Origin: an uncultured Halomicronema sp.
Lineage (GTDB): Bacteria > Cyanobacteriota > Cyanobacteriia > Phormidesmidales > Phormidesmidaceae
Direction: 5' to 3'
NCBI GenBank assembly: GCA_937899725.1
Contig: CALCCA010000063.1
Coordinates: forward strand, 1-64,000
Length of the DNA stretch: 64,000 nt
A program made the translations under genes and the position numbers. The number at the start of each line of letters is the position of its first letter. The first letter of the stretch is position 1. Below the pieces are notes generated by a model. That model saw nothing but the letters and a program-made list of their open reading frames with translations, had not been told where the DNA came from and did not search any database. Shown piece by piece: positions 1 to 64,000 of the stretch.

Positions 1-9
1 GGGACTTCA

Positions 10-484
10 TCACGAATGCTGTATTAAGGGCATCCTCAAATTGAATTGGTATAAGTTGGCATTGCTAAAAACAAAGCCGAATTCAAGGTCAATCGATCCG
101 GCATCCCCTTCAAACAGTCCTAGTTCAGGAAATATTGGCCCAAAGCTCGTAAAATCGACCCCTTGATCAATGGGAGCAATAGAAGAAACCTGAAAACCCT
201 CGAAAAAGTCAACGCTCACATTAGCATCATCAGAGGAAATATCAAAAGCATCGACACCCGGCAATCCGTTAAAGCTAAATGTCCAGGCAAGCAGTTCACT
301 CTCGTCAACCAATCTGTCTTCGATGCTCGCTTCATCCGTCTCAAACATGCCAGTGACGATGCCGCCTGCGCCACCATAGCCAGTAAAAAAAATCAAACTT
401 AATCGTTGCTGCTTCGGCAGCAGGCGCGATTGCCATTCCTGTTACAACTGTCCCGCCCATCAATGCAAGTATTTTGGTATTCAT
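10..484 (-). pseudogene. Secreted protein with a frameshift in an A8 run
   Basis: An ATG at 484-482 opens a signal peptide (MNTKILALMGG..., ending in APAAEAA). This frame is lost at a homopolymer of eight A on the plus strand (385-392). With seven A the signal peptide joins the downstream frame to give a protein of about 157 residues that continues FDFFTGYGGAGGIVTGMFE and is rich in Gly, Asp and Phe. The mature part resembles cyanobacterial PEP-CTERM-type secreted proteins in style, but no PEP-CTERM tail is visible: it ends LRMPLIQHS. It could be a true pseudogene, a phase-variable gene or a sequencing error. The function is unknown. Confidence 0.6.
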
Positions 485-1066
485 TATCTTGAATTACTGT
501 TTACAACATTAGCGAGGCTCCTGTACTGAGAGCATGATCTCCAAGCTAGCCAAGCACTTGAAGGCCAATCGCATCACAGAAAACGGAACCACCGCTGTGT
601 GGAAATCTATGGTGATATCCACGTAGAGGCAACCGAATTAGTAGTGATCTTTACTACGGCTTTAAAATTCATGCGGACAGATAAAATTACTGATATTTCG
701 ATGTTTTATAGAATACAAATAACGGTAAAAAGCTTCGGAACCCAGCGAATTTTCTGTCTCGCATGATGTGCTTGATGACGCTTCGCCCTATTGCTTTGTA
801 TAGACAAATTTCCGTGTTTTCATATCAAAAATAGTTGTATTTTTAGTGGTTAAAAATGGATTAAGAGGATCGAGATTTGTCCTGCCGATTGCTTTGGCTT
901 TGTTCTTTTGGTGGGCGATCGCGATTTTGAATGGTCGGCGATTAGTCTCGCCCGATTTCCCCACTGTCTCATCGACCCATAAAGGCTTCAGGGCTCGATG
1001 ATTCAGAGCTTTTAGATTGATTGAGTTACCGCCAATGCCGCCAGGTCAACTCACCACTTGGGCGTG

Positions 1067-1205
1067 GCTGAATCGAAGTATGGATCTATCCGAGTCACCG
1101 GTGATCTCGCCCCCTGAATCCCCCTTTCTTGAATGCCCAGAGGGCTATATTCTGGGGGACTTTGAGAAATCCGGTGCCCCCAGAATTGGCTAATTCTGTG
1201 GGGGT
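1067..1205. repeat. Dispersed repeat, copy A (inverted copy at 20760-20893)
   Basis: The segment starts GGCTGAATCGAAGTATGG, passes through ATCTCGCCCCCT, and ends in CTGGGGGACTTTGAGAAATCC followed by a CCCCCAGAATTGG block. The reverse complement of 20760-20893 has the same blocks in the same order with scattered mismatches. A shorter, more diverged relative lies at about 2388-2443. The C-rich and G-rich blocks can pair into a hairpin. No transposase is attached, so it may be a MITE-like or palindromic intergenic repeat. Confidence 0.6.
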
Positions 1206-1223
1206 TTTGGACTATCTTGTTTG

Positions 1224-1276
1224 ACGGCCATCCTGGCCGTTCAAGGCGGCTGAGCCATGCGGTTCAGCCGCCTTGA
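1224..1276. other. Two adjacent perfect stem-loops
   Basis: ACGGCCA and TGGCCGT (1224-1240) form a tight hairpin with a 3-base loop. TCAAGGCGGCTGA (1241-1253) pairs perfectly with TCAGCCGCCTTGA (1264-1276). A third small dyad, AGGCT/AGCCT, follows near 1297-1309. No T-run follows, so a simple intrinsic terminator is not supported. It may be a structured RNA or a repeat remnant. Confidence 0.45.
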
Positions 1277-1584
1277 CCCCGACGGGTGAGGGCGGCAGGC
1301 TGGAAGCCTACCCGACAGGTGGTCTACAGGACTGTAGCCAACCGAAAAGCGCCACCACCAATGGTTATCAAGGAGGTTCCAAGCTAAGCAGCATAAGCTT
1401 TTTGGGCAACCCCTACAGGATTAGCAGAATTGGGGGCCGAAGGGCTGGATTGAACTCAGTGCTTGCAACCCCTTCAAATGCCAGGTGACGACCGGTTAAG
1501 TTACGAATTTGGTAACCGTGGCGGGAGACCGATCGCGCTGTGACACATTAAATGAGCCTATTAAGCTCAACAGGTTGTGAGGAT

Positions 1585-2334
1585 ATGAAACCCGTAAAAC
1601 GCCCTTTTCCCCAACGCTTCGTCGCGGCAGTGCTGGCCTCAGCTGCCCTCACTGCAGGACTGGTGGTGATGATGCCAGGATTCACCCCTTTGGCAGTAGC
1701 GCAGGAGGCGACCCTACGCACTCTGACCGTCACTGGCCAAGGACAAGAATCAGTGCAAACCACCAAGGCGCTAGTGGTGCTGGGGGTTGAGCAACAAGGT
1801 CGCGATGCCACTACAGTGCAGGAAGCCATTGCCCAGCGATCGACAGCAGTGGTGGAGCTGCTGCGATCGCGCCAAGTCGACCAGCTCGAAACCACGGGGG
1901 TGCGGCTCAATCCTCAATACAACTACGACAATGGCCAGGCTGAAATTATTGGCTACAGCGGCAGCAACACCGTCAGCTTTGAAATGCCGACAGAAGCTGT
2001 CGGGACCCTGCTGGATGACGCAGTGAATGCTGGGGCCAATGAAATTATCAGCCTTAGCTTTATCGCCGAGGATGACGCGATCGCGGCGGCTCGGCAACAG
2101 GCACTGCGCGACGCCACGGCTGATGCCCAAGCGCAAGCGAATACGGTGCTGAGTGCGCTCGACCTGGGACCGCAAGAAATTATCAGCATTCAAATCAACG
2201 GCGCATCCGCCCCGATTCCGATTAATTTGCCGCAACGGGCGGAGTTTTCGGTGGCTCAGGCGGATGTCTCTACCCCGGTGATCGGCGGCGAACAGACGGT
2301 GCAGGCCACCGTGACCCTACAAATCCGGTATTAA
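1585..2334 (+). CDS. SIMPL-domain (DUF541) periplasmic protein
   Basis: The protein has about 249 residues and an N-terminal signal peptide: a basic start (MKPVKRPFPQR), a hydrophobic AAVLASAALTAGLVVMM stretch and an AVAQEA cleavage region. The mature part starts RTLTVTGQGQESVQTTKA and carries the alternating strand/helix pattern of the SIMPL/DUF541 family, with a helix containing AARQQALRDATADAQAQA and a closing TVQATVTLQIRY strand. The family is secreted or periplasmic and its biochemical role is poorly defined. I chose the ATG at 1585 because GAGG lies just upstream and the signal peptide then starts normally; an ATG 33 bases earlier is also in frame. Confidence 0.85.
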   Translation: MKPVKRPFPQRFVAAVLASAALTAGLVVMMPGFTPLAVAQEATLRTLTVTGQGQESVQTTKALVVLGVEQQGRDATTVQEAIAQRSTAVVELLRSRQVDQLETTGVRLNPQYNYDNGQAEIIGYSGSNTVSFEMPTEAVGTLLDDAVNAGANEIISLSFIAEDDAIAAARQQALRDATADAQAQANTVLSALDLGPQEIISIQINGASAPIPINLPQRAEFSVAQADVSTPVIGGEQTVQATVTLQIRY

Positions 2335-2522
2335 CCCGGTGCTCAGAGAGATGAGTGATTGCGAGCCTGTGCTGGCTGTCTTGCACCCGGTCTCATCTCC
2401 CTTTCTGCCGGACTTAACGGGTTTTAAGCCACAATTCTGGAGGATGCCAAATCATCAGAACCCCCAGGATTGTGGCCGACAGGGGACAATCACCCCAGGA
2501 TCAAACCGTAGTGGAAAAGCAG

Positions 2523-3032
2523 TCAGGCGGCTTTCAGTTCATAGTTCCGCTGAGCTTCTAGCTTGCGAGGATGAGGCATCCCTGTCTCAGCGTAGTACTT
2601 CAACTCTTCCACAGCATTTTTGAGAATGCCGCCCATCTGCAGGCGCATTATTGGCCCCATCACTAAATTGAATACGGGCAGAATCGATACCTCCAGACAC
2701 ATCTCAACCTTGGCACTGTGGTTGTCAAGGGGGGTGATCTGCCAGGCATTGCTCATCTGTTTGATAAAGAAGGGCATCTTGTCGCCTTGAGCGGTGTAAG
2801 CCAGGCTGCGATTCCCGGCGTCATAACGAGTGACGGTTTCTTTAAACGGGCCGAGATCCGTTTCACAAACTCGACCCGAAATGGGGGCGTGATGGGGAGC
2901 GCCAGCACTCTTGCTTTCTTCAGAGAAATGTACAGCGCTGATCCAGTCAGAGACTTGCCCGTATTGAGATCCGACAATTTCCCAGACTTTATCAGCAGAT
3001 GCGTTGATGGTGACTTGTTGTTTAATTTGCAT
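2523..3032 (-). CDS. SRPBCC (START-like) family protein
   Basis: The 169-residue protein begins MQIKQQVTINASADKVWEIV, the typical first strand and helix of the SRPBCC/polyketide-cyclase-like fold. It continues through TDLGPFKETVTRYDAGNRSLAYT, a lipid-pocket-style middle, to a long C-terminal helix (GGILKNAVEELKYYAE). The family binds small hydrophobic ligands, and the ligand cannot be told here. It is the last of four minus-strand genes (MerR, tautomerase, MAPEG, SRPBCC), all compatible with handling of reactive or hydrophobic compounds. Confidence 0.8.
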   Translation of the reverse strand: MQIKQQVTINASADKVWEIVGSQYGQVSDWISAVHFSEESKSAGAPHHAPISGRVCETDLGPFKETVTRYDAGNRSLAYTAQGDKMPFFIKQMSNAWQITPLDNHSAKVEMCLEVSILPVFNLVMGPIMRLQMGGILKNAVEELKYYAETGMPHPRKLEAQRNYELKAA

Positions 3033-3100
3033 GGTGTTGCCTCGTCAATGATAATGAACAACCGTTTTCGCGAGAAAACAAAGCTATTCGTGGGGCTTGT

Positions 3101-3505
3101 TTAGCCAGTGGTCAAACCGAAAACAAAGCTGCCAATGGCGATAAAGAAACCGATTCCCCAAGCAAAACTGCGGAACGGGGTAATACCGGCTATATAAAAG
3201 ACAAAATGCAGCGCGCGCATGGCGCAGAAGGCGATCGCTGCATATCGCGTCCAAGGGTTTGAGATATTCGTAGCGACAGAAATCAGCACAAGAGGGGTAA
3301 ATAGGGAGAGGCCCTCAACATGGTTGCGGACATTGCGCGTCAGGCGACCTGACAGTGCTGTCGCTCCCTTGAAATTGTGATCTTGTTCCCGGTTCGATAA
3401 GGCATATTGAGCCCCGCCCGCCAGATCGAGCTGGATTTGCTGGGCAAAGATGGCTAACCATAGGATTGTGGTTACGCCCAACAAAGCCCAAAGTTCGACA
3501 GTCAT
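3101..3505 (-). CDS. MAPEG family membrane protein
   Basis: The 134-residue protein has four hydrophobic segments, at about residues 5-22, 65-82, 87-105 and 112-131. Its loop contains the family-like SGRLTRNVRNHVEGLSLFTPL segment, where the Arg-Asn-x-x-Glu pattern is the MAPEG hallmark. MAPEG proteins are membrane-associated enzymes of eicosanoid and glutathione metabolism in eukaryotes; bacterial members are often glutathione transferase-like. It lies about 70 bases upstream of the SRPBCC gene on the same strand. Confidence 0.85.
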   Translation of the reverse strand: MTVELWALLGVTTILWLAIFAQQIQLDLAGGAQYALSNREQDHNFKGATALSGRLTRNVRNHVEGLSLFTPLVLISVATNISNPWTRYAAIAFCAMRALHFVFYIAGITPFRSFAWGIGFFIAIGSFVFGLTTG

Positions 3506-3726
3506 AATAGTCTCCTTAGAAACGTCAATTCAGGAGCATCCCACTTTTGTAAAAGCATTGTAAGAGTCGTCCGAAACCCTGATGCTGCCGTCCAGCATTT
3601 TGGGATATCTGAAAAAGTGGAATGCTCTCCGTCAATTCATGCCGATACGGAAGGAATAGAGGGCAGATAACTGTGTTTTACGACCCTCTAAAATCAGACT
3701 TGATTAATCAGCATTGGGGAAAATAT

Positions 3727-3924
3727 CTACCCAAAAACTTGCCCGCCGATGGCATAGCCTCCTTCAGCGGTTTCTTGAATTTGCACCCCAATAAACTGTT
3801 TGATATCGCCCTTGCCCGATTCTTGGGCTACGTCATTCAGGGCAGTCGTAAAGCGATCGACAATCTTGGCTTTTTCGTCTTTGGTCCAAGCCCCTTGGGG
3901 CACAGTCAATTTGATCGTTGGCAT
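3727..3924 (-). CDS. 4-oxalocrotonate tautomerase-like protein
   Basis: The start at 3924 gives a 65-residue protein beginning MPTIKLTVPQGAWTKDEK. After Met removal it would expose Pro1, the catalytic base of the tautomerase superfamily, and 65 residues is a normal length. GGAG lies upstream at good spacing, which supports this start over a longer in-frame one at 4029 that would bury the proline. The helix KAKIVDRFTTALNDVAQESG and the strand IGVQIQE follow the family pattern. It sits downstream of the MerR regulator and may share its regulation. Confidence 0.85.
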   Translation of the reverse strand: MPTIKLTVPQGAWTKDEKAKIVDRFTTALNDVAQESGKGDIKQFIGVQIQETAEGGYAIGGQVFG

Positions 3925-4065
3925 GGTCGTAATCTCCAAATTGTGGATAGAGGTCAGGGTCAACAAACTCTGGACAGCAAGCTCTGTGACCGATCGCTGC
4001 AGCGATTTGTCTGAGGCTGATGCTGTCATCAGTGGGTGGGTAAACGTCAGCGGCTGCCCGCAGAA

Positions 4066-4905
4066 TTAGCGAGGCACGGCCACCACCGGAAACTGAATTT
4101 CCACCACCATTTCTGATTCGTGGCCGGCTTTGGGGGGGACGATAAACACCTCCCGCCCCGGCCCCTGGAATTTGTATTGATGCGTTTCGGCCCAGGTGCC
4201 AATCGCGCCATAGGCATGGGGCCCTTTTTCGGGGCCGCCAAAGCGGACGGCAGTGACAGCAGTTTTGACTGGGGGAAGTTCGCAGACCGTCATGGGTAAA
4301 CCTCGGGACAAGGGCACCGTGATCTCAAGAGCCTGGTTGAGTACGAAGCCAAACTCCAGATCCCATTCTTGGTCTTCGAACAGCTCGCTGTGAATGACAC
4401 AGACAAAGCGCCCTAAGGCTTTAGCGGGAACCCGCTGGGGGACTAACCGACTCATTTCTGAGATGGTGGCTAATCCATCGGCTAGACCGTGGCAGATATG
4501 CCGCTGAGCCAAGAAGTATTGAGCGGGTAGGCTTTTCAACACGACATCTTCGTCTTGAAAGTCGCCTTTACGCTCTAGCAACTGCAGCCGCGACTCCACA
4601 GCCCGAAGGCGGACTGCTTCTGACTCAAGGGTTTGCTCAATCTGGGCTTTTTTCAGCGCCAGCATGCCCCGAATTTCTTCGGGAGAGACCGCATCGGCCA
4701 TCAGGTGTTTAACCTGATCGAGTGAGAACCCCAAGTCTTTGAGGGCAAGAATGCGGTTGAGTTGTGCTAGCTGCTGAACGCTGTAGTAACGGTAGCCAGT
4801 CTCCCCATCGCTACGGATAGGGGTAAACAAGCCGATTTCGTCGTAGTAGCGCAGCAGGCTAGCGGGCACCTGGGCGATTTTGGAGAACTCACCAATCCGA
4901 AACAT
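4066..4905 (-). CDS. MerR-family regulator with GyrI-like effector domain
   Basis: The 279-residue protein starts with a MerR winged helix (MFRIGEFSKIAQVPASLLRYYDEIGL, then TGYRYY). A dimerisation coiled coil follows at about residues 75-118. The C-terminal domain, about residues 125-279, resembles the GyrI/BmrR-like small-molecule-binding domain. That architecture belongs to BmrR-type activators of multidrug and detoxification genes. Its own upstream region holds a long-spacer promoter with a central dyad, so autoregulation is likely. Tautomerase, MAPEG and SRPBCC genes follow on the same strand and are the natural candidate targets. Confidence 0.9.
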   Translation of the reverse strand: MFRIGEFSKIAQVPASLLRYYDEIGLFTPIRSDGETGYRYYSVQQLAQLNRILALKDLGFSLDQVKHLMADAVSPEEIRGMLALKKAQIEQTLESEAVRLRAVESRLQLLERKGDFQDEDVVLKSLPAQYFLAQRHICHGLADGLATISEMSRLVPQRVPAKALGRFVCVIHSELFEDQEWDLEFGFVLNQALEITVPLSRGLPMTVCELPPVKTAVTAVRFGGPEKGPHAYGAIGTWAETHQYKFQGPGREVFIVPPKAGHESEMVVEIQFPVVAVPR

Positions 4906-4932
4906 TCTGATGCCCTCTCGGCTGTTGTCCGC

Positions 4933-4963
4933 AGTCTAGAGTTTCAAGTTACTTGAAGGTCAA
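4933..4963 (-). promoter_or_regulatory. MerR-type promoter with 19-bp spacer and dyad operator
   Basis: Read on the minus strand, -35 TTGACC (4963-4958) and -10 TAGACT (4938-4933) are separated by exactly 19 bases. The spacer contains the dyad TTCAAGT-A-ACTTGAA (4957-4943). This overlong spacer with a palindrome between the hexamers is the hallmark of promoters twisted into activity by MerR-family activators. It sits about 30 bases upstream of the MerR gene start. Confidence 0.8.
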
Positions 4964-5152
4964 GGGCTAATGGAAAAAAGTGCGATCGCGGGCCAGCGAT
5001 GAAGGGGGCGATCGCTAGCAGTCGTGACGAAGTGAAGCTTTAAGTAGGGGGGCTAGGAGCGATCGCCCTGCACATTGACTGTCAAAGTCGCGACAACGGC
5101 ACGGCTCTTCATCGAACGACTAAAATTAATGCACCGTTGCTTTGGATGTTCT

Positions 5153-5728
5153 ATGGCGATCGCAGTTCAGCGCTTTACCTTAGACGAATATCTCGCCTAT
5201 GACGATGGCTGTGACGGGCGCTACGAGTTGGTGAATGGGGAACTGCGGCCGATGAGTTTGGGCACCGGACGCCAGGTCGCCATCATCAAACGATTGGAGC
5301 GCATTTTTGATGATGAGATTGAGTGTCTGCAACAACCCTGGATTGCCCTATCGGGAACAGTGGGGCTGCAATCACCTTGGGGTGAAGCCTGGGATACGGT
5401 GCGGATTCCAGACTTGACAGTGCTAACGCTAGAACAATGGGAAACGTTGCAAACACGGGAAGCCGTGATCCGTCTGAATGAGCCGCCGCCATTGTTAGTC
5501 GTGGAGGTGGTCAGCGAGTCTACCAAAAGCACAGACTATCGGGCAAAGCGAGCAGAGTATAGCGTGCTAGATATTCTAGAGTATTGGATCGCTGATCCGC
5601 TCAAGGAGATGATGACGGTGTGTACGCTGCTGGAGGGGTGGTATGAGGTCGCAGATTACACCCGCGACAGTGAAGTCGAATCACCCACGTTTTCAGACTT
5701 GAAACTCACAGCTAAAGATATTCTGTGA
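5153..5728 (+). CDS. Uma2 family (DUF820) endonuclease-like protein
   Basis: The 191-residue protein has the Uma2 pattern: TLDEYLAYDD and GRYELVNGELRPM at the N terminus, RIPDLTVL in the middle, then LLVVEVVSEST, DYRAKRAEY and ILEYWIADP. The Asp of PDL, the Glu of VEVV and the following Lys match the PD-(D/E)XK-like core assigned to this family. Cyanobacteria carry many copies of unknown role. The ATG at 5153 was chosen because the conserved domain begins there. A PIN/antitoxin pair follows on the same strand. Confidence 0.85.
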   Translation: MAIAVQRFTLDEYLAYDDGCDGRYELVNGELRPMSLGTGRQVAIIKRLERIFDDEIECLQQPWIALSGTVGLQSPWGEAWDTVRIPDLTVLTLEQWETLQTREAVIRLNEPPPLLVVEVVSESTKSTDYRAKRAEYSVLDILEYWIADPLKEMMTVCTLLEGWYEVADYTRDSEVESPTFSDLKLTAKDIL

Positions 5729-5747
5729 ACACGTTGTCAGGAATGTT

Positions 5748-5978
5748 ATGAACCAAGTGACTGTCAAGCAGGTGCAGCAACATTTGCTAGAGCTCCTAGA
5801 GAATCTAAATCCGGGTGAAGGGGTACAGATCGTCGCCGGAGAGCAGGTGATTGGTCGGCTCGTAGCTGAACCTGGAGCCATCCGCCAATCACGAAAACCG
5901 GGCAGTGCAATTGGTTCGCTCATCATCCTGGAGGAGGATGACGAGCACCTGCAAGATTTTGCCGACTATATGCCATGA
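5748..5978 (+). CDS. Type II antitoxin (Phd/YefM- or VapB-like)
   Basis: The 76-residue protein begins MNQVTVKQVQQHLLELLENLNPGEGVQIV, then reads GEQVIGRLVAEPG, like the small Phd/VapB-type antitoxins of cyanobacteria in which a short strand-helix-strand DNA-binding fold is followed by a flexible toxin-binding tail. Its stop overlaps the start of the PIN-domain gene by four bases, so the two are translationally coupled. Confidence 0.75.
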   Translation: MNQVTVKQVQQHLLELLENLNPGEGVQIVAGEQVIGRLVAEPGAIRQSRKPGSAIGSLIILEEDDEHLQDFADYMP

Positions 5979-6361
5979 GATTCTTGCTGGACACCCATGC
6001 TTTTCTATGGTTTGTACTGGACTCACCGAAACTGAGCCAAGCTGCGTCGCAGTTAATCCAAAATCCGGCCTACGATATTTTGATTAGTCCAGCTTCTTAT
6101 TGGGAAATCGCGATTAAGGTTAGCCTCGGCAAATATCAAATTCCTGAAGCGTTTCAAAGCTGGATGGAACACCAAATCACCATGAACAGTTTTAACGTAC
6201 TGCCGATCGCGGTTGCCCACGCATCCATGGTTTCAACGTTGCCTTTTCATCATCGCGATCCTTTCGACCGGCTTTTGTGTGCCCAAGCTTTAGTGGAGAA
6301 AATCCCCATTATCAGCACCGATGGTGTCTTCGATCGCTACGGTGTCGAACGCCAATGGTGA
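5975..6361 (+). CDS. PIN-domain toxin (VapC-like)
   Basis: The 128-residue protein has the PIN acidic core: Asp6 in LLDTHAF, Glu44 in SYWEIAIK, Asp95/Asp98 in HRDPFDRLL and Asp116 in STDGVF. The wording DTHAFLWF and HRDPFDR is typical of the cyanobacterial VapC/PilT-N subgroup. Such proteins are Mg-dependent ribonucleases neutralised by the antitoxin encoded just upstream. The four-base overlap shows they form one operon. Confidence 0.85.
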   Translation: MRFLLDTHAFLWFVLDSPKLSQAASQLIQNPAYDILISPASYWEIAIKVSLGKYQIPEAFQSWMEHQITMNSFNVLPIAVAHASMVSTLPFHHRDPFDRLLCAQALVEKIPIISTDGVFDRYGVERQW

Positions 6362-6473
6362 ACTGTTGATTGGTTGGCGTGTGGGTCGAAAATTGCTGTA
6401 GCTCAAGCGGAAGTGAGAGCGCCATGACTGCACTAGAACGGTCTGCTGATATGGCTATTAGTTTAGCGTTTAC

Positions 6474-9400
6474 TCAGGAGAGGGTAGATGAGCCAAACTC
6501 ATCTGCTGCTGAGCTTTCCGAGGAGCGATCCACTGCACCCAACGCAATCATTGACGCCCGCTGCGCTTCCGTTAGACCCCGAACTCTGCTTATGTCAGTA
6601 CCTTCATAAGGACGAGGAACTTGTAAAATCGCTGAGCAACTCCAAGTTGAAATGTCCCACAGCCGAATTTTTCCATCGTTACTACTGCTGGCAAGAGTTT
6701 GCCCCTCAGGCTGAAAAGCTAGTGATCGCACCCAGTTACTATGGTCACGAAGAGTTTGTACACAAGTGAGCTTGAGAATATCCCATAAACGAATCGTCAT
6801 ATCTTCACTACCGCTAGCCAAAAAACGTCCACAAGGACTAAAAGTTACAGACCAAACCCTATCACCATGCCCTGCCAAAACATGGAGGCATTGATAGCTA
6901 TGAGTATCCCACAAACGAACTATCGAATCTCTACCACCAGTCGCTATAAAACGTCCACATGGACTGAAATTCACGGAATCGATTCCGCTAACGTGCATTG
7001 TTGGAATATGTGTATAACGCCTATCTTTAACATTCCAAATATGGATTTCATGGCCACTACCGCTACCAACGAAAAAATTTCCACAGGGACTGAATACTAA
7101 TGACCAAATACTGTTTCTTTGCCGACTTCTATCTAGGAGATAATTGTACTGATTATTCTCAAAATTCCAGAGTTTGATTTCATCGTGATCTCCAATAGCT
7201 ATTGTCTTGTTGTCAGGACTAAAGGCAACTTGAAAGATTTGGCCAGTGCTGCTTTCATCACGGTAGCAACATTTTTTCTGTTGGACATTCCATATCCTGA
7301 CACTGCCATCTGAACTTCCGCTAGCCAGAAATTTTCCATCAGAACTTATGGCAACTGTTCGAATCCATCCAACTTGTCCGCTAAACTCATGGCAACATTT
7401 TCTCTGTTGAACATCCCACATTCTGGCAATACCATCTTCACTTCCACTGAAAAGGTAGTTCCCATCAGGACTAAAAACAACAGATAAAACTCTATTGGTA
7501 TAGCCTGAAAATGTGTTGACACATTGCCTTTGATTGAGATCCCAAATCCGAACTGTATTGTCAGTGCTTCCACTAGCGAGCCTTTTTTGATCTGGGCTAA
7601 ACGCTATTGCTGAAATCACTTTAGTATGACCCGTGAATATATACTGACATCTACCTTCTTGAATACTCCAAACCCGAATCTTTTTATCCCAACCTCCACT
7701 TGCCACTAAATTGCTGTCAGGACTGAAGGCTACCGAATATAAACTATCAGTATGGTCCTCAAATACGTAGAGACATCTTTCCTTCCAAATATCCCATATT
7801 CTTACTGTGTTATCATTAGCACCACTAGCTAAAAAATATCCATTTGGGCTGAAGGTCACTGAATTTACTCGTTGTGTATGCCCTGAAAAAGTATAAATGC
7901 ACTGCTTTTGTTGAATATCCCACACACGCACAGTATCATCTCCGCCACCACTCGCGAACATATATCCACAAGGACTAAAAGCTAGTGATCGAACCTCTCT
8001 AGCATGTCCTGAGAATTCATAGATACGGCATCGTTTTTGAATATCCCAAAGCTCAATTTTCTTGCTTCCAAGGCTTGCGCAAATTAGATAACGATTATCT
8101 GGACTAATGTCTACTGATCCTACCCAATCATCATATTCTGCTAAAATATCACACGAGTACTTTCCCTGAACATTCCAAAGTCTAACGGATTTATCCCTGC
8201 TAGCACTCGCCAAAAAATCGTTGTTATGGCTAAAGGCAACTGAGAGAATCCAGTTTGTATGTCCTTGAAGAGTCGCAAAGTGCTGACTGTCTTTGGTCTT
8301 CCACAACTGTATTTCGCTGTTACTATCACCAACTGCTAGCAGTTCTCCGTTGCCATTAAAAGCAATCGCGTTAATGTTGCCAAAGGTCTGTGTTAGGCAG
8401 GGTTTCACAAAAAGGACATCTTTTAAGTTGATAGCATCTAATTTTTTATTCCTAAGATAAACTTGCCGAAGAGTGAGGCCAGAGAAATCAATGCAATCAA
8501 CTTTAACCTGTCTTTGACATAGAAGATTGAGAATGCTTCCAGGGGCATAACCATTCAGCAATGTTGAGTTTTTTCGAATAGCTTCTAAAGACCTGAAAAC
8601 TTTATCATCCAGTTCATTGAAGTACGTTGTTATGGGTTTTAATATAAGCCTTACTTGAGTTTCGCGTATGTAGTCCTTGGCGGTGGCTTTAATCAGAGCA
8701 TGGGTGTGAAATAAATCAAAGTGAAAAGTTCCCAACTCTTGACCAACCTGTTCAACGAATCGATCTGTAACGAATTCCATAATCACGTTTTGCAGGGTGA
8801 ACTGCTTGCCGACTGTCTCAATCAGGTAGCGATCACTCAGTCCCCTCAATGCACTCCGCACTTCTCGCTTCGTCACCGGCGGCAACAGATCTTCCATCAA
8901 CTCATCCAGCTCCACCGGTTCACGGTTAATCGCCAGCCAAAACAAGATAGACCGCTCCAAAGGTGCCAGTCGATTCAGGTGTTGGTCGAGCAGAGTGCGG
9001 ACATCCTCAACGGCGGCCCCTTCCTCTTCTAAAAAGTCATCGACATCGCCCAAAAACTCCCGCTGAATGGCCGTTGCGACGAGATGGAGGGCCTGGGGAT
9101 TGCCGCTATAGCGATCAATCAGTTTCTGGCTCTGGCCTGCCGTATCCTTCAGGTCGAGCCCTTTAGTCTTCAGGATTTCGCGTCCGGCGGCGTCGTCGAT
9201 GCCGGTGACCGACCACAACCGCACCGGCAAGCGATCGCCCGCCATCGGCGCTAGTTCACGGGGACATTCTCGACTGGTGAGCAACAGACAGCTTTGATGC
9301 TCCGTACTGCCAATGTGCTGAATCAGTTCGCCATAGCCCTCATAGCCATCGCGGAACTGCCCGGTCGATTCTGCCTGCAAAATCGATTCCAGGTTATCCA

Positions 9401-10070
9401 ACACCAGCAGGCAGCGGTGCTCCCGCAGGTAATGCAGCAAGCGAATGAGGCGTTCACCCAGGCGGGTCGGCAGGTTGATTTCCGTTTCCTGCTGATCGGA
9501 GAGAAACTGAATCAACCGCACCAAAATTTCATCCAGCGGCGGCGCTTCTCGCAAACTGCGCCAGATGACGTAGTCAAACTGGTTGTAAATCTGATCTGCC
9601 AGTTTGGCCGCCAGCGAGGTTTTGCCAATGCCCCCCATGCCGAGCAGCGTCACCACGCGGCACTGCTCCGCCATCACCCAGTGACTGAGCGTTTCCAGTT
9701 CCTCCGTGCGCCCAAAGAACAAAGCGGTATCAGGCTTTTCGCCCCAGTCAATTTTGGCCGTAACGCGCTGAACTAAGGTTGCGAGTTGAGGCTCCGGTTC
9801 CTGAGGAGTCGATTCAGGCTGTCCATAGTCAGCCGTTTCTAGTGCCAAACCAAACACGTTGAATAAGGTTTTGACGGAACTCTCATCTACAGGAACGCTA
9901 CCCTCGCGAATTTTCCGGATGGTTCTAATGCTGAGGTTTGCCCGTTCCGAGAGTTCCGCTTGGGTGAAGCGCTTGCCGAATTTCTCTGCCTCTTGAGCCG
10001 CTGCGATCGCGGCTTCTAATCGCTTTTGACCGCGATCGGTCAGAACAACACCGCGTTGACGCTTGCTCAT
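6474..10070 (-). CDS. HTH-NB-ARC-WD40 STAND ATPase
   Basis: The protein has about 1198 residues. Residues 1-70 resemble a helix-turn-helix domain (RFTQAELSERANLSIRTIRKI). An NB-ARC domain follows with Walker A GMGGIGKT at about 145-151, Walker B CLLVLDN, and a winged-helix region. From about residue 560 I count 14 WD40 repeats, enough for two seven-bladed propellers. STAND ATPases of this kind are signalling switches that oligomerise on ligand binding; some bacterial members act in defence, and the role here is unknown. The start MSKRQRG (10070) is preferred over an upstream ATG at 10169. By eye the WD40 half is clearly more AT-rich than the NB-ARC half. Confidence 0.9.
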   Translation of the reverse strand: MSKRQRGVVLTDRGQKRLEAAIAAAQEAEKFGKRFTQAELSERANLSIRTIRKIREGSVPVDESSVKTLFNVFGLALETADYGQPESTPQEPEPQLATLVQRVTAKIDWGEKPDTALFFGRTEELETLSHWVMAEQCRVVTLLGMGGIGKTSLAAKLADQIYNQFDYVIWRSLREAPPLDEILVRLIQFLSDQQETEINLPTRLGERLIRLLHYLREHRCLLVLDNLESILQAESTGQFRDGYEGYGELIQHIGSTEHQSCLLLTSRECPRELAPMAGDRLPVRLWSVTGIDDAAGREILKTKGLDLKDTAGQSQKLIDRYSGNPQALHLVATAIQREFLGDVDDFLEEEGAAVEDVRTLLDQHLNRLAPLERSILFWLAINREPVELDELMEDLLPPVTKREVRSALRGLSDRYLIETVGKQFTLQNVIMEFVTDRFVEQVGQELGTFHFDLFHTHALIKATAKDYIRETQVRLILKPITTYFNELDDKVFRSLEAIRKNSTLLNGYAPGSILNLLCQRQVKVDCIDFSGLTLRQVYLRNKKLDAINLKDVLFVKPCLTQTFGNINAIAFNGNGELLAVGDSNSEIQLWKTKDSQHFATLQGHTNWILSVAFSHNNDFLASASRDKSVRLWNVQGKYSCDILAEYDDWVGSVDISPDNRYLICASLGSKKIELWDIQKRCRIYEFSGHAREVRSLAFSPCGYMFASGGGDDTVRVWDIQQKQCIYTFSGHTQRVNSVTFSPNGYFLASGANDNTVRIWDIWKERCLYVFEDHTDSLYSVAFSPDSNLVASGGWDKKIRVWSIQEGRCQYIFTGHTKVISAIAFSPDQKRLASGSTDNTVRIWDLNQRQCVNTFSGYTNRVLSVVFSPDGNYLFSGSEDGIARMWDVQQRKCCHEFSGQVGWIRTVAISSDGKFLASGSSDGSVRIWNVQQKKCCYRDESSTGQIFQVAFSPDNKTIAIGDHDEIKLWNFENNQYNYLLDRSRQRNSIWSLVFSPCGNFFVGSGSGHEIHIWNVKDRRYTHIPTMHVSGIDSVNFSPCGRFIATGGRDSIVRLWDTHSYQCLHVLAGHGDRVWSVTFSPCGRFLASGSEDMTIRLWDILKLTCVQTLRDHSNWVRSLAFQPEGQTLASSSNDGKIRLWDISTWSCSAILQVPRPYEGTDISRVRGLTEAQRASMIALGAVDRSSESSAADEFGSSTLS

Positions 10071-10309
10071 GTTTTGGGGGGCAGATGACGACTTAGGGCA
10101 AATCGGCAATTTAAGGGAAAGTTCCCGATCTTGCCTCGATGCTATTCGATCTTTCTGTTGAGTGCCCACTCCCTGAAATGCTTGTCACTAGGACGGCTAG
10201 CGAGTTCGGCTAAAGTTCCCATCAACTTTCCTTTAAGCCACCCAAGTTTCCTCGACCGAACTGAGCAGGATGCCGATACTGGCCTCATGTTGAATTCAGG
10301 AAGCCAGCC

Positions 10310-10693
10310 ATGTTGAAAACAACCATTCTGGGATTAGGGGTTTGCGCCGCGATCGCTTCGATAAGCACATCAATGACGCCAATGGCCACTGCCAAAGTGC
10401 CTCCCGCTCCGTGGGTGACCGATATCTGCCCAGGAATGTGGTGGGCCGAGGGTTTCCGCATTGGCGAAACAGTGCCCCTCGACCCGCATCAGTATCATCA
10501 GGCAGTGGTCATCACAGAGACGCCGCTGCGGGCAGGCTATGGCTTTGAAGGGCCTGTCATTACTGAGTTAGCGGTGGGCGCACAGGTCACCGTCATGGGT
10601 GAAGTCTGGGATATGGGCTGCAACCAATGGATGGTTGTCCCCAGCGATGGCGGAGTCGCCTATCTCCACGGCAACGCCTTGCAAAATCTCTAG
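10310..10693 (+). CDS. Secreted SH3-like hypothetical protein
   Basis: The 127-residue protein opens with a signal peptide (MLKTTILGLGVCAAIASISTS, cleavage near MATAKV). The mature part has two Cys (ICPGMWWAEG and GCNQW) that could form a disulfide, and a stretch (TPLRAGYGFEGPVITELAVGAQVTVMGE) that reads like a bacterial SH3 domain. No specific function can be given. It heads a run of small plus-strand genes of unknown role. Confidence 0.6.
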   Translation: MLKTTILGLGVCAAIASISTSMTPMATAKVPPAPWVTDICPGMWWAEGFRIGETVPLDPHQYHQAVVITETPLRAGYGFEGPVITELAVGAQVTVMGEVWDMGCNQWMVVPSDGGVAYLHGNALQNL

Positions 10694-10789
10694 TTCTGAG
10701 TCGTTCGGGGGCAGTGCTGGTGCTGCCCTAACCCAGCATCCACATTTGACGAAACGCTACCAATATTCGCTCAGGGGGCGACAACCCTA

Positions 10790-11023
10790 ATGAGACAACA
10801 GCATTCCCACAGTTGGCTATTAAAACTGGCCACCAAAACCCTGAAATACTTTTTGCTGGGCTTGGCCAGTTGCACCGTGACCTATGTCGTGTCCACCGTT
10901 CTCGGTCTCGGGGTGCTCTCTAGCCTCATGATTTTGCTGCTGGAAAAATTTGCGCTGCGGGCACTGGTATTGGTGTTCTGCTTGGGCGCGATCGCCGTCA
11001 TTACCGAATCGCTGCGATCGTAA
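10790..11023 (+). CDS. Small membrane protein, unknown
   Basis: The 77-residue protein has a basic start (MRQQHSHSWLLKLATKTLKY) and two hydrophobic segments, roughly residues 20-48 and 54-72 (LRALVLVFCLGAIAVITESL). I do not recognise the family. The ORF ends in a HIP1-like site, and the next small ORF follows 50 bases later. Confidence 0.45.
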   Translation: MRQQHSHSWLLKLATKTLKYFLLGLASCTVTYVVSTVLGLGVLSSLMILLLEKFALRALVLVFCLGAIAVITESLRS

Positions 11024-11073
11024 ACCCCCACCGCCTCACGATTATTCGTTCTTTCCTCCAGGTCTGAATATCA

Positions 11074-11238
11074 ATGCTTTACTTATCTCGCGACTTCCCA
11101 AACCTGCTTACTCCCAGTCCACTTCGTTGGCAAGGCTACCAACCCCAACCGCAGCGAGAAGAGGTTGCCCCCGATGCCGACCACCAATCAGTCTCAGCAA
11201 CTTTGTGGCATCTCGAATTGCTGATGCGTCCCGCCTAA
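11074..11238 (+). CDS. Short hypothetical ORF (54 aa)
   Basis: An ATG-to-TAA frame of 54 codons begins MLYLSRDFPNLLTPSPLRWQ and ends LWHLELLMRPA. A possible AGG lies about 12 bases before the ATG. It ends 15 bases before the NfeD-like gene, which favours a real, co-transcribed small gene. I recognise no family. Confidence 0.35.
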   Translation: MLYLSRDFPNLLTPSPLRWQGYQPQPQREEVAPDADHQSVSATLWHLELLMRPA

Positions 11239-11253
11239 ACCTGGAGATGAGTG

Positions 11254-11481
11254 ATGTATATCCTTGAACAAATCCCAGTCGAATTCTTTGAGCAGCCCCT
11301 AACGGGCATTGTCGAGCGCGGCATTACGGCCCATCTGTCGGGCCGGGTCAAAGTTATGGGCGTTAGCTGGAAGGCTAGGCTCTACGAACCAGACGAGGCC
11401 TGCCATCTTTTGCCAGGTATGTCGGTTACTGTGTTGGGGCGTCGCGGCAATACGTTGCTGGTGCTGCCCTTTGCTAACTAA
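11254..11481 (+). CDS. NfeD-like small protein
   Basis: The 75-residue protein resembles the soluble beta-barrel (OB-like) domain at the C terminus of NfeD proteins: LTGIVERGITAHLSGRVKVMG, then WKARLYEP and PGMSVTVLGRRGNTLLVLP. It lacks the membrane segments of full NfeD proteins, so it is either a stand-alone domain or part of a split system with its neighbours. GGAG lies upstream of the ATG at 11254. NfeD partners are usually SPFH proteins; the only SPFH gene in the window is 4 kb away at 15398-16237. Confidence 0.6.
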   Translation: MYILEQIPVEFFEQPLTGIVERGITAHLSGRVKVMGVSWKARLYEPDEACHLLPGMSVTVLGRRGNTLLVLPFAN

Positions 11482-11660
11482 CAGTCCAAAGATAGAAAAG
11501 AGATCTTCAGAGTTTTGCCGGGTCGAACCTGGCGATCGGAACGATATTTTTAAGCGATTCCCATAGTCTCTGATGGTAAACACGCTGGATAAACGGTGCA
11601 TCATGCTCCGCTGACAGCACCCTACTGATATTGATCAAGGTTTTACCGAATGGGAAAGAA

Positions 11661-11734
11661 CGGGGCTGGCGCGATTCGAACGCGCGACCTACCACTTAGG
11701 AGGCGGTTGCTCTATCCAGCTGAGCTACAGCCCC
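11661..11734 (-). tRNA. tRNA-Arg (anticodon CCT)
   Basis: Read on the minus strand, a full cloverleaf can be drawn: acceptor GGGGCTG/CAGCCCC, D arm GCTC/GAGC, anticodon stem ACCGC/GTGGT with loop CTCCTAA (anticodon CCT), and T arm GCGCG/CGCGC with TTCGAAT loop. It decodes AGG. No CCA is encoded. Confidence 0.93.
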
Positions 11735-11806
11735 AGGCACACCTAATATATTCTGCCAGGCGAAATGGCCGCTACCACCAACTGTAGAGAATTATGTGCG
11801 GCCATC

Positions 11807-12553
11807 TTAGTAGGCAGCTTTGGCTGAACCGCGATAAATGCGTTCTGACTGTTCGCGCGAGAGGCGATCGGTGCCAGGCAGATGGTTCGGGGAGGCCGCG
11901 TGATAGGTCTTGGTACTTACCACACCATCAATTTTGCTATGGGGGGGAACGAAAGCATGCTGTTCGGCATCGTAGGCCAACACGTTGCCCGTCTCGATCT
12001 CATAAATCCAGGCGTGAATTGAGAGATCGCCGCGAAACAGCTTGGAGCGAATCACCGGATAGGTGCGCAAATTTTCGATTTGGGTCAACACGTTCTCGGC
12101 AACCAGCACATCGAGCATGTCTGACTTATTGAGGTGTTCGTAATTGTCTTGCACTAATCGACGAGTCGCTTCGGTGTGACGCAACCAGCTATACACAAGC
12201 GGCATCTTTTCTTCGAGGTCACCAATTTGCAGCAGCCCCTTCATCGCACCGCATTTGCTGTGACCGCAGATAATCACCTGCTTGATACCGAGCGCTTCCA
12301 CGGCGTATTCAATCGTGGCGCCCTCGCCGCCGTTGGTCGCTTCGTAAGGGGGAATAATGTTGCCCGCGTTGCGAATGACGAAGAGATCGCCAATGTCAGA
12401 CTGGGTGATGATGGAAGGATCAACCCGCGAGTCAGAACAGCCGACGAACAAGACTCGGGGGTGCTGGCCGTGGCTCAACTCTTCCATCAAGGCGCGATTA
12501 GAAGGCACATAGCTGCTTTGAAATTCTCGGATGCCCTCAATCAGCTTTTTCAT
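11807..12553 (-). CDS. ccaA: Beta-type carbonic anhydrase
   Basis: The 248-residue protein has all beta-carbonic anhydrase zinc and catalytic residues: Cys39, Asp41 and Arg43 in GCSDSR, and His98 and Cys101 in CGHSKCGAMKG. The extended C-terminal tail (ending SREQSERIYRGSAKAAY) resembles the cyanobacterial carboxysomal CcaA/IcfA type, which converts bicarbonate to CO2 for Rubisco. Carboxysome genes are not adjacent, so the localisation is inferred from the family. A tRNA-Arg lies just downstream. Confidence 0.9.
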   Translation of the reverse strand: MKKLIEGIREFQSSYVPSNRALMEELSHGQHPRVLFVGCSDSRVDPSIITQSDIGDLFVIRNAGNIIPPYEATNGGEGATIEYAVEALGIKQVIICGHSKCGAMKGLLQIGDLEEKMPLVYSWLRHTEATRRLVQDNYEHLNKSDMLDVLVAENVLTQIENLRTYPVIRSKLFRGDLSIHAWIYEIETGNVLAYDAEQHAFVPPHSKIDGVVSTKTYHAASPNHLPGTDRLSREQSERIYRGSAKAAY

Positions 12554-12724
12554 GATTTCTGTTCCTATCAGCCAGAATCTGCACGGATGTCTGCAGTGTA
12601 TCTATCGTTATCCCATATCTTGTGGGCGATCGCGGCAAAGGTTTGCTTATCTCAGCAATTCTTCTGGCTTGTGGATGGGGATGGGGAGTAGAGAGTGCGG
12701 AGTTAGGGGGGCGATAGACAGGCG

Positions 12725-12787
12725 GGGCGAGGCATTCTCGCAGTAATGTTTTGGCAATCTGAAACCTCTGACGAGAATGCCTCGCCC
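12725..12787. repeat. Large inverted repeat (16-bp perfect arms)
   Basis: GGGCGAGGCATTCTCG (12725-12740) and CGAGAATGCCTCGCCC (12772-12787) are perfect complements around a 31-base loop. It lies just past the end of the minus-strand panE gene and upstream of the carbonic anhydrase gene. There is no clear T-run. It could act as a transcript-end hairpin or be a copy of a dispersed palindromic repeat. Confidence 0.6.
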
Positions 12788-12800
12788 GTACACGCTGCGT

Positions 12801-13814
12801 CTATGGGACGCAGGAGAGAGATTGGTTGCGGGTGTCGAGCATTTTGAGCTGGTGATAGAGCATTTCGATTTTGGGAGTAGCGATCGCGGCTCGTTGGGCC
12901 GCTCGTAGAGGATTGCCGACGATGGCTTCGACTTCTAACGGGCGGCCTTCATCAAAATCGATTTTCATGCTGGTGCGATAGGGCTTCATTTGAGCCGTGT
13001 GGGCCAGCATAGTGGCGATTAGCTCCGGCGGCAGCGTACAGTCAAGCGGCGGAGTGGCCCCTTGAGCGGCTGTCACACAGCCTTGAGCGGCGGCGACGAC
13101 TTCTTGCATGAGGTCAGCGGCGAGTTGTCGAGCATGAGGGTCGGCCATCATGGCGTCGGTAGTGGCGTTGAGAATCACCGACAAACTGTTGAAGGGCACG
13201 TTCCACACCAGTTTGCGCCAGCGGGCCAGGTAGAGATCGGCGGTCACCTCCACCGCGATGCCCGCCTGTTCAAAATCCTGGGCGATCGCCTGCAGGTCTG
13301 CCGATATGGCCACTGGCTGCTGGGCGCTGTCGTAGAGTCCCAGCAAAATGCTGCCGTAGTCTAAATGGTGAACGTGGCCGGGGCCGAGTTTGTTAGAGCA
13401 GATGAAGCATAGACCGCCTACCAAGGTTTGTTGAGGGGCGATCGCGGCAATGTCGGCTTCGATGTCGAGCCCATTTTGCAAGGTCAGGATAACGGTCTGG
13501 GGGCCGAGCAGCGGCGGCAAGAGCTGGGGCAATAACGTCGCGTTTTGGGTGGTTTTGAGAGCGATGATGACCACATCAGCTACGGGCATCGTCGTTGCGT
13601 GGCGATAGGCCTGCACCTTTTGCAGCACAAAGTCACCTGCCACCGAATCCACTTTTAGCCCATTTTGCTGCACCCAGTTATAGTCGCGATGCAGCAGATA
13701 GTGGACGTCTTGCCCTGAGCGTTGCAGGCAAGCGCCGTAATAGCCACCAATCGCGCCGGTGCCGAGGATGGCGTAGGTTCTGGGGTGAAGCGTCGGAGCA
13801 GTCATGACATTCAT
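12801..13814 (-). CDS. panE: 2-dehydropantoate 2-reductase
   Basis: The protein has about 337 residues. An NADPH-binding Rossmann motif, ILGTGAIGGYYG, lies near the N terminus, with the family strings HYLLHRDY, VIIALKTTQN and LQNGLD following. The C-terminal domain includes the conserved WRKLVWNVPFNSLS and the substrate-proximal PYRTSMKIDFDEGRPLEVEAI. The enzyme reduces ketopantoate to pantoate in coenzyme A synthesis. The start at 13814 (MNVMTAPTL) avoids a long unlikely extension; the ATG at 13805 is equally possible. Confidence 0.88.
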   Translation of the reverse strand: MNVMTAPTLHPRTYAILGTGAIGGYYGACLQRSGQDVHYLLHRDYNWVQQNGLKVDSVAGDFVLQKVQAYRHATTMPVADVVIIALKTTQNATLLPQLLPPLLGPQTVILTLQNGLDIEADIAAIAPQQTLVGGLCFICSNKLGPGHVHHLDYGSILLGLYDSAQQPVAISADLQAIAQDFEQAGIAVEVTADLYLARWRKLVWNVPFNSLSVILNATTDAMMADPHARQLAADLMQEVVAAAQGCVTAAQGATPPLDCTLPPELIATMLAHTAQMKPYRTSMKIDFDEGRPLEVEAIVGNPLRAAQRAAIATPKIEMLYHQLKMLDTRNQSLSCVP

Positions 13815-14018
13815 CAAGGCAGGGGAGTAATCGTCAGTAATGGGGAAGGGCGATCGCACATCGCCAAGGTTGACCCAAATGCTACCAGGCGGCGATCGTA
13901 CCGTCTGCATGCACCCTTTGCCAGTGGATGTAATCGAGACTTTTCCAACCGGCAATGCCTCTCAGACCATTCCCGTTAAAATTAGGGGCAGGTTCCTCAG
14001 TGCGCGAGGTTGGTGTTG

Positions 14019-14600
14019 ATGAGTCAAGCCGTTTCTACTCAATCTAGCTATTTAACTTTTGCGGCGTATCTGGCGCGTGACGATGACCCTGATCAGCACT
14101 ACGAATTGGTGAATGGAGTGCTGGTTGAGATGCCACCCGAGTCTGAAGACAACAACGACATCGCGAGAAAGCTCCTGTTTGAATTTGCTAAACATTTCCC
14201 TGTCCAGCTTTTAGCTTACAAAGATACCGAAGTTGAAGTGATGGGACGGCGAGCTACCTGTCGGATTCCGGATTTGCTTGTGCGTACTGCGGAGTCAAAA
14301 GCGGCGCTGTCGGGCACCGTGCGCGCCACGATTACGCGGGACATGCCACCGCCCGCGATCGCAGTCGAGGTGGTGAGTCCGGGACAGGTCAACCGCGATC
14401 GCGACTATCGCTACAAACATACAGAATACGCGGCGCGCGGCATTGCGGAATATTGGATTGTTGATCCAGAAACCCGACAGATCATGCTGTGTCAATGGGT
14501 CAATGGCCAGTATGAAGACACCGTTTATCAAGGTGCAGAGCCGATTCAATCCACCCTCGTTCCGGGCTTTGCACTTACAACAGCGGCAGTTTTTGAGTGA
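14019..14600 (+). CDS. Uma2 family (DUF820) protein
   Basis: The 193-residue protein has the same layout as the copy at 5153: FAAYLARDDDPDQHYELVNGVLVEMPPES, CRIPDLLVRT, AIAVEVVSPG, DYRYKHTEYAARGIAEYWIVDP. The Asp of PDL, the Glu of VEVV and a downstream Lys fit the proposed nuclease core. No toxin or antitoxin partner is adjacent. The ATG at 14019 is preferred over TTG/GTG codons just upstream. Confidence 0.85.
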   Translation: MSQAVSTQSSYLTFAAYLARDDDPDQHYELVNGVLVEMPPESEDNNDIARKLLFEFAKHFPVQLLAYKDTEVEVMGRRATCRIPDLLVRTAESKAALSGTVRATITRDMPPPAIAVEVVSPGQVNRDRDYRYKHTEYAARGIAEYWIVDPETRQIMLCQWVNGQYEDTVYQGAEPIQSTLVPGFALTTAAVFE

Positions 14601-14694
14601 GGAGTGACGATCTGAGTTGGGTCTAAACCTGGGATGACGACTTCAAATTAGGGTCGATTAAAATCAAGAGATAGGGCTATCGAGGCACTTTTTC

Positions 14695-15246
14695 ATGAAC
14701 TCAGAAAAGCAGCTCACCGCCATGCTGATCCCGTTTTATTTGGGAGAGCAGACAGATTTAGAGGGGCGCAAGATTCAGGAAGTGTGGGCCTGGGATTTTG
14801 AGGAATTGGAATGTGCCCATGACTATATTCAGTGGCTATTCCCCATCGCTGAGAAAAGTACGTTTAATCCGAACGCGCCAGTCGTCGATGAGACAGTTAT
14901 TCAAGCCTTTCAACGCGATCCGCGTTTGCAGCAAAACTTGCAGCGATCGCTGTCAGTGATGCTGCGATTGTATGGCTTGCAGTGTTCCCTCAACGAAGCT
15001 GGGAAAGTTGTGGTCGATAAGTCGGAAGACTATCCTATCCGCAAACGTGAATGGCTATGTCTGTTGGATCACAACTATCTGCGGATTACTCGAATATTGA
15101 AGTGCTTGACACTATTCGGATTGAACGAGGAAGCACAAACGTTTTACGCCTGTTTGCGACAACTCTATCGAGAAGAGCGCGATCAGATTGGCCGTGAAAC
15201 GTTTCAGTATTGGACCGATGCAGTTGAGGCTTTTTCAGCTGTGTGA
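14695..15246 (+). CDS. OGFr-domain protein
   Basis: The 183-residue protein contains the opioid growth factor receptor (OGFr) conserved region: IPFYLGEQTDLEGRKIQEV, FEELECAHDYIQWLFP, and a helical remainder ending with FYACLRQLYREERDQIG and FQYWTDAV. In eukaryotes this domain is part of a growth-control receptor. Bacterial copies are stand-alone and of unknown role. It sits alone, downstream of a Uma2 gene. Confidence 0.8.
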   Translation: MNSEKQLTAMLIPFYLGEQTDLEGRKIQEVWAWDFEELECAHDYIQWLFPIAEKSTFNPNAPVVDETVIQAFQRDPRLQQNLQRSLSVMLRLYGLQCSLNEAGKVVVDKSEDYPIRKREWLCLLDHNYLRITRILKCLTLFGLNEEAQTFYACLRQLYREERDQIGRETFQYWTDAVEAFSAV

Positions 15247-15397
15247 CCAGTTCACCGATCAGTAGAAAACCCTGTTTATCGTCGGGTGTGTCATCGCCTA
15301 GCGTCATGCACCAAAGCCAGCCCTGGCGGTGCGTTGAGCTGTCGACACAACATCGTTCTGCTACAGAAGAATTGCCTCGATGATCTTTGATCTAGCT

Positions 15398-16237
15398 TCA
15401 CGGCATCTTTTTCGGCTTGCTGTCACCGTTTTCGGGGCCAGTGGGCGTATTCATCAGGTCGATCAGGCCCTCAGAGAGAAACTTGGGATCCATAAAGAGG
15501 ACTTTGGAATTCTCACTTTCACTCAGCTTCTGGTTTGCTTCGACGTACTGCTGAGCAATCAGGAAGTTGAGAATTTCGCGGGCATCAGAGCGACCTTTGA
15601 GTGCTTCTGATAAAAGCTGAATCGACTGAACCGTACCCTGGGCGCGTTTGACGGAGGCTTGTTGGTCACCTTCGGCTTCTGACACGGTGGCGCGGCGTTT
15701 CAATTCGGCGGCCTGCTGCTGCTGCATCGATTCCAAAACGGCGGTGGGTGGGTTGATGCTTTGCACTTCGACCCGAGTAACTTTGACGCCCCAGGGTTCC
15801 GTGGCTTCGTCGAGCTGGTCGAGCAGTGCCTTGTTGAGTTCATCACGCGATGCAAAGGTGCTCTCAAAGGGCATTTTGCCGATTTCGGAGCGTAGGGTGG
15901 TAACGACTAACTCGCGAATCGCTCCTTTAATATCTTCAATTTCGTAGTAGGTGCGTTCAAGGTCGAGAATCTTCCAATAAACGACGGCATCGACATCCAG
16001 AGAGACGTTGTCGCGGGTAATGGCCGATTGGGGCGGCACGTCTAACAAGCGCTCGCGAATACTCTCTTCCCACACGATGGTGTCTAAAAATGGCACGATG
16101 AAGTTCATGCCGGGCCTGAGTTTGCGGTTATAGCGCCCCAACCGCTCGACCAGAGCCTGGTTGCCCTGATTCACAATTCGCACTGACCCCACCGTGTAAC
16201 CAATCACCACCAGGGCCAGAATGACAAAAACTTCCAT
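15398..16237 (-). CDS. SPFH/Band 7 (stomatin-like) membrane protein
   Basis: The protein has about 279 residues. A single N-terminal membrane segment (MEVFVILALVVIGYTVGSV) is followed by the SPFH core: IVNQGNQALVERLGRY, RPGMNFIVPFLD, SAITRDNVSLDVDAVVYWKI, then a coiled-coil flotillin-like region (MQQQQAAELKRRATVSEAEGD). The family forms oligomeric membrane scaffolds. AAGGAG sits about 10 bases before the ATG at 16237; a GTG 9 bases earlier is too close to it. No NfeD partner is directly adjacent. Confidence 0.88.
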   Translation of the reverse strand: MEVFVILALVVIGYTVGSVRIVNQGNQALVERLGRYNRKLRPGMNFIVPFLDTIVWEESIRERLLDVPPQSAITRDNVSLDVDAVVYWKILDLERTYYEIEDIKGAIRELVVTTLRSEIGKMPFESTFASRDELNKALLDQLDEATEPWGVKVTRVEVQSINPPTAVLESMQQQQAAELKRRATVSEAEGDQQASVKRAQGTVQSIQLLSEALKGRSDAREILNFLIAQQYVEANQKLSESENSKVLFMDPKFLSEGLIDLMNTPTGPENGDSKPKKMP

Positions 16238-16423
16238 GAAGCGCACGCTCCTTGAGAGGCGTACAAATTTACCGTAAGTCTAATCCTTTTAGGGCTGAGT
16301 GGACTGCGAAGTTGCCGCGGCATCACAATTATGGAGATGAGCGCGATCAGTAGGTATACGTTTGCTCTGGTTCCCCTGTTTCACCAGTGAATAGTGATTG
16401 TCTGCAATTGAGGATGTCGTTGC

Positions 16424-17452
16424 ATGACTCGTCTCAAAAATCATGCCAGCATTGCTGACGAACTTCAGCGCTGGAGCGACGAAGCTCTGCTGCGTTTACT
16501 CAACGCGGCCCAGATACCGGAGGTCGGGCATGGCATAGTGTCCTTGCTGAGTCATGACCCCTCTGTTTTCGTCAAACTGGTGCCCCTGACCAGTTTGGAA
16601 ATGCAGCGTCAGCACGACCAAGCCACCGCAAACTGCTTTCAGTTGCCATCCTATTATCAATATCGGCTGGGTAGCTGTGGCTTCGGGGCCTGGCGAGAAT
16701 TGGCGACTCACCGGTTAGTCAATCAATGGGTCCTGTCAGATCACTGTTCTCACTTTCCGTTGCTACATCACTGGCGCGTGTTGCCGATCGCCCCCACCCA
16801 CTACGACGACCGGATCGATCGGCAGCGTTGGGGCAACTGTGAAGCTATTCATCAGCGGGTGGCCGCGATCGCGGCAGCCACTCATTCTGTGGTGCTGTTT
16901 TTGGAACCGTATCCGCTGACCCTCAGCCAATGGTTTCGCGAGCGGTGGTCGCAGTGTGCCGATCGAATGGCGACAATTTTGGACGTGGAATCCACTTTGA
17001 TTGACCTGCTGTCATTCATCAATTCGCAGGGGCTGCTACATCTGGATGCCCACTTTGACAACATCCTCACCGATGGCCAACAGCTGTTTCTAACCGACTA
17101 TGGCCTGGCCCTGTCTAACCAGTTTCAACTTGATGCCGCCGAACATCGGTTCTTTGAGCAGCATCAGAATTTTGATATCTGCACCGCGCTTACCAGCCTC
17201 GTTCACGCGATCGTGAGTCGTTATGATGACCGGCAAAATTGGCGACAGGCCCTGCAAAACCTGACTAACGATCACCACAGCGCCGCCAGTGCGATGCCGA
17301 CTGACATCCGTACTTACCTCAAAAGCAGAATGCCGTTGGTGATGGAAATGGGAGACTTTTACCGCCAGCTACTGGCAGACCTCACCACCCCATATCCTGC
17401 TGCTGATCTGCAGAAAACTCTAAATAATTTGCAGAGCAATCAGCAGACATAA
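16424..17452 (+). CDS. Protein-kinase-like fold protein, unknown substrate
   Basis: The 342-residue protein has a kinase-like catalytic loop, HLDAHFDNIL, followed by LTDYG in the place of DFG. This is the layout of aminoglycoside-phosphotransferase-like and small-molecule or atypical protein kinases. The N-lobe has FVKLVPLT, where a Lys could serve as the ATP lysine, and no classical glycine-rich loop is obvious. I cannot name the substrate. It stands alone between the SPFH gene and a PD-(D/E)XK gene. Confidence 0.65.
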   Translation: MTRLKNHASIADELQRWSDEALLRLLNAAQIPEVGHGIVSLLSHDPSVFVKLVPLTSLEMQRQHDQATANCFQLPSYYQYRLGSCGFGAWRELATHRLVNQWVLSDHCSHFPLLHHWRVLPIAPTHYDDRIDRQRWGNCEAIHQRVAAIAAATHSVVLFLEPYPLTLSQWFRERWSQCADRMATILDVESTLIDLLSFINSQGLLHLDAHFDNILTDGQQLFLTDYGLALSNQFQLDAAEHRFFEQHQNFDICTALTSLVHAIVSRYDDRQNWRQALQNLTNDHHSAASAMPTDIRTYLKSRMPLVMEMGDFYRQLLADLTTPYPAADLQKTLNNLQSNQQT

Positions 17453-17526
17453 TGTTTCAGCTTTCAGAATTTTGAATCTAAGAAGCAGGGTAGATAGTGC
17501 CAACTCACAAAGTTTGATTATTTTGA

Positions 17527-18618
17527 TTACCACGGTAAATCGGGATATCTTTCTCGCAGGCTCTCGACTGCTGCAAGCCCATCCAAGAAAAACTGCTTAA
17601 TAGAGGCAACATGATCCTTTTCAGGTAAAAAATACTTCATGTCTTTAGACAGTCTGATTGAAGACCAGGCATCAGTTTCATTTAAGCTGACACCATGCCA
17701 AGCATTAGTCGAATCTCGGGAAATTTCATGCATCCTTGAAATAACAGCATCTCGATTCGAAAAGTCTGGTTGTATCTGAAGTGCGATAGTAATTACTGGA
17801 TAATCAGAAGCACTATCAATATTAAGCTGATCAAAACCCATGAAACATCCGACTTGCTTCCAGGGTGACTGTTGTGTGGAGGCGAACATTACAATTCGCT
17901 TGTGATGTCTAAGCTGATGAAAACCTGAAGAAGGCCATTGAATAGAACAACCAAAAACATTATTGAATCTATCTTTGACTTCATCATCTAAGCAGGCATT
18001 TACTAAATTCAAGGAATGCTCAAAATTCACCAAAGACACAATATCTAATGGAGAGAAATGATTGCCGACAGCCATTTTATGAATCTCCATGAAATGTGCT
18101 AATTCTTCTCTGAAATACGTTTCCGGGAATTGCGTTAAAAGTTGATAGAGCAAAAACCATCTTGTCTGAAAAAAATTAATTTTGTTCGTTTTGACATTGC
18201 AGAGAATCAAAAACTTATCTTTTGGCTCATAATCTCTTGTAATGTAGATCAAATATTTGTATTCATAGGATTCTATACTTCCGAGTATTTCTGCATATCG
18301 CTTTAGCTGCTCCTTACCCTCGCGAGAGGAGATTTTAGATTCAACAAAAACTATCGAAGATTTTCCATCTTCACTTTCAAGCTCTATGACCAAATCAGGT
18401 CGACTTTTTCCTTCATGGCTTTCTAAAGGAAGATAAGATCGCTGCGTTGAAATCCTTGAGATGGTCTGACCTTTGAAATGACTATCTGTTGCAGTTTCTA
18501 GCCATATTTTTAAGAAGTCTGGATTTCGCTTAAAGAAATAGGCTACAACCTCCGAGAAAAAATCTTCCGTCGGTTTCGGTTTCTCACTAAGTGCTAGCAG
18601 CTTTACTAGTAAGTCCAT
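17527..18618 (-). CDS. PD-(D/E)XK nuclease family protein
   Basis: The 363-residue protein carries a PD-(D/E)XK core near residues 72-100: RPDLVIELES, then IVFVESKISSREGKEQLKRYAEIL, giving Asp...Glu-Ser-Lys plus a following helix with Gln. The layout fits the PD-(D/E)XK_4-type families often seen as orphan nucleases in defence regions. The remainder is unfamiliar. The gene is visibly AT-richer than its neighbours and has no partner gene, which suggests recent acquisition. Confidence 0.7.
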   Translation of the reverse strand: MDLLVKLLALSEKPKPTEDFFSEVVAYFFKRNPDFLKIWLETATDSHFKGQTISRISTQRSYLPLESHEGKSRPDLVIELESEDGKSSIVFVESKISSREGKEQLKRYAEILGSIESYEYKYLIYITRDYEPKDKFLILCNVKTNKINFFQTRWFLLYQLLTQFPETYFREELAHFMEIHKMAVGNHFSPLDIVSLVNFEHSLNLVNACLDDEVKDRFNNVFGCSIQWPSSGFHQLRHHKRIVMFASTQQSPWKQVGCFMGFDQLNIDSASDYPVITIALQIQPDFSNRDAVISRMHEISRDSTNAWHGVSLNETDAWSSIRLSKDMKYFLPEKDHVASIKQFFLDGLAAVESLRERYPDLPW

Positions 18619-18807
18619 TCAAATAGGCCCTCAACTGCGGATTTCTTAGGATCGATCCTTGTACATCTAAGTTCTTATGCCCAATATCAAACTATCTGCG
18701 CTATCAACTAACACTAATTAACAACCCAATCAAAGTAGAAACAATTAGTTCCGAAAAACATTAAGATAAGTAAATACGTTAACGATCGCTGAGAGCTGAT
18801 TTCCATC

Positions 18808-19791
18808 GTGCAACTTGCCCATCGTCTTGACTCAGAGCGCCCTGTAGAACCTATCAGGGACTCTATTGTGCTGGCTACCCGTGACCTCACCAAAACCTAC
18901 GGGCGAGGCAAGCAACGGTTTGAAGCTGTCAAACACGTCTCGCTCACCCTGCATCGCGGCGAAGTCTTGGCGTTCCTCGGGCCAAACGGGGCGGGTAAAA
19001 CCACGACCATCAAGATGATTGCTGGTCTCGTGCGCCCTGATCGCGGTCAAGTCACCGTCGCGGGCGCCGACCCCCATCGTCGTCCCAGCGCTCTGCGCCA
19101 CATTGGGGCCGTGCTTGAAGGCAACCGCAACCTTTATTGGCGACTCACCCCCGAAGAAAACTTGGAATATTTTGGTGTGCTGCGTCAAGTGCCGCGCAAA
19201 ATTGCCCATCGACGCGGACTGGAGCTGCTAGACCGCTTTGAGTTATTGGACAAGCGCCAGACGCCGGTGCAGAAACTCTCACGGGGCATGCAGCAAAAGC
19301 TGGCGATCGCGGTTGCCCTGATCCACAATCCACAACTGCTGCTGCTGGATGAGCCTACTCTGGGACTGGATGTCGAAGCGGGGGAAACCGTCAAAGCCCT
19401 GGTGCGACAAATTGCTCAAGAAGGTCGCGCCATTTTGCTGACCACCCACCAGCTCGACGTTGCTGAAGAACTCTCCGATCGCGTCGCTATCATTCGCCGA
19501 GGCCGTATTATCGCTGAGCAATCGACCGAGTCTTTGCTCAAAGAATTTTCCGATTCCGCCTATCAGCTCGAAGTTGAAGGCACCTTGACGGCTCAGCAAC
19601 ACCAAAAAGTCACGCAGCTGGGCGGACGGGTAGATGGTTCACACATCACCTATGCCGGTACGCCCCCCAATCTCTACGCCCTGCTGGGAGCCCTGCATCC
19701 CCTACCGTTGGTCTCAGTGCAGCGCGATCGCGCCGACCTAACCCAAGTCTTTCTCAAGCTGGTCAAAGATACCCAGGATTCTGCATCATGA
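18808..19791 (+). CDS. ABC transporter ATP-binding protein
   Basis: The 327-residue protein has a full ABC set: Walker A GPNGAGKT (about 58-65), the Q-loop region, signature LSRGMQQKLAIA, Walker B LLLLDEPTLGLD and the H-loop TTHQ. The C-terminal extension (STESLLKEFSDSAYQLEVEG...) matches drug/polysaccharide ABC-2-type exporters of the CcmA class. It overlaps the permease gene by four bases. The GTG start is uncertain, and the conserved domain begins at about residue 21. Confidence 0.92.
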   Translation: MQLAHRLDSERPVEPIRDSIVLATRDLTKTYGRGKQRFEAVKHVSLTLHRGEVLAFLGPNGAGKTTTIKMIAGLVRPDRGQVTVAGADPHRRPSALRHIGAVLEGNRNLYWRLTPEENLEYFGVLRQVPRKIAHRRGLELLDRFELLDKRQTPVQKLSRGMQQKLAIAVALIHNPQLLLLDEPTLGLDVEAGETVKALVRQIAQEGRAILLTTHQLDVAEELSDRVAIIRRGRIIAEQSTESLLKEFSDSAYQLEVEGTLTAQQHQKVTQLGGRVDGSHITYAGTPPNLYALLGALHPLPLVSVQRDRADLTQVFLKLVKDTQDSAS

Positions 19792-20561
19792 TGGATTTGC
19801 TCTATGTTGAACTAAAACGCACCTGGATCCAATTCATCCGCTACCCCGCTGAAGTGATCGCCGGGTTAATCATCACCACCTCCGTCTTTTACGGCCTGTT
19901 TCTCAGTGCCCGATATATGGCCGGGCCGAGCTTTGCCTTTGGCGATCGCCTCGATGCCGTCGTCGTTGGCTATGTGTTGTGGACGCTCAATCTGTACATC
20001 ATTAACGACATTGCGATCGGTCTGCAGTCCGAAGCGCAAACCGGCACGCTAGAGCAAGTCTTTCTTTCGCCTTTCGGAGCGCCCCGCGTGTTTTTAGCGC
20101 GAGCGGTGGCTAGCCTGGCGCTGCGATTTACCCTGCTGGTGGGCATCGTCCTGCTGCTGATGGGGCTCTCTGGCAGTCGCCTTTCCTTCCCGATTACGCT
20201 GATTTTCCCCTTTCTCTCTCTGGTGATGGCGGGCTACGGCTTTGCCTTTATGATGGGCGCTTGTGCCTTGGTGTTTAAACGCGTGCAGCAAATCTTGGGT
20301 ATTTTCCAGTTCTTGCTGTTGTTCTTACTCGCCGCCCCTTTTGAAGAATCCACTGGCATCATGCAGTCGCTCCGGTTCTTGCTGCCGATGATTCCCAGCA
20401 CGGGGCTGCTGCGTGACCTCATGGCCCGCGATATTGGTCTTGATTGGGCCACCTACGGCTTGGCCCTGTTGAACGGCATTGCCTACCTGGCCGTCGGCCT
20501 CTTCGTATTTCGCTGGGCCGAACGCATGGCGAAAAAGCGCGGTTCACTGAGCGGCTATTAA
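19788..20561 (+). CDS. ABC-2 type transporter permease
   Basis: The 257-residue protein has about six hydrophobic segments and the ABC-2 layout: an N-terminal amphipathic stretch (ELKRTWIQFIRYPAEVIAG), a loop GTLEQVFLSPFGAPRVFLARAVAS, and a C-terminal membrane helix followed by a basic tail. Together with the coupled ATPase it would form an efflux or export pump. The substrate cannot be assigned from sequence. Confidence 0.9.
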   Translation: MMDLLYVELKRTWIQFIRYPAEVIAGLIITTSVFYGLFLSARYMAGPSFAFGDRLDAVVVGYVLWTLNLYIINDIAIGLQSEAQTGTLEQVFLSPFGAPRVFLARAVASLALRFTLLVGIVLLLMGLSGSRLSFPITLIFPFLSLVMAGYGFAFMMGACALVFKRVQQILGIFQFLLLFLLAAPFEESTGIMQSLRFLLPMIPSTGLLRDLMARDIGLDWATYGLALLNGIAYLAVGLFVFRWAERMAKKRGSLSGY

Positions 20562-20759
20562 TCGGTTGCCCGTCCTTGCTACAGCAAATCGCAATGTGAT
20601 TAGCTCACCACAGATGGCTGAAGTCACCCTGCGGTAGGCCTTTCAATTCTGTAGGGCTTGCCTGCCCTGCTCGCAGGGGATTCGACTTCTGCATTCCGAA
20701 TTCAGGAGTCACCGCCAATCCGCGATCGCGGTGACTCCTGAATTACGGGATGAATTCGC

Positions 20760-20893
20760 CCCCCAGCCCCCAATTCTGAGGGAGCCGGATTTCTCAAAGT
20801 CCCCCAGAATTGGGGGCTTAAAGCCCTTCGGGCAGACAAGAAAAGGGGGCGAGATAACTGGCAACTCAAATAGATCCATACTTCGATTCAGCA
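20760..20893. repeat. Dispersed repeat, copy B (inverted relative to 1067-1205)
   Basis: This is the reverse complement of the repeat at 1067-1205, with the same order of blocks (CCCCCAATTCTG, GGATTTCTCAAAGTCCCCC, GGGGGCGAGAT, CCATACTTCGATTCAGC). Internally the two CCCCCAATTCTG-type blocks are inverted and can form a stem of about 12 bp. It occupies most of the gap between the ABC permease and the AMIN/TonB gene, and no other gene is seen there. Confidence 0.6.
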
Positions 20894-20911
20894 ATGCCGA
20901 ATCGACCATGC

Positions 20912-21598
20912 TCATTCAACAGAGAAGGTAAACTCGATCGGGATGCTGCCCCCTTGGTCACCATAGCCCTGAACCTCAAACTCATAAGTCAATGCCGCCT
21001 CTACAGCGGCTTGATCAAGCAAGGCGTTGCCGCTAGAGCGCTCGACAAACGCCTCCGTCGCAACCCCCTCGGCATCAAATTCAATTCTCAGTGAGACAGT
21101 CGCGGCGATGCGATCGCTCAGAGCAGCGTCAGGATACTCAGGTCTGGGGCAATACCGACAGCGAATCGATCTGACCGGTGGCATGACATTCAAGACAATC
21201 TGGCTCTCGTCTCGACTGATATCAACTGTCGGTGCCCCACCCCCACCGACCAGGTTAATGCGCACGCTGTTGGCATCCAGGGGTTCAACCAAAACGCGCT
21301 CAATACCGCTGATGGGAGCCGCTTGATCAGCCGCCAGCCCTGCACCCAATTGTGTAACCAGCAGATCTAGGATAATCTCATCGCCCACACTCGTTTGCAA
21401 AATCGTAGCCTGCTCGGCATTCGGCACCTCTAAGTGAATGACTAAGCTGTTAGCCGTTGAGAGGATATCGACGTGGGTGATTTGTCTGACTTGAGCCCGA
21501 GCTGGCGCGATGAAAACGAGGTTGAGAGCCGCGTTCACGCAGTGTGTGCAGAGCACCATCGCTCCGACCGTGGCTCTCAAGGCAAATGGGTGCGGCAT
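20912..21598 (-). CDS. Secreted AMIN-TonB C-terminal domain fusion
   Basis: The 228-residue protein has a signal peptide ending near APARAQ and an AMIN domain at about residues 37-138 (ITHVDILSTANSLVIHLEVP ... VLVEPLDANSVRINLVGG). The final 80 residues look like a TonB C-terminal domain (PEYPDAALSDRIAATVSLRIEFDAEG ... FVERSSGNALLDQAAVEAAL). AMIN domains bind periplasmic envelope structures. TonB C-domains contact outer-membrane receptors or act as scaffolds. The usual N-terminal membrane anchor and proline-rich linker of TonB are absent, so it is unlikely to transduce energy itself. Confidence 0.7.
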   Translation of the reverse strand: MPHPFALRATVGAMVLCTHCVNAALNLVFIAPARAQVRQITHVDILSTANSLVIHLEVPNAEQATILQTSVGDEIILDLLVTQLGAGLAADQAAPISGIERVLVEPLDANSVRINLVGGGGAPTVDISRDESQIVLNVMPPVRSIRCRYCPRPEYPDAALSDRIAATVSLRIEFDAEGVATEAFVERSSGNALLDQAAVEAALTYEFEVQGYGDQGGSIPIEFTFSVE

Positions 21599-21665
21599 AG
21601 AATTTTGAGCGGCTCAACCGATCACCGGGGTTCACCCTCTCGATAGCTCAAATCACCGACCGGCG

Positions 21666-22307
21666 TCAATTACGTTGAAGCAACCAAACAGTTTCTCTCG
21701 CTGCACATTTTCCTCTAAAGCCGCCGGGAAGCTCTGTACTCTCAAGTTGGGAGATTTGATAGCGATCGCCATAGTGGTGCTGCACCTCTGCTGAGCTGAT
21801 GGAAAACGGCGGCCCTGACATCAAGGTTTGGTCGTATTCGTAGGTGACGAGTAACTGCGGTGCCTGGTCGGTAATGTGTCTGAGGTGAGCGGTATAGCGA
21901 TCGCGCACTGCCGCTGGCAAAGCCACCAAAGCGGCCCGGTCATAAATGGCATCTACTGAGCCCAGCATCTCGCTAGAAACCTGAAAAATATCACCGACAA
22001 AAATGTCGATATTCTCAGCACTGTAGTGCTTGACTTTACCCATTTCTACGATTTGGGGCGTGACGTCTAGTTCTACAAATAACTGCTGAATGGCAATTTC
22101 AATCAGTTCAGCGCCCGCCACCCGATACCCGTGAGCCAGCAGCCAAGCAATATCCAGCGTTTTGCCCGACAAGGGCACAAACACCCGGCGACCTTGGGCT
22201 AAAGCCAGCGTCTCAAAATAGTTGACCAGAACTGGATTCGCCTCGCTTTTGTGGAACGCAATTTTATTCTGTTCCCACTTCTGCAGCCAGTAGCTTGTAT
22301 TCACCAT
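21666..22307 (-). CDS. tpm: Thiopurine S-methyltransferase family protein
   Basis: The 213-residue protein shows the TPMT pattern: YWLQKWEQNKIAFHKSEANPVLVNYF, then RVFVPLSGKTLDIAWLLAHGYRVAGAELIEIAI, FVGDIFQ, DAIYDRAALVALP and a late GPPFSIS. The SAM site is GKTLD plus GAELIE. Bacterial relatives methylate thiols, selenium or tellurium species; the substrate here is not known. The ATG at 22307 matches the family N terminus, and the upstream ATG at 22370 adds unrelated residues. Confidence 0.88.
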   Translation of the reverse strand: MVNTSYWLQKWEQNKIAFHKSEANPVLVNYFETLALAQGRRVFVPLSGKTLDIAWLLAHGYRVAGAELIEIAIQQLFVELDVTPQIVEMGKVKHYSAENIDIFVGDIFQVSSEMLGSVDAIYDRAALVALPAAVRDRYTAHLRHITDQAPQLLVTYEYDQTLMSGPPFSISSAEVQHHYGDRYQISQLESTELPGGFRGKCAARETVWLLQRN

Positions 22308-22584
22308 CAGCGCCTCTAACCCTCTACTTATCCACTCCAATCCAGCGTATCCGCTACCGATAATCCTCAAACCTCAATCGAAGCTCACTTTTGCTGAGCA
22401 GCGGTGTCCGCGCTTGAACTCTTCACTCATGTCAAACGGTCTCATTTTTGTTGATAGAGGCCGCCCTGCCGCGATCGCACCCAAGGTGATGAGAAAAGCC
22501 GCAACTTTCTCTGACTGAGGAATTGGCTACCGTCGCGGATTGTCGTTTGGGGAATCGCGCTTCAATAACATACCGATAAATCCG

Positions 22585-22635
22585 GTTTCGACTCCGCTCA
22601 ACCTACGTATCCCGAGAGTTGAGCGGAGTCGAAAC
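22585..22635. repeat. Inverted repeat with 18-bp perfect arms
   Basis: GTTTCGACTCCGCTCAAC (22585-22602) pairs perfectly with GTTGAGCGGAGTCGAAAC (22618-22635) around a 15-base loop. It lies in the 360-base gap between the TPMT-like gene and the YwiC-like gene, just beyond the latter's end on its strand. No T-run follows. Such arms are often parts of dispersed palindromic repeats. Nothing else is evident in the gap. Confidence 0.65.
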
Positions 22636-22670
22636 TCGCCGCGCGGGTACTTGATTGTCAAGCGTATCCC

Positions 22671-23477
22671 TTAGCTAAGATGAGCGGGGAGTTGTGACAG
22701 GGCGGCAACCACCAAAAACAAAAAGCTGGTGCCCGTTTCCAGCATCGCGACCGACTGAATTTGGGTGTTGCAGTACCAGTCTCGCTGCCAGAGAATCAGC
22801 CCAAACTTGAGGAGGGCGATGCCAAACGCCGCCGCCGTGACTGGGGCCAGCCAATGCGCCTGCCACAGTAACCCGACTAAAGCCGTGGCGATCGCGTGAA
22901 AGGCTGCCCCAGCCGCCACCGAAGCGGTGCGCGCTTTGCGCAACTTGACGGTAAAAATAGCGCTGGAGAAAAAGAGGGCATTCAGCAGCCAGAGGGCGAT
23001 CACGCCTGGGCTGAGCGTGCCCGTGGTCGCGACGTAGGCCAGCGGTGCGGCCGCACAAGCAGCGGCGAACGTAATGAGTTCGTTCCAGACTGATTTTTGC
23101 TGTCGCTGCCAGATTGACCAACCATCTACAATGGTCGCGACTCCCACGGCCCCGTAAATAGCGCCTAGAGACCCTGGTTGCAAACTGTGCCATAGCAGCC
23201 AGAGGGCGATCGCGATCGCAGTGCCGCCATAGAGACTCAGCCAGACTAAATATCGTAGCTTCCAACTGCGCCGCTGCTTAATCTGCAAGCTGACTGGATG
23301 CTCGGCCTGAAAGCCACAGTAGGCACAGATCAGTGCGAGTGTGGTGGCACCCGTCCAGTGTTGAGCTGCAGCGGCCCCGGTCAAAAAGGACACCGCTAGC
23401 ATCACGTAGACGCCATGCTCTGGCGATAGCGTCGGCAAGTACCACGGTTTACTGGTTTGGGGGGCGATCGTCGTCAT
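22671..23477 (-). CDS. YwiC-like membrane protein
   Basis: The 268-residue protein has about eight hydrophobic segments and starts with the family-specific WYLPTLSPEHGVYVMLAVSFLTG. The PEHG motif just before the first membrane helix marks the YwiC-like family. In Bacillus, ywiC lies beside fnr and nitrate-respiration genes, and its function is unknown. Here it is downstream of a cupin gene (five-base gap), and a Crp/Fnr regulator lies about 1.8 kb away. The ATG at 23477 is preferred over one 33 bases earlier. Confidence 0.8.
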   Translation of the reverse strand: MTTIAPQTSKPWYLPTLSPEHGVYVMLAVSFLTGAAAAQHWTGATTLALICAYCGFQAEHPVSLQIKQRRSWKLRYLVWLSLYGGTAIAIALWLLWHSLQPGSLGAIYGAVGVATIVDGWSIWQRQQKSVWNELITFAAACAAAPLAYVATTGTLSPGVIALWLLNALFFSSAIFTVKLRKARTASVAAGAAFHAIATALVGLLWQAHWLAPVTAAAFGIALLKFGLILWQRDWYCNTQIQSVAMLETGTSFLFLVVAALSQLPAHLS

Positions 23478-23481
23478 GACC

Positions 23482-23817
23482 TTAACTCGCACTCGACAAT
23501 GTGAGAACAAACGCTAGATTGGCCGCCGCCGTTAGAGCATGGGGGGCATTAGCTGCCATGAAGATAAATACACCCGGCGCTAGCGCAATGGTTTCGCCAT
23601 TTAAGGTCAGTGAGCCGGTGCCTTCTACCACTTGCACCGTGGCGTTGCGGGTGGACGTATGCTCCGAAATTTCGGTATTCGCGGCGAGACAAAATAAGCT
23701 GTATTGGCACACTTCATCTTTCCAGATGACTTTGCTGAGCACCCCCGATTCGGGATAAGTCAGGTGATCTTTGAGTTGTAGGGTGGTGGTTTCAGCAGAA
23801 ATGAGAGCGGTAAACAT
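23482..23817 (-). CDS. Cupin-domain small protein
   Basis: The 111-residue single-cupin protein contains ISEHTSTRNATVQVVEGTGSLTLNGE and APGVFIFMAANAPHAL, the two cupin motifs. His in SEH, Glu in VVEG and His in PHAL are possible metal ligands. The start MFTALISAE (23817) is preferred, since the longer frame upstream (to 23976) reads through low-complexity sequence. It is followed within five bases by the YwiC-like gene. Confidence 0.75.
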   Translation of the reverse strand: MFTALISAETTTLQLKDHLTYPESGVLSKVIWKDEVCQYSLFCLAANTEISEHTSTRNATVQVVEGTGSLTLNGETIALAPGVFIFMAANAPHALTAAANLAFVLTLSSAS

Positions 23818-24056
23818 GATTTTAGCCGGTAACTGGATGAGCAATGTGGTGCAAGGTGCAGGATCGATGGGTGCCCAGGTGGATGAGTAAGCGGTGCAAG
23901 GTATAGCAGAGGGTAGAAAGGTGCAGAGTTCAAGGTGCAAGGCAAGCGATTGGGCGACTTTAAAGTGTCCAAACATGACCGCGAGTCGCTATATCAGGTG
24001 AAGGGTGCTGTCTTGAACCTGAGACCTTGAACCTGAGACCCAATCCCCTTAACCCC

Positions 24057-24845
24057 TTATGCCCCCTTTCTCGCCGTCAGGACGACATATCCGAGGTCGC
24101 TGCCATGACGCACAAAGGTTTCTCGCATGGCCAGAATCCGTTGACGTAAGACCGGCCGAGTCAGAATGTTCCAGCCAATGGTGAGCAAGGTGGTAACGCC
24201 TTCTTCTTGAGCAATGCGGCTGGGATTGAGCAGGGTCATGGGGCCAGTATCGTGGTTTTCGACGGTCAGGCCCTCCTGCTGGCAAGCGGCGAACCAACCG
24301 TCAGCCGGAAGCGGTGCGGCATTGACGCGAATGGTGGTGGACAGGTCGCGGTGAATCGTGTCGGTGTGGTCTCCCTCAATGCGCAGTTCGTGACTGAGAA
24401 ATTGACCGCCCGGTTTGAGGCGATCGCGAATGCCCGCCAGCACCTTGGCTTTGCCCGCATCCGACTGCATGGTCAAAATGGCTTCGGCCAACACATAATC
24501 AAACTGCTGGATGATGGCCTCGAGGTGAAAAATATCGCCCTGAATAATGGTGACCTGACCGGTCAACCTGGCGGCGGCGATGTTGGCCTGGGCCCGGGCC
24601 ACGCTATCGGGATTTTTCTCGACGCCGACGACGCGTACGCCATAGCGCTGAGCCAAGGCGATCGCACTGTAACCAAAGCTCGCGGCGAGTTCTAGGACGG
24701 TTTCACCCGGCTGAAAGTTAGCCCAGGTAAAGAGTTGCTCAGTCGCGGTATAGCCCCCTGGCCGCAGGGCTTTTTTGCCCGCAGCAGCTAACACCTGATG
24801 CCCCGGCGCGATTTCGAAGTTGAGTCGGCTTTGAGTCTGAGTCAT
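24057..24845 (-). CDS. Class I SAM-dependent methyltransferase
   Basis: The 262-residue protein has a Rossmann SAM-binding fold with motif I ETVLELAASFGYSAIALAQ, the acidic residue in VVGVEKN, motif II GDIFHLEAIIQQFDYVLAE, and LKPGGQFL. The first motif reads LAASFG rather than the common LGCGxG. The substrate is unknown. It lies in the same minus-strand run as the cupin and YwiC-like genes, separated by a 240-base stretch with short tandem repeats (TTGAACCTGAGACC, 24013-24041). Confidence 0.8.
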   Translation of the reverse strand: MTQTQSRLNFEIAPGHQVLAAAGKKALRPGGYTATEQLFTWANFQPGETVLELAASFGYSAIALAQRYGVRVVGVEKNPDSVARAQANIAAARLTGQVTIIQGDIFHLEAIIQQFDYVLAEAILTMQSDAGKAKVLAGIRDRLKPGGQFLSHELRIEGDHTDTIHRDLSTTIRVNAAPLPADGWFAACQQEGLTVENHDTGPMTLLNPSRIAQEEGVTTLLTIGWNILTRPVLRQRILAMRETFVRHGSDLGYVVLTARKGA

Positions 24846-25247
24846 GGCTTTTACCTCAGGAAGTTGACCTGAGTTTGCCAGGGATGCTCAAGACAATCTA
24901 TGAGGTAGCTCATAAACTGGTCAGCAACTGGGTAACGGGTGTGAACAGAAGATCGAGAGCCGGGGGCAAGGGTTATACCAGCTCTCAGTGATCGGACTTC
25001 CGATGCAGTCTTGGAAACGCAGAGGAGCCAAGGAGCAGGGGAGCCAGATCTGTAGCCTTGTTTTAGAGAATCGGTATTAGCCCGGCACCAATAAACCTGA
25101 ACCAACGACCAATCACCAATAACCTTGAACCCGAAACCTCATCCCTACGGTTTGACCTCAAAACCTCACGCCCCCTACCCCTGAGTTGCACACCCTCTTA
25201 ATTAAGAATTATTCTCACTAGTAGATGGTTGATTCAATACGTTTAGA
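24846..25247. promoter_or_regulatory. Divergent intergenic region (methyltransferase / Crp-Fnr)
   Basis: This 400-base gap separates a minus-strand methyltransferase from a plus-strand Crp/Fnr gene and must hold both promoters. An AT-rich stretch (TTAATTAAGAATTATT) sits at 25199-25214. I could not find a convincing TTGAT-N4-ATCAA FNR box. No gene is evident. Confidence 0.4.
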
Positions 25248-25988
25248 TTGGTTTCAGTCTTGGCCTCCCCCATTGATGTAACTCAGCTGCGCTCTCTGTC
25301 TCTGTTTGCTGACCTTGAGGTCTCCGTGCTGCAGCAACTCGCTGAGAGCAGTCGGGTGCGGTCATACCAGGCTGATGAGGTGGTGTTTTATGAGGGTGAG
25401 GTGCTTCCTGCGGGTTTGCATGTGTTGCTCTCCGGACGCCTGCGGATGACCAAAATCGCAGCCTCGGGCAAAGAAACGATTCTGCGAATTTTGCCAGCGG
25501 GAGAACTGTTTGCAGCACCGGCGCTGTGTGGTGACGGCATCGCCCCAGCCACGGTGGCCGCGATCGCCCCAGCGACTGTGCTCATCCTCGATCGCCAAGC
25601 TTTGCTGACCAGTTTCGCGCAAATGCCAGAACTGGCGCTCCATTTACTGGCCGTCTTTAACCAACGGCTGCAGCAACTGCATCAGCGCGTGCATGGTCTG
25701 GTCTCAGAACGGGCAATTGCGCGTTTGATCCACTATCTGGAATCAATGGCCGAGTATGGCGGCACCGACGCCGTGGCGGCGGGAGCACAGCTGCGATCGC
25801 GCTGCACGTACTATCAAATCGCCCGCAGCATTGGCATTACCTATGAAGAATGCGTTCGGCTCTTCAAGCAACTCAAACCCGCTGTTACCTACCAGCGCGG
25901 ACTGATTACCCTGCGCGATCGCGATCGCCTACGCGCCCTCAGCGCCGAACTGCCTCACCCACCAGATCCCAACTGCAGCACCGATTAA
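25248..25988 (+). CDS. Crp/Fnr family transcription regulator
   Basis: The protein has about 246 residues. A cNMP-binding-type beta roll opens LRSLSLFADLEVSVLQQLAESSRVRSYQADEVVFYEGE and runs through GLHVLLSGRLRM and ILRILPAGELF. A dimerisation helix and a C-terminal winged helix (YYQIARSIGITYEECVRLFKQL) follow. No N-terminal cysteine cluster for an Fe-S centre is present, which argues against a classical oxygen-sensing FNR; a DNR-like or cAMP-type sensor is possible. No ATG is available in frame near the 5' end, so a TTG (25248 or 25260) must be used. Confidence 0.88.
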   Translation: MVSVLASPIDVTQLRSLSLFADLEVSVLQQLAESSRVRSYQADEVVFYEGEVLPAGLHVLLSGRLRMTKIAASGKETILRILPAGELFAAPALCGDGIAPATVAAIAPATVLILDRQALLTSFAQMPELALHLLAVFNQRLQQLHQRVHGLVSERAIARLIHYLESMAEYGGTDAVAAGAQLRSRCTYYQIARSIGITYEECVRLFKQLKPAVTYQRGLITLRDRDRLRALSAELPHPPDPNCSTD

Positions 25989-26154
25989 CCTGAGGGTGGA
26001 AGACAGAAGGGGCTCAGGGCCTCGGTTGCCGATCTTCGGCCCAAGCCATCCCCCTGCACCCGGTACCTCAAACCCATACCTCATGGTGAAAATAAAAGGC
26101 AGAAGGGACATATTTGGCAGGGTCGGGCGATCATTGCGTCCATAATTTAGAGCC

Positions 26155-26700
26155 ATGATCAATGAGAAAAATACTATGCGGCGCACGGAAGCCTTATTCG
26201 GCTCTTGGGTACTAGCCATCGTCATTGTGTGGATCTTTGGCCAAAGTACCTATCACGGAGTAACACAATCGATGATCGCGAACGGTGCCGTCATTGATGA
26301 TGCCTGCCCGGTGGGAAGTGGACCGCCGTTTCATCTGGCAATCTATGGTCTTATTTACTCAGGGCTCTACCTGGCCATCGGAACGGCTGCTGGAATCGGT
26401 ATAGGGATACTGCTGGGTGGTTTTATATCGTGGTGTCCGCCACAAGTTGGCAAGCCCGTTATGGCTTTTATACAGTTGTCCGCAATTATGCTTTTGAATG
26501 CGATCGCAACCTTTATTGGTAGCGGCATGTTAGCAGGCATTTTGGCGGCCCACTACTTACCCTTGTGTTTACATGATCTCGTTATACAGAACGGGGCCTA
26601 CAGGAGCTCGCTCAACCCGCCCATTTTTTGGGGAATGTCACTGCTGGGAAGCAATTTAGTTTTGCCATTCTGGGCAAGAGCGATCGCAATTCGACAATAG
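26155..26700 (+). CDS. Multi-pass membrane protein, unknown
   Basis: The 181-residue protein has about four hydrophobic segments, including LAIYGLIYSGLYLAIGTAAGIGIGILLGGF and FIQLSAIMLLNAIATFIGSGMLAGIL. I recognise no family. Translation could start at 26155 or at 26176 (MRRTEALF). It is followed by a second small membrane protein of similar layout, and the two may be paralogues or partners. Confidence 0.55.
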   Translation: MINEKNTMRRTEALFGSWVLAIVIVWIFGQSTYHGVTQSMIANGAVIDDACPVGSGPPFHLAIYGLIYSGLYLAIGTAAGIGIGILLGGFISWCPPQVGKPVMAFIQLSAIMLLNAIATFIGSGMLAGILAAHYLPLCLHDLVIQNGAYRSSLNPPIFWGMSLLGSNLVLPFWARAIAIRQ

Positions 26701-26786
26701 CTTTTCTTCTGTCGTAGGGCTTCTAAGAAAAGGGGGATTGTCTTGGTAGCTTGGGTGGGGCGATCGCCCCACATAAGGATAAACCA

Positions 26787-27278
26787 GTGAATAGAAAGAA
26801 TGAGACGGACGGTGTGTGGGAGGCGATTGGTTGCTATGGCCTGATCTTGGCCTGCACTTTGGGGCCCATCATGATGTGGGCAGTCGGTGTCATAACTTAC
26901 GAATGGATGACGCAATTTGAATTTGGGTCTGGGAATGCTTATACCGTCGGTCAGGCATTTGGTTTGACCTTTTCCTTCTTGGGCCTGTTGTTTCTGTATC
27001 TGGTTATCGGCGCTGGCTTGGGCATCTTCACCGTTGCAAGAGTTGTACGCTTTGGTCGCTGGTGTTCACAACACACAAAAATACCCGTTCTGACAGTGAC
27101 CTTACTAAACGGTCTCATGAACTTGGTGGGTGGCAGTTTCTTAGTCACAGTTGTTTTCGGTTACGACATACCATCCACGCCGATGAGAAATATTGCTATG
27201 GCGCTCATAACAAGTTCATTGCTGATTTTCAATCTTTTCTTGCCGCGATGGGTACGGGAAATAACAGGACATCGCTGA
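26787..27278 (+). CDS. Multi-pass membrane protein, unknown
   Basis: The protein has about 163 residues with four hydrophobic segments (LILACTLGPIMMWAVGVI; FGLTFSFLGLLFLYLVIGAGLGIF; LLNGLMNLVGGSFLVTVVFG; IAMALITSSLLIFNLFL). The GTG at 26787 is chosen because AAGGAT lies seven bases upstream. Like the preceding gene it pairs a periplasmic loop with Gly-rich helices. The function is unknown. Confidence 0.5.
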   Translation: MNRKNETDGVWEAIGCYGLILACTLGPIMMWAVGVITYEWMTQFEFGSGNAYTVGQAFGLTFSFLGLLFLYLVIGAGLGIFTVARVVRFGRWCSQHTKIPVLTVTLLNGLMNLVGGSFLVTVVFGYDIPSTPMRNIAMALITSSLLIFNLFLPRWVREITGHR

Positions 27279-27441
27279 GGCAACAGTTCAAGGGCAAAGC
27301 GATCGCTCAATTCTTCCTTGCAACCATCAGCCGTTTTTAATGAAATGCTGCATTAAGTCCAAATACCAACAGTAGTCACACCCACCCAATCACCATCAAC
27401 GTTTTGCCCAATTTTGTAAATGTAGAAAACAGACATACAAC

Positions 27442-28678
27442 CAGGGCCATTTCATTCTCAAGGAAAGCTGAAGATGCTAGAGTTTCAGGCTGATCCACTT
27501 TTTCCGTAAGGCTTATGCATCTCCTCCCGCAATCCCCTGCTGTTGCCGCGCCACCTAGCCTTGAGGCGCGACCAGAGAGAATTGAGATTCTTGAGGCCTT
27601 CGCTGACCTGCCGGACGTGCGTAAGGCCTCTGGCAAGCGACACCAGATGGCTCTGTGCTTGGCGCTCTTTACTCTGGCAGTGACAGCCGGTAATCGAGGG
27701 TTTATCTCGATTGGCGACTGGCTCAAGTGCTACCAGAGCGAGTTGCTTGACCTCTTCAAGCCGCCCAAACACCGCCTGCCCTCCTACAGTACAATTCGCC
27801 GGGTGCTTGTGAAGCTGGACTATCGGCAATACTCAGCGGCCTTAGCTCGGTTCTTTGATATTGAAGCGTTACCGGGTGAGACCTTAGCGGTGGATGGCAA
27901 AGTCTTACGGGGGTCATATCAACTGGAAACGGACAATCCTGACTCTCCCCCTCATCCCGCCATTCTGTTGGTCAGTGCCTATCTGGTGGAGCGGGGGCTG
28001 ATTCTGGAACCTTATCCAGTTGACCGCAAAACCAACGAAATCAAAGCCTTACCGGAGTTCATCGATCAACTGGCGCTCAAGGGGGTGGTGATTGCCTTTG
28101 ATGCGATTAGCACCCAAAAAAACTTGTCAGCTCATCATTGACACCGACAATCACTACTTAGGTGCCCTCAAAGGCAATCAAGGCAATCTGCTCAAAACCG
28201 TCCAGGCTAACTTTGTTGCTGAGGTTAGCCATACTGACCTCAGCAAAGGCCACGGGCGCATTGAGAAGCGGGTTGTCAGTCTTTGCACGACCCTCGACAA
28301 CATCAAGCCGTGGCCAGGGCTGAAGGCCCTGGTGCGCGTGGAGAGTGAGCGTCAATTTAAGTACGGCGGACAACCGCGCCGAGAAACCGAGACTCGCTAC
28401 TATATCGCCTCGTTTCTGGCCACCGCAGAGGCCTTTGCTCAACGCATTCGGGGCTATTGGGGCGTTGAAAACAAGGTGCACCACGTCCGCGATGTGACGC
28501 AAGGTGAGGATGCTTCGCGCATCCGCATGCACCAGTTACCGCAAATCTTCGCCGTCGCTCGTAACTTCGCGCTCAATCTCTACCGCGCTAATGAGTTCTC
28601 GAATATGGCTCAAGCGGAACGATTCTGCAAATTTGGCCTAGATACGCTGAAGACCGTTTTTAGAATGAAATAGCCCTG
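27442..28678 (+). mobile_element. ISAs1-family insertion sequence, 1237 bp
   Basis: The ends are imperfect inverted repeats: the left end reads CAGGGCCATTTCATTCT and the right end, reverse-complemented, CAGGGCTATTTCATTCT. A perfect 10-bp direct duplication, GACATACAAC, flanks the element (27432-27441 and 28679-28688). The transposase is of the ISAs1 type. Intact ends and a perfect target duplication suggest a recent insertion, although the transposase frame is broken. Confidence 0.92.
27515..28673 (+). pseudogene. ISAs1-family DDE transposase, frameshifted
   Basis: The first frame (27515-28141) encodes the N-terminal part: FADLPDVRKASGKRHQMALCLAL, then GDWLKCY and the first catalytic Asp in LAVDGKVLRGS. 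The second frame (about 28092-28673) carries DTDNHYLGALKGNQGN, RIEKRVV and RGYWGVENKVHHVRDV, with the remaining acidic catalytic residues. The switch is at an A7 run (28116-28122). Joining needs a +1 shift, that is, one base fewer or two more. It is probably inactive unless the frameshift is programmed or a sequencing error. Confidence 0.88.
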
Positions 28679-28941
28679 GACATACAACCAACTTCATATG
28701 AGCGTAAATTTTTGAGGTTGTCTGTCATCCATTGATCTAAAACTTTCAATCGCGCTTCACTTTGTCTTACAGCCTCTGAGTCGTACTCATCGAGATCATC
28801 TTCTGAGTTCAGGTTTAAGAACTCTGAAGCACGAGTAAAGCCGGCTGCAGTTGCAAGACTAGATAACAAATTTTGCTTAGTCTTGGAAACCCTGACAACA
28901 AAGCGCTCAGCATGAAAATTTGGTTCAAAAAACTGCTTGGT

Positions 28942-29706
28942 TCATAGCTCCATTCCCATCAAGCGTTGCTTAATCTCTTCTATCAAAGAAAGAGTAGCTT
29001 CTTCAGCCTGCGTGTTCTGATAAGCCATAATCTTAGGCAGCTTATCCTCATGAAGTTCTAAGAACCGCTGTTTAACAGTAGTAGCTCTTCCTGATTTAAG
29101 TCTTAATGGAACATCAAGCCTGCTAAGCAAACTTTCTAAATTAAATCTCACATAGCAGTCTGCCCTATCATCTATTGGCACATTGTTTCGAAATAAGAAA
29201 GCCGTACTCCACAAGCTTTCTTCCTCATGCGGTCTATAGTCGTACCATTCTTCAAAATACACTTCCGGAGCAATGCCAACCCATTCATCGGTATCTGTTT
29301 CCGCCAGAATGATCGGAAAACCCTCAAACGGCTCTATGATTGATTGCTCGTCAGGATGATCCCTATCCCATTTAGAAAGCGCATCATTTTTCGAGACAAC
29401 ATGGACCTCTACTGAAACACAGCGGGATTGTAAGAAATTGAGCAACTCCATTTGTTTTTCATCGGCAGGAGTTAGCTCTGTGGAAGGGGTTTCTCTTGGA
29501 AACTGTTTGTTTTGTGGAAAGACGCTTTCGATTTCGACTTGTTCGATATATCCTTCTGCTTCGAGCAATCGGTCTAGCGTTAGTTCTCCTTGCTCCGCAG
29601 GTTCCCAAATAAAGGGATCGACATAGTGATCGCCTTCTGTGCTAAATACGATGAGATCGGTCAGTTGCCTCAATTCTTCGAGCATTCGTGCGGTAGTTGG
29701 GTTCAT
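28942..29706 (-). CDS. Nuclease A inhibitor-like (NuiA) family protein, extended
   Basis: The 254-residue protein has an N-terminal part resembling NuiA-type inhibitors: LIVFSTEGDHYVDPFIWEP, GELTLDRLLEAEG, VEIESVF, then ELLNFLQ, VEVHVVSK, FPIILAETDTDEWVGIAPEV. Known NuiA binds and blocks the sugar-nonspecific nuclease NucA. The C-terminal 100 residues extend beyond the usual length. A second relative, broken by the IS, follows on the same strand. The assignment is from memory of the family pattern. Confidence 0.55.
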   Translation of the reverse strand: MNPTTARMLEELRQLTDLIVFSTEGDHYVDPFIWEPAEQGELTLDRLLEAEGYIEQVEIESVFPQNKQFPRETPSTELTPADEKQMELLNFLQSRCVSVEVHVVSKNDALSKWDRDHPDEQSIIEPFEGFPIILAETDTDEWVGIAPEVYFEEWYDYRPHEEESLWSTAFLFRNNVPIDDRADCYVRFNLESLLSRLDVPLRLKSGRATTVKQRFLELHEDKLPKIMAYQNTQAEEATLSLIEEIKQRLMGMEL

Positions 29707-29977
29707 GACTTTTCGACATGAGTGGGTGGTGGACTGGCGTCTTGATAGTTGATTCGTACCACAGAAAGCTCATCTGATGGTGCTTAGATCTCTGGATGGG
29801 TAGGGCGATCGCCCCTTTTGGCATACGGCATCACGAACCTGCAAATTTGCGAGATCCTTCATAGTTAATACAGAGGTTGGATACCAGAGATCAGAAATTA
29901 GCTCATGATGGCCTCAGGGCTGACTTCTGACTTCTGTCTGCCGACCTTCGTAGATGCTCGCTAGCCGGAGAGATTTC

Positions 29978-32596
29978 ATGCAACCCACCAACCCTAAGCA
30001 ATTTACTGAGAAGGCGTGGCAGGCCATTGTCCGCACGCCGGAGATTGCCAAAGAAGCCAAACACCAGCAGATCGAGAGCGAGCACCTGATGCAGGCGCTC
30101 TTAGAGCAAGAAGGGCTGGCGGTTTCGGTCTTCAACAAGGCAGAAGTAAACGTGCAGAATGTGCGCGATCGCACCACCGACTTCATCGCTAAGCAGCCCA
30201 AAATCAGCAATGCCGGCGGTTCGGTCTATCTGGGCAACAGCCTCGATCAGCTGCTCGATCGCGCCGATAGCTACCGCAAAGACTTTGGCGATGAATACAT
30301 TTCTATCGAACATTTACTGCTGGCCTATGCCAAAGACAGTCGGTTTGGGCAGACGCTATTTCGCGAATTCAACCTGGATGAAAACTCCCTGAGAGGCATT
30401 ATCAAAGACGTGCGAGGCAATCAGAAAGTGACCGATCAAAACCCGGAAGGCAAATACGAAGCACTGGAAAAATATGGTCGCGACCTGACGGAGCTGGCGC
30501 GAGAAGGCCGACTCGACCCCGTGATTGGTCGGGATGATGAGATTCGCCGCACGATTCAGATTCTCTCGCGGCGCACGAAGAATAATCCCGTACTGATTGG
30601 GGAACCCGGCGTGGGTAAAACCGCGATCGCCGAAGGTCTGGCCCAGCGCATCATTAGTAAAGATGTGCCCGAGTCACTGCGCGATCGCAAAATCATTGCT
30701 CTCGACATGGGTGCCCTGATTGCGGGTGCGAAGTATCGCGGTGAATTTGAAGAGCGCCTCAAGGCTGTCCTCAAAGAAGTGCAAGATTCCGACGGGCAGA
30801 TGGTGCTGTTCATCGACGAGATTCATACCGTGGTCGGAGCCGGAGCAACTCAGGGTTCGATGGATGCGGGCAACCTGCTGAAGCCACTGCTGGCGCGAGG
30901 CGAATTGCGCTGTATTGGCGCGACCACGCTCGATGAATATCGCAAGTACATCGAAAAGGATGCTGCGCTGGAACGGCGCTTTCAGCAGGTGTTTGTCGAT
31001 CAGCCCAGCATTGAAGACACCGTCTCGATTCTGCGGGGACTCAAGGAGCGCTATGAGGTGCATCACGGGGTAAAGATTGCCGATGGTGCGTTGGTGGCGG
31101 CGGCAGTGCTCTCGACCCGGTACATCAGCGATCGCTTCTTGCCCGATAAGGCGATCGACCTGGTGGATGAGTCGGCAGCCAAGCTCAAAATGGAGATTAC
31201 TTCCAAACCGGAAGAGCTGGACGAAGTCGATCGCAAAATCCTTCAGCTCGAAATGGAGCGCCTGTCGCTCAAAAACGAGACCGATGCGGGGTCGCTGGAT
31301 CGGCTGGAGCGCTTAGAGAAGGAACTGGCGGATCTGAAAGAAACTCAGTCCGGTTTGAACGCCCAATGGCAGTCCGAAAAAGACCTGATCGACGACATCC
31401 AAAAACTGCGGGAAGAGCTAGATCACGTCAACATTGAGATTCAGCAGGCGGAACGCAACTATGACCTGAATCGCGCGGCGGAGCTGAAGTATGGCAAGCT
31501 CACCGACCTGCAACGCAAAGTCGAAGATGCTGAGCAGAAGTTGGAGAATGCCCAAACCAGCGGTCAATCGCTGCTGCGGGAAGAGGTTACAGAAGAGGAC
31601 ATCGCCGAAATTATCTCCAAATGGACGGGTATTCCCGTCAGCAAGCTGGTGGCCTCCGAAATGGAAAAGCTGCTGCACCTGGAAGATGAACTCCACCAGC
31701 GCGTGATCGGTCAAGATGAAGCCGTGACCGCTGTTTCGGACTCTATTCAGCGATCGCGGGCTGGACTCGCTGACCCCAACCGACCCATTGCCAGCTTCAT
31801 TTTCCTCGGCCCGACGGGCGTCGGCAAAACCGAACTGGCCAAGGCGCTAGCCTCCTATATGTTCGACACCGAAGAGGCGATCGTCCGCATCGACATGTCG
31901 GAATATATGGAGAAGCACGCCGTCGCGCGACTGATTGGGGCACCTCCCGGCTACGTCGGCTTTGACGAAGGCGGTCAGCTCACCGAAGCGATTCGCCGTC
32001 GGCCCTATGCGGTCATCCTCTTCGACGAAATCGAAAAGGCCCACCCCGATGTGTTCAACATCATGCTGCAAATCTTGGATGATGGTCGCCTGACCGATTC
32101 CCAAGGGCGCACGGTGGACTTCCGCAACTGTGTGGTGATTATGACCAGCAACATCGGCTCGCAATACATCTTGGATCTGGCGGGTGATGATGAGAAGTAT
32201 GACCTCATGCGCGATCGCGTCATGGAAGCTATGCGCGGTCAGTTCCGCCCGGAGTTCCTCAACCGGGTAGATGAGCTGATCATCTTCCACAGCTTGCGCC
32301 AAGAGCAATTGAAAGAAATCGTCAGGCTCCAGATCCAGCGGTTGGAGAAGCGCTTGGGCGAGCGCAAGATGTCCCTCACGCTATCAGAAGAGGCGCTGGA
32401 TTGGGTGGCCCAAGTCGGCTACGACCCCGTCTACGGAGCGCGGCCCCTGAAGCGAGCGATCCAAAAAGAACTGGAGACGCCGATGGCCAAGGGCATCCTG
32501 CGCGGCGACTTTGTAAACGGCGATCGCATCTACGCTGACGTGGAAAACGAACGCCTTATCTTCAAACGCCAAGCCCCCGAACTCGCGACAGTGTAA
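29978..32596 (+). CDS. clpB: ClpB disaggregase
   Basis: The 872-residue Hsp100 protein is complete. It has an N-terminal Clp repeat domain, NBD1 with [13 protein letters not shown] and [11 protein letters not shown], the long middle coiled coil (about residues 410-530) specific to ClpB, and NBD2 with [27 protein letters not shown] and the sensor-2 region [10 protein letters not shown]. It rescues aggregated proteins together with DnaK. GGAG lies eight bases before the ATG at 29978. A strong hairpin follows the stop. The 3' end of the gene is duplicated twice downstream (33472-33694). No CIRCE element was found. Confidence 0.96.
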
Positions 32597-32606
32597 GGCT
32601 CCCAAA

Positions 32607-32640
32607 AGAACCCCGGCTTCTTGGAAAAAGCCGGGGTTCT
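32607..32640 (+). terminator. Stem-loop terminator after clpB
   Basis: AGAACCCCGGCTT (32607-32619) pairs with AAGCCGGGGTTCT (32628-32640) around an eight-base loop, eleven bases after the clpB stop. The T-run is short. The same hairpin recurs, slightly mutated, at 33557-33588 with the second clpB tail copy. Confidence 0.7.
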
Positions 32641-32770
32641 GAGTAAGCTCAAGATGCTAGCGCATCGGCGCTGCGAAACCATGCCCGATCGGGCTATACC
32701 TGTCCAGAGAGCGATCGCCCATCGATTCTTGGCTCAATGGCAAAATAGAGAAAACGCTTGCGAGGCCGCT

Positions 32771-33100
32771 ATGGTCGAAATGTCGCAAATTAAGGCGCTG
32801 AGTCAGCAAATTGCTGAGCAGTTCCACCCTGAGCGCATTATCTTGTTTGGTTCCTACGCCTATGGCGAACCGACTCCAGATTCGGATGTGGATTTGCTGG
32901 TGATAATGCCGTTTGAGGGCCACTCTCCTCGGAAAGCGGCTGAAATCCGGTTTCAAGTTCGCCCTCAATTTCCTTTAGATTTACTAGTGCGCACCCCTGA
33001 GTTGCTGTGTCAACGGCTAGAGATGGGAGATTTTTTTATGAAAGAAATCGTCGATGAAGGCAAAGTGCTCTATGAAGCCACTGACCCAAGAATGGATTGA
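32771..33100 (+). CDS. MNT nucleotidyltransferase-domain antitoxin
   Basis: The 109-residue protein has the minimal nucleotidyltransferase signature GSYAYGEPTPDSDVDLLV (GSxxxG then DxD), with the third Asp expected in LDLLV. MNT proteins paired with HEPN proteins act as antitoxins; some do so by adding AMP groups to the HEPN toxin. The ATG at 32771 has GAGG five bases upstream, and a longer frame from 32621 runs into the clpB terminator. It overlaps the HEPN gene by 29 bases. Confidence 0.85.
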   Translation: MVEMSQIKALSQQIAEQFHPERIILFGSYAYGEPTPDSDVDLLVIMPFEGHSPRKAAEIRFQVRPQFPLDLLVRTPELLCQRLEMGDFFMKEIVDEGKVLYEATDPRMD

Positions 33101-33455
33101 GAAAGCGGAAGGAGATTTTAGGACCGCAAGTCGAGAACTACGGGCCGAGCAGTTGCCCAACTATGATGCAGTTTGTTTTCATGCCCAGCAATGTGCCGAA
33201 AAGTATCTCAAGGCCAGACTGCAAGAAACCAGCATTCCAGTTCCCAAAATCCACGATTTAACTGCATTGTTAGACTTGTTGCTACCCCATGACTCGGATC
33301 TAGAAGTCTTGCGGTTTGCTTTAGGGATGCTGACAGACTACGCCGTTGCAGTGCGGTATCCAGGGTTCTCAGCGGATCAGGCCGTTGCTGAGGAGGTGTA
33401 CAGTTTATGCGAACATGTCAGGCAGAGCATTCGACAGTGCCTATTGCCACCTTAA
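33072..33455 (+). CDS. HEPN-domain toxin
   Basis: The 127-residue all-helical HEPN protein contains WIEKAEGDFRTASREL, YDAVCFHAQQCAEKYLKARL, KIHDLTALLDLL and RYPGFSADQAVAEEVY. This is the HEPN subgroup that partners MNT proteins. The classic RNase motif RxxxxxH of HEPN toxins is not obvious at the C terminus (HVRQSIRQCLL), so nuclease activity is uncertain. It is translationally coupled to the MNT gene. The pair sits between the true clpB end and its duplicated tails. Confidence 0.85.
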   Translation: MKPLTQEWIEKAEGDFRTASRELRAEQLPNYDAVCFHAQQCAEKYLKARLQETSIPVPKIHDLTALLDLLLPHDSDLEVLRFALGMLTDYAVAVRYPGFSADQAVAEEVYSLCEHVRQSIRQCLLPP

Positions 33456-33471
33456 TTATCTGAAACGTAGC

Positions 33472-33694
33472 ATCGCATCTACGCCGACGTGGAAAACGAG
33501 CGCCTCGTCTTCAAACGCCAGGCTCCTGAACTCGCGACGGTGTAAGGCTCCCCAAAGAACCCTGGCTTTTTGAAAAAGCCGGGGTTCTGGGTAACCTGAA
33601 AATTGTCGGGGCGATCGTTCTGGCGTATTTACGCCGATGTGGAAAGCGAATGCCTTTTCTTTAAGCGTCAAACCCCTGAACTTGCAAAAACTGA
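33472..33694 (+). repeat. Two degenerate copies of the clpB 3' end
   Basis: Copy 2 (33472-about 33600) repeats the last 24 codons of clpB ([20 protein letters not shown] and the stop) plus the following terminator hairpin. Copy 3 (33624-about 33694) repeats the coding tail again, more diverged (RIYADVESECLFFKRQTPEL), and has lost the stop. The original is at 32523-32640. The copies are direct repeats flanking the MNT-HEPN pair, so this pair probably arrived by recombination or integration at the clpB 3' end. Confidence 0.85.
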
Positions 33695-33722
33695 GATGGA
33701 TTTTGAGAGTTGAGTGGGAAAA

Positions 33723-34184
33723 TTATCTACAGAAATTTTGCCAGCCAGTGTAATACTCTTTTTCGTCGGGCGTTAATTGCTTACCTGTCCTTGTTTTCCA
33801 TTCCAACAAGCAAACACGGGCAAAGGTGCTGTTATAAACAACGAAGTAATTCCATCTTTCGTCATCAAGATAGCGGGTCAAAATCTCTTCTCCATCTGGA
33901 AATTCTTCCTCAACAACAATCACCATACCTTCCGCTACCAGGGTACCGTTTCGTTGACTGAGCAAAACATTGGCTAGCTTGCGTTTGTTGGAATAGTTAT
34001 CCTTTAATCTTTCGATAGCTCTATTTACTGGTTTTGGCCATCCCATACTTCCTTCAGCTATGACTAAGTTTACATGCCACAAGATTAAGCGAGTTCGTAT
34101 TCCTGCTTGATAGAAATACACTGAACCAAAAATCAGAAGAAATACAACAGCAAAACGAATGAAGTGTTTACGTTTTATGTTCAT
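33723..34184 (-). CDS. Membrane-anchored hypothetical protein
   Basis: The 153-residue protein has one N-terminal membrane segment (HFIRFAVVFLLIFGSVYFYQ) followed by a soluble domain (VVEEEFPDGEEILTRYLDDERWNYFVVYNSTFARVCLLEWK). I recognise no family. The base composition is lower in GC than that of the neighbours by eye. It lies just downstream of the decayed toxin gene on the same strand and may belong to the same imported patch. Confidence 0.5.
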   Translation of the reverse strand: MNIKRKHFIRFAVVFLLIFGSVYFYQAGIRTRLILWHVNLVIAEGSMGWPKPVNRAIERLKDNYSNKRKLANVLLSQRNGTLVAEGMVIVVEEEFPDGEEILTRYLDDERWNYFVVYNSTFARVCLLEWKTRTGKQLTPDEKEYYTGWQNFCR

Positions 34185-34186
34185 AC

Positions 34187-34453
34187 TATTGACGGGAAAA
34201 ACGATAGATTTCTCTGCGGTGTAGCAAGCGAACGAAAAGTACTGCCTCGTCAGTCACTCGTACACCGATGCAATAATCGCCAATCCAAATCGGTCAAACT
34301 CTTGTTAGCCCTTTAACTTCAGCAAGTTACCTATATTTGCTGTGCTGTCCGTGGCTTTTACCCCTTCAATCGCATCACTCACATGCTCTAGCAAGGCTTT
34401 GCCTTTAATTCGCTTCAGACCTTTCTTAAGATTGTACGGAATCGAACCTTCAC
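34187..34453 (-). pseudogene. Decayed RelE/ParE-family toxin
   Basis: A GTG overlapping the antitoxin stop opens VKVRF, the usual RelE start. The frame then shifts to LKKGLKRIKGKALLEHVSDAIEGVK and NLLKLKG, shifts again to LTRV, meets an in-frame TGA, and continues PIWIGDYCIGVRVTDEA and FVRLLHRREIYRF to a TAG at 34189-34187. Put together these pieces match the RelE-type layout (LKKIK..., NLxKLKG, GDYRIG, FVRxLHRxxIYRxF). Two frameshifts and a stop mean no working toxin. Confidence 0.75.
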
Positions 34454-34656
34454 GCTTCGCCCTGAAGAATCGTCTGAATTTCGCTTTCATCCACAAACTC
34501 AGTCTCTTCACCTTCCTCAATAGCCTGCGCCAATCCCACATCCTCTAGTATTTCGAGAACTAGCTCATAAAAGACCTCACGCTTTTGTTGCAGCATCTCG
34601 ACAAGGACCTCTTTGAGCAGTTCTTTAGTCTGGTCATCATCTAACGTGAACTGCAT
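34450..34656 (-). CDS. Antitoxin-like small protein (orphaned)
   Basis: The 68-residue acidic protein MQFTLDDDQTKELLKEVLVEMLQ...LAQAIEEGEETEFVDESEI matches the pattern of small cyanobacterial antitoxins that precede RelE-type toxins. Its stop overlaps the GTG of the decayed toxin. The antitoxin frame is intact although the toxin is broken, as expected if toxin loss came first or an antitoxin is kept to neutralise related toxins. Confidence 0.7.
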   Translation of the reverse strand: MQFTLDDDQTKELLKEVLVEMLQQKREVFYELVLEILEDVGLAQAIEEGEETEFVDESEIQTILQGEA

Positions 34657-34937
34657 GTCGGCTTGTCTCTAAATCAATGGCCAAGATCACTTGTTTGAAT
34701 TTTAGCGGTTAGCTTACCAAAAGCGGTGACGGCTGACTCTGCGATCGCCCACCGCCTAGCAAACCTTCATGGCAGATGCGGAAGTTGCCTCTCCAACGGT
34801 ACTGAACTTGATGCTGGATACCGGACGATCGCCCTCATTTGTGCTGATGCCGCTACGTTGATGGGGAGTGAGCTCGCCAGTTTGAGCGTATTCGCTAACC
34901 TGGCGCGGCTCAAGCTGAGAGCGCATCCCCACAACTG

Positions 34938-36938
34938 CTATGAAGCGAAGGCCGAGGTAATATCCGTCTGGGCGCTCCCTTTCACATCTGTTGGCAAGGC
35001 TGCAATGGGCAAGGTAATCAAAAACTCCGTACCCTCTCCCACCTGGGAATTCACCTCAATCCGGCCCCGGTGGTGTTCGATAATTTTGAAACAAATGCCC
35101 AGCCCGAGACCCGTCCCTTTACCCACCGCCTTAGTGGTAAAGAAGGGATTGAAAATCTTGTCCTTAACCTCAGGAGTCATGCCAGGTCCCGTATCTCGAA
35201 TACTGACTTGAACCTGGTCAGACGTGCCGGCTCGCGTCGCGATCGTTAACTGCTTGGGGTCACTGTCATGCTCAAACATGGCATCCAGCGCATTCGCAAT
35301 AATGTTGGTAAAAACTTGATTGAGCTGAGCCGGCGAGCAGCGCACCAGGGGCAAAGAGCCATACTCCTTAATCACCTCAACGTCATATTTGAGGCGATGG
35401 CTCAAAATCAGCAGGGTACTTTCCAACCCTTCGTGAATATCCACATCTTTGACGACCGCTTCATCTAGTCGGGAGTAGTTACGCAGAGACACCACAATAT
35501 CCTGGACTCGTTGCGTCCCCATTTTCATCGATTGCAACACTTTGCTCGAATCTTCCAGCACAAATTCCAGGTCAATCTCTTCTTGCTTCGCTAAGATTCC
35601 TGTAGTCGGCTCTGGGTATTCACTCTGATAAGTTATCAAGAGATCCCGCAAATCTTGAATGTAATCCTTTAGAGGGGTGATATTCCCTTGAATAAAGTTG
35701 ATGGGATTATTAATTTCATGGGCGATACCCGCCACCATCTGCCCTAGGCTCGACATTTTCTCCGTCTGAATGAGCTGTGACTGAGCGTCCTTTAGCTCAG
35801 CGAGGGCGCTGGTGAGTTCTGCGGTGCGGCTCTCCACTTTGGCTTCTAGGGTCTGGCCTGCCAGTTCCAGGTCATGGGTATATTGCCTCACCCAGGCAAT
35901 CAGTTGATTCAACGCCTCCGCCAAAGCCCCAATTTCATCTTCACGATCAGCAGACGCCTGTAGACTGAAGTTTTCCTGCTCGACCACTTGCTTAGCCGTG
36001 TCCGTAATCGCCTGGACGGGTTTGGCAATCTTGCGCGCTATCCAGTATCCCGCGATCGCAGCCAGCCCCAAGCCCAAGCCAGATATCCCCATAATCACCA
36101 ACCAGAGCGCTCGCTGAGCTTGCTGTACCGGTTTTCGAGAAATCAATAGGGCAACGTCAAAATGTTCGCCGTCGGCACCATCTAGAGAAAAAACCTTTGT
36201 CAGATAGTCGTTGTTTTGCTGCAGTTGCGTCGCAGCAGAGTCGTCGTGATAGAAAGACTCAATCCACTGCAGGGTTTGGGGACTGGGTTCAGAGGTTGAC
36301 GCCACTACCTGCCCGTCAGACAGGAGCAAGATCTCTTCGATAATATCCCGATTAATTTGAGTGAGAAGCTCATCGCTGAGCGCAATCCCTAGCACCACCC
36401 CCCCCACAACGCCTTGCTGGGTTTTGATGGGAGACGTGCCCACCATAATAGGGGAAGCGTCATCGCCACCCGTAACGACAGTCGAAAAGTCAGACCCTGT
36501 TAACAACAGATTGAGGAGAATATCTCCTTCGAGGTCGGCACTGCGCGCAGCATTAGTCCGAGTATCCAGCAGGACTTGACGATCGGTATCTAAAATCTGG
36601 ATAACATCAGCATCCAAAATGGGCTTGAGGGGTAAGAGTTTCTTCTGCAGCGCTTGCCGATCGCCCTCAGCGGTATGGCGGGTAATCACCGGTTCGACCG
36701 CCAACAGACGAGCATCACGCCGTAAGCTCTGCATTTTCTGTTCTAAGTCCCGCTCAACCAGGCTGGCCAAATCAATGGCTTTCTCTCTCTGCTTGCGATC
36801 CAGGACGTTGGCGAAATATTCCCCCAGGACGAAAGTTCCTGTCGTCCACAGTGCCAGAAACAAGAGAATAAACGGCAGCGCGATTTTAACTGGTAAGGGC
36901 GATCGGCGATAATTAAAAATGTGATTGATTGAAGCCAT
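34938..36938 (-). CDS. Membrane sensor histidine kinase
   Basis: The protein has about 666 residues. Two membrane segments (ALPFILLFLALWTTGTFVLG and ALWLVIMGISGLGLGLAAIAGYW) flank a double-Cache-like periplasmic sensor. A HAMP domain, a coiled coil, a HisKA domain with GIAHEINNPINF (phospho-acceptor His) and an HATPase_c domain with NIIANALDA, DTGPGM and GKGTGLGLGI follow. No receiver is fused and no response regulator gene is adjacent. It lies downstream of a PstS-like lipoprotein gene on the same strand, suggesting joint ligand sensing. The start at 36938 (MASINHIF) is preferred. Confidence 0.92.
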   Translation of the reverse strand: MASINHIFNYRRSPLPVKIALPFILLFLALWTTGTFVLGEYFANVLDRKQREKAIDLASLVERDLEQKMQSLRRDARLLAVEPVITRHTAEGDRQALQKKLLPLKPILDADVIQILDTDRQVLLDTRTNAARSADLEGDILLNLLLTGSDFSTVVTGGDDASPIMVGTSPIKTQQGVVGGVVLGIALSDELLTQINRDIIEEILLLSDGQVVASTSEPSPQTLQWIESFYHDDSAATQLQQNNDYLTKVFSLDGADGEHFDVALLISRKPVQQAQRALWLVIMGISGLGLGLAAIAGYWIARKIAKPVQAITDTAKQVVEQENFSLQASADREDEIGALAEALNQLIAWVRQYTHDLELAGQTLEAKVESRTAELTSALAELKDAQSQLIQTEKMSSLGQMVAGIAHEINNPINFIQGNITPLKDYIQDLRDLLITYQSEYPEPTTGILAKQEEIDLEFVLEDSSKVLQSMKMGTQRVQDIVVSLRNYSRLDEAVVKDVDIHEGLESTLLILSHRLKYDVEVIKEYGSLPLVRCSPAQLNQVFTNIIANALDAMFEHDSDPKQLTIATRAGTSDQVQVSIRDTGPGMTPEVKDKIFNPFFTTKAVGKGTGLGLGICFKIIEHHRGRIEVNSQVGEGTEFLITLPIAALPTDVKGSAQTDITSAFAS

Positions 36939-37072
36939 GAACTCAGCAGTTTTCAGGAAGCAGGCATTGCCAGAACGTTTGTGCACCACAGAAGCGACCA
37001 AGGTAAGGCCACTGCAGCCCCGCCATCAATCAAACTTAAAAAACGACAACGGTCACTGAAAAGGACAGTCCG

Positions 37073-37117
37073 CCTCCCTCGATCAAACAGTGATCCTGGT
37101 TGTTTGATCGAGGGAGG
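37073..37117. terminator. 17-bp perfect inverted repeat between PBP and kinase genes
   Basis: CCTCCCTCGATCAAACA (37073-37089) pairs perfectly with TGTTTGATCGAGGGAGG (37101-37117) around an 11-base loop. It lies between the PstS-like gene stop and the kinase start, both on the minus strand. No clear T-run follows, so it could be an attenuator or processing hairpin that lowers kinase expression relative to the lipoprotein. Confidence 0.6.
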
Positions 37118-37149
37118 TTAATACGTATGGCAGATCCTAATTGATTAGG

Positions 37150-37992
37150 TTATGGGGCAATGAACTCGGCTTCCACCAGAATGTCTTGCCCCTCTGGAGT
37201 CGCGATGAAGTCAACCAAAGCTTGAACTTCTGGCGCAGGCGATTGCGCAATGACGAACCCGATGGGCAGAGACATCTGATAATCGCCTGACTGGATGGTT
37301 TCAAGCGAGGGAGAAACACCGTCAATATTCAAAATAGTGACGGGTAATTCATCAATCTCGTCTTCTAGCGGAACTGCCGCCATACTAAAATCTGAGTTCC
37401 CAATTGTTTCGAGCAGTTCATCATCTTCACGGAAAACGACCGCTTTAGAGGTGATTTCCAAATCATCCCCCAGATAGGCCTCTCTGAGCACCTGCTTTTC
37501 GTTCTCATCTTCTGGCAAATCTAGAAGAATAATCTCGGCATCGGGGCCTCCCAGTTCTTGCCAGTTGGTGATGTCGCCCCGATAGATTCCTTTAATCTGG
37601 TCGGCGGTGATGTTGGTGATGCCGGTAACCGATTCATGGACGGCAATGACAAGCGGTGTTTCCCCGATCAGCACATAGTTCAGCTCATCAGCGGTCTCAT
37701 CGGCTGAGAGCTGGCGGCTAACGCCACCAATATCAAGGGCAGCTTGCTTAACCCCCTCAATGCCACCACTGGTTTGGCTAGCTGGAAGAAAAGTTGTCTC
37801 AAGTTCCCCAGTTTCAGCGTTGTAGCCATCAATCAGGAGTTCTATGGCATCGTAGGCTTCTGCAGACCCCCCCACATTAATCGGGCCGGTTGTCGCTGCG
37901 GCATCTTCTTCGACCGTACTGGCACCAGAACACCCCCCGGTCAGCACTATAGCGCTACCCAGCAGTAAGACAAAAAGTTTATTGGCTTTCAT
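37150..37992 (-). CDS. PstS-like substrate-binding lipoprotein
   Basis: The 280-residue protein opens with a lipoprotein signal (KANKLFVLLLGSAIVLTGGCSG, lipobox Cys). The mature part follows the PstS/phosphate-binding pattern: INVGGSAEAYDAIELLIDGYN, TSGGIEGVKQAALDIGGVSR, LVIAVHESV, ITADQIKGIYRGDITNWQELGG and a C-terminal PEVQALVDFIATPEGQDIL. No Pst permease genes are near, so it may serve as a solute sensor for the adjacent histidine kinase rather than for uptake. Confidence 0.85.
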   Translation of the reverse strand: MKANKLFVLLLGSAIVLTGGCSGASTVEEDAAATTGPINVGGSAEAYDAIELLIDGYNAETGELETTFLPASQTSGGIEGVKQAALDIGGVSRQLSADETADELNYVLIGETPLVIAVHESVTGITNITADQIKGIYRGDITNWQELGGPDAEIILLDLPEDENEKQVLREAYLGDDLEITSKAVVFREDDELLETIGNSDFSMAAVPLEDEIDELPVTILNIDGVSPSLETIQSGDYQMSLPIGFVIAQSPAPEVQALVDFIATPEGQDILVEAEFIAP

Positions 37993-38299
37993 AAGGCTGA
38001 AATGAATAGGAGATTGTGAATCATTGTTTTCACTTAAAAGTGCCCATAGAGAGGTCTTGAAATTACAAAAAGCTGGCCTACAGCGTCGGATAAGTCGGGT
38101 TTCGCACCTTAATCTCAACAACCAAGCCGCATTTGAATATCAACAAAATTTATTAAGTTGCGATCCCATGGCCGCTCGTCAGCCGAGTAGAATCCCAAGA
38201 GCGTTGCACAATGGCGAGGTGAATTTTAACCGGTCGAAAATCTGAGATTGCTGCGAGCGGTTGCTTTGAGGTCATGGAAAAATCAGATTTATCCCGTAA

Positions 38300-38400
38300 A
38301 TGAGCAACGGCCAAATGCGGTCTCTTCGCCCTCTGCTATCGCCTTTGCCAGACTCACATCTGCTAACGCTTCGAGAATTGGCTTATTCAGTAGAAAGCCC
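38300..38400 (-). pseudogene. Antitoxin gene remnant
   Basis: The minus strand encodes NKPILEALADVSLAKAIAEGEETAF, closely echoing LVLEILEDVGLAQAIEEGEETEF of the antitoxin at 34450-34656. No start or full-length frame remains. It is probably the relic of another toxin-antitoxin module. The rest of the 37993-38487 gap holds nothing else that I can support. Confidence 0.45.
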
Positions 38401-38487
38401 TAATGATCGAGGAAAGCATTCTGAAATTGCTAGGTTTCTGATCAAGACATTAAACATTGCTAGTGACCAAGCTGAGGTTCCCTAGAT

Positions 38488-39582
38488 TTAGAGAAAAGCA
38501 CGCAACCGCTCAGCGGTCGCCGCCCCAGTTTGACGCCAGCTGAACTGAGCGGCGCGCTGCCGGCCTGCTGACCTGAGCTGTTGACGCAGTTGGGCATCTT
38601 GGGCGATAGCCTGCATATGCTGGGCGATCGCAGCCACCTCAGTCGGATTCACCAGCAGCGCCGCTCCTCCCGCCACTTCGGGAATCGAGGCGAGATTAGA
38701 CGCAATCACCGGCGTCCCGCAGGCCATCGCCTCTAGCACCGGCAGGCCAAACCCTTCCCACAGGCTAGGCAGGACCAGCGCCAGCGCCTGATTCAACAGG
38801 ATCGGCAGCTGTGCATAGGGCACATAGTCTAAAAATTTGACCTGCGAGGTTAGGCCCAGCGCCTGTACCTGCTGCTGCAAATCGGGTGTGTAGCGCGGGT
38901 CAGGCGGCCCCGCTATCCACAGCTCATAATCACCCTCAGCGCGATCGCGCAGTTGCGCCAACGCTTGTAGCACCACGCCATAGTTTTTGTAGGGGGCGTG
39001 ACGGCCCAACAGCAAAAAATAGTGACGCTGCGGTAAGTCTAGTGGCCGAAAGTTGTCGGCATCATAGGCCAGCAAAATCGGCGTGATCTGCTTGGCCTGC
39101 AAACCGTAAAACTGCATCAGATCATCCGCCGTGGCTTGCGAATTGCAGATGACATGCTCAGCCGCCGCCAACACGCGAGGCAGGTAATGGCGATGCAGCC
39201 ACGTCTGCGCCTTCGAGACGGGGAACCGCAGCGGAATCAAATCATGAATCGTGACGACAAACCGGCAGCGGGTAAATAGGGGCGCTTCGGCGATTGGGCA
39301 GAAGAGCAAATCAGCGGCCCGGTGCTGATTTACCTGCTGCCGATACAGCTGCGGCAGGCGCCACTGCGTCCACAGCAGTCGGCGCAGATGACCCGAGAGA
39401 CCAGATTCCGCTGTGAGGTTAGGCGGCACCGGAATGTAGTCATCTTCATCGAGCCCGCTCGCCGCTGTGGCTAAATAGCAGGGATTCAACGGCGTCAAAT
39501 GCGGCAGTAGGTTGAGCGCGTAGTTGGTGGTGCCGGTGGGTTTGCGAAGCAGGTAGGCCAGGTTGACGAGCATCAGCGGCAA
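38488..39582 (-). CDS. Glycosyltransferase family 4 (GT-B)
   Basis: The 364-residue protein is a GT4-type enzyme. It has [14 protein letters not shown] in the N-terminal lobe, [17 protein letters not shown], and the donor-binding C-terminal lobe with [34 protein letters not shown] and the E-x7-E motif in [25 protein letters not shown]. It would add a sugar from an NDP-donor to an envelope polysaccharide or glycan. No other glycan genes are adjacent. Confidence 0.92.
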
Positions 39583-39705
39583 GGCAGTGGAATGAATTCG
39601 CCTCTCACCCTATCCTGTTACGTCCGGGTTGGAGAGGGTGCATCAAAATTGGTGGAATGGATGGATGCGATCGCGCTGCTATGTTAGGGTATGTGATGAC
39701 CACAT

Positions 39706-39779
<74 letters not shown>

Positions 39780-39922
39780 TTCTTCTACAACCTACTGCTG
39801 AAGCGACTTGTAGCTTCAGCATCAACCTTTTGATGACTCTTGCATATTGTCACTAAAGGGATGGTGTTGGGCACTTTTGGGCGTTTTTGGATGTCCAAGT
39901 GGTAGAAAATTGGTAGAAAATC

Positions 39923-41077
39923 ATGCGCCAAGTTCTGACTCCAGTTGCACCCTTCGCAACTTTAGAGAGTGATCCGAGACTACATCTTGTCAAAGTCGAG
40001 AATGACAAGGGCACTCTAAGGCTTCGTTTCAGTTATGGAGGTAAGCGTCATACGCTCGCGGTTGGTTTGCCCGATTCCAAAATTAACCGACTTGTGGCTC
40101 ACCAAAAAGCAACCCAGATCGAACTAGATATTGCTTCTGGCAACTTTGACACAACGTTAAAGAAGTACAAGCCACCCAAGGCATCTAAAAAGAAAACTGA
40201 GCAAGTCACTGTCTGGGGACTGTTTCAGAAATTTATGGCAATTCAGACCAAGTCGAAAGACTTACAAGTCGGCAGCCTTTGCCGATATACGGCAACTTTA
40301 CGGCATCTCGAAACATTCTTTCCCAGTCAGACTCCAGACAAAATCGATGCCAACTTGGCAGAAGCGTTTTCACAGTATCTGCGAGGTGAGGTAGCTGATC
40401 GCACCGCTAAAGATTATTTGATTCTGGTGCAGGCTTGTTGGAACTGGGCAGAGGACACGACAACTGACAATCCCTGGTCAGGAATATTGAGTCAGGTGAA
40501 ACCGTCCCCGAAACAAAAAGTCAGGCCGTTTACGGTCACCGAGGTTCAAGCCATTTTGAAGTCGTTTGAGTGTGATCGCTACTATCGACACTATGCCGAC
40601 TTTGTAGCTTTCTTATTCGGTACAGGCTGCCGGTTTGGGGAAGCGGTTGGCCTGAAGTGGAAACATATTGCCGATGACTATTCGACAGTTTGGATTGGAG
40701 AGTCGGTTTCCAGAGGGGTGTGCAAAACGACGAAAACGGGGAAAGACAGGACAGTGACGCTGACCGCCAAAGTGATGGCAATGCTGGGAGCTAGAAAACC
40801 CGAAGGGGTATCGCCCAATGCGCTGGTCTTTCCCGCTCCAAAAGGAGGATACATCAACGACCATACGTTTCGGCGAAGGGCTTGGAGTAAAACGTTGGAT
40901 AAATTGCAGATCCAATATCGCAAGCCCTACGCGACTCGACACACGGCCATCAGTCATGCGTTAGCTAACGGAGCCAATCCCCTAGCAGTGGCGGAACAAA
41001 CGGGCCATGATCCGCAGATTTTGTTCAAACACTATGCCTCTGTGATTCAGAAGACTACTGTGATGATGGAGTTCTAG
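39923..41077 (+). CDS. int: Tyrosine recombinase (ICE integrase)
   Basis: The 384-residue integrase has a core-binding domain (about 95-195) and a catalytic domain: Arg237 in GTGCRFGEA, a likely Lys around 273, Arg339-His340 in YATRHT, His362 in TGHDPQ and nucleophile Tyr371 in KHYASV. The first His of the HxxR box is Tyr336 here, a substitution also seen in other phage-type integrases. Placement directly after tRNA-Pro makes it the enzyme for integration and excision of the element. Confidence 0.93.
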   Translation: MRQVLTPVAPFATLESDPRLHLVKVENDKGTLRLRFSYGGKRHTLAVGLPDSKINRLVAHQKATQIELDIASGNFDTTLKKYKPPKASKKKTEQVTVWGLFQKFMAIQTKSKDLQVGSLCRYTATLRHLETFFPSQTPDKIDANLAEAFSQYLRGEVADRTAKDYLILVQACWNWAEDTTTDNPWSGILSQVKPSPKQKVRPFTVTEVQAILKSFECDRYYRHYADFVAFLFGTGCRFGEAVGLKWKHIADDYSTVWIGESVSRGVCKTTKTGKDRTVTLTAKVMAMLGARKPEGVSPNALVFPAPKGGYINDHTFRRRAWSKTLDKLQIQYRKPYATRHTAISHALANGANPLAVAEQTGHDPQILFKHYASVIQKTTVMMEF

Positions 41078-41087
41078 CCATCGCCAT

Positions 41088-41717
41088 TTACAGTCTGTGT
41101 CCAAACCAGACAACCTTGCCCATGAGGCTCAACCCATTAGATTTGTCAGTGATATCTAATGAAAAAGCTTCATAGGTGGGGTTGTCGCTTAGAACTCGAA
41201 GAATTTTCTTCGGTAGGCATTGGAGACGTTTAATCAAAATCCGGTTTTCGAGCTTGAATAGAAAAAGTCCATGGTCTACTGCTTCGGGGTCGCGATGGCT
41301 AGTATCAACTAGTATCAGGTCTCTCGTCGTGAGAGTAGGCTCCATGCTTTCATCTGTGACCTTAGTTAAAAACAGATGTTCGAAAGAATTAGGGAACTCA
41401 CCTTCTAGCCAATCCGTCTTGAAAGCTAGTGGATCCTTAAAAACATACTGTCCACTTCCTCCGGTTTCCGAAGAAGAAGCTTGACCTCCGGCTAACCATT
41501 CCAAACTTACATCTGCAATGCGCGCTATAGATAGCAAAGCAGGTCGTGTTGGTTCACTTTGGCCATTGAGGTATTGACGCAAGACGGTGTCAGAAAAACC
41601 ACAACTGCGTGCGAATCCACGAATACTATTCTCGCCAACGGCCTTTTTCAAACGGCTTGGAAAATCATCTAATTCAGGTTTGTCAGCCTGCACTTCATTC
41701 AAGGACGTATTACTCAT
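41088..41717 (-). CDS. CI/LexA-like repressor with S24 peptidase domain
   Basis: The 209-residue protein has an N-terminal helix-turn-helix (about 28-75; GFARSCGFSDTVLRQYLNG) and a C-terminal S24 domain with Ser124 in TDESMEP and Lys163 in RILIKRL, the self-cleavage dyad. An Ala-Gly pair at 76-77 lies in the linker where LexA/CI autoproteolysis normally occurs. It would hold the element silent and release it upon RecA activation (SOS). It is divergent from the Ner-like gene, and two operators lie between. Confidence 0.85.
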   Translation of the reverse strand: MSNTSLNEVQADKPELDDFPSRLKKAVGENSIRGFARSCGFSDTVLRQYLNGQSEPTRPALLSIARIADVSLEWLAGGQASSSETGGSGQYVFKDPLAFKTDWLEGEFPNSFEHLFLTKVTDESMEPTLTTRDLILVDTSHRDPEAVDHGLFLFKLENRILIKRLQCLPKKILRVLSDNPTYEAFSLDITDKSNGLSLMGKVVWFGHRL

Positions 41718-41761
41718 TGCACACAATATAACTACAGACGCAAATTATAACGCTTGACATG

Positions 41762-41799
41762 CAATATATAAATTGTTAGCTTCATCAATATACAAATTG
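41762..41799. promoter_or_regulatory. Paired 14-bp operators between repressor and Ner-like gene
   Basis: CAATATATAAATTG (41762-41775) and CAATATACAAATTG (41786-41799) are near-identical dyads with CAAT/ATTG ends, spaced 24 bp centre to centre, just over two helical turns. A TTGACA (41754-41759) overlaps the edge of the first. This is the layout of a CI/Cro-type operator in a divergent promoter region. The binding protein could be the CI-like or the Ner-like regulator. Confidence 0.7.
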
Positions 41800-41818
41800 A
41801 TGGAGCTTTGTCGATCTT

Positions 41819-42145
41819 ATGCACGTAGAGGACATTAAAGCAGCTCTGCGCAAGCAAGGCTGGACATTGGCAAGTATCGCCAAAGAGCTCGGTGTGGGAC
41901 CATCGGCCGTCTCGCATGCCTTGACGAGACAACGCTCTCGCAGAGTAGAAAAAGTGATTGCTAGCAAACTGGGGCTTGCTCCTCGTGAGATTTGGCCTCA
42001 ACGATATAAAGGAGGGGCAACCTATGGCTCAATTCGTCAGCAAACAGGAAGCTTTGCGGTGCCTCAATCTCAGCAGCACCACGTTGAAAAAGTATCGGTT
42101 GCAGGGACTGCTAGTGGAGGGCATTCATTGGGTGCGGGTCAATAG
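41819..42145 (+). CDS. Ner-like (Nlp) DNA-binding protein
   Basis: The first 62 residues match the Ner/Nlp helix-turn-helix family of transposable phages: DIKAALRKQGWTLASIAKELGVGPSAVSHALTRQ, KVIASKLGLAPREIWPQRY. It would be the Cro-like counter-regulator of the CI-like protein. The frame runs on for another 46 residues of unlike character, overlapping the Xis-like gene by 122 bases. The original stop may have been lost, or the extension may be incidental. Confidence 0.75.
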   Translation: MHVEDIKAALRKQGWTLASIAKELGVGPSAVSHALTRQRSRRVEKVIASKLGLAPREIWPQRYKGGATYGSIRQQTGSFAVPQSQQHHVEKVSVAGTASGGHSLGAGQ

Positions 42146-42296
42146 TCGTTGCACCCGCTACAATCTGGAACTGATTCAAGATTGGCTGCATAATCGCCAG
42201 GATCCAGCGGCTCATCAGCGAGCCATCGAAATTTACCAGGCTAGTTTGCTGAGTAATCAACGGAAGCCATCGCGAGTCTCTTCAAAGCGACTTTAG
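42024..42296 (+). CDS. Xis-like helix-turn-helix protein
   Basis: The 90-residue basic protein MAQFVSKQEALRCLNLSSTTLKKYRLQGLLVEGIHWVRVN...LIQDWLHNR has a winged-helix layout like excisionases and MerR-type DNA-bending proteins. A strong GGAGG lies at 42011-42015, nine bases before the ATG, which decides this start over an upstream ATG in the same frame. Position in an early operon next to the lysis/lysogeny-type switch fits an excision factor. Confidence 0.65.
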   Translation: MAQFVSKQEALRCLNLSSTTLKKYRLQGLLVEGIHWVRVNSRCTRYNLELIQDWLHNRQDPAAHQRAIEIYQASLLSNQRKPSRVSSKRL

Positions 42297-42630
42297 GGAT
42301 ATCCCAAAAGCACACTCTTTCCTAAAAACGCATCACTAAATTGAGATCTCTTCTGCCTGGACGACAGTATCGGATGAGCAAAAAATACACCCTAACGATT
42401 GAATAGTCAGGGTGCATCACTTTCGTTTTTATCTTTTAAGCTGGGTCAATCAACAATCTGAAGAGGTTTGCCAGAACCGCTTCAAAGATCGCCCCGCTTG
42501 TAAAGCTTGTGTTTTCAACTATAGCAAAGTTGCTGAAAATGTCTGCGACACGATGCGACTTTGGTCATTGCGTTACCAAGAACTAGCGGCTTGATGTTGA
42601 TGACCCAGCTTCTGGAATCAGGAGCTGATA
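42297..42630 (+). CDS. Gap with possible small Cys-rich ORF (42412-42594)
   Basis: The gap between the Xis-like and primase genes holds a GTG-initiated 60-codon frame at 42412-42594 with closely spaced cysteines (CQNRFKDRPACKACVF). It ends 36 bases before the primase. Its start has no strong ribosome-binding site. A weak hairpin (CACCCT...AGGGTG, about 42389-42414) followed by T-rich sequence lies before it and could be a terminator. I give the ORF a low probability. Confidence 0.3.
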
Positions 42631-44985
42631 ATGACACAGTATGTTTACTCAGGGCGCAAACAGGCCTGCCCGATTTGCGATCGCACCAAGGACCCAGACT
42701 GCCGCTGGAATGATGAAGTGGTCTTCTGTCACAGCCACATTGACCAGGATGCTGTGGTTGAGGGCTACGTCTATCGCGGGGCAACCGCTGACGGTTTGTG
42801 GGGACAGTATTTCAAATTGACCCAGTCAGAAAAGTCCGCTCGCCCTCAGCAGCGGCAGGACTTCTTTTATCCGACTCGGCAGGGCCAGCCCCTGGTGAAG
42901 GTGACACGGGTAGATCGTGGAAGCGGCACAAAGTTCTTTGTTCAGTATCACTGGGATGGGCAACAGTGGGTGAAGGGGCTGACGCCAGCGGTAAGAAAGC
43001 AGGTGCCAATTTATCGCTATGCGGAAGTGAGGCGGGCGATTGCCTCTGGACAACTCATTTGGATGGTAGAAGGGGAAGGCTGCGCCGATGCGTTATGGAA
43101 TGTTGGCATTCCGGCAACGACAACGTTGGGTGGTTCTAAGAAGTATCGCAGTTATGGCAATTATGCGCAGGACTTGGAGGGGGCTCGCCTGGTGCTGTGC
43201 CCCGATCGCGACCAGGTTGGCATGGCTCACATGGAAGAGATTGCCCAGGATTTTCCGGACGCTCAGTGGTGCTATCCCTATCCGGAGAGTCTGCGCTGGC
43301 AAAACCTGCCTAAGCATGGCGGCCTTGACATTGCGGATTGGATTGCCGAGGGCGCAGCGGCTGAGCAGATTCGAGCAGCGTTTGGGTCAAAGCGGGAGCT
43401 GACAACAGTTCAAGCGGTTCCCCAAACGCTAGATGTCGCTAGGCTGCAAGATCAGATTCGTCATTACCTGGCAGCGGATCCCTCCGAGTTGGAACTGTCA
43501 GCCCGAGTTTTGCAGTGGCATCGGGAAACCCAGCTCACGGTCAAAGACCTCTGGAGTTTGGTCAAACCTTTGCAGGCGGATTTGGAGCAGCAAGAAGAGC
43601 GGGGCGATCGCATCGCTGAAATTCACACGCTGCTGAAGATTGTCGATTGTCAGCTGGTTTTGGGTGATTTTCTGCGTCCCGAATTGGCGCATTCTCTGGA
43701 GCGCATCTCTAGCTGGATTGGAGCAACCCCAGCGGCGATGCTAGTGACACTGCTCCCCGTTGCCGCTTCGCTGTTGCGCATCGGGACGGAACTAGAAATT
43801 GATGCAGGCATGGGCTTTTACGCCCCGCCGATTCTGTTCACAGGACTGGTGGCTCCGTCCGGCACAAAGAAGAGTCCGATTCAGCGACAGATTTTGGGGC
43901 CGCTGATGCGCTTGCAAGCAGAAGCCGATCAGGATTACGACTATGAAATTGCCGCTTATGAAGTGGAGTTACGAGAGTGGGAGCAGACCAAGTCTACTGA
44001 GCGAGGCCCCAAACCAAAGAAACCGCTGCCACGGGAGTATCACACCGCTGATGCGACGCGAGAAGCTTTGGCTCGCATGCAAGCTCAGCAACCGGAACAC
44101 GGCATTTTGGTGACGCCAGATGAATTAGCAGGGCTCTTCAAGGGACACAATCAGTACCGCAACGGACGCGGTAACGATAAGGAGTCACTGCTGACGGCAT
44201 TTGACGGTTCGGGGCTGAAGGTAGACCGAGCCAGCGGAGTCCGCATCAGTCTATCACGCACCAGCCTCAGCATCACGGGCACGATTCAACCGGACATTCT
44301 GCGAGAGATGATGGGCGATTTCTCTGATGCCAATGGACAATGGGCCAGGTTTTTATGGTGCCTTTTGCCGCTGAAGCCTGCGCCGTTCCCTCGGCAGACT
44401 CAGCCGGATGATATGTCGGAACAGCTTTACAGGATCTATCAGCGATTGGCGGGGTTTCCAGCTCATTGCTACTCGCTGTCACCAGAAGCCAAAAGAGCAT
44501 TTGCGGATTGGTATGACCAGTTGGATCAGCTGCGCATCACTGAGACTCACCAGGGATTGCAGGCAGTCTATGCCAAGATGCAGGGCTACACGGGAAGACT
44601 AGCGCTCATTTTGCACTGCCTAAATGCAGCAGTGGAGCAAAGACCACCTGATGAAGCAGTGTTGGTGCAGTCGGTGAGATCGGCGATCAAGCTGGTGCGG
44701 TGGTTTATGGGGCAGGTAAAGTTGCTGTATGCCGAAGGGGAAACCGCCTGGGGGGTATTGGAGCCAATTTACACGAAGCTGATTCAACTCTCGCGGGTCA
44801 GGGGTTGGTTAACCGCGCGGGATGTGCGAAATTTTGAGCGCAGTCTGCGGAAGGCTAGTTCTGATATCATCCGCTCCCATTTTCGTGAACTGGAAGCAAT
44901 GGGCTATGGCGAGACCAGCGGCGAGGGGCAACGGCTGCGGTGGAAAACGACTGTAGATGTTGTAGACAGTTCGCGAGAACTGTAG
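42631..44985 (+). CDS. Primase/helicase-like DUF3987 replication protein
   Basis: The 784-residue protein has an N-terminal zinc finger (Cys13, Cys16, Cys24, Cys33), a TOPRIM-like region (MVEGEGCADALWNVGIPAT at about 145, LVLCPDRDQVG at about 188) and a C-terminal DUF3987 domain with GLVAPSGTKKSPIQRQILGP, a modified P-loop, and LVTPDELAGLF. This is the layout of plasmid and ICE replication proteins that prime and unwind DNA. GGAG lies upstream of the ATG. Iteron-like repeats begin inside its last codons and continue past the stop. Confidence 0.85.
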   Translation: MTQYVYSGRKQACPICDRTKDPDCRWNDEVVFCHSHIDQDAVVEGYVYRGATADGLWGQYFKLTQSEKSARPQQRQDFFYPTRQGQPLVKVTRVDRGSGTKFFVQYHWDGQQWVKGLTPAVRKQVPIYRYAEVRRAIASGQLIWMVEGEGCADALWNVGIPATTTLGGSKKYRSYGNYAQDLEGARLVLCPDRDQVGMAHMEEIAQDFPDAQWCYPYPESLRWQNLPKHGGLDIADWIAEGAAAEQIRAAFGSKRELTTVQAVPQTLDVARLQDQIRHYLAADPSELELSARVLQWHRETQLTVKDLWSLVKPLQADLEQQEERGDRIAEIHTLLKIVDCQLVLGDFLRPELAHSLERISSWIGATPAAMLVTLLPVAASLLRIGTELEIDAGMGFYAPPILFTGLVAPSGTKKSPIQRQILGPLMRLQAEADQDYDYEIAAYEVELREWEQTKSTERGPKPKKPLPREYHTADATREALARMQAQQPEHGILVTPDELAGLFKGHNQYRNGRGNDKESLLTAFDGSGLKVDRASGVRISLSRTSLSITGTIQPDILREMMGDFSDANGQWARFLWCLLPLKPAPFPRQTQPDDMSEQLYRIYQRLAGFPAHCYSLSPEAKRAFADWYDQLDQLRITETHQGLQAVYAKMQGYTGRLALILHCLNAAVEQRPPDEAVLVQSVRSAIKLVRWFMGQVKLLYAEGETAWGVLEPIYTKLIQLSRVRGWLTARDVRNFERSLRKASSDIIRSHFRELEAMGYGETSGEGQRLRWKTTVDVVDSSREL

Positions 44986-45184
44986 ACACCCTCGTCTACC
45001 GCTGAAATGATTGCTATTCATAGCTTTCAAGCAAACTGTAGACGAATAGACAGGGTTTAGAAATCTGGCAATCTGGGAAAGTGTCTACATGCCTACAGTT
45101 GGGGCTGAAACGCTTGCTCAGAAAGGGATTTAGCCTGTAGACACCCCCGTCTACCAAGGTCTACAGTGGGGCAACCTGTCTACA
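44961..45184. other. Iteron-like array, candidate replication origin
   Basis: Within 224 bases the hexamer GTAGAC or its complement GTCTAC occurs nine times (TGTAGAC at 44961, 44981, 45037, 45136; GTCTAC at 44994, 45083, 45149, 45159, 45178). Two of these make nearly identical GTAGAC-N6-GTCTAC dyads (44982-44999 and 45137-45154). The array adjoins the primase/helicase gene. A diverged copy of part of the array lies at 46228-46290. These features fit a replication origin or a replication-protein binding region. A transfer origin is another possibility. Confidence 0.6.
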
Positions 45185-45393
45185 GTTTAGTGGAGCGCAT
45201 AAAGGGCGATTCCGTGCAGCATATCAGGCCAGGGAAGGAGCTGACGCTGGATGAGTTTTGCACTTTCACGCAGACCTGTCATAAATGTGCTGACCTGATC
45301 GATCTCTCTCTATCCAAAGAGCTTGGGAGAGACGATTTCGGCCTTGGAGATGTTGTATCGGCACATCTACCATCGAGCTGTTCAGAGAGAAGT

Positions 45394-45627
45394 CTACGTT
45401 AGATCTCGCAGAACAGTCTTGGTTAAAATCCGCATTACCTCACCGGCGCGCCCCGTCGGCAACGGATTTGACCACTCCTTCATCTCTGCAAATCGCAGTT
45501 TGTGGAGTGATTTCACAATACTATCTACGCCTTCAGGTGAACCCAGCACCATAATGCGCACCTTTTCGCGCCCATTTTCTTGAGGCAACTGAACCTGGGT
45601 GACGGCAGCATCCTTACGTCTTGTCAT
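45394..45627 (-). CDS. Small cyanobacterial conserved hypothetical protein
   Basis: The 77-residue protein starts MTRRKDAAVTQVQLPQ and carries the recognisable block VRIMVLGSPEGVDSIVKSLHKLRFAEMKEWS...GEVMRIL. I have seen similar small proteins in cyanobacterial plasmids and mobile elements, but no function is known to me. It is transcribed away from the XRE gene across a shared palindromic operator. The ATG at 45627 is preferred over one 102 bases upstream, which would run through that operator. Confidence 0.65.
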   Translation of the reverse strand: MTRRKDAAVTQVQLPQENGREKVRIMVLGSPEGVDSIVKSLHKLRFAEMKEWSNPLPTGRAGEVMRILTKTVLRDLT

Positions 45628-45704
45628 ATTTTGAGCCCCCGCAAAAATTTGACGGTGATTTCTTGATCTCGTGTGCGCCAACTGGCTTACAAGCAAGTGT
45701 AATC

Positions 45705-45732
45705 TAAATGTATGCCAGGTGGCATACATTTA
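45705..45732. promoter_or_regulatory. Perfect 12-bp-arm palindromic operator
   Basis: TAAATGTATGCC (45705-45716), a four-base centre AGGT, and GGCATACATTTA (45721-45732) form a perfect dyad between the two divergent genes. The XRE protein immediately downstream is the likely ligand, giving autoregulation and co-regulation of the small hypothetical gene. Confidence 0.8.
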
Positions 45733-45764
45733 CCCCATTAAAAACCTCTGACACGATCAGAGCC

Positions 45765-46013
45765 ATGGGAAAAGCTGGGAAAGTCTTAAAACAGGTGCTG
45801 GAAGAGTACGGGATTAGCCAAAACGGTCTCGCGACCACTCTGGGCACGGAACGCGGTACAGTCTACCGCTGGGTGCATGAGCTCCGAGACCCTTCAGCCG
45901 AAACGCTGGTTGCAATCACCAATGCTCTGCGCAAACTTAACTCTGATGCTGCCCAGACCTTTGTGCAACGGTATCTCGGCGATGTTGCGCAAGGAAAAGG
46001 CCCAAGTGAGTGA
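45765..46013 (+). CDS. XRE-family helix-turn-helix regulator
   Basis: The 82-residue protein consists mainly of a Cro/CI-type domain: KVLKQVLEEYGISQNGLATTLGTERGTVYRWVHELRDPSAETLVAITNALRKL. It begins at the ATG at 45765, 32 bases after a perfect palindrome that it probably binds. A short tail (YLGDVAQGKGPSE) follows. It is likely a local regulator of the ICE cargo or of the small divergent gene. Confidence 0.85.
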   Translation: MGKAGKVLKQVLEEYGISQNGLATTLGTERGTVYRWVHELRDPSAETLVAITNALRKLNSDAAQTFVQRYLGDVAQGKGPSE

Positions 46014-46438
46014 CGAGCGCCTTTCTCAATCAGCCTGATTTCGACCACAACAACTTTTGGGTTTTATGAAGCTGGTAGGTTTGTAGAGCCTATCTTTTGG
46101 TCAATCCTGATTTCCCTTTAACCGCTTTTGCATCGGAGGCAACGAGTGACGTGATCGATTGGTCAGAACAGCGCCAGATAGGATGATTGCCGCTGAAAGT
46201 GTTAATGGCTATGGCTTTTAGAGAAGCAGTAGACGAATATACAGGTTTTATATCTGGAGAGTCTGTGGAAAGTGTCTATCTGTCCATCAATCTAGTAAAT
46301 ACCGGCTTGTAATGAGCTGCGGCAGTTATGGGCCGAAAAAGGATGGATTAGAATGACAGCAAATTGATGTCCCTTTGTGTGCCCAGGTGTTCAGACTGGC
46401 TGATAGGCTGACGCTACTACGGACTGATCGAAAGTGCC
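46014..46438. other. Intergenic region with diverged iteron-array copy
   Basis: No gene is seen in these 425 bases. Positions 46228-46290 repeat, with many substitutions, the part of the array around 45036-45098 (AGTAGACGAATA...ACAGG, then GGAAAGTGTCTA). This points to a past duplication of the candidate origin. The remainder is featureless by eye. Confidence 0.5.
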
Positions 46439-47041
46439 ATGATGATTCAGGCTGTCACGCGAGACCTCACGTTTGAAACGTTCATTGACGTTGAGGATGG
46501 CAATGAACTCGATGAATTTGAACTGGTCGATGGGAGGCTAGTGCTCATGCCGGAGCCGGATGATTGGCATGAAGAGATTTTAGAGTTCCTCTCGTTTATG
46601 TTTGAACTGCAGTATCGGCGCATGAGGCTGAGATACTCAGTGCGCAAGCGGAATGCGTTGATGATTGACAACACGAGGGGCCGACGCCCTGATGTGGCGG
46701 TGATTGATCGGCCTGCAACTCGACGGGAGGATCGGCAGCCGGGGATTCGCAGCGTTCCTCGGATGATTGTGGAGATTGCCTCGGGAAACTGGAGTACGGA
46801 CTTGGTGGAGAAGCAGGAGGAGTATGAGGCGCTACAGGTGCCGGAGTTCTGGATTGTGGACTACCGGGGGCAGATTCCAGCGAAGTATTGTCAGCGGGGA
46901 AAGGGTAAGAAGGTGATTGTGCTGACGCTGGAAGATGGGGTTTATCGGAAGGCGGAATATGTGGCGGGGGAGACGGTGCCGTGTCTGACGTTTCCGGAGT
47001 TGGAGTTGACGGTGGAGCAGATTTTGGCAGCTGAAGAGTAG
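46439..47041 (+). CDS. Uma2 family (DUF820) protein on the ICE
   Basis: The 200-residue protein has the family layout: FETFIDVEDGNELDEFELVDGRLVLMPEPDDWHEEI, RRPDVAVIDRP, RMIVEIASGNWSTD, VEKQEEYEALQVPEFWIVDY. The Asp of PDV and the Glu of VEIA fit the proposed nuclease core. The second half has strongly G-ending codons (GTGCCGGAG, GTGGCGGGGGAGACG), unlike the first half and the neighbours. It is the third Uma2 copy in the window, and the only one on the element. Confidence 0.85.
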   Translation: MMIQAVTRDLTFETFIDVEDGNELDEFELVDGRLVLMPEPDDWHEEILEFLSFMFELQYRRMRLRYSVRKRNALMIDNTRGRRPDVAVIDRPATRREDRQPGIRSVPRMIVEIASGNWSTDLVEKQEEYEALQVPEFWIVDYRGQIPAKYCQRGKGKKVIVLTLEDGVYRKAEYVAGETVPCLTFPELELTVEQILAAEE

Positions 47042-47105
47042 GAAACAAATTCGTTGAGATGTTGGAATATGCCAACGCGAATTTGCTGGATTGGTTCATG
47101 GCACT

Positions 47106-47513
47106 TCAATCAGGCACCTCCCAATCTTCGATCTGTAAACCCTCAACTCGTTCAAACTCCCGTGTGTTGTGGGTGACTAACGTCAGGTCATTTGTCAACG
47201 CGATTGCCGCAATCTGCAAATCATAGGAACCGATGGGGGTACCTGCTTTTGCTAACTGGGCTCGAATGCGTCCAGCCAAAAAGGCGTCTTCATCCTGAAG
47301 TGGCAGTGAGACAAACTGTGAGAAAAATGCTTGCTGTCGCTCTAAAGTGCGCTGGGGATGGTTGCTTCGAAAGGCTCCATAAAACAACTCGGCTTTGACG
47401 ACGGAACAAACGGCCATTTCTTCAGCAGGGGTTGCTAGTAGACGATCTCGCACAGAGGAGGAACGACCATTTAGGTACATGACGCAAACGTTCGTATCCA
47501 GCAAATAGCGCAT
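47106..47513 (-). CDS. vapC: VapC-type PIN-domain toxin
   Basis: The 135-residue PIN protein has Asp6 in LLDTNVCVMYLNG, Glu42 in VVKAELFYGA, Asp98 in GSYDLQIAAIA and the THNTREF segment near the C terminus, matching VapC ribonucleases that cleave initiator tRNA or rRNA in other bacteria. Its antitoxin gene lies two bases upstream. On an ICE such a pair would help maintain the element. Confidence 0.9.
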   Translation of the reverse strand: MRYLLDTNVCVMYLNGRSSSVRDRLLATPAEEMAVCSVVKAELFYGAFRSNHPQRTLERQQAFFSQFVSLPLQDEDAFLAGRIRAQLAKAGTPIGSYDLQIAAIALTNDLTLVTHNTREFERVEGLQIEDWEVPD

Positions 47514-47515
47514 GG

Positions 47516-47758
47516 CTATTCAAATGCCCCTGCCAGGTCTTCATCGAGAGCGTCGTCAATACCGCCCTCGTTAAGGTTGATAGGGTCATCGGCACAGATG
47601 CCGTAAAGATCGGCTAGAGACATTTCAGGGGAGTGGTCTGACAGTACGGGTTGATAAATCACCATCACTTCGACTTCGCGATCGGTTATTCCCACTGGAA
47701 TATCGAGATGTAGAACGCCATCTTTGCCAACCTGCTGGCGTACCTTAAAGCTTTCCAT
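47516..47758 (-). CDS. VapB-type antitoxin
   Basis: The 80-residue protein has an N-terminal strand region (KVRQQVGKDGVLHLDIPVGITDREVEVMVIYQP) like cyanobacterial VapB/AbrB-style small antitoxins and an acidic C terminus (EGGIDDALDEDLAGAFE) for toxin binding. It precedes vapC with a two-base gap. Confidence 0.8.
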   Translation of the reverse strand: MESFKVRQQVGKDGVLHLDIPVGITDREVEVMVIYQPVLSDHSPEMSLADLYGICADDPINLNEGGIDDALDEDLAGAFE

Positions 47759-47851
47759 GATGGTTGTCCCTCTTATATCAATAAGACTGCACTTCCGAGC
47801 TACTTAGCGCTGATTTAATCATAGCGATCGCTGAATTGAATGATCCCCCTG

Positions 47852-48073
47852 TTAGTCTTGCGTGATCGACATAAAGTATTTCAAGATATCAACTCGTTCC
47901 CATGAAGCAAGCAGATATTCTTTGTAAGAGTTATGTCCTTTGCTACTTAAAAAGTCTATTAGAAAATCTTGAAATTCCTCTTCGCTTACAAATTCCATAG
48001 TTCTAAACAGGAAAAATACAAGCATTAAAGGGAAAAAAGAATTGCGGCTTTTCTTAACTTTGGTACTTGGCAT
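47852..48073 (-). CDS. Small ORF coupled to the TrlF-like ATPase
   Basis: The 73-residue product (MPSTKVKKSRNSFFPLMLVFFLFRTMEFVSEEEFQDFLIDFLSSKGHN...) starts inside the last codons of the upstream ATPase gene (20-base overlap), with AAAGAG before the ATG. A second in-frame ATG at 47998 would give 48 residues. No family is recognised. The overlap suggests it is a partner or regulator of the ATPase. Confidence 0.5.
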   Translation of the reverse strand: MPSTKVKKSRNSFFPLMLVFFLFRTMEFVSEEEFQDFLIDFLSSKGHNSYKEYLLASWERVDILKYFMSITQD

Positions 48074-51000
48074 CTCTTTTACGAAATGCTGGTCGTGTTC
48101 CCTCTAAAACGTCAACTATGTGCTGATTTATTACTGAATCCTCAATAGAGCCTGAGGTATAGGTAATTTTATTGCCATCCAACCTATCGAATTCAGCATG
48201 GATTACTTGCTCAGCATCGCAAACTACAGCGATGTTAGGGCTATGAGTCACCATAATAATTTGCCTATGCTTTTTAACCTCCCTAATTACCGGAAAAAGT
48301 AGATTATAAACAGTGAAATTGTCTAAATTCTCTTCTGGCTGATCAATGATTATAGGCTTTTTGCTTTTATCGATCAGCAGATAAAACACTAGCAAGAGAG
48401 AACCTCTCTCACCAGGCGACAACTGATTAAGATGCTTATCATCAAGCTTCAGAAAATATTCAGGCTTGAGGTAGTCAAGTGACCATAAATAGTCATACAG
48501 AGCTTGTAGCGTTTTACCCTTCTTGAGTTGACCTGAAGTGCTTACTTTTAATCCTGCATTATTTCTTTTGTCTATTCTAAGATGCTCTATCAAGTCTTTG
48601 ACGAGTTCGATCGCTTCATCTGCGACATCAAGGTCATACTTAGCAATCAAAGACTCTAATTTCTTTTCTCCTTCTTGTTTTCCACAAAATGATCCAGATA
48701 CACCTTGGTTAATGTAAGTTTCTAGAAATCCATTGCTGAGATCACTCTCAGCAATAGATGCACCAAAACTAAGTTTGAACTCATCTTTGATAATGTTGTT
48801 GTTTTCAATAAGTTCTTGAACACTAGAGAATAGTCTTGTGTAGACATCTCGTATTTCTGAGATATAGCCATATATACTTCGAGCCATAAGCTCTCTATCT
48901 GACTCTAATTTGTAAAGATCAGCTTCGAGTTCGTCCTCAATATATGCAATCTGCTTTTCGTGATACTTAATGGTGTCAGGTGTTTCTTCATCACCTTCTA
49001 TTACATTTTTGGCTTTATCCCATAAATCTTGAGTTCTGAGGTACTCTTGATATTTCTTCTGTGGTTCATCCAATTCTGACTCAAGCTTACCAATCTCTTT
49101 TTTTAATGCATTAGATTGGTTGATCAAACTTTCTTCAGCTTCTTCAGAAAGGCTTGTATCTATAGCCTGTATTTCCTTTTGAAGAGTTCCCTCAAGTTTT
49201 TCAATAGAGTTAGCATCGATCCCGAAAGTGACAATCTCTTTGATATCCAATTCAAGTTTGATTGCGACTTCAGAATTTTCTCGGATAAAGACTTCGACGA
49301 CTCCTTTAATGCTTGAAAGTTTGGATTTTAGCTTGTCTAATTCAGCCTTTCTTTTATAAACCTGTTGTTGATTAATTCGAGCTTCCGAAACGGCCTGCTC
49401 CAACTTTGCCAAAGCTGAATTTTTTCTAGAAAGTTCATCTTGTATAGATCTAGATCTTTGTTGTGTCTTTTTATCTAAAGACTCAGGATTAGGTTGTTCA
49501 TCTGGCCTCGTAGCGGCATGAACTTCTAACTGTCGCTTTTTTTCTTTTAAGGCTTCTTCAATTTGCTTAAGGTGCCCTGGCTTCAATTGTTCTTCTAAAG
49601 ATATAATTTCTTGATTTATTTTAGATAGTCTGTCCTTAAATATCTTTATTTGATCTATTTTTTCCTCGGTTTCGTATGTAATCAAATTCTCCAAGCTATC
49701 ATTTCCCAATCTTTTAGCTTGATCTATATGAGAAAAAATTACATGTCGTATTTCTTTTTGGAACTTGCTCTTTTCAGAAGCATCTCTTTCGGTACACACT
49801 TCTTCCAAGTAAGATTGAGGTATATAGACAACGGACTCAAGTGCATCTGAGCTTGGATTTTCGTGTAATCCTATAGGAGCAGATTCTTCACCATCTGCCC
49901 AAATAACCGAAGTCTCAAAATTTTGTGCTAACCTTCCGCCCTTAATCCTGAACCTATCCTTAGTTAGAAAAGAGAAATGCTCGGCTTTCTTAGTGTTACC
50001 TGCTAACGCAATAATATCGGTCAGTGCGCTTTTACCCTTTCCCTTATTCCCAATAATAGCAACTAATCCATGATTCAAGTCTAATTCACAGTCAAACCAT
50101 TTTTCTTCTAAGTTAGAATTATCCTTTTTCCTTATTTTTACTTGTGATATATGAAAGGTCTTGTTATTTTCTACTTTCTTAAGCTTGGGTGGTCGCTTCC
50201 CTATGAAAACTCTGTCTTCAGGTTCGTTAACGATCTGACATAACCCCTCAAAAGTTGGATCTGCTTTCACCCAGAAATACTTATCTGTGGGTCTATTTTT
50301 ATCATCTTTTAATCGCCCTAATTCAGAGCTAGCATCATGCGAATCTGTGCCCTTCACACATGGTTTAGGTTTGCCGAACCACTCTTCTATTTTTTCCTTG
50401 GGGAATTTTTCATTCTTACCAAGAAAGAAATTGATTTGGTTGGCATTGGCGGAGCCTATAAGATCAGATATGTTAATAAATCCTTCTTTCAAATACCTAT
50501 CTGCCTGAGGATCCACATCATCAATACCGCCATATTCATCATAGGGGAGCCAAATCAAAAACTGATTCTTATAATATTTATCCTTGAAAGCTCTTTCATT
50601 TTTAAGTTGTTGAACAGTTGAGAGGAAATCTACAGAAGTTGAATTAAGCAAAAATTCTGGATCATCATACTTATCTCCGATCATTCGGTCATAAATATGG
50701 AGCTGTTTAATAAATGTTTCAATATTGTCTACATTAACTTTATTACTAAAAATTATATGGAAATTTAGACGCACTCCAGACTTGCTATTTTTGTTTTGGA
50801 GAACATTTGTCATCCTGCACTCAACAACTGGCAAAAGAGCTTTTGATTTCAATTGACTGAGAGCGTTCTTTAGGTCAGATCTAGTGGAAGGTAAGCTATC
50901 CACTTCATTTATCAAAGCTTTTAAATGCTTATATCCATCTACGGAGAAATAGTCATTAATTCCTATTAATTCACACTCCGATCCTGCTAACTGGAAAATA

Positions 51001-51101
51001 AAATCTTCCCATGTTCCTTTGAATTTATGCGAAGCTGGACTATGGACGTGTAGGTCCCATTTGCGCCATTCTGAACCTTTAGGGAATTTCGCTAGTACCA
51101 T
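48054..51101 (-). CDS. TrlF-like PHP-domain ABC/SMC-type ATPase
   Basis: The 1015-residue protein begins GSEWRKWDLHVHSPASHKF, a PHP-type metal-binding start (DLHVHSP). An ABC/SMC ATPase follows: P-loop GNKGKGKS at about 350, long coiled coils (about 470-780), signature LSPGERGSLLL and Walker B PIIIDQPEENLDN. This architecture matches the TrlF family of PHP plus SMC-like ATPases, found in accessory regions and thought to act in defence or nucleic-acid processing. The gene is AT-rich compared with the T4SS operon, suggesting it is imported cargo. Confidence 0.8.
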   Translation of the reverse strand: MVLAKFPKGSEWRKWDLHVHSPASHKFKGTWEDFIFQLAGSECELIGINDYFSVDGYKHLKALINEVDSLPSTRSDLKNALSQLKSKALLPVVECRMTNVLQNKNSKSGVRLNFHIIFSNKVNVDNIETFIKQLHIYDRMIGDKYDDPEFLLNSTSVDFLSTVQQLKNERAFKDKYYKNQFLIWLPYDEYGGIDDVDPQADRYLKEGFINISDLIGSANANQINFFLGKNEKFPKEKIEEWFGKPKPCVKGTDSHDASSELGRLKDDKNRPTDKYFWVKADPTFEGLCQIVNEPEDRVFIGKRPPKLKKVENNKTFHISQVKIRKKDNSNLEEKWFDCELDLNHGLVAIIGNKGKGKSALTDIIALAGNTKKAEHFSFLTKDRFRIKGGRLAQNFETSVIWADGEESAPIGLHENPSSDALESVVYIPQSYLEEVCTERDASEKSKFQKEIRHVIFSHIDQAKRLGNDSLENLITYETEEKIDQIKIFKDRLSKINQEIISLEEQLKPGHLKQIEEALKEKKRQLEVHAATRPDEQPNPESLDKKTQQRSRSIQDELSRKNSALAKLEQAVSEARINQQQVYKRKAELDKLKSKLSSIKGVVEVFIRENSEVAIKLELDIKEIVTFGIDANSIEKLEGTLQKEIQAIDTSLSEEAEESLINQSNALKKEIGKLESELDEPQKKYQEYLRTQDLWDKAKNVIEGDEETPDTIKYHEKQIAYIEDELEADLYKLESDRELMARSIYGYISEIRDVYTRLFSSVQELIENNNIIKDEFKLSFGASIAESDLSNGFLETYINQGVSGSFCGKQEGEKKLESLIAKYDLDVADEAIELVKDLIEHLRIDKRNNAGLKVSTSGQLKKGKTLQALYDYLWSLDYLKPEYFLKLDDKHLNQLSPGERGSLLLVFYLLIDKSKKPIIIDQPEENLDNFTVYNLLFPVIREVKKHRQIIMVTHSPNIAVVCDAEQVIHAEFDRLDGNKITYTSGSIEDSVINQHIVDVLEGTRPAFRKRDAKYQS

Positions 51102-51515
51102 TGACCTATAGATACTTAGAAGAGTGTAGATTTACATTTGTCTTAGCATTGATCTCACTCTAACGTCCAATAGAAAGAAGCGATCCTATCTAAAAACCTT
51201 ACTTTATTAATTGTCTGATTTTATATCTAAGCAAACTGTTAGTAATTGTAGGGTGGGTACTGTCCACTTTTCCACCAAGCTATCACCACTCGCATTCTCT
51301 CCCCACCCCCCCAATCCACGTGCAAAAGGAACGGTGTCCTTTGGACTTAGTGATTCGTATTGCATCGGGTAATCCCAAGGCACCTGGTACCTTTGGGGAT
51401 AGCGCCTCAACAGCCTCAACACCTCTCCCTGCTTCAACGTAACCAAAATTTCCATCATTAGAAAATGCGAGCATAGTGGGCGGTGAATTGGCTCAGTATG
51501 CAGGTTTCGCATTAG
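51102..51515. other. Intergenic region, weak ORFs only
   Basis: A minus-strand frame (51207-51512) and an overlapping one (51283-51474) are open, but neither has a clear ribosome-binding site or recognisable family. The segment LKQGEVLRLLRRYPQRYQVPWDYP at the start of the longer frame could belong to a small protein. I see nothing else here. Confidence 0.3.
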
Positions 51516-51959
51516 CTATCCCTTCAACCGCTTCTGCATCGTTTCCAACTTCCGCAAGTCTGCCGCCCGCTTCCGCCGTTGATACCGCTCCTTCGCGATA
51601 CCATTCACCACCTTCATCGCCTTCGGATGTTCCGCGAGATACTGATACGCCGCCTCAAACCACACCTCCTTGGTGATCTTCTCATCCATGCAGAGATGCC
51701 GTAGTGCTTTATCAATATCCGCTTCCAACCGCGTGGTCGTGCGCACCAACTGGGGCAGATCCGACTCTTCGCCCTGACTCATAGACATGCTGACGTCAAC
51801 ACCCTCTGACTCATCAGAGTCACTGTATCTTGATGTCACGGCTGCATCTGCATCCGGTTGACGAGACTTCACACGGGAGGTCTCATCCAGCCGATCAGAA
51901 CGTGGCGGTACGGTCGGACGCTGCTGTTGCATCAGTCTCTCTAGCGCATCTTCATTCAT
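51516..51959 (-). CDS. ParA partner protein (ParB-like role)
   Basis: The 147-residue protein has a basic, polar N-terminal half (MNEDALERLMQQQRPTVPPRSDR...) and a helical C-terminal half with DIDKALRHLCMDEKITKEVWFEAAYQYL, resembling a ribbon-helix-helix or small partition-protein domain, and a basic tail (KERYQRRKRAADLRKLETMQKRLKG). It follows parA with a three-base gap. Such small partners bind the centromere and stimulate ParA. The identification rests mainly on position. Confidence 0.6.
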   Translation of the reverse strand: MNEDALERLMQQQRPTVPPRSDRLDETSRVKSRQPDADAAVTSRYSDSDESEGVDVSMSMSQGEESDLPQLVRTTTRLEADIDKALRHLCMDEKITKEVWFEAAYQYLAEHPKAMKVVNGIAKERYQRRKRAADLRKLETMQKRLKG

Positions 51960-51962
51960 GGC

Positions 51963-52727
51963 CTACACCTGCTCCAAGATCTCAATCACCTGCTGCAGGG
52001 GAAATTCCAGCTCTTCATGCCCCAACTTCGCCAATAACCGCCCCTGCCGAATCGCTTGCTTGTAGCGCTCACTCTCCAAAATCGACGGCAGCACCCGAAT
52101 CTCTCCTGCCACCTGCCGCATCGCCGCGATCGCCTCGCGGCTATCCGTCGCCTGCGACCTGCCAAACCACTTATCGCGAAACGGTAGTACTCCCAGCACC
52201 TGCCCCGTAAACGCTCGAATGCGCCGCATCTCCTCCAATAGCTCCAGACTGCGCAGCAGCGAATTCACTCCCTTGGTCGAAGCCTCCGCCGGAATCAATA
52301 CCCAGTCCGATGCCCCCACCACCGATAGACAAATCTGAGTGCGCTGGGGCGGTGAATCGATCAGGCAAACATCAAACAGCTCACTCACGGCTTCCAAGCT
52401 GTAGCGCAACGCCAACGCTCCCATACCACTGGTGGCTAAGTACTCCTGGGCCTGATGCAGCCCCTCATCGGCAGGCAACAGATACAGATCCCCGTAAGCC
52501 AGGGGATAAATGCCCGCTGCCGTCTCCACCTGACGCCTCAGCACTTCTAGGAGCGTCGGGGCATCCGGCTGCACGTCATGGCCTAAATAAAACGTCAGAT
52601 TTGCCTGGGGGTCCGCATCCACCATCAATACCCGTTGCCCCTGCTGCGCCAACAGTCGGCCTAGTAATAGCGAAATTGACGTTTTCCCTTGTCCTCCCGA
52701 GAGCGACAAGCAGCTCAAAGTCTTCAT
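51963..52727 (-). CDS. parA: ParA-family partition ATPase
   Basis: The 254-residue protein has the deviant Walker A SGGQGKTS (residues about 10-17) with KTLSCLSLSGG before it, then RVLMVDADPQANLTFYLG, VCLIDSPPQ and LIPAEAS, as in ParA/Soj proteins. It would segregate the excised circular element. GGAG, part of a GGAGCGATCGCCC stretch, precedes the ATG at 52727; a longer frame upstream is unlikely. It is divergent from the T4SS operon, and a palindrome TTGACGTCAA (52841-52850) in the gap may be its operator. Confidence 0.88.
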   Translation of the reverse strand: MKTLSCLSLSGGQGKTSISLLLGRLLAQQGQRVLMVDADPQANLTFYLGHDVQPDAPTLLEVLRRQVETAAGIYPLAYGDLYLLPADEGLHQAQEYLATSGMGALALRYSLEAVSELFDVCLIDSPPQRTQICLSVVGASDWVLIPAEASTKGVNSLLRSLELLEEMRRIRAFTGQVLGVLPFRDKWFGRSQATDSREAIAAMRQVAGEIRVLPSILESERYKQAIRQGRLLAKLGHEELEFPLQQVIEILEQV

Positions 52728-52982
52728 GGGCGATCGCTCCTGATAACCAAACCCAGAACTTTCTGAAAGGCTGGGCGTCTTCACCGAACAAGAGAATCTG
52801 TCGCCATTAAAGCTACTTAACTTAAAAGCGTCAAGACGTATTGACGTCAAAACTTATAACAGCCTGTGCTGATCGTTGTAATGACTAGTTAATGCTGGCT
52901 GTTGAGGATGTATTTAAGTTAAAGATTCAAGAGCAAAGGAGAACTTATTCAAACCCTGTTTCAGATATTTTAGAGACGTTAA

Positions 52983-52998
52983 TGTGATCGAAATCACG
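52983..52998. promoter_or_regulatory. CRP-like site upstream of the T4SS operon
   Basis: TGTGATCGAAATCACG matches the CRP consensus TGTGA-N6-TCACA at nine of ten defined positions. It lies in the 620-base gap between parA and the first T4SS gene, about 355 bases before virB2. The gap also has the palindrome TTGACGTCAA (52841-52850) and long AT-rich stretches. The regulator could be the host cAMP receptor. The match is by eye. Confidence 0.5.
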
Positions 52999-53137
52999 AA
53001 AAATACTCGGTTTTTATACATCGGACTCTTTGTATATTAGAAGACTCAAAGTATCAATTTATTCTATTTATTCTTTAAGGAATGTATTAGTGAAATAAGG
53101 ACTCTCAGTATTCTTGCTGAAATATTCAAGCACTTGA

Positions 53138-53332
53138 TTGAAATCACGCATCGTTACGGATCTGGCCACAAATTCCAGGATTTTGGCTAGTCTTTTAGAC
53201 ATCAATGGATGCCCTCAAAACGAAAGGGCAGTTACTTCGATTCCTGAAATTCGTTGCTATAGTGATCAAATCTTTTCAGAAGTTGAGTCACGCCTAGAAC
53301 TAATTTTGAACACGCAAGTTAAGACGATCTAA
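53138..53332 (+). CDS. Possible small ORF before virB2
   Basis: A TTG-initiated 64-codon frame (KSRIVTDLATNSRILASLLDINGCPQNERAV...) ends 20 bases before the virB2 start. No ribosome-binding site and no ATG are seen. It may be a non-coding leader. Confidence 0.25.
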   Translation: MKSRIVTDLATNSRILASLLDINGCPQNERAVTSIPEIRCYSDQIFSEVESRLELILNTQVKTI

Positions 53333-53352
53333 CCTGATTTAAGGAGGCTGAA

Positions 53353-53934
53353 ATGATCCGTCAGTATTCAAAAGTGCGTGCAGAAGTTTTGGCTTCTCCA
53401 TTCGATTTTGCATCGCAAATCATCTGCTATTTTTGTCGGCTGCCATGTTCACTGTTGGCCGCGATCTTGGCAGGTTGTATGAGCGCTAATTTTGTTCTGC
53501 ACAGTCCAACTTTGCCCTTGCTCATCATTGCTGGTGTCGGCATGGGGCTGATTTGGTCGCAAGCGGGCGTACGCCAACGTCGCGTATCTACCCACGGTTC
53601 TCAACGATGGACTGTCCGGCATCAAACCATCCTAACCATCGGGTTGAGTCTGTTATCACTCCTGACCGTGCTGGCTTTTCCAGCCCAAGCGCAATTCTTT
53701 GGCGGGGCTGAAACCTGGATGCAGACCAACTTTGGCGCGGCCACGGGAGAGGCGATTCCGCTGGTCTTCAACGTGTTGCGAGGTCTTTTTCTGCTCTATG
53801 TGGGCATCTCGTTGGTGCGCGTTATCAATGGCGCTCGCCAAGATGAGGATTGGCAAACGATCGCTCGCACACCACTCATTATCATCATCGCCGTCACCGC
53901 CGGTGACATCTTGACGACGCTCATCACCGGCTAA
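53353..53934 (+). CDS. VirB2-like pilin precursor with long leader
   Basis: The 193-residue protein ends with a typical VirB2 pilin body: after a predicted cleavage at AQA|QFF (residue 113/114) comes GGAETWMQTNFGAATGEAIPLVFNVLRGLFLLYVGISLVRVINGARQDEDW...PLIIIIAVTAGDILTTLI, two hydrophobic segments around a short polar loop. The leader is long (about 113 residues) and contains two further hydrophobic segments. AAGGAGG lies six bases before the ATG, which supports the long start. Confidence 0.75.
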   Translation: MIRQYSKVRAEVLASPFDFASQIICYFCRLPCSLLAAILAGCMSANFVLHSPTLPLLIIAGVGMGLIWSQAGVRQRRVSTHGSQRWTVRHQTILTIGLSLLSLLTVLAFPAQAQFFGGAETWMQTNFGAATGEAIPLVFNVLRGLFLLYVGISLVRVINGARQDEDWQTIARTPLIIIIAVTAGDILTTLITG

Positions 53935-54000
53935 AGGTCGTCAATTCATCAGATCAAGGGTGCAACTACCACCTGTTCTTTCAGCCCCCTTGAGCGATTT

Positions 54001-54354
54001 ATGCCCTCTCACTTTCGTCCGGTTAACGCCATTCTGGGAGCCCAACCCCGCTTAGGTCCCATTCCTGCCGACCAAATCATTCCGTGGTTCTGCATCACCG
54101 GGGTGTCATACCTGGTGGGTCGCGGGTTCAACCTGAGTTGGCTGGCAATTGGTTTCATCGCCGCCTGGGGCATGTCTACCTGGTGGATTCTCACGGGGGG
54201 ACAAAGCTGGAAGTTCACGGCTAAATTCGTGCCGACTCCTACCTGGAGTCGCGGCTATGCCCGATATCTGAGATTTATCTACCATGAAACAGAAAATCGG
54301 CAAACACCGCCTCAAACTCGGCGGCCAATTCGTCGGCACCCTGACGCCTTTTGA
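54001..54354 (+). CDS. VirB3-like T4SS inner-membrane protein
   Basis: The 117-residue protein has the short VirB3 layout: a polar N terminus (NAILGAQPRLGPIPADQ), two adjacent membrane segments (IIPWFCITGVSYLVGRGF; LSWLAIGFIAAWGMSTWWIL) and a basic tail. It overlaps virB4 by 71 bases, so the C-terminal end is read in two frames. VirB3 assembles with VirB4 and VirB6 at the inner membrane. Confidence 0.8.
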   Translation: MPSHFRPVNAILGAQPRLGPIPADQIIPWFCITGVSYLVGRGFNLSWLAIGFIAAWGMSTWWILTGGQSWKFTAKFVPTPTWSRGYARYLRFIYHETENRQTPPQTRRPIRRHPDAF

Positions 54355-57100
54355 AGATGCCCTCAATCTCGCCGCCATGCTGCGGGTCGAACTACGGGGG
54401 CGACGGGTCGGCGCTTACGTGCTCACCAAGGGGCAGAACCGAGAGCACTTGTGTTTTGTTTTTGGCTTTGACTGCAAAGGCATTCACAATACCCTGACTG
54501 ACGAACAAGTTGAGACCATCTTCAGTCAACTGGAATCGGGGTTGAAGGACTTGCCTGGGGGTGAACGGCTGACCCTGCACCTGGGGTCGTTTTCATCCGA
54601 TCGCGATCGCCAACAAGACCTCGCTCAGCTCACCGATCTGGCCCCCAGCCATGCCCTGAAGTTTTTGCTTACCAGCGATCGCGCCCGCATCCAGCAGCTC
54701 ACCCAACAGGGGCTACGAAAACCCAAGTTTCTGCGGCTCTATGTCACCTACACCGTGCAAAGCGGTTCCGAGGGAGCCCAAGACCTAATCGAAAAGCTGA
54801 TCGGTCGGGGAGAAACTTTGTGGAAGTCGTTTACGGGCGAACTACAACAGGCCAAGAACCAACGCCTGCAAACAGTGATCACTAAAGCGTTTACCGACGG
54901 CTTCCTCCTGTGGGAGCAGGTGCTCTCAAACAAAATGGGCTTATCTGTGAAGCCCTTGGGTGAAGTTGACCTGTGGACATTGCTCTGGCAGCAGTTTAAT
55001 CAGAGCAAGCCGATTCCGATTCCCCAACTCATTGTGCTAGATGGCCACGGGTTACACGAACAGGTCAACTCTGAAATCCACAGCACCACCCTGCTCACCC
55101 GAGCCGGGGTCCCCAATGCCGGGAAATCCTGGACCAAGGTGAATGGTCAGTATGTGGCTCCTCTCACCTTTCTGGAAAAACCGGGGGGCTGGGCCAGTGA
55201 GTTTGCTCAACTGCGCTACCTCTGGGAAGTCCTGTCCCGAGAAACCGTGGCGGATACCGAGATCTTCTGCCAATTAACCCGCGCTAACGAAACCCTGGTG
55301 AAGACGACGGTTCAGCGGATGCTGAAGCAGTCTAACCTGACGGCCACCCTGGCGGAAGAAGGCAATTCCGTGGATGTGGCCGCAGAGCTGAAAATGAAGC
55401 GCTCCATTGAGGCCCAGGAAGAACTCTTCGAAGGGGCGCTGCCCATTCACACCGCCGTGGTCTTCCTGGTTCATCGCCCGACTCTGGAGCAGTTGGACGA
55501 AGCCTGCCGGTATCTCCAAAGCTGCTTTCGCCGTCCCGCTTGGGTGGAGCGAGAGCAAGATTACGCCTGGAAGGTCTGGCTGCAGACGCTGCCCATCGTT
55601 TGGGACGCCTTAATGGCCAGCCCCTTTAATCGCAGGCAGCTCTATCTGACGGGAGAAGTACCGGGGCTGATGCCGTTAGTCCTTACTCAGCCCTGTGATA
55701 CCCAAGGCTTTGAGTTGATTGCTGAGGAAGGCGGCAGCCCGATTCACCTGGATTTGTTTACTCAGCACAAGAATCTGGGGTTGTTCGCCACGACTCGCGC
55801 TGGAAAATCCGTTTTAGTCTCCGGCATCCTGACCCAGGCTTTGGCCCACCGCTTTCCCGTCGTCGCCCTGGACTTCCCGAAACCCGATGGCTCTTCTACT
55901 TTTACCGACTATACCCAGCTAGTCGGCGGGGCCTACTTTGATATCTCCCGTGAGTCCAACAACCTGTTTGAGCTGCCCGACCTGCGGCACCTGCCCAGCG
56001 ACGAGCAAAAAGAACGCCTGCAAGACTTCCAATCGTTCCTCGAATCAGCACTGCTGACGATGATCGTGGGCTCGGGAGCAAACGGGTCTGTCATGACCCA
56101 GACAATCCGTTCCATCTTAGTGCTGGCACTGAATGCCTTCTTTAGCGATTGCCAGATTCAGCAGCGCTATCTGGCAGCGATGGCAGGGCGTTTGGGCTCT
56201 GACGCTTGGGATAGAATCCCCACGCTGGCGGACTTTCTGGCATTCTGCACGCCGGAGAAGCTCGATTTTCAGCAGGTGGGCGGCAACATCGAAGCCGCGC
56301 TGAACATGATTGAGCTGCGGCTGCGGTTTTGGCTCTCCAGCCGCGTGGGGCGAGCGATTTCGGCCCCGTCCAGCTTCCCCACCGATGCGCAACTGCTGGT
56401 TTTTGCGTTGCGTAATCTGGCGAATGAGGAAGATGCAGCGGTGCTGGCGCTTTCCGCCTATGCCGCTGCCCTGCGGCGCGCCTTGGAAGCTCCCGCCTCG
56501 GTTTTCTTCATTGATGAAGCCCCGATTCTGTTTGAGTTTGATGAAATTGGCGCACTGATTGGCAGGCTTTGTGCCAACGGTGCTAAAGCCGGGATTCGAG
56601 TGATTATCTCCGCTCAAGATCCCGATACGGTTCATAAGTCACCGGCCAGCGCCAAGATCTTTCAGAACCTGACGACCCGCCTGATTGGCCGGGTACAACC
56701 GACCGCCGTCGATAGCTTTGAGCGCATCCTCAAGTATCCGCCCGCCATCATCAACCGCAACGCCAGCGACAGCTTCTTTCCCAAGCGAGAGGGCATCTAC
56801 AGCCAATGGCTCTTGGACAATAACGGCATCTACACCTACTGCCGCTACTATCCCGCCTTTGCCCAGCTGGCGGCGGTCGCGAATAATCCCGATGAGCAGG
56901 CCACTCGGGATCTAGTGCTGCGCCATGCTCCCGACGAATTTACCGGCCTCGCTGAATTTGCGCGGCTACTGGTGCAGTCCATTCAATCCGGCGAACCGCT
57001 GTCCGTCATCACCGAGCGCTGGTTTGCCGAACGCAATCCCCATCCCGAAGTGCCGATCGCACCGTTTAACTCTCTTCACTCTGGAGGTTCTTCCCGATGA
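54284..57100 (+). CDS. VirB4-like T4SS ATPase
   Basis: The 938-residue protein has a VirB4-like N-terminal domain and a C-terminal P-loop ATPase: Walker A TTRAGKSV near residue 505 and Walker B VFFIDEAP near residue 740, with the FQNLTTRLIGRV sensor-like segment after. It powers assembly and substrate transfer. It overlaps virB3 by 71 bases and the next gene by four. Confidence 0.88.
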   Translation: MKQKIGKHRLKLGGQFVGTLTPFEDALNLAAMLRVELRGRRVGAYVLTKGQNREHLCFVFGFDCKGIHNTLTDEQVETIFSQLESGLKDLPGGERLTLHLGSFSSDRDRQQDLAQLTDLAPSHALKFLLTSDRARIQQLTQQGLRKPKFLRLYVTYTVQSGSEGAQDLIEKLIGRGETLWKSFTGELQQAKNQRLQTVITKAFTDGFLLWEQVLSNKMGLSVKPLGEVDLWTLLWQQFNQSKPIPIPQLIVLDGHGLHEQVNSEIHSTTLLTRAGVPNAGKSWTKVNGQYVAPLTFLEKPGGWASEFAQLRYLWEVLSRETVADTEIFCQLTRANETLVKTTVQRMLKQSNLTATLAEEGNSVDVAAELKMKRSIEAQEELFEGALPIHTAVVFLVHRPTLEQLDEACRYLQSCFRRPAWVEREQDYAWKVWLQTLPIVWDALMASPFNRRQLYLTGEVPGLMPLVLTQPCDTQGFELIAEEGGSPIHLDLFTQHKNLGLFATTRAGKSVLVSGILTQALAHRFPVVALDFPKPDGSSTFTDYTQLVGGAYFDISRESNNLFELPDLRHLPSDEQKERLQDFQSFLESALLTMIVGSGANGSVMTQTIRSILVLALNAFFSDCQIQQRYLAAMAGRLGSDAWDRIPTLADFLAFCTPEKLDFQQVGGNIEAALNMIELRLRFWLSSRVGRAISAPSSFPTDAQLLVFALRNLANEEDAAVLALSAYAAALRRALEAPASVFFIDEAPILFEFDEIGALIGRLCANGAKAGIRVIISAQDPDTVHKSPASAKIFQNLTTRLIGRVQPTAVDSFERILKYPPAIINRNASDSFFPKREGIYSQWLLDNNGIYTYCRYYPAFAQLAAVANNPDEQATRDLVLRHAPDEFTGLAEFARLLVQSIQSGEPLSVITERWFAERNPHPEVPIAPFNSLHSGGSSR

Positions 57101-57819
57101 CTCCGAAAATCCGCTTTGGCTTGATCCCGATTCTCGCGACGACACTGCTGCTTGCGCCGGTCAAACCGGCTGCGGCATCCCAAGTCGATACGACGTTTGA
57201 CGACATCTTTGGTATCTTTCGCCAAGCTTTTGAGGACGTCAGAGCCTACGTCGAACAAACCATTACGGGTGTGATGGATGCCCTCCCCGGTGAGCTGGAC
57301 GGGGTGATCCACAATGCCGTTGGCGATCTAGGGCTGGTTGATCCGAATCTCGTCCGCTCTGACATTGCGACAGAACTAGCTGCCACTTTGGTTGGGGACT
57401 TAGCCCAGTCCGATACTGTGCAAGCTGCTGCTGAAACCGCGAATGAAATCGACCGGCAGCTCACCCGCGCTCAAGTGGATGCGGTGTTAAGCCAGTCAGG
57501 CCAAGCCGCGACCCGCGACAAAATCACTTGGATGGAAAACACGATTGGCCAAGTGCAGCAGCACGCTGATTCAGCTCAGTTGGCGGTCTCCACCCAGGAC
57601 GCCATCAAGGCGATGGCGCAGCAAAATGCCCGGCAGTCAGAAGTGTTAGGTGCCGTGCAGTCAGAACTGTTGCAGTCGCGGCAGGATGCGCAGCTGACCA
57701 ATCTCAACCTAGCCAATATTTCGCAAAACCTGGATCAGGAAGCCCGCGCTCGCCGCCTCCAGGAGCTGGGCAATGCCCTGGACACGCTGCAAATCAGCAG
57801 TCAAGCCCGCTTGTTCTAG
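57097..57819 (+). CDS. VirB5-position periplasmic coiled-coil protein
   Basis: The 240-residue protein has a signal peptide (MTPKIRFGLIPILATTLLLAPVKPAAAS) and is otherwise helical, with a coiled coil in the last 80 residues (DAIKAMAQQNARQSEVLGAVQSELLQSRQ...). Its place between VirB4 and VirB6 and its layout match the minor pilin VirB5/TrbJ. Sequence identity to characterised VirB5 is not evident by eye. Confidence 0.65.
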   Translation: MTPKIRFGLIPILATTLLLAPVKPAAASQVDTTFDDIFGIFRQAFEDVRAYVEQTITGVMDALPGELDGVIHNAVGDLGLVDPNLVRSDIATELAATLVGDLAQSDTVQAAAETANEIDRQLTRAQVDAVLSQSGQAATRDKITWMENTIGQVQQHADSAQLAVSTQDAIKAMAQQNARQSEVLGAVQSELLQSRQDAQLTNLNLANISQNLDQEARARRLQELGNALDTLQISSQARLF

Positions 57820-57832
57820 GCGTCAGTTTGTC

Positions 57833-58960
57833 ATGACGTCAATTTGGACTTCTCCTGCCATGCTTTCATTTTGGTCCTCTCTCCCGATCGCTCAAGTTCC
57901 GCGCGACACCGCCGACATCATTGAAGGCGGGCAAGTCGCGTCGGAAGCGGTGGCGGAGAGTTGGAATCAACTTTGGGATAGCGTCTTGCAAGGGGGGCTG
58001 TACTTTGCCCTAGCGCGAGTCGGCGTCCTTTTTGCCGTGGCGACTCTACTGTTTTTCCTGACTCAGTGGACCCGGCAAATGGTGGAAGGGGACAGTCAGC
58101 GGGCTTACGCCGACTTCATCTGGCCGCTGCTGGTGATCATCTTGCTGTCTAACAATGGCGATCGGCTGGCGGCGATCACCCTCGATATTCGCAACTACAT
58201 CAATCAGGTCAATCAAGACGTTTTAGCCTACACCGCTGCCGATATCCAACTACAAGAGGCGTACCAGACTGCGGTTCTAGAAGGCTCTGTCGAGCAGACC
58301 ATTATCCAGCGGCGCAACCAGTGCTACGAACTGCAAAATCCAGAGGAGCGGGCAAACTGCATTGAACTGGCGGCCATCGAAGCGCGGGAATTCATTGCAG
58401 ACTACCGGGCCAGAACGGGCAATCCCAATGCGCTGTCTCGGGCCTGGGAAGCGGCTCAAGCCGGAGACAACCCCCTCGACTCCGGTTTACGGTTTGGCGG
58501 AGCGCTGATGGGCTCAGGGTTTCAGACCGTGACGCGAGGCATTTTGATGGCGTTACACATCGCGTTTCAGTGGCTGATTGAAGCCTCCATGCTGCTCACG
58601 GCCACCCTTGGCCCCTTGGCAGTGGGTGGGTCGTTGCTGCCGGTAGGGGCGAAACCGCTGTTTGCCTGGTTAACCGGCTTCTTTTCGCTCGCGGTGGCCA
58701 AACTCAGCTTCAACATTCTCTCTGGACTGGTCTCGCTGGCGGTGCTGAATGCCGGGGACGCCCATCCCTTGATTGCTCCTTTCTTTCTGGGGCTGCTCGC
58801 TCCCATTTTGTCGTTAGCGCTGGCCTCCGGTGGCGGCATGACGGTGTTTGGAGCCCTGACCAGTGCGGCGGGTGTGATTGCCGGAACTGGCGCGATGGGC
58901 GGCATTGCTCGCACGCCCGGTTACTCCGCTCGCCGCCGCGCTTATCGGATGCGCCGCTGA
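57833..58960 (+). CDS. VirB6-like polytopic membrane protein
   Basis: The protein has about 375 residues and several membrane segments, notably GVLFAVATLLFFLTQW, FIWPLLVIILL, WLIEASMLLTATLGPLAVGGSLLP, LFAWLTGFFSLAVAKLSFNILSG and LIAPFFLGLLAPILSLALASGG. A central periplasmic loop carries two Cys (NQCYELQNPEERANCIEL) likely joined in a disulfide. VirB6 forms part of the inner-membrane channel. The ATG at 57833 is chosen; 57860 (MLSFWSS) is possible. Confidence 0.8.
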   Translation: MTSIWTSPAMLSFWSSLPIAQVPRDTADIIEGGQVASEAVAESWNQLWDSVLQGGLYFALARVGVLFAVATLLFFLTQWTRQMVEGDSQRAYADFIWPLLVIILLSNNGDRLAAITLDIRNYINQVNQDVLAYTAADIQLQEAYQTAVLEGSVEQTIIQRRNQCYELQNPEERANCIELAAIEAREFIADYRARTGNPNALSRAWEAAQAGDNPLDSGLRFGGALMGSGFQTVTRGILMALHIAFQWLIEASMLLTATLGPLAVGGSLLPVGAKPLFAWLTGFFSLAVAKLSFNILSGLVSLAVLNAGDAHPLIAPFFLGLLAPILSLALASGGGMTVFGALTSAAGVIAGTGAMGGIARTPGYSARRRAYRMRR

Positions 58961-58983
58961 ACTCACTCAATAGGAAACCGCTC

Positions 58984-59721
58984 ATGGTGCAGTTAATCGA
59001 AAAACGCAATACGAACTATTTGCCCTTATTCGTTTTGGGCAGTGTGACGCTCCAACTGGTGATTCTGGTGTTCCTATTTGTCCAAGCCGGTGCCTTGAGC
59101 CGTCTGAGTCGTCAAGCCGCTCCCACCCTGGTGCAAATGCAGGATGGCCAGGCCATCCGGGTCGGCGCGATGGAGGCCCAAGACCGCACCCCCGAAACCA
59201 TTCGGCGTTTCGTTAATGACACGTTGGTGTTGATGTTCAACTGGAGTGGCAGTCTCCCGGCGGCGACTGCCGAAGAAGCTAGTCAGCCTCAGCCTGATCC
59301 AGGACTGCCGGTAGAGATGGAGCGCGGTAAGGGGCAGGTGGCTACTGCTAGCTGGCAGGCCAGTTTCGCCTTCTCAGAAGACTTCCGTCAGGACTTTCTC
59401 AAACGAGTTGCTGAATTGACGCCACCAGGGGTTTTCAGCGGTACGACTCAGGTGGTGATGGTGATCAATCATGTCTCTGAGCCCGTAGTGGTCGGCGAGG
59501 CGCGCTGGCAGGTAGATGTCGTCGCTCACCTCTACGTCTTCGATGAAACCAATGCCCTGGGAAAGGCGATTCCCTTTAACCGCGAGGTGTTTGTGGAAGC
59601 CGTCACTGCCCCAGCGGTTCCCGAGGGCGAAACACCCTTGGAGCAGGCCATTTACGGCATTCGTCAGGCGGGGCTACAAATCTATGCCATCCGTGAACTC
59701 AATCGCGAGGACTTGCCATGA
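58984..59721 (+). CDS. VirB8/TraE-like T4SS protein
   Basis: The 245-residue protein has one membrane segment (LPLFVLGSVTLQLVILVFLFVQAGAL) and a periplasmic domain of NTF2-like pattern, ending YGIRQAGLQIYAIRELN. This bitopic layout and its place before VirB10 match VirB8, which nucleates the T4SS core. It overlaps the virB10 gene by four bases. Confidence 0.75.
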   Translation: MVQLIEKRNTNYLPLFVLGSVTLQLVILVFLFVQAGALSRLSRQAAPTLVQMQDGQAIRVGAMEAQDRTPETIRRFVNDTLVLMFNWSGSLPAATAEEASQPQPDPGLPVEMERGKGQVATASWQASFAFSEDFRQDFLKRVAELTPPGVFSGTTQVVMVINHVSEPVVVGEARWQVDVVAHLYVFDETNALGKAIPFNREVFVEAVTAPAVPEGETPLEQAIYGIRQAGLQIYAIRELNREDLP

Positions 59722-61262
59722 GTACCCCTGATAATTTTTGGGATGAACAGGAAATGGCGGATCTGGTGGGCTTGCAGCTACCGGACTCGACTGAAACGTC
59801 CAAAGCCGAATCTACTCCACCAACCTCTGGCAGTGACCCTAACCCTGACTCTGCACCGCTATTAGACCCCGAAGATCTGGATGAGTCCGCTACCGTTGGC
59901 GCTGGTCAGAAACCGAGACTATCGCTCGCCGCCAATCCTTTCACGAAGCTGGGCGTGGTGGCAGCAGGAACGGGCTTGGTGATTGGCGTGCTGGCGGTTT
60001 TCACCAGCGGCGTCATGAATCAAGAGGATTCACAGCCAGCACAGGAGACGCAGGCCGATTTTGCTGAACCGATGGTGGCAGCAGAGGAATCAGCGGCAGA
60101 CGATCGCGGACAGTTGCTGACCGATTTGGCGATGGGTCAACAGCAAGCGGAACTAGAAGCCTTGGCCCAAGAAGAGCCTCCCCCTCGACCAGAACCAGAA
60201 CCTGCCGCGATTCAAGAACAGCCGCAATTTTCAACCCCCCTAAGATCGACATCGCGATCGCCCCAACCGGTTGTCCAGCGTTCAGCCCTGCCGCCTCGTC
60301 CCACCCCTGTTCCTCGGACCATTGCCGCCCAACCAACGCCAGCGGTAACGGCTCCTGAGCCAGAAGGAGATCCCATGGAGCAGTGGATGGCCTTGTCCCA
60401 AATCGGCAGTTATCGCCGAGGGACAGATGCCTCTGCCATTGAAGAAGCCTCAACCCTTGAAATCCCTGACCAACTTTCCACTCCTAACTCAGTCGATGAC
60501 TCCCCAGCTACTCAGTCAGCCGAGCCAAGACAGATTCCAGCTGTACTTACTCGCGACACTCCTGCTTCGACTTGGCCAACGATTAACCATGCCGAAGAAG
60601 CTGCCATTCTACAGGGACGCCCCCTGCCAACATCATCGGCAGCGCTCGTTACGGGCACTCAGGCCAAAGCGGTTTTGGAAACGCCTTTGATCTGGGCAGC
60701 GGCGACAGCAACAGAAACGCCTCAGTTCGTAGTGAAACTAACAGAGCCCTTATTGACCCCTGAGGACGCAATTGGCCTTCCGGCTGAAACGACGTTGGTC
60801 GTGCAGGTGAAATCGGTGGATGAGAGTGGCTTGGCTCAACTAGCTGTCGTTTCGTTCATCCAGGATGGTCGCGAAGTGGCACTCCCGACAGACGCAATCC
60901 AACTACGAGGGCTCGCAGGGACGCCCCTGATCGCCCAAAAGTACGGCGACCCTGGCGGCGACATCGCTCGGATGGATTTGAATATGGCGGCAATGTCGGG
61001 GATTTCTCGAGTCGCTGAGCTGATCAATCGTCCCCAATCTTCCTCAGTGATTAGCAATGTCGGAGGCAGTACCGTCACCCAAGAAGCTGGAGACCCTAAC
61101 ATTCTGGCTGGTCTGCTCGAAGGGGCCTTTGGCCAATTGAGCGAACAGATGGCAGAGCGGAATCAGGCCGCTCTCGAAGAGATCCTTAATCGACCGACGA
61201 TTTGGTATCTCCCACCCGGACTGGAAGTCGAAGTGTACATCAATCAAACGGTGACGCTATGA
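59718..61262 (+). CDS. VirB10/TrbI-like T4SS protein
   Basis: The 514-residue protein has an acidic cytoplasmic N terminus, one membrane segment (LGVVAAGTGLVIGVLAVF), a Pro/Glu/Gln-rich periplasmic linker (about 105-220) and a C-terminal domain with LVTGTQAKAVLETPLIW, LPAETTLVVQVKSVDESGLAQL and a final beta-rich ending. This is the VirB10 architecture that spans from the inner to the outer membrane. It lies before, not after, the virB9-like gene, the reverse of the Agrobacterium order. Confidence 0.8.
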   Translation: MSTPDNFWDEQEMADLVGLQLPDSTETSKAESTPPTSGSDPNPDSAPLLDPEDLDESATVGAGQKPRLSLAANPFTKLGVVAAGTGLVIGVLAVFTSGVMNQEDSQPAQETQADFAEPMVAAEESAADDRGQLLTDLAMGQQQAELEALAQEEPPPRPEPEPAAIQEQPQFSTPLRSTSRSPQPVVQRSALPPRPTPVPRTIAAQPTPAVTAPEPEGDPMEQWMALSQIGSYRRGTDASAIEEASTLEIPDQLSTPNSVDDSPATQSAEPRQIPAVLTRDTPASTWPTINHAEEAAILQGRPLPTSSAALVTGTQAKAVLETPLIWAAATATETPQFVVKLTEPLLTPEDAIGLPAETTLVVQVKSVDESGLAQLAVVSFIQDGREVALPTDAIQLRGLAGTPLIAQKYGDPGGDIARMDLNMAAMSGISRVAELINRPQSSSVISNVGGSTVTQEAGDPNILAGLLEGAFGQLSEQMAERNQAALEEILNRPTIWYLPPGLEVEVYINQTVTL

Positions 61263-61984
61263 ACAGACGATGCCTTCCCTGGCTGTTTATCGGGGCGATC
61301 GCTGTCAGCGGCTGGCCTATCCCATCTGCTCAGGCACAGTCTGTGGTGGTGATTTCTGCTGATCGGGCTCAAGGGCTCGTCGGTGTCACGCCAGTCGTTC
61401 ATCTGTGGCCGGGCTATGGCACGAACCTCAGCTTCCTGCCCACGAATGAACACATTGTGCAGGTATGGATCGATGACCCCGCTCGGGTAGTCCTCGATTT
61501 TGATGAACCGCTCTGTCCTACCGCTGCCGAATCAGATTGTGTCTCCGACAATCCCTCCGTCATTCATCTGCGGCGAATTCAGGGATTGAACTTTGAGCAC
61601 TTGCCCAGCGCTAGCGGCACCTTGCTCACCGTCGTTACCGAAGCGACAAATGGGGAACGCCACCTCTACGAATTTCGCATCGAATTTGGCGATGGCGACC
61701 CTGATTACCACACCGTTGCCGTCCAGCCATCGTCCCCCATTCATTCGCTGTTCGGTCCTGGTGATGTGCGTCGGGGCTTAGAAATTGCCGCATCCAGAGA
61801 CCTGATTCATCCCGAACAGGATTTGTGGAACCGGCTGCAAACCTTTCTAGACCTGACTCAGCAAGGTCTAGAGATTCCGGTAGCCGCAGAACAGGCTGGA
61901 GTGTCCCTAGAGCTGATTACCCAACTCGCCGACTGGGGAGCCAGGGCTCGCGATGATCCGCCGCTGACTTCAACTGACCGTTAG
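61259..61984 (+). CDS. VirB9-like T4SS periplasmic protein
   Basis: The 241-residue protein has a signal peptide (RRCLPWLFIGAIAVSGWPIPSAQAQ) and a VirB9-like core opening: VVHLWPGYGTNLSFLPTNEHIVQVWIDDPARVVL. The start at 61259 overlaps the virB10 stop by four bases (ATGA). An in-frame start 57 bases upstream would destroy the signal peptide. VirB9 and VirB10 form the outer-membrane core complex. Confidence 0.75.
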   Translation: MNRRCLPWLFIGAIAVSGWPIPSAQAQSVVVISADRAQGLVGVTPVVHLWPGYGTNLSFLPTNEHIVQVWIDDPARVVLDFDEPLCPTAAESDCVSDNPSVIHLRRIQGLNFEHLPSASGTLLTVVTEATNGERHLYEFRIEFGDGDPDYHTVAVQPSSPIHSLFGPGDVRRGLEIAASRDLIHPEQDLWNRLQTFLDLTQQGLEIPVAAEQAGVSLELITQLADWGARARDDPPLTSTDR

Positions 61985-62005
61985 TCCTTCATTCAAGTTA
62001 AGGCC

Positions 62006-63715
62006 ATGAACTCTTCTATTTTCAGGCGCAGACGCCTCGGGTGGTCTGTGATGGGACTGCTTGTCTTTGTTTTCGTGATCGCCTTGCATCTTTGGCCGCT
62101 TGCGCCTTCTCACTCCAGCACTCAGCCAGGTTCGCCCGTCCCGGTCATTCAGGACCAGATGCTAGGCATCAAGCCTAACTGGGCACAGATTACGTTGCGA
62201 TCGCTCCCCGCCATTTTGGAATCGGGTTCGTTTGAAGCCCCGACTGACCTGATTCGCGAGTTGGGCTACGATCCCTCTCGCCTCTGGCAGGCCGGACAGA
62301 CTGCCGATGAATATCTGCTGCTGGGCGATTTCCAGGACAGCTTTCAACTGCAGCGATTTTCGCTGGCCGACATTGGGGCTCTCGTTGGTCTGGATTGGGA
62401 AGCGCTCAGGCTGGCGGATTTGGCATTGATTGGTTGGCAGACGATCGCGGATTTGGTGCAGGCCATTCCCGATCTCGCCGATTTGCCCGTTCAAGCCGTG
62501 CAGCCAATCGCCGATTTGCTCCAGGGGCAAGTTGAGGTGCCGCAGACGATTGCTGACGTCGTGCAAAACGAAGTTCTAGCGGACCTGAGCCTGGGGGAAC
62601 TGAACCTAGAGCAGTACGATTTGGGCGCCATCCCAGGACTGATCAACGATCCCCTGGAAACCTTTCAAGACTGGCAGCAATCGGTCATCGACCAGATTCC
62701 CGGATTAGCCGATGTGCCCTTTGCCAATTTTCCCAATCCCATCGTGGAGCAGGGTGTGGTGGTGGGGATGATGGATGTGGTGTTTGGTCCGGCGGAGGGC
62801 GATCGCACGAACACCATCAGCGGTAGCTATGTCGAAGGCTTCAACGTGCCCTGCCAAACTGACTGCGCCCACTTGGAAATGGCTCAACCGGAATTGGTGG
62901 AAGGCACCCAGTGGATTTCGGGCAAGTACCAGCAGGTTCGAGGGGGGCGAGGTACTTTAGCGTCTGCTAACAGTGGCTTAGAACCCACGGGGCGTCATCC
63001 CTTTGGCAATGCCTTCAAGGTTGCCGTGCTAGAAACTGATGAGGCTACCGGTACTGCTGAAACGGGACTCTACTTTCGCATGTGTGTCCGCAATGCCTTT
63101 GTGGACTTGGGCTGTACACCTTACTTCATCGGTCCTATTCCCTGGCTGCCCATCCAAGAGGAAGGGATGCTATTCCTGGGACAAATCAAGGAGGGGCTTT
63201 CAACCACCGATTCCGCTGAAGTGGCTGCTGCGAAAGGCATTGATCCACAGACCGGCGAGCCTAGCCCCACTCCAACGCCGGTTGCTAAAACTTCAAGCTC
63301 TCCTGGCATTGCCACCGGTGGCTTCATCAATCCGGCACCGGGATATCCCATCACCAGTAGTTTTGGCTATCGCACCCATCCGATTCATGGCGATCGCCGT
63401 CTTCATACCGGGACTGATTTGGGCACGCCCAATGGCACCATCATCCGCGCTGCCGATGGCGGTCAGGTCACCTTCGCGGGCATCAGCGGCTCTCTAACTA
63501 GCGGCTACGGCAGGCTTGTCATCATCGATCACGGTAATGGATCGGAGACCTACTACGCCCACCTGCAAGGCTTTTTTGTCCAGCAGGGCGACATCATTGC
63601 CCAGGGTGATCCGGTGGGGCGAGCTAACAGCAGCGGCGGCTCGACGGGACCGCATCTCCACTTTGAGATCCGCCAGAACGGTCAGCCTCAGAACCCGATG
63701 AACTATCTCAGCTAG
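62006..63715 (+). CDS. M23 peptidoglycan endopeptidase, T4SS-linked
   Basis: The 569-residue protein has a membrane segment (VMGLLVFVFVIALHLWPLAP), a long middle region with repeated short Leu-Ala-Asp-Leu and Gln-rich motifs (about 80-240), a Cys-containing domain (VPCQTDCAHLE; MCVRNAFVDLGCTPYF) and a C-terminal lysostaphin-like M23 domain with HTGTDLG (His467, Asp471) and HLHFEI (His549, His551). It would open the cell wall for pilus or channel assembly, replacing the VirB1 lytic transglycosylase. Confidence 0.88.
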   Translation: MNSSIFRRRRLGWSVMGLLVFVFVIALHLWPLAPSHSSTQPGSPVPVIQDQMLGIKPNWAQITLRSLPAILESGSFEAPTDLIRELGYDPSRLWQAGQTADEYLLLGDFQDSFQLQRFSLADIGALVGLDWEALRLADLALIGWQTIADLVQAIPDLADLPVQAVQPIADLLQGQVEVPQTIADVVQNEVLADLSLGELNLEQYDLGAIPGLINDPLETFQDWQQSVIDQIPGLADVPFANFPNPIVEQGVVVGMMDVVFGPAEGDRTNTISGSYVEGFNVPCQTDCAHLEMAQPELVEGTQWISGKYQQVRGGRGTLASANSGLEPTGRHPFGNAFKVAVLETDEATGTAETGLYFRMCVRNAFVDLGCTPYFIGPIPWLPIQEEGMLFLGQIKEGLSTTDSAEVAAAKGIDPQTGEPSPTPTPVAKTSSSPGIATGGFINPAPGYPITSSFGYRTHPIHGDRRLHTGTDLGTPNGTIIRAADGGQVTFAGISGSLTSGYGRLVIIDHGNGSETYYAHLQGFFVQQGDIIAQGDPVGRANSSGGSTGPHLHFEIRQNGQPQNPMNYLS

Positions 63716-63726
63716 GAGTCTTTGCC

Positions 63727-64000
63727 ATGAAACGACAGCGCAAGATTGCCATTGTTCTATCCAGTGTGTTCGTTCTGCTGATGGGTCTGATCTCTCTGGT
63801 GGGGTTTAACCTAGCGCAGGCTTCAGACGAGATTCCGGCAACCGTACAGACTTGCCTGCCTCCTGCAACTCAGACGGTGAAAGTATGGGGATTGGTGGAA
63901 ACGGAATCCGGAAGTTACTACTTACTGGGAGCCACTTGGGAAGATAACAGCGAGGACGTCTATCAAGAGGTCCTAATTTACCTAAACGCTGAAGACACCT
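63727..64000 (+). CDS. Secreted protein, truncated by window edge
   Basis: An open frame of at least 91 codons starts at an ATG with AGGAG upstream. It encodes a signal peptide (MKRQRKIAIVLSSVFVLLMGLISLVGFNLAQA) and continues SDEIPATVQTCLPPATQTVKVWGLVETESGSYY. It reads on to the window end. It is probably another T4SS-operon protein. Confidence 0.7.
   Translation, partial: MKRQRKIAIVLSSVFVLLMGLISLVGFNLAQASDEIPATVQTCLPPATQTVKVWGLVETESGSYYLLGATWEDNSEDVYQEVLIYLNAEDT

Follow-up and report, generated by a model that had tools for sequence, protein, structure and literature searches.

A GTAGAC iteron array at the 3′ end of a DUF3987 primase-helicase gene as the probable replication origin of an ICE-like cyanobacterial element

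Introduction

A primase-helicase gene of an uncultured Halomicronema sp. runs into a dense array of the short motif GTAGAC, and the question raised by this locus is what the array does. We analysed a 64,000-nucleotide stretch of DNA carrying the locus (contig CALCCA010000063.1), referred to here as the window. To our knowledge, few replication origins are known for cyanobacterial plasmids and ICEs. Information on cyanobacterial plasmid Rep proteins is described as limited in passages of the reports on the CyRepA and CyRepX initiators (PMC10079941, PMC10899382). A preliminary description of the sequence had read the array as an ICE replication origin or Rep-binding region. Our analysis supports this reading: the element is ICE-like, and arrays are equally placed on autonomous plasmids. 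We consider it very probable that an ICE integrated at tRNA-Pro replicates from the array, or that the array forms at least the Rep-binding core of its origin, and that the 784-residue primase-helicase is the initiator (Rep).

Table 1. Features of the window discussed in the text
Feature	Position	Strand	Basis or remark
tRNA-Pro (CGG), integration target	39705..39780	+	tRNA search
attL core, 55 bp, exact repeat on contig C148 of the same genome	39732..39786		repeat search
Tyrosine integrase	39923..41077	+	domain match
HTH and peptidase S24 repressor-like protein	41088..41726	-	domain match
Excisionase-like protein	41958..42296	+	weak PHROG match
Primase-helicase, 784 aa, proposed initiator (Rep)	42631..44985	+	profile matches
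Iteron array, 12-site ancestral layout with 9 exact GTAGAC/GTCTAC	44951..45184		proposed replication origin / Rep-binding region
Dyad 1, CTGTAGACACCCTCGTCTACC	44980..45000		dyad search of window and genome
Centre of symmetry	45038..45096		inner right-pointing pair, spacer, inner left-pointing pair; second site of each pair decayed
Dyad 2, CTGTAGACACCCCCGTCTACC	45135..45155		dyad search of window and genome
Remnant of a related array, decayed to one intact GTAGAC	46190..46284		homology and alignment
ParA-family ATPase	51963..52850	-	domain match
VirB4/TraC-like T4SS ATPase	54284..57100	+	matches below curated NCBIfam cut-offs
TrbI/VirB10-like conjugation protein	59718..61262	+	profile match

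Results and discussion

The array and its gene

Exact copies of GTAGAC (+) or GTCTAC (-) start at 44962+, 44982+, 44994-, 45038+, 45083-, 45137+, 45149-, 45159- and 45178-. They span 44962-45183, and the site search thus confirms the nine motifs in 224 bases reported previously. On both strands of the window GTAGAC occurs 25 times against 12.9 expected, and no other hexamer of the window is as clustered. The densest 224 bp holds the nine sites; simulating the window 200 times with an order-2 Markov model gave at most three, which rejects chance clustering, and the remainder of the real window has 1 GTAGAC per 224 bp. The two GTAGAC-N6-GTCTAC dyads noted earlier are both exact (44982-44999 and 45137-45154). 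They are the sole matches in the window at up to two mismatches, and the 21-bp dyad is found nowhere else in the genome at up to three. Searching the genome with the array gave only the remnant at 46.2 kb as a significant relative; a genome-wide repeat family was therefore rejected, the array not being repeated apart from this decayed copy. Alignment to relatives located three decayed sites (GTAGAT at 44953, ATAGAC at 45046 and GCCTAC at 45091), giving a 12-site layout. The central spacer (45044-45082) is mildly AT-rich (59% AT vs 49% for the window); the AT content of array centres in other loci is variable. Promoter-like hexamers overlap two of the array's sites.

The array had also been said to begin within the last codons of the primase-helicase gene. 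This is correct: the stop codon TAG (44983-44985) sits in the second GTAGAC, so that the gene ends inside the array. The protein matches PF13148 (DUF3987) as well as PHROG primase and helicase profiles. A primase-like N-terminal part is followed by DUF3987 (residues 366-701) and by a C-terminal domain (about residues 711-777). DUF3987 was the only helicase domain found in it, with no DUF927 or D5-type helicase among the matches, and DUF3854, the CyRepA domain, was not found. The C-terminal domain is probably a winged helix, an assignment that relies on a helix-helix-helix-strand-strand order in two low-confidence models and on conserved sequence. These AlphaFold models, made from 3-sequence alignments, have mean pLDDT values of 39.6 (whole protein) and 53.2 (C-terminal 105 residues). 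With the latter, a Foldseek search of the PDB returned nothing below E 1.6; several of the weak matches are winged-helix proteins, to which we attach no weight. PDB sequences searched with a profile gave no match, and no relative was present in the viral contigs searched. Two named relatives of the protein were found, both from Leptolyngbyaceae.

The element

By gene content the surrounding element looks like a member of an ICE family, on account of its tRNA-Pro repeats, integrase and T4SS genes and of the VirB4 genes found near rep in related genomes. A tyrosine integrase occurs together with tRNA attachment repeats, and T4SS genes (VirB4-like, TrbI) with a gene for a TraD/TrwB coupling protein; genes for a VapC toxin and a TrlF-family ATPase also lie downstream of rep. 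The 55-bp repeat corresponds to the 3′ end of tRNA-Pro, and a 26-base probe of it finds two places only in the genome. No tRNA gene was found at the repeat on contig C148. The right end of the element was not found on its own contig, the right-hand repeat being on another. In genome G005, tRNA-Pro end repeats (50 bp, 98%) are around 96 kb apart and rep lies around 3 kb inside the left one. VirB4 is encoded on the rep contig within around 22 kb in 10 of the 15 genomes searched (G000, G001, G005, G012, G019, where the copy is truncated, G023, G028, G049, G054 and G058). No relaxase was recognised among the ORFs scanned, which cover part of the element.

Conservation in the close family

A homologue is present in 44 of the 95 genomes searched, the window's own included. 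Conservation in related elements, on which the earlier reading depended, is complete in the close family: the array is found at the 3′ end of the same DUF3987 gene in 15/15 loci, which are closely related and not independent (L018 and L019 are the more diverged members). In the alignment the sites are ordered >>>< >> (centre) << ><<< over around 230 bp, a near-symmetric arrangement flanked by more variable stretches. In 13 of these 15 loci the array contains the stop codon of the rep frame. The base preceding the sites is T at 7/9 window sites and at 8/11 in G001, and G at most sites of seven other relatives; this switch is a concerted change, as would be expected of binding sites.

Divergent DUF3987 loci

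Diverged DUF3987 loci were collected from genomes and plasmids, and a profile covering the helicase and C-terminal domain was built. For each locus we took 900 bp centred on where the C-terminal domain ends, looked there for a clustered 7-mer and compared it with 200 Markov shuffles of that stretch, for which the floor is p 0.005. A clustered, locus-specific 7-mer was found beside the domain end in 31 of 49 divergent loci, all at p 0.005. One of the 31, L103, is a false positive: its nine same-direction sites, alternating 34 and 53 bp apart, are a tandem repeat and were rejected as iterons. Loci with a profile score of at least 330 were positive in 25 of 31 cases, those below in 6 of 18. As a control, long ORFs lacking the helicase profile were tested with the ORF end as anchor, and 4 of 111 such ends were positive. 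The cluster starts 26 to 62 nt after the C-terminal domain in 22 of the 31, and an equal or denser cluster exists elsewhere in the locus in four (L103, L109, L111 and L112).

Among named-plasmid loci 13/18 were positive, with L103 left out. The positives include pOSC7112.05 (7.6 kb), which has no other annotated replication gene. Microcystis p1 (7.0 kb) has a AAAGGTGAC array in the k-mer table and falls outside the count, being under the length limit. No array was seen beside the domain end in 18 of the 49 loci, named plasmids among these being L054, L061, L102 and L107; L054 (PCC 8807) does have 12 AGTAGAC sites, which lie upstream of the domain end of its gene by 3.1 kb. The 49 loci are not a random sample, because plasmids and genome loci were partly selected: 18 of 64 plasmid records with a homologue were used together with the PCC 8807 plasmid, chosen by its array match, and the genome loci comprise automatic loci and a hand-picked part of the matches. 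Left out were repeats of the same locus (L008, L063, L085, L098-L101), truncated loci (L020, L021), loci without a helicase-profile match (L028, L029, L032-L034, L087-L097) and longer stretches covering counted loci, their remnants or other contig parts (L035-L053). L060, with 254 nt after the domain (limit 300), was also omitted; its array runs across the record start. Two of the uncounted loci have clusters, L033 one of GTAACAA and L034 an array behind a gene fragment.

The motif itself varies (GTAGAC, GTTGAC, GTGGAC, GCTGAC, CAGTAGTC, GTGTAAT, AAGTGTCGC, ATTGGTG and others). Of 241 distances between neighbouring sites, 113 are 8-13 bp (random placement, repeated 500 times, gave a mean of 50 and a maximum of 70 such cases), with 9-12 bp the commonest spacings. 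At least 90% of the sites precede the stop of the rep frame in 24 of 30 divergent arrays. In five plasmid proteins whose genes bear arrays, the stretch that the array encodes resembles a linker of low complexity.

About half of the divergent arrays are convergent (block split p<=0.05 in 14/29, L103 among the 29), and mirror symmetry alone reaches p<=0.05 in 7 of the same 29. Full or nearly full mirrors (tolerance 3 bp) are found at L108, L064, L110, L055, L065, L031 and L026. Inverted sites could in principle fold as RNA or single-strand DNA and serve as a terminator, attenuator or hairpin origin, and the array strand does fold better than 200 shuffles (z -3.9). Of the bases lying between mirror-placed sites, however, a fraction of just 0.19-0.51 is complementary in the ten arrays examined (<=0.41 in nine), which rejects a continuous hairpin. 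Several divergent arrays are moreover blocks of direct repeats, and no terminator-like site lies inside the window array. We regard folding as a most improbable explanation of the array.

Remnants and second arrays

The preliminary description had mentioned a diverged second copy downstream and had suggested that the array was duplicated. The homology is real: the remnant aligns with the centre of the array at 77% over 68 bp (E 3.4e-5; next genome match E 0.2). It is, however, closer to arrays of other elements (L001 78%, L007 77%) than to the window array (72.5%), so that a recent duplication of the latter was rejected as its source and a simple one is not the preferred reading. Fragments of the gene that bear an array, the full gene being absent, occur elsewhere (L034/L039, L041, L043 and L045), and in genome G003 such a fragment adjoins tRNA-Pro. 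From these fragments and the decayed copy, arrays seem to persist as remnants of earlier elements.

Additional arrays bear on whether the sites bind Rep mainly for copy-number or incompatibility control (titration, handcuffing) or for regulation, the true origin being elsewhere. Second arrays around 1.6-1.7 kb downstream in L040 and L045 and the remnant around 1.2 kb downstream of the window array would suit such a role, as would the promoter-like hexamers over two sites. Yet a single array is present in 7 of the 9 stretches that hold rep (or the rep end) and an intact array (L037, L040, L042, L044-L047, L052 and L053), and in 29 of the 31 divergent loci no cluster of the locus is denser than the one beside the domain end (ties included). 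The array is also at the 3′ end of rep, not at the rep promoter. We therefore think it unlikely that control or regulation is its main role.

Motif and C-terminal domain

In 30 loci, L103 included, motif similarity followed similarity of the C-terminal domain with the helicase held fixed (partial Mantel r 0.32, permutation p 0.0005); with the C-terminal domain fixed there was no such relation to the helicase (r -0.08, p 0.85). This correlation is not proof of binding, because the adjoining C-terminal codons and the array could recombine as one piece. The N-terminal primase varies, a Prim-Pol being present in 5 of the 9 proteins scanned (L065, L069, L104, L106 and L110), and helicase, C-terminal domain and array are retained while the primase part differs. 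Crinalium plasmids.05 and.07, from one strain, have helicases that are 86% identical and the motifs AGTGTAAT and CAGTAGTC. Plasmids of the same strain have different motifs in Crinalium (3/3), Scytonema (2/2) and Allocoleopsis (2/2 usable, L103 left out); counter to this pattern, loci L082 and L083 of genome G012 share a GTTGAAA motif, and the two close-family copies of genome G054 have identical arrays.

The link to the Rep C-terminal domain also speaks against a partition site (centromere) or a recombination site for the element's ParA or tyrosine recombinase. Both proteins are encoded in the element, GTAGAC-N6-GTCTAC resembles a recombinase core, with dyads of 5-6 bp spacer, and there are array-bearing fragments without the remaining gene, such as that near tRNA-Pro in G003. 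But the attachment repeats are in tRNA-Pro, outside the array, and parA is around 6.8 kb away. We judge either function very unlikely.

A model of initiation

The locus has two hallmarks of an iteron origin, namely short repeats clustered far above chance and a conserved position next to a putative initiator gene. In our model, which draws on SaPI Rep and SCCmec Cch2, the C-terminal domain of Rep, probably a winged helix, would bind the GTAGAC iterons, and the two convergent site blocks would place two Rep oligomers head to head across the central spacer. The DNA between the oligomers would open, the DUF3987 helicase would load on each strand for bidirectional replication and the N-terminal primase part would carry out priming. 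Replication would follow excision and circularisation of the element. Other common origin signals add no support. Cumulative GC-skew minima are off the array in 11 plasmids, in the nearest cases by 0.10 and 0.13 of the record length, and L115 and L120 have the maximum near the array in place of the minimum. No strict DnaA box (TTWTNCACA) is found within 3 kb of the window array, the nearest being at 48678 and 40719; many iteron origins, though not all, contain one. The AT content, mildly raised at the centre, adds none either.

Relation to known systems

The closest parallel is with SaPI Rep and SCCmec Cch2; as described in part of PMC7581432, each binds, through its C-terminal domain, iterons that directly follow its own gene. 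Shared features are a helicase initiator, iterons at the 3′ end of its gene, a primase fused or linked to it and a chromosomal mobile element (same excerpt, PMC7581432). The helicase there is DUF927 or Primase_Cterm/D5-like according to that portion of the text (PMC7581432), and here DUF3987. Since DUF3987 was the only type found, with no DUF927 or D5-type helicase, we do not file the window system as a SaPI/PICI Rep-ori. The system differs further in its cyanobacterial host, in the conjugation genes of the element and in having nearly all iterons inside the frame of the initiator in 24 of 30 divergent relatives.

SGI1 is likewise an integrative element replicating after excision from an iteron origin (oriV) immediately downstream of rep; in the excerpted account, oriV has four 17-bp direct repeats, a putative DnaA box and a RepA_C-type Rep (PMC7433901). 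Unlike it, the window array consists of short sites grouped into convergent blocks and has no strict DnaA box within 3 kb. PLE resembles the system as a satellite element whose own initiator binds its iteron origin, but the PLE initiator is a RepA_N protein for which, in the portion available, primase or helicase activity is not predicted (PMC7145576).

CyRepA1/CyRepA2 (DUF3854) and CyRepX are, like the protein proposed here, cyanobacterial plasmid initiators, and the N-terminal domain of CyRepA is related to Toprim, as given in parts of PMC10079941 and PMC10899382. The window protein, in contrast to CyRepA, has no DUF3854 match. The word "iteron" is absent from the accessible text of both papers (PMC10079941, PMC10899382). 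DUF3987 is described, in part of PMC5862659, as fused to archaeo-eukaryotic primases and as a predicted helicase of mobile-element replication; "iteron" and "cyanobacteri" do not occur in the text available (PMC5862659). What is added here is the array and the link between array and C-terminal domain. Iteron origins at the end of rep are already known; for a cyanobacterial DUF3987 class with such origins, the open-access literature searched yielded no prior description, nor did it yield a paper on the Crinalium plasmid replication protein.

A possible initiator class

We lean towards the view that proteins combining a DUF3987 helicase with a C-terminal winged helix form a phylum-wide class of cyanobacterial initiators, reaching Bacillota (one plasmid), whose genes themselves carry the iteron origin, inside the 3′ end or at it. 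The primase would be exchangeable, and iterons and DNA-binding domain would change together, letting several such plasmids coexist per cell. A likely origin could then be located from the gene alone, just after the C-terminal domain of the DUF3987 protein. For many plasmids this rule would yield origins that can be tested. It would also supply parts for compatible vectors in cyanobacteria, and initiator/iteron pairs, provided by nature, in which changes of specificity can be studied. A cyanobacterial ICE family would, if the reading is true, carry plasmid-type replication. Two non-cyanobacterial records were examined. The expected place holds none of the five densest clusters of Salinibacter pSR11. 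On the Priestia megaterium plasmid, the 450 bp that follow the DUF3987 region contain eight GTAGAC (max 3 in 200 shuffles), by arithmetic around 80-390 nt past the end of the profile match.

Results and discussion

Four copies of a fragment of rep, the DUF3987 primase-helicase gene, are present in genome G054. All four start at nucleotide 105 of the gene and their flanks are identical, in blocks of about 257 bp and about 103 bp. The common start and the identical flanks suggest that part of the rep gene has been captured by a transposable element.

The record of the Gloeocapsa PCC 7428 plasmid pGLO7428.02 is linear and a gene annotated as a protelomerase is located about 3 kb from the DUF3987 rep gene and its array. 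It is thus possible that this plasmid is a telomere-ended cyanobacterial replicon. In Chroococcidiopsis pCHRO.01, the DUF3987 rep region sits between two genes annotated as iscB. The control scan, which tested the ends of long ORFs lacking a helicase profile, identified two dense 7-mer clusters in pMIC7113.05 (17 copies each; approximately 8368-8591 and 36268-36647), both lying away from rep. In the Picosynechococcus PCC 8807 plasmid unnamed2, 12 AGTAGAC sites occupy an intergenic stretch next to an HTH gene. They lie upstream of the point where the domain of the DUF3987 gene ends, at a distance of 3.1 kb, and there is a CHAP-domain gene in the vicinity.

An insertion of about 675-720 bp is observed directly downstream of the array, at the identical position, in four of the longer stretches (L040, L045, L052 and L053), where about 10 bp appear to be duplicated. 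Locus L009 is without this insertion. The TrlF-family gene of the window is likely to be defence cargo; homology to genome G001 is broken across the interval that it occupies. A separate ORF in stretch L035 has a weak Prim-Pol match.

Likely cargo gene and ORF with a weak primase match
Feature	Coordinates	Location	Profile
TrlF-family AAA ATPase gene	window 48054-51101	between array and parA	NF045780
ORF with weak Prim-Pol (AEP-type primase) match	L035:5238-6833	separate ORF, downstream of coupling protein gene, same contig
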